The notes under the pieces were generated by a model. The model worked only from the letters and a program-made list of their open reading frames with translations. It had not been told where the DNA came from and did not search any database. DNA of 32,910 nucleotides from SAR324 cluster bacterium (GTDB taxonomy: Bacteria; SAR324; NAC60-12): positions 1 to 32,910 of the forward strand of contig JADFZZ010000044.1 in NCBI GenBank assembly GCA_015232315.1, read 5' to 3'. A program made the translations under genes and the position numbers. Position 1 is the stretch's first letter; every line of letters starts with the position of its first letter. Positions 1-32,910 of this stretch are shown here, in pieces.

Positions 1-184
1 TTTGATCTGTTAATGATTGATTCAATCGAGAATCAATGCCAGTTAAGAATTACCTGATCTGGCACAAATGATCATCCTGGTTTCGATAAAAAGAAAATAT
101 AAAGATAGATGGGAATGTGAAATATAGAGATAGACAGAAACTGTCTATTCCAATATGATCTATTTCTGTCTAATTCACTGTTGG
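1..184 (+). repeat. attI-like region, copy 1 of a 184-bp direct repeat
   Basis: This AT-rich, gene-free stretch is repeated at 11787-11970 with no indels and two substitutions (positions 128 and 145). In both places it ends at a cassette core site (GTTGGGC at 180 here, GTTGGCT at 11966 there). A sequence that is constant on the left and followed by different cassettes on the right is what an integron attI site looks like. The bases before the core (TTCACT) do not resemble the right end of an attC. It holds an inverted repeat at 16-23/30-37 and a palindrome ATAGACAG-AAA-CTGTCTAT at 130-148, with a further CTGTCTA near 167. The repeat may extend left of the window, where a divergent intI would be expected. 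The attI role is inferred. Confidence 0.7.
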
Positions 185-925
185 GCATTACATGGAGAAA
201 AATGCAATTTTATAAACCTCCAGACTATCTCCCCCTAGGAGTACAAGATGATCATTATAGAAGAATGGCAGATATTTCATTTCGGCATTTATCTGGGGCT
301 TGGGAAAACTATAAAAATAAAACAAATCATATTTGGATTCGTGATGTGAAAAATGATGATCCTCGGTATGGAAATTATGAATATTTAAATTCATTAACCA
401 AACTGGGAATATATGAGAGTGAAGAATATACTCAAGCAATGGCAGCAACTTTGTTTACTCATGTATGGATCTTGTCAGCAGCTAATTATTATCGTCTATC
501 CTGCAAGTTGAAGTTTCCAAGAAATATGCCTTGGTTAGATAAAAAAGTAATAACCAATGTTGGGTCACCTCAGCAAATTGCTATTGAACTTGGTTTACCC
601 GCTCATGTAATTGAGTATCAAAAAAATCTACATGGGATGCGGAATACTTTAATGCACTTGGTAGAAGGTGATCCTAAAACATCAGCTATTCATACATTAG
701 ATTTTAAATCAGCTTATTTTTATGCGAAATCTACATGGGTGGTATTTTGTGCTCTTCTACGACATTATGGAATGAGGCCGGATAGAGGAAGTTGGCGTAT
801 ACAAACAAAAAGATATTTGTTACCAGAAAACTTTAAATCAATATGACAAAGATCTTTGCCCAACAAGTCAATCGAGACGGATTTCAAGGGGCGCAAAACG
901 CCCCTTGAAACCGCTCATTTCTGCG
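181..925 (+). mobile_element. Integron gene cassette A
   Basis: The unit runs from TTGGGC of the first core site GTTGGGC (180-186) to the G of the attC right core (925). Its attC R'' box GCCCAAC (858-864) is the exact reverse complement of GTTGGGC, as expected for a cassette excised and inserted by an integron integrase. It holds one forward gene and is about 745 bp, a normal cassette size. It is the first cassette after attI-like copy 1, so it would be the most recently acquired of this array. Confidence 0.82.
202..846 (+). CDS. Cassette A protein, unknown function, possible HEPN-like
   Basis: This is a 214-residue protein. I chose ATG 202, which has GGAG about 5 nt upstream; the frame opens earlier at TTG 181, but that TTG lies inside the cassette core site. 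I do not recognise the family. It is aromatic-rich and probably helical. RNTLMH at residues 147-152 fits the R-x4-H pattern, with Asn after the Arg, that HEPN ribonucleases use; whether it is catalytic is a guess. There is no signal peptide or clear membrane segment. The DNA is much more AT-rich than the restriction-modification cassette beside it, so the two probably have different origins. Being first in the array, it would be the best placed for expression from an integron promoter. Confidence 0.75.
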   Translation: MQFYKPPDYLPLGVQDDHYRRMADISFRHLSGAWENYKNKTNHIWIRDVKNDDPRYGNYEYLNSLTKLGIYESEEYTQAMAATLFTHVWILSAANYYRLSCKLKFPRNMPWLDKKVITNVGSPQQIAIELGLPAHVIEYQKNLHGMRNTLMHLVEGDPKTSAIHTLDFKSAYFYAKSTWVVFCALLRHYGMRPDRGSWRIQTKRYLLPENFKSI

Positions 926-931
926 TTATAC
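858..931 (+). other. attC recombination site of cassette A
   Basis: The left core is GCCCAAC (858-864) followed by AAGTCAATCGAG; the right part is CCGCTCATTTCTGC followed by core GTTATAC (925-931). Between them is a perfect 11-bp inverted repeat, 883-893 with 899-909, closed by a short CAAAA loop. The L'' and L' boxes pair apart from unpaired bases, a hallmark of attC bottom-strand folding. The length is 74 bp. The R'' box matches the start of cassette A, and the right core supplies the first bases of cassette B. Confidence 0.88.
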
Positions 932-957
932 AAATAATACCTCTCTAAGGAGTTGCT

Positions 958-3654
958 TTGAACAAAGAGAAAATAACTTTATCCCAGCTTGAATCCTTTC
1001 TGCTGAAAGCTGCTGATATTTTGCGTGGGAAGATGGATGCTTCCGAATTCAAGGAATTCATCTTCGGCATGCTTTTCCTGAAGCGACTCTCAGATGAATT
1101 TGACGTAAAACGTGATCTTGTCAAAAGAACATACGCACATCTACGGGATGTGAATGAAACCGAATATGAGAAGCTTATTGAAGAAAAGACCTCCTATGGA
1201 GAGACCTTTTACGTGCCCAAACGCGCCCGATGGCATGAGACTTGGGTGGATGAGGACGGTAACACCGTCCCCGCCTTGAAAGATTTAAAGCACGACATCG
1301 GCAATATGCTCAATAAAGCCATTGCCGCCATTGAGGACGAGAATGATTCCCTTGCCGGAGTGCTCAAGAACAATATCAATTTCAATGAAATCAAGGGAAA
1401 AACCAAGATTCCAGATCAGAAATGGAAAGACCTCCTCGACCATTTCAATCAGCCCAACTTTGTCCTGGTAAACGACAACTTTGAGTTCCCTGATCTTCTC
1501 GGGGCCGCCTATGAATACCTGATTAAATATTTTGCCGACAGCGCGGGCAAGAAAGGTGGCGAATTCTATACCCCCGCCGAAGTCGTCCGTCTGCTGGTGC
1601 AGCTCGTCAAGCCACAGGCAGGCAATACCATTTATGACCCAACGGTCGGCTCAGGCGGTTTTCTGATTCAAGCACATCAATATGTCGAAGAACAGGGTCA
1701 GGACCCCAACGACCTGGCTCTTTATGGACAAGACTCCAATGGCACGGTCTGGTCCATCTGCAACATGAACATGATCCTCCATAACATCAGCCGTTTTACC
1801 ATCGAAAACGGAGATACTCTGGAGGACCCACAAATTCTCGACAATGGCCAGATTCGCAAATTCGACCGGGTGCTGGCCAATCCTCCTTTTTCACAGAATT
1901 ACAACCGAGCCAGCGTTAAATTTACCCATCGTTTTCGGGAGTGGTGTCCCGAGACCGGGAAAAAAGCCGACCTCATGTTCGTCCAGCACATGCTGGCCAG
2001 CCTCAAGGGCAATGGCCATATGGCCACCATCATGCCCCATGGCGTGCTGTTTCGTGGCGGCAAGGAAAAGCTTATCCGGGAACTTTTCATCAACGATGAC
2101 GTCATCGAGGCCATCATCAGCCTGCCGCAAGGCCTGTTTTACGGCACCGGCATCCCCGCCTGTGTGCTGGTCTGTAATAAGAACAAGCCGGATCATCTGC
2201 GCAACAAGGTGTTGTTCATCAACGCAGACCGTGAATTTGCCGAGGGTAAGAACCAAAACAAGCTGCGCCCGGAAGATATCGAGAAAATCGACACCATTTT
2301 CACCCTGAAACAGGAACTCCCAAAATACAGCCGTCTGGTCGACACCTCCGAAATCGTCGATAAACACGATTACAACCTGAACATTCGCCGTTATGTCGAT
2401 AACACCCCGGAACCGGAGCCAGAAGATGTACAAGCCCATCTCATCGGCGGCATTCCGGAAGATGAAGTAACGGCGCGACATGAGGACTTTGCCCGTTTTG
2501 GCCTGGCTGCTGAAACCCTCTTTCAAGCGGAACGTCCAAAGTACCTCGCCTTTAAGGAGACCGTTCAGGAAAAGACGGATATCAAAAAACTTATCGAAGC
2601 CGATCCGGCCGTTGTCCAGACTCTTACCACTCACGCGCAAGCCCTTGAGGATTGGTGGCAGGTGGCGCAGAACGATTTTGCCCGACTTGAGCGGGCCAAT
2701 AACGGCAATGGCAACGGAAAAAAAATGCCAGATGTACGCCTTGAGCTGCTGACAACGCTCAAGGACAAGATGATACCCCTTAGCGTACTGGACGAGTTCA
2801 AGAGCGCAGGGGTGTTTGTGAACTGGTGGCAACAGATCCGCTACGACTTGAAAACCATCGTTTCCATCGGCTGGCATCACACCCTGATTCCCGATGAATA
2901 TCTGATTGCGGAATTCTTTCAGGCCGAGGCCGACGCGATTGATTCCCTGGAAACCAAAATCAGCGAACTACAAAGCGAATTGGCCGAGGCTGTCGAAACC
3001 GCCCAGGAGACGGCTGCCTACGAGCCGGACGAAGACGAGAAGGTCACTGCCGCAGTCATCAAAAAGGCATTGAAGGAACTCATCGATGATTTGAAAGATA
3101 GCGAAGGCGAATCCGCAAAAAAAGAATTGGATGAGCTGAAAAAACAGGATGCCACAATTAAGGAGATCGAGAAAGAGATCACAGCCGCCAAGACTAACCT
3201 GAAAGAGAAAACAACCGAACTGGAACTGAAGCTCGAATTGAAACGTCTGGGCGCTGAAGGGTTCAAGGATGAAAACCGGGAACTGATCCGCCAGGTTGAT
3301 AAACAAATGGCCGAACTGGATGCAGGCGATAAGACGGACAATAAAAAAATCACCGCCCTGCAAAAAGACAAGGTAGCTTTGCAGGCACGCATTGCCCGAA
3401 CCGATGCTCTGCTGGCGGAAATTGGAGGCCAACTGACTGTCGAAGAAGCTAAACGGCTCATTCTGAAAAAACTGTACGACATTGCCAGCCGAGAGCTGGA
3501 TCGCTATCTCAACACCGAAAAACGGGCGTTGATTCAGGGGGTGGAAAACCTTTGGAATAAATACGCAATTAGCAGCCGGAAGCTTGAACAACGGAGGGAA
3601 GAGACGCTTGCAGAGTTGAATGGGTTTCTGAAAGGACTGGGGTACTTGAGATGA
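958..3654 (+). CDS. hsdM: Type I restriction-modification DNA methyltransferase subunit HsdM
   Basis: HsdM transfers methyl groups from S-adenosylmethionine to N6 of adenine in the site chosen by HsdS, and also belongs to the restriction complex. The N-terminal helical domain is followed by the methylase core: FYTPAEVV near residue 202, the SAM-binding motif DPTVGSGG near 227 and catalytic NPPF near 307. At 898 residues it is far longer than the usual 500 or so. The extra C-terminal part (about 490-898) is charged and rich in Glu, Lys and Leu heptads around 655-830, so probably a long coiled coil. The start is TTG 958, chosen because AAGGAG lies 5 nt upstream. It overlaps hsdS by ATGA. It is the first gene in cassette B, 27 nt behind the attC of cassette A. 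Confidence 0.95.
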
Positions 3655-4886
3655 AAACGCAAGCGAGCGAATGGACAACCTCACCCCTTGGTCAAGTTGC
3701 TAATCTGGTGATGGGGCAATCGCCAGAATCCAAGTTTTATTCTGAGGAAGAAGCTGGACTGGCTTTTTTACAAGGGTGTGCGGAGTTTCAGGCAAGATTT
3801 CCGAAACATGCAGTCTACTGTCGTCAAATCAAAAAAATAGCTCCAGAAAATTCAATCCTCTTCAGTGTGCGAGCACCGGTTGGTCGAATAAATATCGCTG
3901 ACCAGGCCTATATTATTGGTCGAGGACTTGCGGCAATTACTGGTATAGACGTCGAACAAGACTACCTTGAACAATATCTTCATTTTGAAGAGTCGAACTT
4001 TCGAAACGTCTCACAAGGTTCGACTTTCGAGGCCATCAATTCCAGTGAATTAAGTACATGGCCGATAAAGCATCCGACTGACAAACCAGAACAATCCAAA
4101 ATCGCCGAAGTTCTTTCCAAGGTCGATCAGGCCATTGAGCAGACGGAAAGCTTGATTGCCAAGCAGCAGCGCATCAAGACCGGTCTGATGCAGGACCTTC
4201 TCACCCGGGGGATCGATGAACACGGCAATCTCCGTTCCGAAGAAACCCATGAGTTCAAGGATTCCCCCCTGGGGCGGATTCCGGTGGAGTGGGAGGTATC
4301 AAATTTTCGAAATATTACTGAAGTTAACCAAGGGCTACAGATTGCAATAGAGAAAAGATTTAAAAGTGAAGGACCAAAACGTCACAAGTATATAACAATC
4401 CAATACCTCAACAATCCTGAAAAAAATATTGAGTATATTGATACTCCACCAGCTAATTTAATCTGTAAGCAAGATGATGTTTTATTCACACGAACCGGGA
4501 ATACAGGACAAATAGTTACCGGTATTGAAGGGGTTTACCACAATAATTTTTTTAAAATTGCATTTGATAAAAACAAAATTATCCATGATTTCTTAATAAC
4601 GTTTCTTTGCTGGGAACCTATACAGGAACAAATTAAAGAGCTTGCAGGGACCACCACTATTCCTGATTTAAATCACGGAGATTTTTACGCTCTTCCATTA
4701 TTGCTTCCAGATATAGTTGAACAAGAGAGACTTATGGGAGTCCTCTCCAAACAAATAACTTTTGTAAACTCAGAAATTGGTAATCTAAAGAAGCTCCGCT
4801 CCCTCAAAACCGCCCTAATGCAAGACCTGCTCACCGGCAAGGTGCGGGTGACGCCCTTAATGGAAAACATGGAGGTCTGCTCATGA
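3651..4886 (+). CDS. hsdS: Type I restriction-modification specificity subunit HsdS
   Basis: HsdS recognises the bipartite DNA target and directs HsdM and HsdR to it. The 411 residues show the standard two-fold layout: target recognition domain 1 (about 10-140), a conserved helical spacer ending LMQDLLTRG (about 145-190), recognition domain 2 (about 205-375), and a second copy of the conserved helix with [12 protein letters not shown] near the C terminus. The two recognition domains are visibly more AT-rich than the conserved spacers, a common sign that recognition domains are exchanged by recombination. ATGA overlaps join it to hsdM upstream and rhuM downstream. Confidence 0.95.
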
Positions 4887-5944
4887 AGCATGACGAAAAG
4901 GACCTGTCACGGGGCGAGATAATTATTTATCAGACGGATGACGGTCGGATTAAGCTGGATGTGCGGCTTGAGAAGGAGACGCTCTGGATGACCCAAAACG
5001 ACATGGCTCAGCTTTTCCAATGCTCTGCGGACAACATTTCACTCCACCTGAAAAACATCTATGAGGAAGGTGAACTCGACCCGACGGCAACTGCCGAGGA
5101 ATTCTCGGTAGTTCGTCAGGAAGGCGCCCGGCAGGTGCGGCGCATGCTGACCTTTTACAATCTGGATGTGGTGATTTCCGTGGGCTATCGGGTGAAGAGC
5201 CTGATTGCCACCCGGTTCCGCATCTGGGCGACGGAGCGGTTAAGAGAGTACATCGTCAAAGGCTTCACCATGGACGACGACCGGCTCAAACAAAGTGGAG
5301 GTGGCGGCTATTTTGATGAACTGCTGGCGCGTATCCGGGATATCCGCTCATCGGAAAAGGTCTTTTGGCGCAAGATACTGGACATCTATGCCACCAGCAT
5401 CGATTACGACCCGAAAACCGATGTTTCCCGCAATTTTTTCAAAGTGATCCAGAACAAGATGCATTGGGCGGCACACGGGCAAACCGCCGCCGAGGTGATC
5501 TTCAACCGGGCGGATGCTACTGAACCCCATATGGGCATGACCAACTGGGTTGGTTCATCTATCCGCAAAAGCGAGGCGGAGATTGCCAAGAACTACCTGA
5601 ACGCCGAAGAGCTGGATCTGCTGAACCGTATCGTTACGCTTTATCTCGATTTTGCCGAGTTGCAGGCGGTCCAGCACAAGGCCATGACGATGAGCGACTG
5701 GATCGGAAAACTGGACGACTTCCTGAAATTATCCGGTCGAGATGTCCTTACCCATGCCGGTAAAATCAGCCATGATGCGGCGTTGCAGAAAGCGCACGCA
5801 GAGTATGAAAAGTTTCACCTGATGCAGTTGGATGCGCCAACAGAAGTAGAAAAACACTTTATTGAAGCGGAGAAAGAGCTTAAACAAATTGAATCAGCCC
5901 GGAAATCGACTTCAGCCAAAGAGAAAAAGAGAGGGAGAAAATGA
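4883..5944 (+). CDS. rhuM: RhuM family protein
   Basis: This 353-residue protein belongs to the RhuM (virulence protein RhuM) family, which often travels with type I restriction operons but has no settled biochemical role. The N terminus has the family's typical stretch: GEIIIYQTDDG near residue 10, then LWMTQNDMAQLFQ near 34, resembling a DNA-binding helix-turn-helix, then YNLDVVISVGYRV near 91. The C terminus is Lys-rich and helical. It overlaps hsdS and hsdR by ATGA at both ends, so it is translationally coupled inside the operon. This suggests it regulates or assists the restriction complex, which is inference. No domain appears missing. Confidence 0.92.
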   Translation: MKHDEKDLSRGEIIIYQTDDGRIKLDVRLEKETLWMTQNDMAQLFQCSADNISLHLKNIYEEGELDPTATAEEFSVVRQEGARQVRRMLTFYNLDVVISVGYRVKSLIATRFRIWATERLREYIVKGFTMDDDRLKQSGGGGYFDELLARIRDIRSSEKVFWRKILDIYATSIDYDPKTDVSRNFFKVIQNKMHWAAHGQTAAEVIFNRADATEPHMGMTNWVGSSIRKSEAEIAKNYLNAEELDLLNRIVTLYLDFAELQAVQHKAMTMSDWIGKLDDFLKLSGRDVLTHAGKISHDAALQKAHAEYEKFHLMQLDAPTEVEKHFIEAEKELKQIESARKSTSAKEKKRGRK

Positions 5945-8900
5945 ATAAAACAACCTTGTCTGCGATTAAGCTCGATGAGCGCAACCATGTGGAAAAGCCG
6001 CTGCTCGATCAGCTATCCGGCCTTGGTTGGGAAATTATCGACCTGACGGATGAGAAGCAGACTCCGGCCCATACCTTCCGCGACAATTTCACCGAAGTGG
6101 TCATGCCGAAGGTCCTGCGGGAGCAGGTCAAGGTGATCAACCCCTGGCTGGAGGATGACCAGGTTGAAGAGGTCGCCAAGCAGTTGACGGCAAGTTTTCC
6201 AGGAACGGGGCTTATCGAGAACAATCAATACGCACTCCATTTGCTACTGGAAAACACCAGTGTCAGTGAAAACCGAAAAACAGGTGAGCAAAGCCCGACG
6301 GTGCGGTTTATCGACTTCAAGAACAAGGACAACAACCGGTTTATCGTGGTTTGTCAGTTTAAGGTCCGCATTCTCGGCACAGAGCATCATATCATCCCGG
6401 ACATCGTTCTGTTTGTGAACGGCTTGCCGGTGGTGCTGATCGAGTGCAAATCCCCCAAGGTCAAAGACGCCATACCCGAAGCCATCGACCAGATGTTGCG
6501 TTACAGCGAGCAGCGCGGGGCCAAAGGTGAAGGCAGTGCGCCGCTTTTCTATTTCAATCAGATCGTCATTGCCACTTGCCGCCAGGAAGCCAAGTTCGGG
6601 ACGATCACCACCCACAGCGAAAAACATTTTTACCGTTGGTCCGATCCCTACCCACGCACATTGAATGACCTCGACCACGGCTCGGGCAGTCCCAACGATC
6701 AGCAGCGCCTGGTGGCGGGCATGATGGACAAGGGCAATCTTCTCGACCTGATTCGCACCTTCACCCTGTTCTCCACCAATGACAAGGGGCAGACGATCAA
6801 GATTGTCGGCCGTTACCAGCAGTTCAGGGCGGTGAAACTGGCAGTTCAGCGCCTGCTCCAGGGGAAAAGCCCACGCGAACGCAGCGGCATTATCTGGCAC
6901 ACCCAGGGGTCGGGTAAGTCGCTCACCATGATGTTCATGGTGCGTGAGATGTATCGGCATGCGGCATTGTCCAACTGGAAGGTCGTGTTTGTGACTGACC
7001 GGACCCAACTGGAAGGCCAGCTCAATGAAACCAGTCGCAGTATAGGCTTTACGGTCAAGGTGGCGAACAGCATCAAAAAACTCAAGGAGCTGCTCAGCGC
7101 CGACACCTCGGATCTGGTGATGGCCATGATCCATAAGTTCCGCGAGGCGGACCTGACCGAAACCTTCCCGCAACTCAACGACAGCCCCAATATCCTGGTC
7201 ATGACGGACGAGGCCCACCGTTCACAGTACAAGATGCTGGGCGCGAACCTGGACAAAGGCATCCCGAACGCCGCGAAAATCGGCTACACCGGCACTCCCA
7301 TCGACAAGACTGAACGGGTCTTTGGCGACTACATCGATAAATACACTATGCGCCAGGCCATCGACGACGGGGTGACTCTGGAGATCGTTTACGAAGGCCG
7401 CACCCATAATGCGGAAGTACCCGATCAGGCAGGCATGGATCAGGCGTTTGCGGATATGTTCAGCGACTATAACCTGCAAGAGAGGCTGCAAATTCTCGGC
7501 TATGGTTCGCGAGACGCCTATCTTGAGGCTGAATCGACCATAGAAGCCAAGGCGAAGGACATGGTGGACCACTACCTTACCCATGTGTTCCCCAATGGCT
7601 ACAAAGCTCAGGTTGTGGCGACTTCAAGGGAAGCGGCGGTTCGGTACAAGAAATATATAGATGCCGCTTTAAAGGCGAAGATAGAGGATCTGCAAAAGGC
7701 TAACCCGGGCGGTCTGGACATTGAACAGCTTAAGAGGATGCAATCGGATGTCATCATTTCCGGTGGACATAACGATCTACCGCATTTGAAAGAGTATTCC
7801 GATAGTTCGAAACATGAGCGCAGTATCAAAAGCTTCAAACTGAGCTTTGGCGGCAAAGACGAAGGCGTTACCGGTGACATGGGCATCCTCATCGTCAACA
7901 ACATGCTCATTACCGGCTTTGACGCGCCCGTTGAGCAGGTCATGTACCTGGACAAGGTTATTACCGATCACAATCTTCTTCAGGCCATCGCCCGGGTTAA
8001 CCGTGTTGGCGGTGACACAAAAGACAAGGGCTTTGTCGTTGACTATGTCGGTGTAGGTCATCACCTGAAGAAAGCCATCGATGCCTATGACGAGCGGGAA
8101 CAAAAAGAAATCATCGATACGCTGAGCTTCCCGGAAGAAGAGCTCCGCGACCTCCAAAACAGCCATGCCGAAATTATGGGCCTGCTTCAAAAACATGGTC
8201 TGACGGACCTCACGGACCATGATGCGTTCTTTGATGTTTTTTATGACGAAGATTTGCGTTTTGATTATATGCAGGCCTTCAAGAACTTCACGAAATGCAT
8301 GAATCTGGTTTTTCCCGCTCGGCAGGCGTTGGATTTTATGAGCGACTACAATGCTCTTGCGGAAATCAATGTTCTGGCCGGAAAGCATTTCCGTGACGAA
8401 CGCTTAAGCATGAAAGGCATACCTCCAAAGCTTCGTGCGATTACTGACCAGTATCTGGAATCGAAGAATATCGATCAGAGAATTGAGCCGATTTCTATTC
8501 TTGATGAAGACTTTGAAAAAAACGTCGGCAAGCGTAACCGCAGCAAGACCAAGGCGGCGGAAGTGGAACACGCTATTCGCCATCACCTGGATGTTGAACT
8601 GGATGACGATCCGGATTTACAGGCCTCCTTCGCCAAGGCACTGGCGCAGATATTCCAGGATTTTCGAGATAATTGGAAAAAAATTTATGAAGAGCTGGAA
8701 AAATTGCGAGAGCGCATCAAGAGCGCCAGCAAGGAGCCGACCTATGGCCTCCACCGTAAGAAACAGATGCCGTTTTTCCGCAGTTTCAAACGAGAAATCT
8801 TTGGTTTGGCTGAAAATAATCCAGTGCAGTCAGGAATGGTTGCCGAGCCAAGCGCATCTTATGGTTTCAGTGAAGAGGAACAAATCTCCGTTCTCGTCGA

Positions 8901-9123
8901 TCTCACCCAGCAGGTTTTCCTGGTTGTTGAAAGGGAACTGAAGCTTGCCGGTTTCTGGGAGAGCATTCCTGCTCGCAACAAGCTCAAGGCCGATATCCAA
9001 GCGACACTTTTACAGCCTGCCTATACAAAGCTGCCGAACTTGCTTCAAAATCGCGCTCAGATCATCAGCCGGGTGATGGAAATAGCAGAAAAAAATAATG
9101 ATGTGATTCTTTACGCGGAGTAA
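5941..9123 (+). CDS. hsdR: Type I restriction endonuclease subunit HsdR
   Basis: HsdR is the ATP-driven translocase and nuclease that cleaves unmodified DNA. In order: an N-terminal PD-(D/E)xK nuclease with PDIVLFVNG and LIECKSPK (about 151-174), an SF2 helicase motor with Walker A GSGKS near 323, DEAH near 422, TGTP near 450, and the second RecA-like domain with ITGFDAP and ARVNR (about 657-688), then a helical C-terminal region. At 1060 residues it has the normal full length, and every key residue I checked is present, so the enzyme looks functional. It overlaps rhuM by ATGA and is followed after 2 nt by the metalloprotease gene. Confidence 0.97.
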   Translation: MNKTTLSAIKLDERNHVEKPLLDQLSGLGWEIIDLTDEKQTPAHTFRDNFTEVVMPKVLREQVKVINPWLEDDQVEEVAKQLTASFPGTGLIENNQYALHLLLENTSVSENRKTGEQSPTVRFIDFKNKDNNRFIVVCQFKVRILGTEHHIIPDIVLFVNGLPVVLIECKSPKVKDAIPEAIDQMLRYSEQRGAKGEGSAPLFYFNQIVIATCRQEAKFGTITTHSEKHFYRWSDPYPRTLNDLDHGSGSPNDQQRLVAGMMDKGNLLDLIRTFTLFSTNDKGQTIKIVGRYQQFRAVKLAVQRLLQGKSPRERSGIIWHTQGSGKSLTMMFMVREMYRHAALSNWKVVFVTDRTQLEGQLNETSRSIGFTVKVANSIKKLKELLSADTSDLVMAMIHKFREADLTETFPQLNDSPNILVMTDEAHRSQYKMLGANLDKGIPNAAKIGYTGTPIDKTERVFGDYIDKYTMRQAIDDGVTLEIVYEGRTHNAEVPDQAGMDQAFADMFSDYNLQERLQILGYGSRDAYLEAESTIEAKAKDMVDHYLTHVFPNGYKAQVVATSREAAVRYKKYIDAALKAKIEDLQKANPGGLDIEQLKRMQSDVIISGGHNDLPHLKEYSDSSKHERSIKSFKLSFGGKDEGVTGDMGILIVNNMLITGFDAPVEQVMYLDKVITDHNLLQAIARVNRVGGDTKDKGFVVDYVGVGHHLKKAIDAYDEREQKEIIDTLSFPEEELRDLQNSHAEIMGLLQKHGLTDLTDHDAFFDVFYDEDLRFDYMQAFKNFTKCMNLVFPARQALDFMSDYNALAEINVLAGKHFRDERLSMKGIPPKLRAITDQYLESKNIDQRIEPISILDEDFEKNVGKRNRSKTKAAEVEHAIRHHLDVELDDDPDLQASFAKALAQIFQDFRDNWKKIYEELEKLRERIKSASKEPTYGLHRKKQMPFFRSFKREIFGLAENNPVQSGMVAEPSASYGFSEEEQISVLVDLTQQVFLVVERELKLAGFWESIPARNKLKADIQATLLQPAYTKLPNLLQNRAQIISRVMEIAEKNNDVILYAE

Positions 9124-9125
9124 GC

Positions 9126-9806
9126 ATGGAGCTGGTCTATACCATCAAGCGGTCGCCTCACCGTAAAAAGCTGACGATTACCGTCGAACGGGATCGCAGT
9201 GTGGTTGTCCATGCGCCGGAATCCACTTCCGAGGAGAAGATTCAGGCTATCATCGAATCAAGACGGAAATGGATTTATGAAAAGACCAAACATGCGCAAA
9301 AATACGCATTACCTCATCCTCCAGGCAAAGAGCTGGTCAACGGCGAATCCGCACTCTACCTGGGCCGTCAATATCAGATCGAAGTAGTCCAAAACAGATC
9401 GGAAGAGATTCGTTTCGAACAACGTTTCCTGATCCCTGCGAGGCTTTCTGCTGAGCGCAAGCAGGTCCTGCGAAATTGGTACATGGACAAGGCCAGGGAA
9501 AAAATCCTGCCCCGGACCAAAAAGTTTGCCAATGATCTCGGAGTGGCATTCACCAATGCCAAGATCGTTGATAATCGCTATCGCTGGGGTTCCTGTACGA
9601 TCAATGACAACATTACTATCAACTGGCGACTCATTAAGGCACCGATGTATGTCGTGGATTACGTGATCATCCACGAACTAACTCACCTATTGGAAGCGAA
9701 CCACACACCTCGGTTTTGGAATATCGTTCGAGCGCAGTCCTCGAAAATGGACAAGGCAAAGCAATGGCTACTCGAAAATGGCCAGATCCTTGAGGAGGAT
9801 ATTTGA
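9126..9806 (+). CDS. YgjP-like (M48-type) metallopeptidase
   Basis: The 226-residue protein has the YgjP/SprT-like layout: a beta-rich N terminus starting LVYTIKRSPHRKKLTI, a middle region ending YRWGSC, and the zinc motif HELTHLLEANHTPRFW near residue 182, where HExxH supplies two His ligands and the catalytic Glu. Members of this family are commonly encoded just after hsdR, but their substrate in that setting is unknown. It starts 2 nt after the hsdR stop with GGAG just upstream, so it is the last gene of the operon. It ends 13 nt before the attC, leaving no room for another gene in the cassette. Confidence 0.9.
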   Translation: MELVYTIKRSPHRKKLTITVERDRSVVVHAPESTSEEKIQAIIESRRKWIYEKTKHAQKYALPHPPGKELVNGESALYLGRQYQIEVVQNRSEEIRFEQRFLIPARLSAERKQVLRNWYMDKAREKILPRTKKFANDLGVAFTNAKIVDNRYRWGSCTINDNITINWRLIKAPMYVVDYVIIHELTHLLEANHTPRFWNIVRAQSSKMDKAKQWLLENGQILEEDI

Positions 9807-9819
9807 AAGATGAAAATTT

Positions 9820-9894
9820 GTATAACAACCGCATGAACTCGGACTGGCAATTCCGCTTCGCTCCATTACCATCCGGTTATGCGGATCGTTGGGC
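9820..9894 (+). other. attC recombination site of cassette B
   Basis: The left core is GTATAAC (9820-9826) and the right core GTTGGGC (9888-9894). The inner left box GCATGAACTCGG pairs with CCGGTTATGC on the right except for two extra bases, the extrahelical bases expected in a folded attC bottom strand. The length is 75 bp. The left core is complementary to GTTATAC at 925, which ties this site to the start of the restriction-modification cassette almost 9 kb upstream. The right core starts cassette C. Confidence 0.88.
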
Positions 9895-9901
9895 CTACTA
9901 G

Positions 9902-10543
9902 GTGAATACCTTGGACAAGACTTTAGTTCAGCGAGCTAAGCAGGATATCGTTCGCTGGTTTGATCGCGTTCACCACGGCGATGCAAATGACGAAACAAAG
10001 GCCGTTCGACGGCGCCTCCTTAGCGGCCTAGAGCGTGTGTTTGACCAGCTTAAGGAGCGAGACTCCTGGCGAGAAGTCATCACTCGCGAGTATTCGGTGC
10101 GGGGAATTGATGAAGGTATAGTCGAGGGACCCTTGGGTTCGGCACTGATCTGCTGTGGGCGTATGCGGGCGACTTCCATTGTCCCAGGATGGGCCTACGG
10201 ATGGAACCGAGTTCTGAAGGATGAGTACGTCTACGATACCCTCACGTGGCTACTGCATTTTGCCAGGCAGTATATCCATCGGGCTTGGCTTTCTCAGGTT
10301 GTGATGGCGCTCTATGAATCAACCGGGAAGGTTGTACATCCGTTTGATGAGTCGCAGATAACATCGCAACGTTACAGCGACTTCAATCCCTACCCGGGCG
10401 ATGAACAAGCGCTCAGTGTGGCATGGGCTGGCATGAGTCAGGACGTAGAGGGCGGCGGGTCTTCCGCTCTCTCGTCGAGTGTTTGGTTTCAGGCAAACAC
10501 ACCACCCTATCACAGCAAATACAATCCCATTGAACGCTGTTAG
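9902..10543 (+). CDS. Cassette C protein, unknown, with a 3' end replaced by transposase sequence
   Basis: This 213-residue frame starts at GTG 9902, 8 nt after the core site GTTGGGC, as cassette genes often do. I do not recognise the first 185 or so residues; they are charged and helical near the N terminus (QDIVRWFDRVHHGDAN) with an aromatic-rich middle. The last residues, PPYHSKYNPIERC, belong to a DDE transposase and then hit a stop, so the true C terminus of the cassette gene is gone. No attC with the expected GCCCAAC box follows. The protein is therefore a chimera and probably a degraded cassette. Confidence 0.6.
   Translation: MNTLDKTLVQRAKQDIVRWFDRVHHGDANDETKAVRRRLLSGLERVFDQLKERDSWREVITREYSVRGIDEGIVEGPLGSALICCGRMRATSIVPGWAYGWNRVLKDEYVYDTLTWLLHFARQYIHRAWLSQVVMALYESTGKVVHPFDESQITSQRYSDFNPYPGDEQALSVAWAGMSQDVEGGGSSALSSSVWFQANTPPYHSKYNPIERC
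10502..10543 (+). pseudogene. Tiny DDE transposase remnant
   Basis: The codons for PPYHSKYNPIERC match the conserved stretch around the last catalytic acid (NPIE) of DDE transposases, where IERCWG normally follows; it resembles ISAzo13-type enzymes. Here the Trp position is a stop codon, and unrelated sequence begins immediately (TTCGCTTAAC, start of the 119-bp repeat). No inverted repeats or other parts of the element are visible. It marks an old insertion and deletion between cassette C and the helicase gene. Confidence 0.55.
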
Positions 10544-10662
10544 TTCGCTTAACGTTCTATTGGTGTCTTGAATCAATATTGCCTGTCATAACCCATGAAT
10601 GACTCTCCCCTGTTGAAACTCCCCAACACGTACCGTGCTTTTTTTGGCGCGTTTCCGTCCTT
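10544..10662 (+). repeat. 119-bp direct repeat, copy 1 (helicase leader and start)
   Basis: This matches 14611-14729 at 118 of 119 positions; the difference is C at 10648 against A at 14715. It covers 51 nt before the helicase ATG and the first 22 or so codons. To the left the copies differ (transposase scrap here, a hairpin after an attC there). To the right they differ because copy 2 has lost the helicase domain. Together with the 184-bp repeat it shows the region was duplicated in tandem. Confidence 0.93.
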
Positions 10663-11629
10663 GACCTCTGTTCAGCAGAAGGCGATTGATCCGGTGCTGG
10701 CAGGACGCGATGTGATTCTTCAGGCATCGACCGGCAGTGGCAAAACTGAAGCGGCGCTGGCGCCTGTGCTGGAACGGTTGCTCCAGTCAGCTACGCCTTA
10801 CACCGTCATTTATGTGATTCCCACCCGTGCCCTGGCGATGGACCTGGAGCGCCGTCTGGGCAATCTGCTCAAAGACCGGCTGAAGCTGAAACTTGGCCTC
10901 CGCACCGGTGATGTCAAACGTGGTGGTGACAACATCCATGTACTGCTGACCACGCCTGAATCGCTGGATGTGATGATCGGCAGTCCACGCAAGGAAAATC
11001 AGGAGTTTTTGCGCCGGGTACAAACCCTCATTCTGGATGATGTGCATCCCCTGTTGCATGTTTGCCGTGGGGAGCAACTGCGCTATCTGATACGCCGACT
11101 TGAACGCAAACTGCCGCACCCCCTGCAGAAAATAGCACTGTCTGCCACCATCGAAGATGTCCGGGATGTCATGGAGTTCTGGTATTTCCGTCAGGACACG
11201 GTCTGTATTTCCAGTTCTGTTCAGCGTGAATTACTGCCGCACCTGATCTATCTCAAGGAAGAAGAGGAACTGGTTTTTCTGGTAAACGATCTGTACGAAC
11301 GCTGGAATTATCGAAAAATCCTGATCTTCGCCAACAACCGTGGACGCTGTGACCGGTTGTTGGGATTGCTCAACCGGCAAGGCCGTTTCAAGGACGTCAC
11401 GGAATTGCATTATTCGAACCTGAACAGCGCAGAACGTCACAAGGTGGAACAGCGATTCCGGGAGCGGGATCATGCGTTGTGTGTGGCCACCAGCACACTG
11501 GAACTGGGCATCGATATCGGTGACGTGGATGGCGTGTTGTTGTTTGAGCCGCCAGATTCAGTTTCGGCTTTTTTGCAGAGGGTGGGACGGGCCAACCGCC
11601 GGGAACAACAGATCCATAACCGTGGATGA
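10595..11629 (+). CDS. SF2 (DEAD/Lhr-like) helicase, 5' fragment of a larger gene
   Basis: The 344 residues contain a whole SF2 helicase core: Q-motif region FPSLTSVQQKAI near 25, Walker A ASTGSGKTEA near 43, DDVH in place of DEVH near 147, SAT near 182, TSTLELGIDIGDVDG near 300 and arginine-finger QRVGRANRRE near 329. The frame then stops after QQIHNRG, where DNA matching a distant part of the sister gene (15249-15275) appears. Lhr-type helicases carry a winged-helix and a beta domain after this point, and those are preserved only in the frame at 14781. I read this as the N-terminal piece of the ancestral helicase-nuclease-helicase. No strong ribosome binding site precedes the ATG. It could still make a stand-alone helicase core. 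Confidence 0.85.
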   Translation: MNDSPLLKLPNTYRAFFGAFPSLTSVQQKAIDPVLAGRDVILQASTGSGKTEAALAPVLERLLQSATPYTVIYVIPTRALAMDLERRLGNLLKDRLKLKLGLRTGDVKRGGDNIHVLLTTPESLDVMIGSPRKENQEFLRRVQTLILDDVHPLLHVCRGEQLRYLIRRLERKLPHPLQKIALSATIEDVRDVMEFWYFRQDTVCISSSVQRELLPHLIYLKEEEELVFLVNDLYERWNYRKILIFANNRGRCDRLLGLLNRQGRFKDVTELHYSNLNSAERHKVEQRFRERDHALCVATSTLELGIDIGDVDGVLLFEPPDSVSAFLQRVGRANRREQQIHNRG

Positions 11630-11639
11630 CCGTGAATTG
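11613..11639 (+). repeat. 27-bp patch matching 15249-15275
   Basis: The sequence TCCATAACCG followed by TGGATGACCGTGAATTG matches 15249-15275 in the large helicase/nuclease frame at 26 of 27 positions, with the last 22 bases identical. It sits exactly where the helicase fragment loses its reading frame, and unrelated AT-rich DNA follows. It is in a different reading frame from the sister copy. It probably marks a deletion junction or a template switch during repair. Confidence 0.75.
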
Positions 11640-11786
11640 TATGGTTTTGTATTTTTTCAAATACTGTTCTACGCGAATGACATACCATCTTGTTTTTTTT
11701 GCAGGGAGTGTTTGTTGATTCAGAATGGATAACTACTGCTCCCATAATTTAGCATCTCTATTCATTTTTATCCTTGAACTACAGTT
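11640..11786. other. Gene-free AT-rich spacer between helicase fragment and attI-like copy 2
   Basis: No convincing gene or RNA is visible in this 147-bp piece. It contains T-runs near 11653 and 11692. If the region arose by tandem duplication it may represent DNA that normally lies to the left of the attI-like repeat, meaning beyond the left end of this window. I see no integrase-coding remnant in any frame. Together with the repeat and the cassette D leader, the stretch without a complete gene runs from 11630 to 12003. Confidence 0.6.
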
Positions 11787-11970
11787 TTTGATCTGTTAAT
11801 GATTGATTCAATCGAGAATCAATGCCAGTTAAGAATTACCTGATCTGGCACAAATGATCATCCTGGTTTCGATAAAAAGAAAATATAAAGATAGATGGGA
11901 ATGTGAAATATAGCGATAGACAGAAACTGTTTATTCCAATATGATCTATTTCTGTCTAATTCACTGTTGG
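11787..11970 (+). repeat. attI-like region, copy 2 of the 184-bp direct repeat
   Basis: This is identical to 1-184 except at the positions corresponding to 128 (A to C) and 145 (C to T). The second change weakens the palindrome present in copy 1. It ends at core site GTTGGCT (11966-11972), which begins cassette D. Having two such sites 11.8 kb apart on the same strand means one cassette array follows each. Confidence 0.7.
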
Positions 11971-12927
11971 CTTAATATTATTCAGATATAGAGCAAAATC
12001 ATTATGATAAACCTCAATTATTCATCACCAGTAAACAAATTACTCACATACGGGGATGCCAGTCATTATAGAAAAGAATGGCCTGATTATGTAGCATTAG
12101 GATTGAATGAAACACACATTGATGAATTAATCCGAATGATGAATGATGAAGATTTAATAGGAGCTTCGGCAAAGAGTTTAGAGGTATGGGGGCCTATTCA
12201 CGCATGGCGTACTTTGGCACAACTTCAATCACCAATGGCATTAGAATCATTACTGAATCAGTTACAACGGATAGATGATGATGACGATGATTGGATTAAT
12301 GAAGAGTTTCCTTATGTCTTCACAATGTTAGGGCCTTGTGCCATCAGTCCATTAGTTTCTTATTTGAAAGATCCCCAAAACAGGTTATTTGCCAGAGTAT
12401 GTGCCGCACGAAGTCTGGAATGTATTGGTAATAAATATAGTGAAAGTAGAAAATCCTGTGTCAATGGCATCACGGGATTGCTAGGCAACTTCGACAAGAA
12501 TGACCCAATTCTAAACGCTTTTTTGATCTGTTCTTTAGCAGATCTAAACGCAGTAGAATCTCTTGAGGTGATTCAGCACGCATATCAACATAACGCAGTG
12601 GATATTAGTATTTTAGGAGATCTGGAGGACGCTGAAATAAAATTGGGAATTAGAGAAAAAAGAGAAACCCCTCCTCCCAAATATCATTCATTTACATTTG
12701 ATCCACCTCCTCCCAAAGCCAATAATGTTAGTAGGAATGATCCATGTCCATGTGGAAGTGGAAAGAAATATAAAAAATGTTGTATGAACAAATGAATATC
12801 ATTTAACAAAGGCCAACAAGTCGGCGCAGTGGATTGCCGGGGTGCTGTTTTGCCAAAGATTTCAGTAGATTTTTCAGTTTTTATCTTATTCAAAGTAAAT
12901 GATCCCCGTCAACCACTGACCTCAGCG
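11967..12927 (+). mobile_element. Integron gene cassette D
   Basis: The cassette begins at TTGGCT of core GTTGGCT and ends within the attC at 12811-12933. The attC left core GGCCAAC pairs with GTTGGCT with one G-T wobble. It carries one forward gene in about 961 bp. It is AT-rich like cassettes A and E and unlike cassette B. Confidence 0.78.
12004..12795 (+). CDS. Cassette D protein with C-terminal SEC-C zinc motif, probable HEAT-like repeats
   Basis: The 263-residue protein has a helical body, with segments such as AWRTLAQLQSPMALESLLNQL and ARVCAARSLECIGNKYSE that look like HEAT-type repeats, an acidic run DDDDDD near residue 94, a proline-rich linker, and a C-terminal SEC-C motif RNDPCPCGSGKKYKKCC. 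SEC-C is the zinc-binding tail first known from SecA and occurs on many unrelated proteins as an interaction module. The molecular role here is unknown. ATG 12004 is the first start in the cassette, 38 nt after the core site; I see no strong ribosome binding site. Confidence 0.85.
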   Translation: MINLNYSSPVNKLLTYGDASHYRKEWPDYVALGLNETHIDELIRMMNDEDLIGASAKSLEVWGPIHAWRTLAQLQSPMALESLLNQLQRIDDDDDDWINEEFPYVFTMLGPCAISPLVSYLKDPQNRLFARVCAARSLECIGNKYSESRKSCVNGITGLLGNFDKNDPILNAFLICSLADLNAVESLEVIQHAYQHNAVDISILGDLEDAEIKLGIREKRETPPPKYHSFTFDPPPPKANNVSRNDPCPCGSGKKYKKCCMNK

Positions 12928-12933
12928 TTGGAC
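12811..12933 (+). other. attC recombination site of cassette D
   Basis: The left half reads GGCCAACAAG at 12811 followed by CAGTGG; the right half reads CCACTGACCTCAGC followed by core GTTGGAC (12927-12933). CAGTGG and CCACTG pair exactly. The middle, about 85 nt, is less clearly symmetrical, giving a long attC of 123 bp. Its right core opens cassette E. Confidence 0.78.
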
Positions 12934-13039
12934 TCACATGAACCACATTAAACCCGGAAATTGAGTCAGGGATTGGTTTTTACCTCAATCATAGTATGCT
13001 GGGAACAAGAGGCTGATTACTACACTTATCAGGAGGTAT

Positions 13040-13246
13040 ATGGAAACCATAGAATTTGAAACTATTGCTCAGAATGGCACTATCGCCATTCCTGAACAAT
13101 ATCGGGATCTTTTTCCTGAAACCATTCGATTGCTAGTGCATATTGAACCTCTGGTGAAGAATCAGAATATGAGCATCCCGTTTAAGGCAATCAGGATTTC
13201 CACCAGAAAATTCAAATTCAATCGGGAAGAAGCTAATGAACGGTAA
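13040..13246 (+). CDS. Probable antitoxin of a PIN toxin pair
   Basis: The 68-residue protein begins IEFETIAQNGTIAIPEQYRD, resembling the short beta-hairpin start (DGTIxIPxxY) of small antitoxins paired with PIN ribonucleases, possibly AbrB-like. The C-terminal part, ending FKFNREEANER, would be the toxin-wrapping tail. It would neutralise the downstream toxin and probably repress the operon through its N terminus. ATG 13040 has AGGAGG about 7 nt upstream. The last codons overlap the toxin start by 11 nt, the usual coupling in such modules. Confidence 0.72.
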   Translation: METIEFETIAQNGTIAIPEQYRDLFPETIRLLVHIEPLVKNQNMSIPFKAIRISTRKFKFNREEANER

Positions 13247-13646
13247 GGCCTTTTTTGATACGAATATTATTCTGTATTTATATTCAGAAGATGAACCAGA
13301 GAAACAGAGAGCCAGCATAAAAATTGCCACTACCTATCTCTTTCCCACCATTAGCACCCAAGTCATTAATGAACTTACCAACATTCTCTTTCGTAAAATG
13401 CAGGTAAAATGGGATATCATTGAAGAGGTGATTACCGAGGTTGAACAAGCATTTACCATTGAAGTTGTGACTATTTCAGTGATCAGGATGGCCTGTAACA
13501 TCGCTAAACGTTATCAGTATTCCTATTACGATAGTGTCATTATTGCCTCAGCCCTTTCATGTGGTTGTACACTCCTGATAAGTGAAGATATGCAGCATGG
13601 GCAAATTATAGAAAATCAGTTGCGGATTATGAATCCGTTCATATAG
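13236..13646 (+). CDS. PIN-domain toxin (probable ribonuclease)
   Basis: The 136-residue protein is a complete PIN domain: FFDTNIILYL gives the first acidic residue (near 8), STQVINELTNIL the conserved Glu (near 45), YYDSVIIASA the third acid (near 99) and LLISEDMQHG the fourth (near 117). PIN toxins of VapC type cut tRNA or other RNA using a metal centre; the target here is unknown. It overlaps the antitoxin gene. Its stop lies about 30 nt before the attC of the cassette, a tight fit typical of cassette genes. Confidence 0.88.
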   Translation: MNGKAFFDTNIILYLYSEDEPEKQRASIKIATTYLFPTISTQVINELTNILFRKMQVKWDIIEEVITEVEQAFTIEVVTISVIRMACNIAKRYQYSYYDSVIIASALSCGCTLLISEDMQHGQIIENQLRIMNPFI

Positions 13647-14157
13647 TCTCATAAAGAATATCAGCAAAAACTGGTCCAATCGGGTAGAGGGAAGCTTTTC
13701 TCTTCCCCCTCCCACACCACCCTGCATGCGGGTCTCGCACAGGGCGGTTCATCGAAGTGGAGCAAGCAATATCCAGAGGTTTTTTGAGAGAAACAAGACC
13801 TTGATGGGCTAACCAGAGATTGGTCATGCCCGATTGGGTCGCCAACGTTTTGGATAAACGCCAGTACCCCTTGGAACTACGTCCTGTCGAAACCGCATGT
13901 TTGCGGTTTGTTCCCAGTTTGAGTAGAGTTCGTATTCGAGTTTTGGGACGTTTCCACTGTTTCCAGTAGCACATCCGCACCCGTCTGCGAATCCAGTTAT
14001 CCAACCCGGGAATGGGACGATAGTAATCGGACAAACCAAAGTAGTTGATCCAGCCTCTGAGGTAGGTGGAGAGTTCCGCAATGACCTGTTCCATCGAGAC
14101 GCCTCGGGAGCGAGACGTAATTTGGCGTACTCGCTCCCTCTCATTTACCCGATCCCG
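13639..14157 (-). pseudogene. Group II intron maturase (reverse transcriptase) remnant, C-terminal part only
   Basis: The minus-strand frame reads VRQITSRSRGVSMEQVIAEL, then YLRGWINYF, LDNWIRRRVRMCYWKQWK and SSKGYWRLS. This is the group II intron maturase X domain and the end of the thumb. The reverse transcriptase fingers and palm, with the YADD motif, are missing: a stop at 14158-14160 lies just before, and intron domain I-like DNA follows at once. The frame continues through domains V and VI into the exon and stops at 13639, so the last 40 or so codons are not maturase. An intact enzyme would be around 420 residues, so this fragment cannot support mobility. Confidence 0.85.
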
Positions 14158-14455
14158 TTAGCCACAAGGTTTCATGATCTTGTGCTCACTCACCTTGGGG
14201 AAGTTGGCCTGACATGAGGTTTCTGTACGTCGGCTCGTCGCTTTGCCCAGGCTTCCTTCAGACATTCCCTCACGAGTTTGCCCTTGCCATCGGCTAGAAG
14301 TTTATGGCATACGTCCTGTTAGGAAGAGGTTTGTTTTCTCGGTTTGCCGCCTGGTTTCCCGGCGGTGCCACACTATTTCTTCCATGAGAAATGGTGCCAG
14401 TGGCTACTCTTCAGGGGACTTTCACCCCATTAATTCACGCCCATGCCGGGCGTAC
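13679..14455 (-). mobile_element. Degenerate group IIC-attC intron
   Basis: The intron lies on the minus strand. Its 5' end is near 14455 (GTACGCCCGGCATGGGCGTG, then GGGGTGAAAGTCCCC of domain I at about 14435-14421) and its 3' end near 13679 (CTACCCGAT). Removing it rejoins the attC of cassette E exactly, with target 5'-CCTTGT/TGGAC on the bottom strand, the TTGT/T attC target known for this intron class. About 780 bp remain where roughly 1.9 kb is expected; the missing part is the first two thirds of the maturase gene. The 5' boundary is uncertain by about 2 nt, because introns of this class usually begin GTGYG. It could still splice if a maturase acts in trans. Confidence 0.82.
13716..13750 (-). 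ncRNA. Group II intron domain V
   Basis: Read on the minus strand the element is GAACCGCCCTGTGCG, then AGACC, then CGCATGCAGGGTGGT: a long stem with the two-base bulge and tetraloop-like end of domain V, the catalytic core of the ribozyme. Domain VI follows, GGGAGGGGGAAGAGAA pairing loosely with TTCCCTCTACCC, and leads to the 3' splice site. Both look complete although the maturase gene is deleted. Confidence 0.8.
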
Positions 14456-14572
14456 ACAAGGCATTCAACCGGACAGCTAACCGCGGTTTTGGTCATGGAT
14501 TTTGATATTTTCCCGGTCGGCGTTTTCTCCATGCCCGGTGTCGTTAGCCGCCGGTTAATTCGGTCGTTTCGC
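14456..14572 (+). other. attC site of cassette E, right part (left core at 13674-13678)
   Basis: After the intron the site continues ACAAGGCATTCAACCGGAC and ends CCGGTTAATTCGGTCGTT. Inner pairs are TCAACCGG (14465-14472) with CCGGTTAA (14551-14558), differing at one pair, and GCTAAC (14476-14481) with GTTAGC (14543-14548). The rejoined site is about 122 bp. The right core GTTTCGC is poor, consistent with the site now facing non-cassette DNA. Confidence 0.82.
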
Positions 14573-14607
14573 GAAAACTCACTCCGTCATATGGTCCGTG
14601 AGTTTTC
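14573..14607. other. Hairpin between attC of cassette E and the second helicase leader
   Basis: A perfect 10-bp inverted repeat, GAAAACTCAC (14573-14582) and GTGAGTTTTC (14598-14607), encloses a 15-nt loop. There is no T-tract, so it is not an obvious intrinsic terminator. It starts within a base of the attC end and stops 3 nt before the 119-bp repeat, so it fills the whole gap between the array and the host-side gene. Its role is unknown; it could be the end of another small element. Confidence 0.6.
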
Positions 14608-14610
14608 TGC

Positions 14611-14729
14611 TTCGCTTAACGTTCTATTGGTGTCTTGAATCAATATTGCCTGTCATAACCCATGAATGACTCTCCCCTGTTGAAACTCCCCAACACGTAC
14701 CGTGCTTTTTTTGGAGCGTTTCCGTCCTT
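14611..14729 (+). repeat. 119-bp direct repeat, copy 2 (helicase leader and start)
   Basis: This copy of 10544-10662 contains the helicase start ATG at 14662 and its first 22 or so codons. The next base begins DNA from the middle of the ancestral gene (WGICRGERAGAQ in the downstream frame). The junction is out of frame: the ATG-14662 frame is shifted by 2 nt relative to the long frame and stops at 14853. The deletion removed the whole SF2 helicase domain that copy 1 retains. Confidence 0.93.
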
Positions 14730-14780
14730 TGCTGGGGCATCTGCCGTGGTGAACGGGCTGGCGCGCAACTGCTCAAATTC

Positions 14781-17700
14781 ATGGGACTCCTGCACCTTGC
14801 CCGGCAGGGAACACTGGAAGCCGCCTGGTTCAGGCCTTTACCCAGTGTGTTGATTCAGCAGATTCTTTCCTGTCTGTATGAAAAAAAGCAGATCACCCTG
14901 CCTTCGCTCATCAATCTGTTTCCCGAACAAGCTTCGACTTTGGAACAACTGGTTTTCAACATGCAATCCCAAGGCTGGTTCCGCGCCCCCAAAACTAGCA
15001 AACTTCAGGGCTTGATGCTGTCCCCTGCCTGGCGTTACCGGGATTTTTTTCTGGAACGAAAAATCTGGAGCAACTTTCCTGAAGCCGAAGAAGAATACAG
15101 TCTGGAACTGTCACAGGAAGCACTCGCCGATTTACCATTATCGCTGGTAAAGCAACTCAAACCGGGAGATCGGGTGCAACTGGCCGGAAAATATCTGCAA
15201 ATCATGGAAATTGACCATGGCGAACACAAACGGGTCCAGGCGCAACCGTCCAAAACCGTGGATGACCGTGAATTGATCTGGCTGGGCACAGGAATGAGAG
15301 GCTCGTGGGAAGTGGCTCAGGCCATCCATGAGTTGTTCCAGACTGTGGATATTCCAGAGTTTTCCAAACGGTTCGGACTGTTTGATCGCACCCGGAGTTT
15401 GCTACAAACAGAACTGGAGCGTTATCAAAAGGTTGTCACGCTGGCAAACGGGATTCAGGTCAACCGGACCCGTGAAGGATTCTGGCGTTACTGGACGTTT
15501 CTGGGAGCACTAGGAAACCTGATTCTTCAGTGGGTTGTGGAACACCATCCGCCGTTTCAGGAGCTGGAAAATTTTTCTGTCACTTCCGATGAATTGGGGG
15601 TGACATGCTCGCATGAAGTGGATTTTGGAAAATTGAAACTGCCGCTGGATCGTGACCAGTTACGAATCTGGGTTCAACAGCATGAATCCGGTTTACGCAA
15701 TCTGTTCGCGCTCAACGAATACTGGCAATTCTTACCCGGTGAATTTCAATTGTCAGAATTGTGTGGCTTTGTCACCGATGACCGCTTGCTGACCGCATAC
15801 CGTAATTATCACGACATGGGTTCCGACATTGTGAAAGGTGAGGCTTCATGGCTGGAATTCAACAGCAGTTCAACCATATCCCAACCTCCGCAGGAAACGC
15901 CTCACTGGCCGGTCGCGGAAAATCTGCTTGAAACGGAACGGGAACGCTGGCGGAAACAGCTTGCTGACTTAGCCGGTCATCAGAGCGCAGTCGCCCAACC
16001 CGCAACACCCGATCAATCAGGCGTTCTGACAATCACCGGAACCTTGCTCAGCGAGTACCTGCGACATCAGCAATGTCAACTCTGGCTGGACTGGAATTTC
16101 CGGAAAATCGCTGATGCCGATGCGCCATTTTCAGCGGATTCCTTACAAGAGTGGCGGCTGGAACAGGGACAACTCCATGAAGCGAAAACGCTGGGCTGGC
16201 TGGAAGAACATCACCCCGGATCATTGCTGGAAATGCCTGACACCGGGGACCAGCGACGTTTATCTCTGCAACAACGATTTACTTTATTCTGGAACGTGTT
16301 GAAACAGATGGAAACCGGCGGAGAGGAACCGGTGCCACGATATATCGCTCATCCGGTTTTGCGGTTTGCACAAGAGGAACATCTGGAATGGATCGGCATT
16401 CCGGATCTGCTGAGAATTTCTCGAAGCGAAAACCAGTATCTGCTGGAAATCGGTGACATCAAACACAGCCGGCAACCGCATTATGGGCACAAATGGCAAA
16501 TAGCGTTTTATGCGCACGTCCTGCGAAAATTGCTGATTCATGCCAACTTTCAGCATATTCAGGTGGCCAACACAGGATTTTTGCTCACACGCCCTCCCAA
16601 AAATCAGGCAGAACCTGTGGAACATTTGGTGGATCTGATACCCTATTTGGCGACCATGCCTGTTTTGCTGAGAAACATGACGGAGTTGGCGAACCATTCG
16701 CCATCCACCGCACAATATTTCATGCAACCCCATTGTGATTCGTGCCCGTTCTTTACGCGATGTTATGCTGAAGCACTCACCAGTCACGAAATCCAGTTCC
16801 TTCCGGGAATGAGCCCGGGTGTGGCCGCCATGCTTCAGCAACAACAGATTCAGCGGTTTCATCAATTCAAAACGTTTCTGGAGCAATCAGAGGCGTTGTT
16901 CAGCCCTCAAAAACAGCGGTTCAGCAATCCACTGGTCGCCATGACCGAACAGCAAATTCGCTTGAAGCAGTCTGTCACCCGACAGTTTCCGGGCAATCTG
17001 GATTTTGCCATCTTTGTTCATCTCAGTCAGCATCCATCGCTGGATCACCCGCTATGTCTGGGTTGGAAAGTCTGGAATGTGTCGCACTCTGCCGAACAGC
17101 ATTCCCCGGTGTTTGAGCAAAACTGGATTCTCACCAGTCTTGAGGAATGGAATTCCCTCTGGAATACGTTTTCAGCAGACTTTTCGAGACTGTGGCACAC
17201 CATACTCCAGGCCAACCGGATTCCGCATGTCTTTTATTTCAACGCTTCGGTTTGGCAGGGACTTCAAACCTTCAAGTGTGGCAACGATCTGGATTATCTG
17301 TGGCATTCCCTGATTCCGAGCCACACGGATCTGCAAAGTCTGTTGCGTCAGCACTTTGACTGGCCTGTTCCCGGAACCTTATCACTGAGTTCCTTGCAAC
17401 GGATTCTGGGTTGGCCTTCAACGCTCCAGTCGTTCAATACCGATTCGCATCTGTTTCAGGAAACCCCCATCCCCCGTTTACTGCTGGAATATCTTCTTTC
17501 AGGTCAAATTTCCGGGCAGAAACATGAGCCGATGGAAGCGTCTCATCCGTTGAAACAGGCAGAGCAATGGCTGGAAACAATTTTAGTGCTGGAACTGGAT
17601 TTATGGAAATGGCTCACAACCCGGATTAAAAGCCAATGGTATCCTGCCAGTGAGGAACTTCCGGGAGCGCAAACTGAATCCCTGTCCCGCAATTTCCGGA

Positions 17701-19544
17701 ATTTTGTGGAACGTGAAAAACAGGAACGGGAGGATGCTGTTCTGAATCTGCAACAGCGTCCGTTGCCTGAACGGGTTGAGTTGTTCAGGGCCGCGGGTCC
17801 CTTGCACTGGAAAGAAACAACGCTGGATGATGAAGGACGGTTTCTCTATTGTTTTCAGGCACCTGAAAATCAGGTTTCCTCAAAATTCCGGGAAGGCGAT
17901 TTCCTCAAACTCCCTGCGTTGGGTATCGCTGATTTACAGGAAGGATGGCCCGTGATTCTGATGCGTCATGATCCGGTACGAGGTGAATTCTGGTTGCGCT
18001 CCCGGCAGGGGAAACTCATGGTCCATGCACAAGCCCGCTATTCGTTGGATGAAGATATCACCGACTGGAATTCCGCCAAGTTGATTCACGCCATTGAAAC
18101 TGTCTTTGAAACCCGTTCTCACCGGCCTTTGAAACAATTGCTCGAAGGTCATGTTTCGGGACATCCACCCCGGGAAGTTCTGAATTGGGTAGAACAATGG
18201 CTAAAGGAATGGAATGGATTGGCCCGCTTGAATTCCACTCAACAAACCGCGTTGAAACTGCCCTTCACCCGAAACCTGTCCTTGATCGAAGGTCCTCCCG
18301 GTACCGGAAAAACCCATTTACTGGGCTGGATTTTGATTGCCCTCATACAGCAGGCGCAAGCTTGCCGACAACCCTTGCGGATCGTTGTCAGCGCCCTCAC
18401 CCATCAGGCCATTGATCAGGTGCTGGAAAAAGTGGTATCGCTGGTTCAACGGCATGGGTTGCCAAATTTTCCGGCCAAAATTTATAAATGGGGCCGCATG
18501 GATTCTGCTGAAGAGGAACCACCAGCATGGCGCGTTCAGCCCTTGAGCGGCAAGGCGGAATTGGAGGCGGAACCCTATGTAATACTGGGCGCGACAGGCT
18601 TTGGCCTGTATCAGTTGTTTGGGAGTCAGTCTGGCGAGTTTCCCGGATTTTTTGACTGGGTGGTGTTTGATGAAGCGTCACAAATGTTGTTGCCGCAGGC
18701 GTTGCTCGCATTGCTTTATGGCCGGGAGCAATTCTTGTTTGTGGGTGACACACGGCAATTGCCGCCCATTATTCTTGGAAACTATAAAAGCGCGTCTTCC
18801 GCCATGTTTCCGGCAAAATCCATTCTGGCGCATCTGCTGGAACGGTATCCGGATCAAGCGCATGTCAGACTGAACCTGACCTACCGCATGAATGACGTGA
18901 TTTGTGAATTTCCCAGCCGACTCTGGTATGAGGGCGAATTGCGACCAGACGTTGGTAATGCGAGGAGTCGTCTGAGCTTGAAATCGGGTGACTTTGATGA
19001 ACTGGAAAGGTTGCTGGACCCTGAACATCCCGTCACGCTGGTGTTGATGGATCATCAGAATTGTGTCCAGACTTCGGTTCAAGAAGCAGAACTGGTGTCT
19101 AAACTGGCCCGGCGTCTGTTGTCTCGCCACCAGAAACAACCGGAAGATATCGCGATCATTTCTCCGCACCGTGCCCAGAATAATTCCATCCGACAGATGT
19201 TACAGAAAATGATGGATCGTTTGCCTGAAAATTTACCTGTCATTGACACGGTGGAACGCATGCAGGGCGCTGAACGGGACATCATTCTCTTTTCGCTCAC
19301 GGCCTCGGATCCGGATTCGCTGGAAAGTCCGTTTCTCAATGATCCAAATCGACTGAATGTCGTATTGACTCGTGCTCGTCACAAACTGGTGATGATCGGC
19401 AGTGTGGCGTTTTTCAGGCATATTCCCTCCACCGAAGACGCCTTGCGGTCGCATGCCTGTTTCAAGCAGTTTCTGGATTATTGCACCGGGCGGAATTCCG
19501 TATTTTACCTCAACTCGGAAAACAGCCTTGAGGCAGGATCGTGA
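14781..19544 (+). CDS. Lhr-like segment + Cas4/RecB-like nuclease + UPF1/DNA2-type SF1 helicase, 5'-truncated
   Basis: The frame has 1587 codons. Residues 1-200 resemble the winged-helix and beta part of Lhr helicases (GLLHLARQGTLEAAW, GDRVQLAGKYLQIMEID, LIWLGTG). About 425-665 is a RecB/Cas4-type nuclease: Cys near 434, GIPDLL near 541, EIGDIKHS near 556 and a trio CDSCPFFTRC near 652-661, giving the one-plus-three cysteine pattern of a 4Fe-4S cluster. About 1140-1580 is an SF1 helicase: GPPGTGKTH near 1170, DEAS near 1295, GDTRQLPP near 1321, TYRMND, ERMQGAERD and NVVLTRARHK. The same frame continues upstream of the ATG (WGICRGERAG), so the true N terminus is lost, and no good ribosome binding site precedes ATG 14781. 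The uninterrupted length suggests recent damage or retained use. A DNA-defence role is inferred from the domains. Confidence 0.85.
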   Translation: MGLLHLARQGTLEAAWFRPLPSVLIQQILSCLYEKKQITLPSLINLFPEQASTLEQLVFNMQSQGWFRAPKTSKLQGLMLSPAWRYRDFFLERKIWSNFPEAEEEYSLELSQEALADLPLSLVKQLKPGDRVQLAGKYLQIMEIDHGEHKRVQAQPSKTVDDRELIWLGTGMRGSWEVAQAIHELFQTVDIPEFSKRFGLFDRTRSLLQTELERYQKVVTLANGIQVNRTREGFWRYWTFLGALGNLILQWVVEHHPPFQELENFSVTSDELGVTCSHEVDFGKLKLPLDRDQLRIWVQQHESGLRNLFALNEYWQFLPGEFQLSELCGFVTDDRLLTAYRNYHDMGSDIVKGEASWLEFNSSSTISQPPQETPHWPVAENLLETERERWRKQLADLAGHQSAVAQPATPDQSGVLTITGTLLSEYLRHQQCQLWLDWNFRKIADADAPFSADSLQEWRLEQGQLHEAKTLGWLEEHHPGSLLEMPDTGDQRRLSLQQRFTLFWNVLKQMETGGEEPVPRYIAHPVLRFAQEEHLEWIGIPDLLRISRSENQYLLEIGDIKHSRQPHYGHKWQIAFYAHVLRKLLIHANFQHIQVANTGFLLTRPPKNQAEPVEHLVDLIPYLATMPVLLRNMTELANHSPSTAQYFMQPHCDSCPFFTRCYAEALTSHEIQFLPGMSPGVAAMLQQQQIQRFHQFKTFLEQSEALFSPQKQRFSNPLVAMTEQQIRLKQSVTRQFPGNLDFAIFVHLSQHPSLDHPLCLGWKVWNVSHSAEQHSPVFEQNWILTSLEEWNSLWNTFSADFSRLWHTILQANRIPHVFYFNASVWQGLQTFKCGNDLDYLWHSLIPSHTDLQSLLRQHFDWPVPGTLSLSSLQRILGWPSTLQSFNTDSHLFQETPIPRLLLEYLLSGQISGQKHEPMEASHPLKQAEQWLETILVLELDLWKWLTTRIKSQWYPASEELPGAQTESLSRNFRNFVEREKQEREDAVLNLQQRPLPERVELFRAAGPLHWKETTLDDEGRFLYCFQAPENQVSSKFREGDFLKLPALGIADLQEGWPVILMRHDPVRGEFWLRSRQGKLMVHAQARYSLDEDITDWNSAKLIHAIETVFETRSHRPLKQLLEGHVSGHPPREVLNWVEQWLKEWNGLARLNSTQQTALKLPFTRNLSLIEGPPGTGKTHLLGWILIALIQQAQACRQPLRIVVSALTHQAIDQVLEKVVSLVQRHGLPNFPAKIYKWGRMDSAEEEPPAWRVQPLSGKAELEAEPYVILGATGFGLYQLFGSQSGEFPGFFDWVVFDEASQMLLPQALLALLYGREQFLFVGDTRQLPPIILGNYKSASSAMFPAKSILAHLLERYPDQAHVRLNLTYRMNDVICEFPSRLWYEGELRPDVGNARSRLSLKSGDFDELERLLDPEHPVTLVLMDHQNCVQTSVQEAELVSKLARRLLSRHQKQPEDIAIISPHRAQNNSIRQMLQKMMDRLPENLPVIDTVERMQGAERDIILFSLTASDPDSLESPFLNDPNRLNVVLTRARHKLVMIGSVAFFRHIPSTEDALRSHACFKQFLDYCTGRNSVFYLNSENSLEAGS

Positions 19545-19559
19545 ACAGGGGAAAACGGT

Positions 19560-20582
19560 TCACTTCAGTTTGTAGGTGAAGTTGATCATAAATTCATTCT
19601 GGCTGGAATAGCCATAACGGTTGGAATAGGTGGGAATGGTGATGCCTAACTCCATATCGTTCTTGCCGGATAAAAATCCGAATTTCGCTTCCATCACTCT
19701 GTTTCCGGAGGAATCACTCCACACCAAATCATTATCTCCCGCAAGTCGGCTGGAAACGGTCATGAAATAGCGGTTGCCCCGTCCCAGTACAGGCACTTCG
19801 TCAGCCACATTGAAATCCACAGTGCCTACCAGTTTGACTGCGGTATCCAGTGAAAAACGGTCTTCAAACCGGGCGACATAGGGAATTGACAAATACCATT
19901 TGACGTATTTGTCAAACATCCAGGAATAAGGCAAATCGACCGATGTCTGGCTGTCTTCCGTTTTATCTTTGGAATTGGCGAGTGGGCCCACATCAAAACC
20001 CAGCAGATCCTTCAGAACGGCTGGTGCGGGCAAGGGGGCTTCTGCCTGTTCATGTGTTTCCGTCTCTGATCGGGTTCTGACTTTTTTCTGGGCCGCATGA
20101 GCAGGCATATCTTGCTCAAAGTTTGTCTCCCGGGACAGGTAATCAAGCGGAAGCGTTTCGTCAACAGGATCATCCTGCTTTGAGTTTGCTGATGAAGGCC
20201 ATGTCTGCTGTGAATTTTCCGCAAGCTGTTCAAAGGTGAATATCCCTGTGGATTTCCAGTTATTTTGTTTGCGGCGAGTCGGGGCGGCGGGATAATATCC
20301 GGTCTCCGGTCTTAGATAATTGTAAGCAATCTCATCCCGTGTCTCATGGATTTCGGGAATAATTTCTTTTTCAGGCACAGGTTCTTCAGTGGTTGCCGGT
20401 GTTTGTTCAGTAAGAATATTTTCAGGAAAAACGGGTAATGCTTCCATAGAAAACGCATCGGAATGAGAACTTTCCAATGGAACATTACGGGGAAATTCAG
20501 AACTGTCCCGCCTGACACAAATAACTATGGCAATAATGGCTGTCAGTGAATAAAACAGCCCCCATCGAATCCATTTTGTCAT
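19560..20582 (-). CDS. Membrane-anchored protein of unknown function
   Basis: The 340-residue protein has an N-terminal hydrophobic segment (LFYSLTAIIAIVICV, about residues 9-23) that fits a membrane anchor or uncleaved signal, then about 160 residues rich in Pro, Glu, Thr and Ser that are probably disordered. The C-terminal 140 residues look beta-rich with alternating patterns (AVKLVGTVDFNVADEV, RYFMTVSSRLAG, MINFTYKLK), which could be a small envelope barrel or a beta sandwich. I do not recognise the family. It follows the phosphodiesterase gene with a 4-nt ATGA overlap and so shares its transcript. It converges with the large helicase gene, with only 15 nt between the stops. Confidence 0.75.
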   Translation of the reverse strand: MTKWIRWGLFYSLTAIIAIVICVRRDSSEFPRNVPLESSHSDAFSMEALPVFPENILTEQTPATTEEPVPEKEIIPEIHETRDEIAYNYLRPETGYYPAAPTRRKQNNWKSTGIFTFEQLAENSQQTWPSSANSKQDDPVDETLPLDYLSRETNFEQDMPAHAAQKKVRTRSETETHEQAEAPLPAPAVLKDLLGFDVGPLANSKDKTEDSQTSVDLPYSWMFDKYVKWYLSIPYVARFEDRFSLDTAVKLVGTVDFNVADEVPVLGRGNRYFMTVSSRLAGDNDLVWSDSSGNRVMEAKFGFLSGKNDMELGITIPTYSNRYGYSSQNEFMINFTYKLK

Positions 20583-21388
20583 TTGCGTTCTTCAAGAAAC
20601 CGGGTTTTTAATTGATGCAGGCACAACGCCTGATTGGAAAAAATCCAGTCGACGCCTCTGTTGATTTCTCGAAACAAGGCATTGAGCGACTCAATAAATC
20701 CTGTTCCCACCTGCTGTCCGGCCTGCCGGTGCCGATTCACAAACCTGTTGGTCATCAGGGCGTAATGGCCTGTGATGCCTCCATAATTTTTCTGGAGTGC
20801 GTCATGACTCAATGTTGGCAGATTGATTTCTGCCACAGACAACAACGATGACCGCGGAACAAAAGTGGTGTATTGGAACATTTCAGGATGGAGTGTGATG
20901 AGATGGAAATCCACCGCGGGCGTTAAATTCTGAAACAACTGGCGGAGAATATCTGACTGTTTTTCTGGTTCAGGGTAATGTTCCTGCTTGAGTTCCACCA
21001 TCAGATGCAGTTTTTTGCCATAACGCTGGATCAATGCTTCCAGCGTCGGAATCACCGGGAACTGCTGTCGGACTTCCGGCATGGTCATTTGTGAAATCAC
21101 GTGAGAACTTCCGAACAGCCTCCTTCCATCCGTATCATGAAACACCACCGGACATAAATCACGGGTCCAGCGAATATCCAGTTCGATTCCCCACAGTCCC
21201 GCCTCCAGGATGGGATCAAACGCGGAAAAGGTATTTTCAAACACTGTCCGGTTGTCGCGTTCGCCTCGATGGGAGATGATTTTGCAGGCTTCAATTTTTG
21301 ATATTTCCGGAACAGGCTGTGGCCAGTGCTTGAAAAAATGATCCACTGACCAGTGAAAGGGTTGTTCGATCCAACCTGGAACACTCAT
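20579..21388 (-). CDS. Glycerophosphodiester phosphodiesterase family protein
   Basis: GDPD enzymes hydrolyse glycerophosphodiesters to glycerol 3-phosphate and an alcohol, using a metal in a TIM barrel. The signature is present: ISHRGERDN with ENTFSAFDPILEAG, then GIELDIRWTRD and PVVFHDTDGRR, with MVELKQE further on. From ATG 21388 the protein is about 269 residues; I prefer this start because TTAGGA lies a few nt upstream, although the frame is open to ATG 21436. No signal peptide is evident, so it is probably cytosolic. It overlaps the next gene by 4 nt. Confidence 0.88.
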   Translation of the reverse strand: MSVPGWIEQPFHWSVDHFFKHWPQPVPEISKIEACKIISHRGERDNRTVFENTFSAFDPILEAGLWGIELDIRWTRDLCPVVFHDTDGRRLFGSSHVISQMTMPEVRQQFPVIPTLEALIQRYGKKLHLMVELKQEHYPEPEKQSDILRQLFQNLTPAVDFHLITLHPEMFQYTTFVPRSSLLSVAEINLPTLSHDALQKNYGGITGHYALMTNRFVNRHRQAGQQVGTGFIESLNALFREINRGVDWIFSNQALCLHQLKTRFLEERK

Positions 21389-21462
21389 ATTTTTCCTAAC
21401 CCGGCATAACCGGAACCATTTTTTGCCCTTGTGCACAAAATGACACTTGTCAGACTAATGTG

Positions 21463-24400
21463 TTATTTCAATTCTCGAAAAATCACCTGAATGGGATGAT
21501 TGGGATTGAAATGCCGGAATCGTTCGACCTGGCTACGGCATGAAAAACCGGTCACCACCACCCGCTCTCGTTGGAGTGGATTATCCGGGATATGTTTGGC
21601 CCAGCTCAGCTCATAAATGCCTCTGGACTCCTCAGCATGATTGGCTTCATGGCCATAGGTTCCCGCCATGCCGCAACAGCCGACTGAGAGTGGTTTCAGC
21701 TTCAGACCGAACATGGCAAAGACTTCCTGCCATTGTTTTTGCGAAAGAAGCGCTCCGGTTTTTTCCATGCAATGTCCAAGCAACTGATATTCTGATTCTG
21801 TTTTAGCCTTGAACTTCCGGAGTTGTTCTTTTTGCGTGACCAGCCATTCCTGGATCAACTGAACCTCAAATTTCATGGGTTTTTCCAGCAGTTCAGGATA
21901 TTCATCCCGATACGTCAGGACAACACTGGGGTCCACCCCGATCATCGGAATTCCACATACGGCAATCTGTTCCAGAAGCAACGAGTTTTCATGAGCGATG
22001 TCTTTGAATTTTGAAAGAAAGCCTTTCACATGCAGAGGCTTTCCATTGGGATGATAGGGCGCAATGTAAACCTGATATCCCAGAAATGAGAGAAAATCAT
22101 AAATATCGAGCACCAGGTTGGATTCATAAAACGAGGTGAAGGCATCCTGTAGCAAAATCACACTTTTTGCTTTTTGTGCTGGCGACAACTGTTTCAGTTG
22201 GTCTATCCGGAATTCAGGAATATTCCGTTGCCGGATTCCTGTGGATAGGGGAATTCTGCTGAATTTCGGCAGGTCTACCAAGCCAATCATGTTGCGAAAC
22301 AGCCATTGCACAGGCTGGCTTTTTAAAATGGCGTTCACCAGCAAGGGAAACCGTGACGCGAACACCCCGATATATTCCATACTGGCAATGAAATAATCCT
22401 TGAGGGGTCTGAGATATCGGGTGTGGTAGGCATCCAGAAAACGACTGCGGAACGAGGGCACATCCACATGTACAGGACATTGGGTGGCACAGGCTTTACA
22501 GGCAAGGCATCCAGCCATCGCGTCATAGACTTCATGCGAATAGTCGTAGTCCCGGTTTTTTTGAAAAGTATTAAAAAATCTGCCAATCCATTTGCCGGGA
22601 ATTCCACCCCAAACAGGAACCGCTGGTGTTAGCGAGAGTCGGCGGAGCCATTCCCGCATCAATCCAGCCCGGCCTTTGGGGGAATGAATCCGGTCTCTGG
22701 TAATTTTGGAGGAAGGACACATCACATCATTCGGATCATAATTGAAACAGGCGCCGTTGCCATTGCAACTGATGGAGGTTTCATACGTGATCTGAAACTC
22801 CGGTTTGATCTGACGGTCATAATGCCCACGAAGCGGAGCCTCCACCTTGACGAGTTTGTTTTCCATGGAAAGGGGCGCGACAATTTTTCCCGGATTCAAT
22901 TTGTTGAACGGATCAAACGCTTCCTTGATTCGGCGCAGATCCGCATAAAGTTCCTCGCCAAAAAACTGTGGTGTGTATTCGCTACGAAAACCTTTGCCGT
23001 GTTCGGCCCACATCACACCGCCATATTTTCTGACCATTGCGACCACTTTATCGGAAATTTCACGCACCCAGCTTTCTTCGAGCGGATTCTGCATGTCGAG
23101 TGCGGGCCTAACATGCAGACAACCAACATCCACATGGCCGAACATGGCATATTCCAATCCGTATCCATCTAAAAGCGCCTTGAGTTCGCGGATGTAGCTT
23201 GCCAGATGTTCCGGCGGAACGGCAGTGTCTTCGATGAACGGGATGGGCTTCCGTTTTCCTTTGGTGTTTCCAAGCAAACCAACACCTTTTTTGCGTAAAT
23301 TCCACAAAGATTTGATTTCTTCCGGTTTGTCCGTGAGGTAATAGCCGGTGGCATGTCCCGTATGTTGGTCCGGTTGTTCCATGGCCTGTCTGAACGCGTT
23401 AATTTTTGCTGTGATCGGTTCCAGTTGGTCACCGGTGAATTCCACCAGATTGATCGCACGGGTCGGTCGGTCGCCCTCATCCTGAATGAAATCCTTGACC
23501 TGCAAAAAAATCTCATCTTCCCGGGCCAGCGTCAGAATTTTTTCATCGACGGTTTCAATGGATTCAGGGTCGGCATTGACCAGGATTTCCGCGTCACTCA
23601 ACGCATGATCAAACGATTCATATTTCATCACGATCAATTGCTTGAACTTCGGCATGGGTGTTATTTTCAGTTTTGCCTGCGTGATGAAGGCCAGCGTTCC
23701 TTCTGAACCGGAAAGAAGGTAATTCAGGTTGAAGGTTCCGGTTTCATTTTCATAAACTTTTGCCAGATTGTAGCCTGTCAGAAACCGGCTGAGTTTGGGG
23801 AATACCTCTTTGATCAAGTCCTGTTTTCGGGTGACGATTCCATCCACCTGCTGATGAATCAGGCCCACCATGTCAGTTCGTTCCTTGACCAGTTCCAGTG
23901 GCTCAGTGGCCAGTGGTTCCGCATCCCATAGCGTGCCATCGGAAAGCACACAGGACAGCGCCAGAATGTGGTTGCTGGTTTTTCCGTGAACCCGTGAACC
24001 CTGGCCGCAGGCATCGGTATTGATCATGCCGCCGAGCGTGGCCCGGTTGCTGGGAGAAAGATTCGGTGCGAAAAAGACTTTATGGGGACGCAAAAATTCA
24101 TTCAACTGATCCAGCACAACTCCGGGCTGAACCAACACCCAGCCTTCTTCCAGGTTCAACTCCAGAATCTGGTTCATATGCCGGGAACAGTCCACCACGA
24201 TACCAGACGAAAGGGATTGACCGTTGGTTCCGGTGCCGCCGCCCCGTGGTGAAAACTGAATTTCCTTAAATGGCTCTTCAGTAGCGATTTTCAGCAAGGT
24301 AACAATATCCTGCTGATCTCGTGGATAGACCACAGCCTGAGGCAGAATCTGGTAAATACTGTTGTCAGTAGCTGTTATCAGGCGGGTTCCCAGATCATCC

Positions 24401-24495
24401 TGAATTTGTCCGCGGAAGCCTGAGGTTCGGATTTTTCCGAGAAATTCAGAATACAGCCAGTTGAGGGGAACTTGTTCATCCAGACGTGGGATCAT
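21463..24495 (-). CDS. ydiJ: YdiJ-type FAD/4Fe-4S D-2-hydroxyacid dehydrogenase
   Basis: The 1010 residues match the length and order of E. coli YdiJ, a D-2-hydroxyglutarate/D-lactate type dehydrogenase. The N-terminal FAD-binding (PCMH) domain has RGGGTGTNGQ near 84 and NRATLGGMINTDACG near 150; the FAD-oxidase C domain follows (to about 530) with GHVDVGCLHVRP. Two iron-sulfur motifs come next: CNGNGACFNYDPNDVMCPS near 578 and CLACKACATQCP near 662. A C-terminal cysteine-rich (CCG) domain ends with VGCCGMAGTYGHE near 937. It would oxidise a 2-hydroxyacid on FAD and pass electrons through the clusters to an unknown acceptor. All motifs look intact. Confidence 0.93.
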   Translation of the reverse strand: MIPRLDEQVPLNWLYSEFLGKIRTSGFRGQIQDDLGTRLITATDNSIYQILPQAVVYPRDQQDIVTLLKIATEEPFKEIQFSPRGGGTGTNGQSLSSGIVVDCSRHMNQILELNLEEGWVLVQPGVVLDQLNEFLRPHKVFFAPNLSPSNRATLGGMINTDACGQGSRVHGKTSNHILALSCVLSDGTLWDAEPLATEPLELVKERTDMVGLIHQQVDGIVTRKQDLIKEVFPKLSRFLTGYNLAKVYENETGTFNLNYLLSGSEGTLAFITQAKLKITPMPKFKQLIVMKYESFDHALSDAEILVNADPESIETVDEKILTLAREDEIFLQVKDFIQDEGDRPTRAINLVEFTGDQLEPITAKINAFRQAMEQPDQHTGHATGYYLTDKPEEIKSLWNLRKKGVGLLGNTKGKRKPIPFIEDTAVPPEHLASYIRELKALLDGYGLEYAMFGHVDVGCLHVRPALDMQNPLEESWVREISDKVVAMVRKYGGVMWAEHGKGFRSEYTPQFFGEELYADLRRIKEAFDPFNKLNPGKIVAPLSMENKLVKVEAPLRGHYDRQIKPEFQITYETSISCNGNGACFNYDPNDVMCPSSKITRDRIHSPKGRAGLMREWLRRLSLTPAVPVWGGIPGKWIGRFFNTFQKNRDYDYSHEVYDAMAGCLACKACATQCPVHVDVPSFRSRFLDAYHTRYLRPLKDYFIASMEYIGVFASRFPLLVNAILKSQPVQWLFRNMIGLVDLPKFSRIPLSTGIRQRNIPEFRIDQLKQLSPAQKAKSVILLQDAFTSFYESNLVLDIYDFLSFLGYQVYIAPYHPNGKPLHVKGFLSKFKDIAHENSLLLEQIAVCGIPMIGVDPSVVLTYRDEYPELLEKPMKFEVQLIQEWLVTQKEQLRKFKAKTESEYQLLGHCMEKTGALLSQKQWQEVFAMFGLKLKPLSVGCCGMAGTYGHEANHAEESRGIYELSWAKHIPDNPLQRERVVVTGFSCRSQVERFRHFNPNHPIQVIFRELK

Positions 24496-24547
24496 AAATT
24501 AATGTTCCATGAAGGTTTAGAATTTTGGGGAATTAAATATGGTTAAA

Positions 24548-24656
24548 TCAAGGAAGGTGTTCCAGATCATCGAGATCTTTATAAGCAATAATCAACTTTC
24601 TCCTCGTTAAGCAATCTCAAAAAATCCTTGAAGTCGCTCGGTAGCTCGATGTCCAC
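24548..24656 (-). pseudogene. Nucleotidyltransferase remnant (both ends kept, middle deleted)
   Basis: From GTG 24656 the minus strand reads DIELPSDFKDFLRLLNEEKV followed by DYCL and a stop. This resembles the N terminus of a family of small nucleotidyltransferases that normally continues with a GGYA motif. In another frame the same short region then gives AYKDLDDLEHLP and a stop (24548-24550), like the C-terminal tail of the same family (KDLxDLExL). The catalytic part is gone, so this is a deletion scar of 109 bp. The family assignment is from memory of conserved patterns. Confidence 0.55.
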
Positions 24657-24777
24657 AATTGATCCTTCTCAATTTTTCTACATGTTTCAACCGTTCCTGG
24701 GGGGGCTGTTGACTCCAGTATGATCTGGAGTCCTCATCATCTAGCGAAGATGATATTGAAATCACGGTTCGATCCAT
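24607..24777 (-). CDS. Small protein of a nucleotidyltransferase-associated pair
   Basis: The 56-residue frame, read from ATG 24777 (an ATG at 24798 is also in frame), begins MDRTVISISSSLDDEDSRSYW and continues QERLKHVEKLRRINCG and RATERLQGFFEIA. Short proteins with this pattern (SYW, then PxERL, then RLQ) are often encoded directly upstream of a nucleotidyltransferase, which suggests a two-gene module. Here the partner is reduced to a scar that overlaps the end of this gene in another frame. Whether this half is still made is unknown. It lies between hemE and ydiJ on the same strand. Confidence 0.55.
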   Translation of the reverse strand: MDRTVISISSSLDDEDSRSYWSQQPPQERLKHVEKLRRINCGHRATERLQGFFEIA

Positions 24778-24810
24778 TTTCAAAAAATCACCATTCAATA
24801 GCTTTCAAAT

Positions 24811-25869
24811 TCAGGATATGACACCCAGTGTTTTGGCTCGTTCCACAAAATAGGTCACGTTTTCAAAGGGTGTTTGTGGCAAAAGACCATGATTGAGATT
24901 CAAGATATGTCGTTTCTTTTGTGTCTGTGCAAAGCATTGCTGAATGGCCGCATCAATGTCTTCGTGAGTGCCTTCCATCAACAGCCGGTTGTCCACATTT
25001 CCCTGAAACACAATTTCAGGCTGACTTTGGGCCATCGCCTGATCGAGTTGCACACAACTGCCTACGCTCATCACCCGGGCGCCACTTTGAAGCATGAGAT
25101 CAACAAACGAGCATTCTTTCGTGAACAAAATGCCGGGGGCTTGAGGCTTGAGTCCGGCAAAAATCCGTTGATGGGTGGGTTGGACATGCCGTTCATAAAT
25201 ATCTCGTGGCAGGACATCGGCAAATGATTCAAAGAGTTGTACCGCATGGGCGCCATTGTCGATCTGGTAATTCAGATAGTCGATGGTCATGACTGTCAGG
25301 TGGTCCATCAAACTGTCAATCATCTCCGTGTTTTCACGGATGAATTTGAGAATCTCCGGAATCTGATGTCCCGGAGATTTTCCGGCAATCATAAAAAAAG
25401 CCAGCGTCATGGGAGCGCCGGCAAATCCCAGCAAAGGCAAGGCTCCGTGGAGTTCCCGTTGAATATTTCGCAGGGATTTTCCTACGACCGGCACATCCGT
25501 TTCCGGGTCGAGAAACCGAAGGCTTTTAACTTGAGAACGGGAAACAATGGGGGTATCCAGTACCGGCCCGGGACAAAAGCGAAAAGGCGCTCCAAGCGGG
25601 CTGAGAGGAGTGAGAATATCCTGAAACACAATGATCGCGTCTACCCCGATTCGCTGTGGCAACAGGGAGACCCGCACCACCTGATCCACATCCAGAAAGA
25701 TTTCTTCCAGCGGTCGGGGATACTGTTCACGCAATTCACGGTAAAGCGGGTCGGTTCTTCCAGCCTGGCGCATCATCCAGACCGGAATTCGGGGAATCGG
25801 CATGCCCCATGCGGCTTTCAGCAGGAGATCGTTGTCTAGTCGTGGGAGTGTAACAGGAGTTTCAGTCAT
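24811..25869 (-). CDS. hemE: Uroporphyrinogen decarboxylase
   Basis: HemE removes four carboxyl groups from uroporphyrinogen III to give coproporphyrinogen III in heme synthesis. The N-terminal signature RIPVWMMRQAGR is present near residue 35, followed by the substrate-binding Asp region DIL(T)PL, then FAGAPMTLAFFM and, near the C terminus, FQGNVDN and HILNLNHGLLPQTP. From ATG 25869 the protein has 352 residues, a normal length; AAGGA lies 6 nt upstream, whereas the earlier in-frame ATG at 25896 has no such site. The motif reads RQAGRTDPLYR where RQAGRYLPEYR is usual. It is divergent from the DnaC-like gene across a spacer of about 150 bp. Confidence 0.92.
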   Translation of the reverse strand: MTETPVTLPRLDNDLLLKAAWGMPIPRIPVWMMRQAGRTDPLYRELREQYPRPLEEIFLDVDQVVRVSLLPQRIGVDAIIVFQDILTPLSPLGAPFRFCPGPVLDTPIVSRSQVKSLRFLDPETDVPVVGKSLRNIQRELHGALPLLGFAGAPMTLAFFMIAGKSPGHQIPEILKFIRENTEMIDSLMDHLTVMTIDYLNYQIDNGAHAVQLFESFADVLPRDIYERHVQPTHQRIFAGLKPQAPGILFTKECSFVDLMLQSGARVMSVGSCVQLDQAMAQSQPEIVFQGNVDNRLLMEGTHEDIDAAIQQCFAQTQKKRHILNLNHGLLPQTPFENVTYFVERAKTLGVIS

Positions 25870-26016
25870 AATCATTCCTTGAGAAAATTGAATCATTCCT
25901 TGAAATTATTCAGCCACAGGGGGCAGAACATACTCTGTATTGTGAGTCTCTGGGGCAATGCCAAAACAGTTATCTGAACCTTATAAATCATCCACATTTT
26001 AGGGATCCCGGAAAGA
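25870..26016. promoter_or_regulatory. Divergent intergenic region between hemE and the DnaC-like gene
   Basis: About 147 bp separate two divergent starts, so it should hold promoters in both directions. I cannot point to confident -35/-10 pairs. A GGAAAG sequence just before ATG 26017 could serve as ribosome binding site for the plus-strand gene. Confidence 0.4.
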
Positions 26017-26913
26017 ATGTCAATGTTAGAGTCACCTCAGGCCTGCCTCCGTTGTCAAAGCACGTATATCCTGGTTGAGTGCATATCCAACGTGCAATAT
26101 GCCAAAGCCAGTATCTGTACCTGTTTTTCCAGACCATGCGCCATTTGTCAGGGAACCCGGTTTATTTTTCATCGTGACAAACATGGGCGTGACCTGGCAC
26201 TGCCCTGCCCGACCTGCGAACCTCTCCGGCATAAGGTCAACCTTTACAATGGTGCGAGAATTCCCAAGAAATACGCATCCAGTCGCATGGATCCTCAGGA
26301 GAAGGATGACTCCAACAAGATGGCCTATATGTATCTGCAGACGATTCTGAAAAACCTGGAACCGGGACAACAGGCTTCGCCTCAGGGGGATGAACCGGAA
26401 GATGGCCTCAAGGGCTTGATGCTCATGGGAACTCCCGGAACAGGTAAAACCCATCTGATGGCAGGATTCGCCTATCTTTGCACCATTCAACTGGGCATTT
26501 CCTGTGTGTGCCAGGGATTTTCCGAATTGTTGTCGGAACTTCGGAAAGCCTATTCAGACGGTTTATCAGAAATGGAAGTGATTGAACCCCATCTGCGGGC
26601 TGATGTGCTGATCATTGATGATCTGGGCAAGGGACGTAATACTGACTGGGAATTGATGATTCTCGACACGCTCATCACTGAACGCTACAATCGCAACAAA
26701 ATCATCATGGCCACTTCCAATTACACTGAACATACCAACACGACCCTCAAGGAACGGATTCTTACCAAAGATAAATCGGATGTTGAAAAATTTACTGAAG
26801 ATACACTGAGAAAGCGGGTTGGCGAACGGATTTATTCAAGATTGAAAGAGATGTGCTATTTTGAACACCTGTTGGGGCAGGATCGCCGCAACCTGCAAGA
26901 TTACGGTGATTGA
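26017..26913 (+). CDS. DnaC/IstB-like AAA+ ATPase with N-terminal cysteine-rich region
   Basis: The 298 residues begin with a cysteine-rich part: CLRC near 8, CTC and CAIC near 33-43 and CPTC near 67, likely binding zinc. The ATPase follows: Walker A GTPGTGKTH near 140, VLIIDDLGKG near 199 for Walker B, and sensor 1 ATSNYT near 230. This is the DnaC/IstB type, whose members load replicative helicase or assist transposases. Here no transposase is adjacent and the neighbours are chromosomal, so a replication helicase-loader role is more likely, but that is inference. The next gene starts 28 nt downstream, so the two probably share a transcript. Confidence 0.82.
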   Translation: MSMLESPQACLRCQSTYILVECISNVQYAKASICTCFSRPCAICQGTRFIFHRDKHGRDLALPCPTCEPLRHKVNLYNGARIPKKYASSRMDPQEKDDSNKMAYMYLQTILKNLEPGQQASPQGDEPEDGLKGLMLMGTPGTGKTHLMAGFAYLCTIQLGISCVCQGFSELLSELRKAYSDGLSEMEVIEPHLRADVLIIDDLGKGRNTDWELMILDTLITERYNRNKIIMATSNYTEHTNTTLKERILTKDKSDVEKFTEDTLRKRVGERIYSRLKEMCYFEHLLGQDRRNLQDYGD

Positions 26914-26941
26914 TACCACACAGATTTTCAAGGAGAAACCC

Positions 26942-27952
26942 ATGGAACAGCGCCCGATGAAAACCCCTGCGGATTCAAAAAGCTATATTGCCGAAATCGT
27001 TGGCGAGGAAAGTCGGTTTGGACAGCGAATGGATGCGGGGTCCCTGTTGCACATGATGGATCTGGTCGCGGCCACAGCCGCCTGGAAACATACGGGGTGC
27101 CATGTGGTCACCCTTGCGTTTGATCGGGTGGAACTGCTCAACATCATCTGCCACATGGATTATGTGCGGTATGATGCCTGTGTGATCAAGGTCGGTCGGT
27201 CATCCCTGGTGGTTCGCGTGGATGGTTTCAGCAAACCTCCGACCGAAATGGAACTTCAGGCAACCCACAGTGGTGTGATCACAATGGTCGCTGTTGACGA
27301 AAACAAACGCCCGAATCGTGATATTCCCGGAATGAGTTATCAATCAGAAGAAGATCTGGCCAATAAATTTTATGCTGAACAAAGAGATACAAAACTGGCA
27401 CAGAACAAGATCGCGTTAACCCGGATTGATCAACTGGACGAAATTGGCATGGATCAACTTAAAGATCTGTTTCCACGACAGCGCAGATACACACCCTCCC
27501 AGACAGAACTCATCACCCGAAAACTGTTTCTACCGCGCCATGTCAATGCGTTAGGCAATATTTTTGGTGGTGAAATCATTGAATTGATGGAAGAACTTGC
27601 TATTGCTAATGCCCGTCAATTTACAGGGAACTTCAATGTTGTAACCATTGCGATGGAAGATGTCTTGTTTCTGAAACCCATTCAACTCGATCATTTGGTT
27701 GAGATGAAATCTGTTGTGACCTTTGTCGGGAAAACTACTCTGACAATTGAGGTTTCGGTGCGTGCGCTGGATGGCTTTCATCCGGAAAACGGCTACATCA
27801 CCAACAATGGAATTTTCACAATTCTGAATTATGACCGATCCGGACAGAAAAAATTCATCAAGACCGGCCTGGATCTACAGACCGCCACACTCGCACACAA
27901 AAAAACATACCTTCGGGAATTATTCAAATATCAACAGAACTCTCGGGCATGA
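26942..27952 (+). CDS. Double-hotdog acyl-CoA thioesterase
   Basis: From ATG 26942 (AAGGAG 7 nt upstream) the protein has 336 residues. Two hotdog domains are visible. The first, about 12-125, has AGSLLHMMDLVAATAAWKHT and VVTLAFDRVELL. The second, about 185-300, has NALGNIFGGEIIELMEELAI and VVTIAMEDVLFLKPI. Each carries the helix and strand pattern of acyl-CoA hydrolases of the ACOT7/YciA type, which release CoA from acyl-CoA. The first domain has diverged (Asp-Ala-Gly-Ser where NxxGxxxGG is expected), so perhaps only the second is canonical. It is likely cotranscribed with the DnaC-like gene. Confidence 0.85.
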   Translation: MEQRPMKTPADSKSYIAEIVGEESRFGQRMDAGSLLHMMDLVAATAAWKHTGCHVVTLAFDRVELLNIICHMDYVRYDACVIKVGRSSLVVRVDGFSKPPTEMELQATHSGVITMVAVDENKRPNRDIPGMSYQSEEDLANKFYAEQRDTKLAQNKIALTRIDQLDEIGMDQLKDLFPRQRRYTPSQTELITRKLFLPRHVNALGNIFGGEIIELMEELAIANARQFTGNFNVVTIAMEDVLFLKPIQLDHLVEMKSVVTFVGKTTLTIEVSVRALDGFHPENGYITNNGIFTILNYDRSGQKKFIKTGLDLQTATLAHKKTYLRELFKYQQNSRA

Positions 27953-28306
27953 CATTGGTATTTTATCAATTCATCTGCCTCAATAATTTACCTTTCCGAA
28001 ACATGCTGTGACTCAGCAAAAATCTCAGGTGATCTCTTACGGAATTTACAAGGATCAGATGTTCCGAAGGATAAACCGAGGGTCTTGTGCGTAGTCTCTG
28101 ATTTTGGATTTATCCTCTTGAAAGATCCTGGACAGAGAGCATGGCAAGGTGTTCTCAAGACCCACCGAATTCCTGTCCATTTTTATTATAATTTGTAAAA
28201 ATAACAGAAATTCAGTGATTTAAATAAAAGTCATTTGGCTTAAAAAAATGTATTGACATACACAGGCTATCCGAATAAAAACTCCGTTTCACTTCTTCAG
28301 AATGAG
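27953..28306. other. Intergenic region before the tRNA/ribosomal protein cluster
   Basis: This 354-bp stretch has no convincing gene. Its left part is unremarkable; the right part becomes AT-rich and holds the probable promoter of the tRNA cluster at 28253-28281. I see no clear terminator for the thioesterase gene. Confidence 0.6.
28253..28281 (+). promoter_or_regulatory. Probable sigma-70 promoter of the tRNA/rpmG/secE cluster
   Basis: A perfect -35 TTGACA (28253-28258) is followed, 17 nt later, by TAAAAA (28276-28281), a weak -10. An AT-rich tract lies upstream, like an UP element. The first tRNA starts 25 nt after the -10, a reasonable leader length. Stable RNA promoters often have a strong -35 with a less perfect -10. 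Confidence 0.55.
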
Positions 28307-28382
28307 GCTGGTATAGCTCAATTGGTAGAGCAGCTGATTTGTAATCAGCAGGTTGCGGGTTCAAGTCCCATTGCCAGCTCCA
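28307..28382 (+). tRNA. tRNA-Thr (anticodon TGT)
   Basis: A complete 76-nt cloverleaf: acceptor GCTGGTA with TGCCAGC, D-arm TAGCTCAATTGGTAGAGC, anticodon stem GCTGA/TCAGC with loop TTTGTAA, T-arm with GGTTCAAGTCC, and encoded CCA. It reads ACA codons. It is the first gene of the cluster. Confidence 0.96.
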
Positions 28383-28394
28383 CGATTTCAGCGT

Positions 28395-28479
28395 GGGGAG
28401 ATACCCGAGTGGCCAAAGGGATCAGACTGTAAATCTGACGGCTCCGCCTTCGAAGGTTCGAATCCTTCTCTCCCCACCA
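28395..28479 (+). tRNA. tRNA-Tyr (anticodon GTA)
   Basis: An 85-nt class II tRNA with acceptor GGGGAGA/TCTCCCC, anticodon loop around CTGTAAA, a long variable arm (GGCTCCGCCTTCG region), T-loop GGTTCGAATCC and encoded CCA. It lies 12 nt after tRNA-Thr. Confidence 0.96.
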
Positions 28480-28499
28480 TTTTAATAACCCCCTGCGAT

Positions 28500-28574
28500 G
28501 CCTGGGTAGCTCAGTGGTAGAGCATTTCCTTGGTAAGGAAAAGGTCGGCAGTTCAATCCTGCTCCCAGGCTCCA
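28500..28574 (+). tRNA. tRNA-Thr (anticodon GGT)
   Basis: A 75-nt cloverleaf with acceptor GCCTGGG/CCCAGGC, anticodon stem TTTCC/GGAAA and loop TTGGTAA, T-arm with CAGTTCAATCCTG and encoded CCA. It reads ACC codons. In the classic arrangement tRNA-Gly lies before this gene and tuf after it; both are absent here. Confidence 0.95.
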
Positions 28575-28592
28575 GAACTATAGTGGTGATTC

Positions 28593-28742
28593 ATGCGGGA
28601 CACGATTCAATTGGAATGCACAGAGTGTAAACGGAAAAACTATACGGCTTCCCGTAACAAGCGCACTAAAACCAGCCGGATGGAAATTAAGAAATATTGC
28701 CGCTGGGATCGTAAACACACGATCCATAAAGAAACCAAGTAA
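28593..28742 (+). CDS. rpmG: Ribosomal protein L33
   Basis: A 49-residue L33, a small 50S subunit protein near the E site. It begins [20 protein letters not shown] and ends [17 protein letters not shown]. The first zinc-ligand pair CTEC is present. The second pair has only its first Cys (YCRWD; the fourth ligand position is Asp), so zinc binding is probably lost or altered. It lies between tRNA-Thr and tRNA-Trp, upstream of secE, a common place for rpmG in bacteria. Confidence 0.95.
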
Positions 28743-28810
28743 ATCCGGTTTTGAGGTCTTTGAGGGAAACAGGTGTTCACCCGTTACAACTCCTCTCTTA
28801 GTGAAAGTGT

Positions 28811-28887
28811 AGGCCAGTAGCTCTAACTGGTAGAGCGTCGGATTCCAAATCCGAGGGTTGCGGGTTCGAATCCTGCCTGGCCTGCCA
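28811..28887 (+). tRNA. tRNA-Trp (anticodon CCA)
   Basis: Acceptor AGGCCAG/CTGGCCT, anticodon stem CGGAT/ATCCG with loop TCCAAA around CCA, T-arm GCGGGTTCGAATCCTGC, discriminator G and encoded CCA. It reads UGG and stands just before secE, its usual position. Confidence 0.95.
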
Positions 28888-28985
28888 TCTCCTCATAAAA
28901 TTCGTGATCTGAAATCAAAACATGGTGTCATCGCAGGGACAAAAAGTCTGCTTCCTGTCTATGTTTTTCTATCAACAGGTAAGAT

Positions 28986-29171
28986 ATGTTTAGTAAGTTC
29001 AAGCAGTTTTTGGATGATATTCGAGCAGAATTTAAAAAAGTTCATTGGCCAGACCGTGATGAAACCATCAAGGCAACATCCATTGTTTTGGCTCTTTCCC
29101 TGATCGTCGCCGTATTTCTGGGCGTTGCGGACTTGGGTTTGTCTTCAATCATGAAGATGATTATTTCCTGA
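28986..29171 (+). CDS. secE: Preprotein translocase subunit SecE
   Basis: A 61-residue single-span SecE, part of the SecYEG channel in the inner membrane. It has the conserved amphipathic stretch FLDDIRAEFKKVHWPDRDET followed by one transmembrane helix (IVLALSLIVAVFLGVADL). The length is that of the short, one-helix form. It is followed after 7 nt by nusG. Confidence 0.95.
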   Translation: MFSKFKQFLDDIRAEFKKVHWPDRDETIKATSIVLALSLIVAVFLGVADLGLSSIMKMIIS

Positions 29172-29178
29172 AGGAATT

Positions 29179-29730
29179 ATGGCTGAATCAAACGCAGAGT
29201 TCAAATGGTATATACTGCAAGCCAACGCTGGTTTTGAAAGCAGGATTGAAAAAATGATCCAGGAACAACTTCGGCTTAAAAACCTTGGGCACCTGGTGCA
29301 GGAAATTTTTATTCCTTCCGAAGACGTGGTTAAAACCAAGGGTGGAAAAAAAAAGACGGTAAACCAGAAATATTTTCCTGGTTACATTCTGATTCACATG
29401 GATCTCCAACCTGCTCTGTGGCACTTGCTGATGGGCATCAACAGAGTTTCGGGTTTTGTGGGTGGCACAAAAGATAAGCCACTCCCACTGACCGAAAAAG
29501 AATTGCAGGACATTCGCAGCCAGATAGACCAGGGTGTTCAGCAAGCTGCTGTGCAGCAGGATTATGACTTAGGGCAGAAAGTGACGATCACTGAAGGCCC
29601 CTTTAGCAATTTCACAGGTGTGATTGATGAAATCAACCGGGAGAAAAACAAATTGAAAGTGCTTGTGAGTATTTTCGGTAGACCGACCCCCGTTGAAATT
29701 GAGTTTGATAAAGTACAGAACGCCACCTGA
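29179..29730 (+). CDS. nusG: Transcription termination/antitermination factor NusG
   Basis: A 183-residue NusG that binds RNA polymerase and links it to Rho and ribosomes. The N-terminal NGN domain runs from KWYILQANAGFESRIEKMI to GFVGGTKDKPLPLT. The C-terminal KOW domain has GQKVTITEGPFSNFTGVIDE. Start ATG 29179 has AAGGA upstream. It is complete and in the usual order after secE. Confidence 0.97.
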   Translation: MAESNAEFKWYILQANAGFESRIEKMIQEQLRLKNLGHLVQEIFIPSEDVVKTKGGKKKTVNQKYFPGYILIHMDLQPALWHLLMGINRVSGFVGGTKDKPLPLTEKELQDIRSQIDQGVQQAAVQQDYDLGQKVTITEGPFSNFTGVIDEINREKNKLKVLVSIFGRPTPVEIEFDKVQNAT

Positions 29731-29751
29731 TTCACATTGTAAGAGGCTACT

Positions 29752-30177
29752 ATGGCAAAAGAGATTACCGCATTCATTAAATTACAAGTACCCGCAGGCA
29801 AAGCTAATCCATCTCCACCCATTGGGCCGGCTCTTGGTCAACATGGTGTGAATATCATGGAATTCTGCAAAAGTTTTAACGCTAAAACCCAAGGCATGGA
29901 CACCATTGTTCCGGTAGTGATTTCTGTTTATTCCGACCGGTCATTTACGTTTATCATGAAAACGCCTCCGGCTGCGGAACTGATCAAGAAAACGCTCAAA
30001 CTGGATAAAGGCTCAGCAACCCCTAATACGGCAAAAGTCGGTACTCTTTCACAGAGTCAACTGGAAGAAATCGCCAAGATCAAAATGCCGGATCTCAATT
30101 GCTATGACATTGAAGCCGCAAAAAAAATTGTGGCTGGTGCCGCGCAAAGTATGGGCGTGGAAATCGCCGGCAACTGA
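29752..30177 (+). CDS. rplK: Ribosomal protein L11
   Basis: A 141-residue L11 that binds 23S rRNA in the GTPase-associated centre. Typical stretches are [20 protein letters not shown] at the start, [16 protein letters not shown] in the middle and the C-terminal [10 protein letters not shown]. It lies 21 nt after nusG, with AGAGG before the ATG, and rplA follows in the standard order. Confidence 0.97.
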
Positions 30178-30232
30178 CCGGTATTGTTCAATCAATAAAC
30201 CACAACTATGTGGGAGGCAACCAGGAGTATTT

Positions 30233-30922
30233 ATGCCGAAACTAACAAAACGACAAAAAATGATTCAGGAAAAAGTAGACCGAAATCGGGTTTATCCTTT
30301 GCAGGAAGCACTGCAAATCCTGAAAGATGTAAAATCCCCCAGATTCGACGAAACCGTGGATATTGTCCTGAAACTGGGTGTTGATTCCAGAAAAGCGGAC
30401 CAAATGGTTCGCGGAAGTTGTGCCTTGCCTAATGGTCTGGGGAAAACAGTCCGCGTGATTGTCTTCGCCAAAGGTGAAAAAGAAGTTGAAGCTCGAGATG
30501 CTGGCGCGGATGTTGTGGGTGGAGAAGATCTGGTTCAAAAAATCCAGGAAGGCTGGATGGAATTTGATCGAACTATTGCCACACCAGACATGATGGGCGT
30601 TGTCGGGAAAATCGCAAAACTTCTGGGGCCTCGTGGTTTGATGCCGAACCCCAAGGTTGGCACTGTGACACTTGACGTTCGCAAAATGGTGCAGATGATC
30701 AAAGCTGGTCAGGTAGAGTTCCGTGTGGATAAAAACAGCAATTTGCATGCGCCAGTTGGAAAAGTTTCTTTTGACAATCAAAAGCTTGCTGAAAATATCC
30801 ATGTATTCATGGAAACTATTCTGCGAATCAAACCGTCTACATCCAAAGGTGTTTATCTGAAGAGTTGTACTATCAGTTCAACGATGGGACCTGGCATCAG
30901 GGTGGATACGTCAACCCTGTAA
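30233..30922 (+). CDS. rplA: Ribosomal protein L1
   Basis: A 229-residue L1 that forms the mobile L1 stalk at the E site and usually represses its own operon. I use ATG 30233 (AGGAG 7 nt upstream), giving [11 protein letters not shown]; the longer open frame overlaps rplK and is not real. Conserved stretches include GDV-type [29 protein letters not shown], and [16 protein letters not shown] near 128. It ends before the L10 leader. Confidence 0.97.
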
Positions 30923-30934
30923 TTAAGTATTGTG

Positions 30935-30990
30935 TTGTCGAAGACAGCAGGGGCCCCTGAGGGCTTAATAGTTCACCCTGCCGAGATAGC
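30935..30990 (+). promoter_or_regulatory. L10 leader (ribosomal protein L10-L12 autoregulatory RNA)
   Basis: The sequence GTCGAAGACAGCAGGGG, then CTTAATAGTTCACCCTGCCGAG, matches the known L10 leader pattern (AAGACAGCAGG ... CTTAAT ... CCTGCCGAG). CAGCAGGG pairs with CCCTGCCG. In this element, excess L10-L12 complex binds the leader and blocks translation of rplJ-rplL. It sits about 230 nt upstream of the rplJ start. Confidence 0.8.
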
Positions 30991-31028
30991 AAGAATTTCG
31001 CTTTTATCCGCTTTTCTGCTTCCGGTTC

Positions 31029-31061
31029 GGAGTTCTCAAAGGAACTCCTGTCTTTCTGTTT
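31029..31061 (+). terminator. Hairpin with T-rich tail in the rplJ leader, possible attenuator
   Basis: GGAGTTC (31029-31035) and GAACTCC (31042-31048) form a 7-bp stem with a TCAAAG loop, followed by TGTCTTTCTGTTTT. The T-tract is interrupted, so termination would be partial. It lies between the L10 leader and rplJ, suggesting an attenuator that sets the ratio of rplKA to rplJL transcripts. Confidence 0.5.
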
Positions 31062-31218
31062 TCGCTTCCATTAAAAATCCGTTCTGATTTCAGAGCGTTT
31101 TACCGTTGATCTGGAATACAGTGACATGTATTTCCAACGGATTTTGTTCCCCTGTGAATTTCCAGAGAGTTGCTGGAAAGCGGGGATTGGTTATCACTTC
31201 TCAAAAAGCGAGGTGTTT

Positions 31219-31746
31219 GTGGATAAAATATCAAAAGAAGCGGTGGTTCAGGAGCTGAAAACTGTTTTCAGCAAGGCATCTTCTGCTGTTTTGGTCGATT
31301 ACCGCGGAATGGAAAACAATAAGGTTGTGGAGTTGCGCAAGCAGCTTTATGACAATGCTTCCAAGATGAAGGTAGTCAAAAATACGTTGGCCAAAATCGC
31401 GGCAAAAGATACTCCTTTTGAAAAAATTACCGATAAATTTGTTGATACCCGTGCCATTGTTTTTAGTGAAAAGGATGCAGTTGCCCAGGCAAAAATACTG
31501 TCAACCTTTTCCAAAGCAAATCCGGCATTAGTGATTCTGGGAGGTTTGCTCACAGATAAGAAAAAAACATCCGTGTTGAATCCGGATGAAATTAAAGTAC
31601 TGGCAGAACTGCCTCCAAAAGAGGAACTACTTGCCAAATTGTTGTACTTGATGCAGGCACCTGCGTCACAATTTGTAAGAACTTTGAACGAAGTTCCCGC
31701 CAAATTTGTGCGTGCATTGTCCGCCATTGCTGAATCAAAAAAATAA
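31219..31746 (+). CDS. rplJ: Ribosomal protein L10
   Basis: A 175-residue L10, the base of the L7/L12 stalk. I choose GTG 31219 (start VDKISKEAVVQELK) because GAGG lies 5 nt upstream and this gives the family's usual N terminus and length; the open frame extends back to 31126 without matching L10. Conserved stretches are AVLVDYRGMENNKVVELR and KVVKNTLAKIA. The C-terminal helix that binds L7/L12 dimers (ELLAKLLYLMQAPASQFVR) is present. Confidence 0.95.
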   Translation: MDKISKEAVVQELKTVFSKASSAVLVDYRGMENNKVVELRKQLYDNASKMKVVKNTLAKIAAKDTPFEKITDKFVDTRAIVFSEKDAVAQAKILSTFSKANPALVILGGLLTDKKKTSVLNPDEIKVLAELPPKEELLAKLLYLMQAPASQFVRTLNEVPAKFVRALSAIAESKK

Positions 31747-31767
31747 CCCTGAACTCATGGAGCTGTT

Positions 31768-32148
31768 ATGTCAGAAATAACAAAAGAACAAGTGATTGAA
31801 TTTATTTCCAATATGTCCGTTCTTGATTTGTCCCAAATGGTCAAGGAACTCGAAGAAAAATTCGGTGTGAGCGCCGCCGCTGTTGCTGGTCCCGCGGTTG
31901 CTGTTGCTGCCGCTCCTGCTGAAGCTGCTGCTGAACAAACCGAATTTGCGGTTATCCTGGCCGCTGCCGGAGAAAAGAAAATCAATGTGATCAAAGAAGT
32001 TCGTGCGATCACTGGTTTGGGACTCAAAGAAGCCAAAGACTTTGTTGAAGCCGCTCCTCAAAAAGTGAAGGAAGGAATTACCAAAGAAGAAGCAGAAGCC
32101 ATTAAAAAACAACTGGAATCCGCTGGTGCTTCCGTAGAAATCAAGTAA
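31768..32148 (+). CDS. rplL: Ribosomal protein L7/L12
   Basis: A 126-residue L7/L12, the multicopy stalk protein that recruits translation GTPases. The N-terminal dimerisation part ([20 protein letters not shown]) is followed by an Ala-rich hinge ([15 protein letters not shown]) and the C-terminal domain with [20 protein letters not shown]. It begins 21 nt after rplJ. A terminator follows immediately, and rpoB is not next. Confidence 0.97.
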
Positions 32149-32161
32149 GCGTTTTATGTTG

Positions 32162-32183
32162 GGGCGAACCCTTGTGCTCGCCC
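32162..32183 (+). terminator. Terminator hairpin after rplL
   Basis: GGGCGA and TCGCCC form a 6-bp stem around a 10-nt loop, followed by TGATATTTT. The stem is short and the T-run imperfect, so it is a modest terminator. It lies between the convergent ends of rplL and the methyltransferase gene and may serve both. Confidence 0.55.
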
Positions 32184-32205
32184 TGATATTTTGAATGAAT
32201 CCTGA

Positions 32206-32910
32206 TTATCCTCCTGACTGTTCCCTGTTTTTCTTTTTCTCTCCCTGAATCACTCTGACAAGCGTGTCGTTGTTTACTTTGGGTACTGGCAGTGAATCAA
32301 AATAGTCTTTTGGTTCATAGACTTCGATATTTTCAAAGCCACAGTGACTCATCATTTTTCTGATTTCCTGATCATTGTCAAAATGCAGGTGAACACCGCC
32401 TCTGGCCACTACCTGCAAGGCTTTGGAGCTGGCCTGAACCAATGGAAAATGTGGATGATCCGTGAAATGGCCATAATTATCCAGCAGGTACCACCCGCCG
32501 ACACTGTTTCCAAGCGTTCGTGCGATTCGTGACCAGAGTTGAGCCACAGTTTCGAGATTGAAATAGTTGATCAATCCTTCGCTGATAATGACCACAGGCT
32601 GTTGAGGATCACAGTATTTACGAATCACTTCCGCTAAACTGTCTGGTCCCTCATCCAGAAGAATATTACAGGGAATAACCTGATGATTGGCCGATGAAGT
32701 GATTTTTCCCAGAATTGATTTCTTTCTCTTGCTCATTCCTGTTAGATCTGTTTCCAGATACCGCAATCCTTGCGCTTCGAAACTTTTCGAGCTGTGCAGG
32801 TGATTTGAATATGTTGTAGAACAGGAATACACTGGATTTTGCGTTATTTTCCCCCAAAAAGAACCTTTTGATGCGAGAATCCTATGTCCAATTATGAAAT
32901 CAAGATCCAG
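32206..32910 (-). CDS. LCM-type class I SAM-dependent methyltransferase, 5' end beyond the window
   Basis: The frame is open to the right edge of the window: upstream of the GTG at 32832, 26 more codons (ending GSFWGKITQNP) run to 32910 without a stop, so the gene is partial. Visible parts are LRYLETDLTGMSKRK, VIISEGLINYF and WYLLDNYGHF, resembling leucine carboxyl methyltransferase (LCM/PPM1) relatives that methylate small molecules or proteins. The glycine-rich SAM motif expected near the N terminus is not seen and would lie outside. The substrate is unknown. It converges with rplL. Confidence 0.72.
   Translation of the reverse strand: MDLDFIIGHRILASKGSFWGKITQNPVYSCSTTYSNHLHSSKSFEAQGLRYLETDLTGMSKRKKSILGKITSSANHQVIPCNILLDEGPDSLAEVIRKYCDPQQPVVIISEGLINYFNLETVAQLWSRIARTLGNSVGGWYLLDNYGHFTDHPHFPLVQASSKALQVVARGGVHLHFDNDQEIRKMMSHCGFENIEVYEPKDYFDSLPVPKVNNDTLVRVIQGEKKKNREQSGG

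Follow-up and report, generated by a model that had tools for sequence, protein, structure and literature searches.

A probable giant integron cassette carrying a complete type I restriction-modification operon in a SAR324 cluster bacterium

Introduction

Can a whole multi-gene restriction-modification operon be housed in a single integron gene cassette? A cassette typically, though not by definition, contains one ORF and measures about 1 kb or less, and the segment described here departs from this type, since it has five ORFs in 8,963 bp. It was encountered at 926-9888 of the window, i.e., the entire 32,910-nucleotide stretch of SAR324 cluster bacterium DNA that was analyzed (GenBank contig JADFZZ010000044.1), and a preliminary description of this DNA had proposed that a complete type I operon is carried there on one giant cassette. 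A five-gene defense cassette of 9 kb would break the size rule. Cassettes are described as generally single-ORF, sometimes with two or none (PMC8618304); how they arise is called largely unknown, and constraints acting during their formation may account for their small size (PMC5371416). According to another paper (PMC12409362), integrons notably lack defense systems with more than two genes, and the giant cassette would therefore be a surprising variant. In our literature search, a type I system in the form of a cassette was found in none of the titles and abstract openings among the matches listed, which were drawn mainly from papers available without subscription.

Results

Borders of the probable cassette and complementarity of its cores

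The 5' border of the segment coincides with the G^TT cut of the core in the preceding attC (attC A), and its own attC (attC B) is located at the 3' end (Table 1). On the + strand of the window, the core GTTATAC occurs only once, at 925-931 within attC A, and its exact reverse complement, GTATAAC, also occurs only once, at 9820, such that the R'' of attC B is complementary to the first core of the giant cassette in all seven bases (7/7). Thus, the core at 925 and the exactly complementary R'' 8.9 kb downstream, on which the preliminary description was built, were both confirmed and found to be unique on this strand, and the borders that it had claimed agree to the base with a cassette that is cut at G^TT. 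The core is one base off GTTRRRY, and a control attC core, GTTATGC, also deviates. Exact complementarity between own core and R'' was seen in both complete cassettes of the array (2/2), and in 8 of the 15 successive detected pairs of the class 1 controls. The R'' sequence of cassette 1, GCCCAAC, is also present at 1452 and 15993. Both border cores of 926-9888 are hybrids of the neighboring cassettes, which implies past joining or insertion by an integrase.

Table 1. Positions of the array elements and operon genes in the window.
Feature	Position	Strand	Details
attI-like site	1-186	+	core GTTGGGC at 180-186; bases 1-184 recur at 11787-11970
Cassette 1	181-925	+	745 bp; ORF 202-846; core GTTGGGC at 180 and R'' GCCCAAC at 858 complementary
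attC A	858-931	+	GCCCAAC...GTTATAC; R' = GTTATAC; from hairpin search, folds and core match
Giant cassette (probable)	926-9888	+	8,963 bp; own core and R'' complementary in 7/7; no other credible attC inside
Cassette leader	926-957	+	ribosome-binding-like AAGGAG at 947-952, then TTG start at 958; read from sequence
HsdM, type I methyltransferase	958-3654	+	PF02384 (1.7e-103), PF12161; TIGR00497 above cut-off; DPTVGSG, NPPF
HsdS, specificity subunit	3651-4886	+	PF01420, two stretches
RhuM-family protein	4883-5944	+	PF13310 (9.9e-113); PADLOC candidate PDC-S05
HsdR, restriction/translocase subunit	5941-9123	+	PF04313, PF18766; TIGR00348 above cut-off; ECKSP, GSGKS, DEAH
YgjP-like metallopeptidase	9126-9806	+	PF01863 (2.4e-55); HELTH
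attC B	9820-9894	+	GTATAAC...GTTGGGC; R'' = GTATAAC, R' = GTTGGGC
Cassette 3	9889-10543	+	ORF 9902-10543; no detectable attC

Scores and folds of the attC sites

The + strand of the first 12,000 bases was searched for attC-like sites with a length of 50-110, at least four outer pairs and one hairpin, and three candidates were returned, namely attC A, attC B and a site inside RhuM (5539-5639). Their scores per base were -0.268, -0.183 and a weak -0.094 kcal/mol, respectively. Among 150 dinucleotide shuffles of the 12 kb, the best site scored -0.168 and thus fell short of -0.182, and on both strands of 80 loci (2,780,250 strand-bases) three sites reached -0.182 and none reached -0.267; a score at the level of attC B is therefore met in real DNA about once per 0.9 Mb. 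Folding of the bottom strand gave a z of -5.87 for attC A, with 0 of 200 shuffles as good; for attC B, the fold of which had been put forward earlier as a check, the z was -2.99 and one of 200 shuffles was as good. When its own core is included, each site folds from one end to the other, with 7 R-box pairs. In the class 1 control arrays, 22 of the 23 sites found under a laxer rule scored from -0.179 to -0.361, and attC B is weaker than most of these control attCs. The sensitivity of the finder is incomplete, as it returned no site in a one-cassette control (L137). When eight attC sites were aligned by MAFFT, the stems were not aligned.

Genes of the operon

The five ORFs are coupled, overlapping by 4 bases at the first three junctions and being separated by 2 bases at the fourth, and the only attC candidate between the borders is the weak one in RhuM, in agreement with the earlier view of five coupled genes with no other attC among them. 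The type I restriction-modification system is complete, HsdM, HsdS and HsdR all being present along with the catalytic motifs, and it would methylate and cleave DNA. The YgjP-like gene is situated immediately 3' of HsdR in 77 of 80 relatives. Promoter signal in bases 1-1100 did not rise above chance, with 5 promoter-like sites versus 4.4 in shuffles.

Array context and integrase

The giant cassette is the second in its array, preceded by the attI-like site and the 745-bp cassette with attC A, and followed, after attC B, by cassette 3. The attI-like repeat has only two copies in the genome. Compared with the divergently oriented region that precedes intI in a relative of the same class (G046), it scored 59, the best of 200 shuffles being 32; it was not similar to seven other intI upstream regions, including that of its own genome on contig C17. 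The ORFs of cassettes 1 and 3 had no family match in Pfam, PADLOC or NCBIfam, and in cassette 3 no attC-like site was found ahead of a repeat that starts at 10544. No intI was found in the window, and the contig begins at the attI-like repeat; an intact IntI is encoded on contig C17, which carries the only intI of the genome above the family cut-off (IntI4 match, 3.2e-93). Overall, the anatomy of the locus, including the 3' attC, the R'' complementary to its own 5' core, the hybrid cores, the attI-like site, the cassette upstream and the lack of a credible internal attC, supports the original proposal, and we consider it likely, with a probability of roughly 0.7, that one integron gene cassette, with a complete type I restriction-modification operon, spans 926-9888.

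Relatives of the operon

The nearest relative found was a locus (L023) in a MAG labelled Deltaproteobacteria, with a nucleotide identity of 93-96% and no detected attC; 2511 of 2692 aligned bases were identical in HsdM (93%), and 3656 of 3788 in HsdR plus YgjP (96.5%). The homology stops at 959 and 9807, namely at the first start codon and the last stop codon, i.e., the operon has been trimmed to these codons with a margin of only one or two bases. A second locus (L024), in a MAG labelled Proteobacteria, resembles the SAR324 operon in 89% (HsdM) and 92% (HsdR plus YgjP) of aligned bases. Both loci nonetheless differ from it in that no attC was detected at either end, RhuM is lacking, and the HsdS recognition stretches are not alike. 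A helix-turn-helix gene precedes the L023 operon and similar sequence precedes that of L024, and the leader at 926-957 is not homologous to the upstream flank in either. The identical five-gene order was found in two non-integron loci (L035 and L053), and operons of this kind occur without detectable attCs in many phyla. In the flanks of the relatives, attC was found in none of 76 downstream and none of 45 upstream, the counts being restricted to loci with a usable end and 150 bases of flanking sequence. As the preliminary description had pointed out, copies of the operon outside any integron and with the same flanks would argue against the cassette; relatives without detectable attCs do exist, but their flanks differ from those of 926-9888, and such a refutation is thus not provided by them. 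The operon was clearly not born as a cassette.

HsdR at E <= 1e-200 was found in none of the 51 other genomes of the class, and its relatives were absent from viral_contigs. Relatives were present in 23 phage records, all below 60% identity, and in 2,836 plasmid records, three of which had 60-80% identity and the remainder lower. The flanks (1-960 and 9800-10540) had no match in plasmids.

Discussion

Alternative origins of the locus

The alternative that survives best, although we regard it as unlikely, is that a small resident cassette, consisting of about 926-957 and 9807-9888, was already in place, and that some event not involving an integrase later inserted the operon into it or exchanged its gene for the operon. 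Such an origin would give borders of the same appearance, but the operon would so far not have moved in cassette form. The lack of attC in the flanks of the relatives would agree with such an event, as would the termination of homology exactly at the start and the stop, and the sequence TTTGAA is common to both junctions (957-962 and 9802-9807), part of which is likely by chance due to the codons. However, the older cassette would be left with no sizeable ORF, no broken gene is seen on either side, and 926-9888 could even so be excised in one piece at present. Misassembly, in which operon DNA of another organism was wrongly joined to the integron contig, is quite improbable; it would fit the delta/proteobacterial labels of the nearest relatives found, the 0/51 result for HsdR in the class, and the repeats of 184 and 119 bases in the contig, but there is no repeat of at least 40 bases at 925 or 9888, and a false join would not yield an attC B with an R'' exactly complementing the core at 925. 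Least probable of all is that no cassette exists, the hairpins being chance or terminators, or that several cassettes have decayed inner attCs, for although hairpins of the attC B level do occur in real DNA (the three in 2.78 Mb) and the finder misses some true attCs, as in L137, these readings are opposed by two sites in 12 kb with two exact core matches, the lack of room for attCs at the gene borders, the score of the sole inner candidate, and the identical gene order known without attCs.

A model for the proposed giant cassette

If 926-9888 is indeed a single cassette, an operon resembling that of L023 may have been placed in a cassette framework composed of attC B and the leader with its ribosome-binding site, and the cassette would have been inserted by an integron integrase that acts on attC sites in their folded bottom-strand form. 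This integrase could be supplied in trans by the intact IntI of contig C17, or may be encoded past the left end of the contig. Recombination between attC A and attC B could again release the cassette as a circle of 8,963 bases. Transcripts would either enter from the attI side by way of cassette 1 or arise at an internal promoter that escaped recognition. The encoded system would modify host DNA by methylation and cut foreign DNA that lacks this modification. An intron-mediated model of cassette formation is described in part of PMC7923331; a group II intron remnant is present at 13679-14279, but was rejected as a candidate in the absence of a link to attC B.

From the structure of the locus we infer that the giant cassette is mobile. 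Neither an excised circle nor an empty site was found in viral_contigs, its own genome or the 51 other genomes of the class; viral_contigs contained no exact match to 23 bases of attC B, the attC B stretch was single-copy in its own genome, with no second copy of the cassette, and the junction between attC A and the cassette was found in 0/51 of the other genomes of the class. In the excerpted text of PMC5371416, very large synthetic cassettes (at least 1.5 kb) were excised less when the flanking site folded poorly, and the sizes in these tests did not include 9 kb.

It is a tentative proposition, to which we give somewhat less than an even chance, that a multi-gene defense operon of about 9 kb can be acquired whole by an integron and function there as one cassette. 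If this is true, the size limit in known arrays would reflect how cassettes usually arise rather than what integrases can move, and the locus would retain, to the base, the junctions at which a cassette was born, with a form of the operon outside cassettes known for comparison. The cassette and its 93-96% identical non-cassette counterpart would constitute a before-and-after pair for testing models of cassette formation.

Comparison with known defense cassettes

The anti-phage cassettes of Darracq, Littner et al. (2025) and Kieffer et al. (2025), as presented in part of PMC12409362, likewise have defense genes between attCs in an attI array; they are described there as small and streamlined, in contrast to the five genes and 8,963 bp of the SAR324 cassette. 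A plasmid integron of Kovacikia minuta (L129) encodes an IntI that is 56% identical to the IntI of contig C17, and in all three of its cassettes (3/3) the R'' complements the own core, as in the SAR324 array. One of these cassettes holds a cytosine methyltransferase gene and a second gene, and another an AriAB-like gene, but they differ from the giant cassette in being about 1.3 to 2.5 kb long, with one to three annotated genes.

Borders of the proposed giant cassette

The preliminary description proposed that a complete type I restriction-modification operon forms a single integron cassette. On the + strand of the window, which is an entire contig (C44, 32,910 bases) of the source genome (5.25 Mb, 88 contigs, 95% complete), GTTATAC occurs once, at 925, and GTATAAC, the R'' box of the downstream attC, occurs once, at 9820; as had been claimed, the two are exact reverse complements. 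Both fall within attC-like sites, designated A and B, respectively. Since the integrase cuts between G and TT, the giant cassette spans 926-9888 (8,963 bp). The same rule is followed by cassette 1, in which the core GTTGGGC (180) is complementary to the R'' box GCCCAAC (858). The R' box of site A is GTTATAC whereas its own core is GTTGGGC, and that of site B is GTTGGGC whereas its own core is GTTATAC. The cores at both borders are indeed hybrids, the pattern expected from integrase joining, and these hybrids show insertion of a cassette bounded in this way. Presence of the operon within that cassette at the time of insertion is the simpler reading rather than a proven one. For comparison, the own-core match was found in all three cassettes of a Kovacikia minuta plasmid integron and in 8 of 15 successive detected pairs of the class 1 controls, the remainder including pairs that possibly span an undetected attC. 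By its structure, 926-9888 is a convincing example of a very large, multi-gene defence cassette.

Features of the integron region and of the sequence downstream
Feature	Position	Strand	Remarks
attI-like site	1-186	+	resembles sequence of a class relative, G046, that precedes intI and diverges from it in direction
attC-like site A	858-931	+	GCCCAAC...GTTATAC
attC-like site B	9820-9894	+	GTATAAC...GTTGGGC
Split defence-type helicase gene	10544-19544		N part 10595-11629, C part 14781-19544
SEC-C/DUF1186 cassette	within 11640-12933		weaker attC 12811-12933; R'' matches core at 6/7 bases
Second attI copy	11787-11970		upstream sequence in the 11640-12933 region also resembles G046 intI-attI; no intI left
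PIN-domain protein	13236-13643		preceded by a 68-residue ORF
Group II intron remnant	13679-14279	-	D1-D4 and domain V matches; truncated maturase

Authenticity of the attC sites

Sites were sought as R''/R' pairs closing a single bottom-strand hairpin on the + strand of the first 12 kb. Three were retrieved: A at -0.268 kcal/mol per base, B at -0.183 and, inside RhuM, a weak site at -0.094, the sole further candidate between A and B, in agreement with the claim that no other attC intervenes. No site at -0.182 or lower arose in 150 dinucleotide shuffles of these 12 kb; in 2,780,250 strand-bases of real DNA from 80 loci, three sites scored -0.182 or better and none reached -0.267. As positive controls, nine class 1 arrays carried by named plasmids were searched under a laxer rule and yielded 23 sites; 22 scored between -0.179 and -0.361, four of these below B, and the remaining one scored -0.139. 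It is to be noted that in one control array with a single annotated cassette gene (L137) nothing was detected, which means that the finder misses some sites. The 3' arm of the folded bottom strand carries three one-base bulges in A and three in B (2, 1, 2, 0 and 3 in five control sites). When each site was folded with its own core, the state expected in an excised circle, all seven R-box bases were paired (A, -26.6 kcal/mol; B, -17.4 kcal/mol). Against 200 shuffles each, the fold of A gave z -5.87 with none as good, and the bottom-strand fold of B, which the preliminary description had suggested, gave z -2.99 with one as good.

The operon and its relatives

The five genes (HsdM, HsdS, RhuM-family, HsdR and a YgjP-like metallopeptidase) are coupled as described, with three 4-base overlaps and one 2-base gap, and catalytic motifs are present. 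Relatives were sought by peptide patterns, one genome per species; 133 were found and the best 80 kept. In 77 of the 80, YgjP is the gene immediately after HsdR, and the identical five-gene order recurs in L035 and L053, so the gene set is an ordinary operon. The nearest among the best 80 of 133 are two MAGs, L023 (HsdR 96%; labelled Deltaproteobacteria) and L024 (94%; Proteobacteria). Nucleotide identity to L023 covers 2511/2692 aligned bases in HsdM and 3656/3788 in HsdR plus YgjP; to L024 it is 89% and 92%, respectively. Identity to both begins at base 959 and ends at 9807, beyond which L023 and L024 still resemble each other; RhuM and the recognition stretches of HsdS do not share in it. 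HsdR at E <= 1e-200 was found in none of the 51 other genomes of the class compared; a second HsdR of the source genome, on contig C3, is 36-37% identical. The preliminary description had proposed looking in related genomes for the operon between attC sites; by the rules that detect A and B, an attC-like site lay within 300 bases of the operon in 0/76 downstream and 0/45 upstream flanks.

The operon probably entered a cassette framework with a ribosome-binding site and attC B, and recombination of attC A with attC B would release it as a single circle. Regarding size, PMC5371416 describes tests of synthetic cassettes of 60 to 3,060 bp, in which a drop was seen among the very large cassettes (1.5 kb and more) if a flanking site folds poorly; its authors conclude that short coding sequences do not reflect a recombination limit and may be explained by cassette formation. 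Passages of PMC12444791 on Xanthomonas cassettes mention restriction-modification genes, with no type given; among the literature matches listed, no type I system was reported as a cassette. In the K. minuta integron (L129, 1950-7780), one cassette bears a methyltransferase gene and another, of about 2.5 kb, is AriAB-like.

Platform, integrase and downstream region

A 76-column alignment of bases within 101-200 to the G046 intI upstream stretch scored 59 (best of 200 shuffles, 32); seven other intI upstream regions, including the genome's own on contig C17, gave no such match to 1-186. Seven integrase-family matches were found in the genome, of which only that on C17 exceeds the family cut-off, with IntI4 as its best solved relative (3.2e-93). 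Near this intI lies an attC-like site, CTCCAAC/GTTCGAT, and inspection by eye showed the core that matches it, GTTGGAG. The C17 locus (L016, 1-1821) has an intact integron integrase and an attI core (GTTGGAG) that differs; the contig ends after a single cassette ORF, of 147 residues. In 1-1100, promoter-like signals did not exceed the chance level. The cassette 1 protein (202-846) has no family match and contains RNTLMH, a sequence reminiscent of the R-x4-H motif of HEPN proteins.

For cassette 3, which begins at 9889, no attC could be detected; it leads directly into the beginning of the helicase gene (repeat from 10544). This gene gave weak BrxHI- and MkoA-like (PADLOC) and PLuB-like (NCBIfam) matches. 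A second copy of its first 119 bases is present at 14611-14729, and its two parts correspond to residues 9-349 and 370-1952 of a 1,952-codon frame that another genome (G004) carries unbroken. Between them lie the second attI copy, one more cassette, the PIN-domain gene, which with the preceding ORF is perhaps a toxin-antitoxin pair, and the intron remnant, oriented opposite to the cassettes. The sequence beside the second attI copy has the look of a remnant from between intI and attI. None of these rearrangements falls within the operon cassette.

Follow-up and report, generated by a model that had tools for sequence, protein, structure and literature searches.

A helicase-nuclease-helicase protein family from SAR324 and other bacteria, encoded in an operon that looks like an undescribed variant of known anti-phage machines

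The interrupted gene in the window

The window (i.e., the whole 32,910-nucleotide stretch analyzed, from a marine SAR324 bacterium) carries a 1,587-amino-acid ORF without internal stops at positions 14781 to 19544 of the forward strand. This frame represents the C-terminal 80% of a protein, here called D, whose SF2 helicase head lies 3 kb upstream (10595 to 11629). The features of the locus are as follows.

10544 to 10662, + strand: first copy of a 119-bp repeat (51 bp upstream of D and the first D codons)
10595 to 11629, + strand: D fragment 1, SF2 (BrxHI/Lhr-like) helicase head, breaking off after codon ~340; motifs I at 10730, II (as DDVH) at 11033, III at 11141, V at 11486, and VI at 11576
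11616 to 14610, no strand assigned: foreign sequence interrupting D, which carries the remnant of a group II intron (13679 to 14279, - strand) as well as a SEC-C/DUF1186 ORF and a gene for a PIN toxin
12004 to 12795: SEC-C/DUF1186 ORF within the insert
13236 to 13646: PIN toxin gene within the insert
13676 to 14479, - strand: degraded group II intron, of which just the C-terminal part of the maturase is left
14611 to 14729, + strand: second 119-bp copy (leader and D start), out of frame with the D remainder to which it is joined
14733 to 15815, + strand: D fragment 2, comprising by homology the winged helix, barrel, and C-terminal domain with which the BrxHI/Lhr-like unit ends
15936 to 16877, + strand: PD-(D/E)XK nuclease of the TM0106/Cas4/Dna2 type; first cysteine at 16074, GIPD at 16395, GDIK at 16446, QxxxY at 16488, and second to fourth cysteines within 16731 to 16766
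16878 to 18203, + strand: helical region, RNase H-like fold without D-x-E, then a Dna2/IGHMBP2-like barrel leading into the SF1 motor
18204 to 19544, + strand: SF1 helicase of the UPF1/Dna2 type; Walker A at 18291, DEAS at 18660, GDTRQLPP at 18744, and motif VI at 19347

Since the reading frame of the long ORF is already open from 14670, the ATG at 14781 is merely the first in-frame ATG, and it corresponds to an internal residue in intact homologs. The D head ends with "...QRVGRANRREQQIH" and the D remainder begins with "WGICRGE..."; these residues are nearly adjacent in the intact homologs, so the two pieces in the window are one gene split by approximately 3 kb. The divergence of the remainder at the three codon positions (0.447/0.324/0.661) follows the pattern of a coding gene. 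Judged by this pattern and by end-to-end alignment, the resemblance of the window frame to its homologs is far beyond chance. The original prediction had also placed a matching SF2 domain with the same leader and start at 10595. The two 119-bp copies (10544 to 10662 and 14611 to 14729; 99% identical) bear this out, the leader ATG of the second copy being out of frame with the D remainder. For this reason, a role of the repeat in rejoining or phase variation of the D halves was ruled out.

Directly upstream of the D fragments are the genes of a type I restriction operon (HsdM-HsdS-RhuM-HsdR) and, behind them, one for a YgjP-type metallopeptidase (958 to 9806). At the other end of the window, a housekeeping block (28307 to 32148) contains genes for tRNA-Thr, tRNA-Tyr, tRNA-Thr, and tRNA-Trp and then for NusG, L11, L1, L10, and L7/L12. 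Pieces related to the group II intron are found elsewhere in the genome. A 184-bp direct repeat (1 to 184 and 11787 to 11970; 99% identity) forms the beginning of the window contig, and the last 137 bp (32774 to 32910) recur with 97% identity where contig C72 of the same genome ends.

The split, the out-of-frame second start, and the unusual DDVH motif suggest that the window copy of D is dead or dying, and it is probably inactive. Even so, its long frame is free of stops and diverges in the pattern of a coding gene. It is also possible, if hardly the first choice, that the split is an assembly artifact and that D is intact in this genome, a reading that is compatible with the function proposed below. 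A 97-bp relative of the 119-bp repeat at the very end of contig C19 and the repeats that bound the window contig make an assembly error conceivable. Moreover, the apparent split of D in another SAR324 genome (G010) proved to be a contig edge, with an exact overlap of 91 bp, poly-A, and a continuation that looks foreign, and was therefore rejected as an independent, real break. However, neither junction in the window (11615/11616 and 14729/14730) falls within a repeat of a length that could in itself lead an assembler astray, and the insert has genes of its own. The conclusions on the family as a whole are independent of the window copy.

Intact homologs and domain anatomy of D

Among the relatives of the window's genome, D is intact as a single 1,950-aa ORF in SAR324 genome G004, where it is 45 to 59% identical to the two window pieces. 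When GTDB species genomes were scanned with the aligned D remainder, which is devoid of the SF2 motor domains, 12 true relatives emerged in SAR324, Latescibacterota, Desulfobacterales, Chlamydiota, Legionellales, a metagenome-assembled genome (MAG) labeled Gemmatimonadota, and an unplaced bacterium. Eight homologs are full length (1,781 to 2,001 aa) and have all parts in identical order, and the D homologs align end to end (33 to 63% identity). Intact copies come from MAGs assigned to SAR324, Latescibacterota, Gemmatimonadota, Desulfobacterales, and Chlamydiota. The intact homologs confirm the ancestor of approximately 2,000 residues envisaged in the original prediction, with SF2 and SF1 motors flanking an Fe-S nuclease. 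Homologs consistently lacking the SF2 head would have argued against it; instead, although the query was headless, the head was found in every relative whose contig extends far enough upstream, and the fusion is therefore the normal state. In one locus (L031), the head is in two overlapping frames, and in another (L029), the contig sequence ends before the head. The Legionellales copy (L032:1941-6950), which is cut by the contig end, shares 67% identity over 1,662 residues with the Chlamydiota copy (L026:8978-14323), a cross-phylum similarity that suggests transfer or mis-binning. Searches of viral contigs with D and with the operon gene A (see below) gave no relatives. Phage records yielded an SF1-helicase match only, and plasmid searches with the window protein yielded no full-length D and mostly SF1-region matches, including TM0106-type proteins.

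D begins at its N terminus with a BrxHI/Lhr-like SF2 helicase. A nuclease of the Cas4/TM0106 type with four cysteines comes next, and a degenerate RNase H-like fold separates it from the C-terminal SF1 helicase, which is Dna2/UPF1-like. The window head (10595 to 11629) matches DEAD (6e-35), Helicase_C (2e-18), and BrxHI (7.8e-69), and residues 2 to 297 of the 1,587-aa frame match positions 364 to 647 of the 698-position PADLOC BrxHI model (2.3e-12). Residues 23 to 688 of D match almost the whole BrxHI profile (4.4e-81). All D copies retain SF2 motifs I, Ia, III, V, and VI, and motif II is DExH everywhere except in the window.

The nuclease has the PD-(D/E)XK motifs and four cysteines that characterize the TM0106/Cas4/Dna2 type, and the corresponding residues of the 1,587-aa frame match PDDEXK_1 (490 to 661; 3e-6) and the TM0106 RecB-like nuclease model TIGR03491 (521 to 878; 7.4e-11). 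The cysteines, which are putative Fe-S ligands, are encoded at 16074 to 16076 (in RHQQC) and inside 16731 to 16766 (HCDSCPFFTRCY), and they are retained in all 10 of the homologous sequences that span the nuclease. Two nuclease motifs are each lost in a single copy: GxPD in L030, which reads GIPS, and D-x-K in L032, which reads DIQ. An AlphaFold2 model of the region from the nuclease to the barrel (mean pLDDT, 78) matches Dna2 and IGHMBP2 and then MGME1; matches to RNase H-like exonuclease folds are weaker. The strand expected to carry D-x-E reads roughly "xFxHxxxDP" (judged by eye), so the RNase H-like fold of D is probably not catalytic.

The SF1 part (residues 1150 to 1541 of the 1,587-aa frame) matches AAA_11 and AAA_12 (7e-22 and 2e-35, respectively), and its best solved relatives are Dna2 and UPF1. 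Motifs I to VI of the UPF1/Dna2 type are present and kept across the D copies, and the catalytic motifs of both helicases are nearly invariant. These domain matches confirm that the 1,587-codon frame combines an Lhr-like segment, a four-cysteine nuclease, and an SF1 helicase, as had been predicted from the window.

The A-B-C-D operon, its sister form, and known systems

D is the fourth and last gene of an operon, after A (~280 aa), B, and C. Eight loci (L021, G010, L025, L026, L027, L028, L030, and L031) have a complete A-B-C set immediately before D, and L024 and L032 have a partial one, as far as their contigs reach; L023 has a different short ORF upstream of D. The original prediction, which did not include the operon, needs refinement in that D is no stand-alone system. 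B and C are BrxD-type AAA+ ATPases (PF10923 BrxC/BrxD; 1e-60 for B and 2e-25 for C) in which Walker A is kept. Protein A is conserved but has no family match in Pfam, NCBIfam, or PADLOC, and its confident structural model (pLDDT, 88.6) has no PDB or viral fold match at an E value of ≤0.001. In independent searches, A and D were found in exactly the same 3 of the 52 sampled genomes of the SAR324 phylum (the window's genome included), a coincidence expected once in 22,100 for two random sets of three. In the window's genome, A-B-C is on contig C72, which ends after one further ORF of 150 aa.

In Latescibacterota and SAR324, the fused version is surrounded by ordinary genes rather than by a dense defense island. 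SAR324 genome G010 encodes a TIR-domain protein (L022:9705-10886) at a distance of ~6 kb on the downstream side of D, with a weak CopG-antitoxin match nearer to D (4539 to 4892). In the Gemmatimonadota-labeled MAG, a gene for an AAA-ATPase_like and PDDEXK_9 protein (L028:9506-11062) adjoins D.

We also identified sister loci in which A-B-C accompanies a 700-aa BrxHI-like helicase without the nuclease or SF1 part. They occur on plasmid 3 of Aulosira laxa, on Desulfomonile plasmid pDESTI.01, and in 2 of 291 genomes of another phylum; gene A was absent from two smaller phylum samples (0 of 77 and 0 of 17 genomes). The Aulosira operon is located ~170 bp downstream of a type 2 BREX operon (BrxC-PglX-PglZ-BrxD-BrxHI). 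The other sister loci adjoin AbiE genes (Desulfomonile), a type ISP/IIG enzyme gene (G089), and a PDC-S68 gene with a PemK toxin gene (G314). In the motor-domain tree, the D heads form a clade (100/99) nested in that of the A-B-C-associated helicases (100/99); genuine BrxHI and SngC fall outside, as does the Haloterrigena Lhr-like sequence (one long outgroup branch). The head was correctly predicted to be an SF2 helicase, but its place is in the BrxHI/SngC defense branch and not with housekeeping Lhr.

D is similar to two dyads, BrxD-BrxHI of BREX 2 and SngB-SngC of Shango, yet it appears to belong to neither system. BrxD and BrxHI form a tight dyad in which BrxD has been proposed to load BrxHI, and nuclease fusions to BREX helicases have been listed in the 2026 BREX survey (PMC12839542). 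The same survey describes the role of BrxD as uncharacterized and helicase loading as only suggested; a term search of it found no mention of UPF1, RecB, Dna2, or Shango. As in type 2 BREX, a BrxD-type ATPase is encoded beside a BrxHI helicase with a winged helix, a barrel, and an Lhr-type C-terminal domain (PMC12839542). However, A-B-C-D has two diverged BrxD-type ATPases (BREX has one) and gene A, its helicase is fused to a nuclease and an SF1 motor, and the operon is devoid of PglZ, PglX, BrxC, and PglW. No PglZ, PglX methyltransferase, or BrxC was found among the ORFs flanking the fused operons (assessed partly by family searches and otherwise by size or sequence). Neither B (150.6 bits) nor C (72.2 bits) reaches the NCBIfam BrxD cutoff of 350 bits.

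Shango is a TerB-helicase-ATPase anti-phage system composed of the TerB protein SngA, the ATPase SngB, and the helicase SngC (PMC10250203). A-B-C-D has an ATPase-helicase pair that resembles that of Shango, the matches to SngC (4e-71) and SngB (3e-37) being significant but diverged and the D heads taking a separate position in the tree. The SngC profile scores 925 bits with genuine SngC, 259 bits with the Aulosira sister helicase, and 239 bits with D. The operon differs from Shango in having four genes rather than three, the added nuclease-SF1 fusion, and a gene A that is not TerB-like. The candidacy of A as a TerB-type SngA was rejected, given no PADLOC SngA match and a probability of 0.1% in a profile comparison with genuine SngA.

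Other systems resemble parts of D. TM0106-type RecB-like nuclease-SF1 proteins and Dna2 likewise have a UPF1/Dna2-like SF1 motor behind a four-cysteine PD-(D/E)XK nuclease, but they have no SF2 head and no A-B-C partners. The SF1 part of D matches MkoA of Mokosh (1e-55), and one DpdJ model matches the SF1 part and another the SF2 part. The partners and order of MkoA and DpdJ are different, and the D nuclease between the motors is outside all of these matches. SngC, BrxHI, DruE, and DpdJ have been grouped as a possible clade of defense helicases in a study of Hachiman (PMC12278908). In RecBCD and AddAB, whose two motors feeding a nuclease are likened to D as a working idea only, the motors are both of SF1 and in separate subunits, whereas the single chain of D combines an SF2 with an SF1 motor. 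Within the open-access literature searched, we found no description of a fusion of a BrxHI-like helicase, a Cas4-type nuclease, and an SF1 motor, as had been anticipated for the SF2-headed fusion; this is no proof of novelty.

Proposed function of the operon

The BrxD-type partners, the sporadic distribution, and the sister form beside BREX, restriction, and toxin-antitoxin genes make a defense role likely. By neighborhood, distribution, and family evidence, A-B-C-D is a candidate anti-phage system, and a confinement to housekeeping repair loci, which would have spoken against such a role, was not observed. We consider it reasonably probable that D is the effector of a four-gene defense operon, in which B and C together with A load D on invading DNA and the motors feed the nuclease. 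In this mechanism, the Orc1/Cdc6-like B and C, with A as an adaptor or sensor, would load D on the invading DNA. The Lhr-type and Dna2-type motors would then run along opposite strands and feed the iron-sulfur nuclease between them, so that D would shred DNA in the manner of RecBCD but as one polypeptide. Motors of the Lhr type run 3'-5', those of the Dna2 type 5'-3'. Given these opposite polarities, the two motors could move in the same direction along a duplex on opposite strands and feed the nuclease as in RecBCD. The motor polarity and the loading of D by the ATPases are transferred from the respective families. Points against this reading are the ordinary gene surroundings of the fused version in Latescibacterota and SAR324, the altered nuclease residues in L030 and L032, and the DDVH motif and split gene of the window. 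More tentatively, A-B-C-D may constitute a distinct defense class, i.e., a single-polypeptide RecBCD-like machine with SF2 and SF1 motors, loading by an Orc1/Cdc6-like ATPase pair, a new-fold protein A, and no DNA modification partner.

Both motors and the nuclease have relatives in repair (Lhr and Dna2), and D could be a DNA repair or replication-fork enzyme, similar to Dna2 joined to Lhr, that A-B-C load at damaged host forks. The conservation of the genes flanking the fused operon among related Latescibacterota agrees with this. We nonetheless regard a repair function as unlikely because D is found in just 3 of the 52 SAR324-phylum genomes and patchily across phyla, its head is set apart from the Haloterrigena Lhr-like sequence and scores best with BrxHI/SngC profiles, its partners are BrxD-type ATPases, and the sister loci are in defense neighborhoods. 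Somewhat less probable still is an abortive system in which D, after phage sensing, degrades the host DNA and kills the cell instead of clearing the phage DNA. No methyltransferase is linked to A-B-C-D, and the lack of a linked modification enzyme to protect self DNA would fit such a system. Hachiman, in which a helicase sensor holds back an effector nuclease, provides a helicase-nuclease precedent (PMC12278908). However, two motors flanking a nuclease are suited to the processive clearance of ends or forks, and nothing in these data shows toxicity.

The view of A-B-C-D as a BREX accessory or a diverged form of Shango, and not as a system of its own, seems to us quite improbable. The kinship of B and C with BrxD and SngB, that of the head with BrxHI and SngC, and the sister operon directly behind a type 2 BREX operon speak for it. 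On the other hand, no PglZ, PglX, or BrxC is adjacent to the fused operons examined, A is unlike SngA, and B scores 151 bits against the 350-bit BrxD cutoff.

The D operon looks like a so far undescribed version of a family of anti-phage machines that is already known. The A-B-C module carries no name in the defense-finding library searched; it is an unrecognized module common to fused and unfused helicases, in one case beside a BREX operon. With a nuclease and a second motor fused to the BrxHI-like helicase and the ATPase partners kept, the ATPase-helicase dyad is predicted to deliver the helicase to DNA that is marked for destruction, an idea that is directly testable with one operon.
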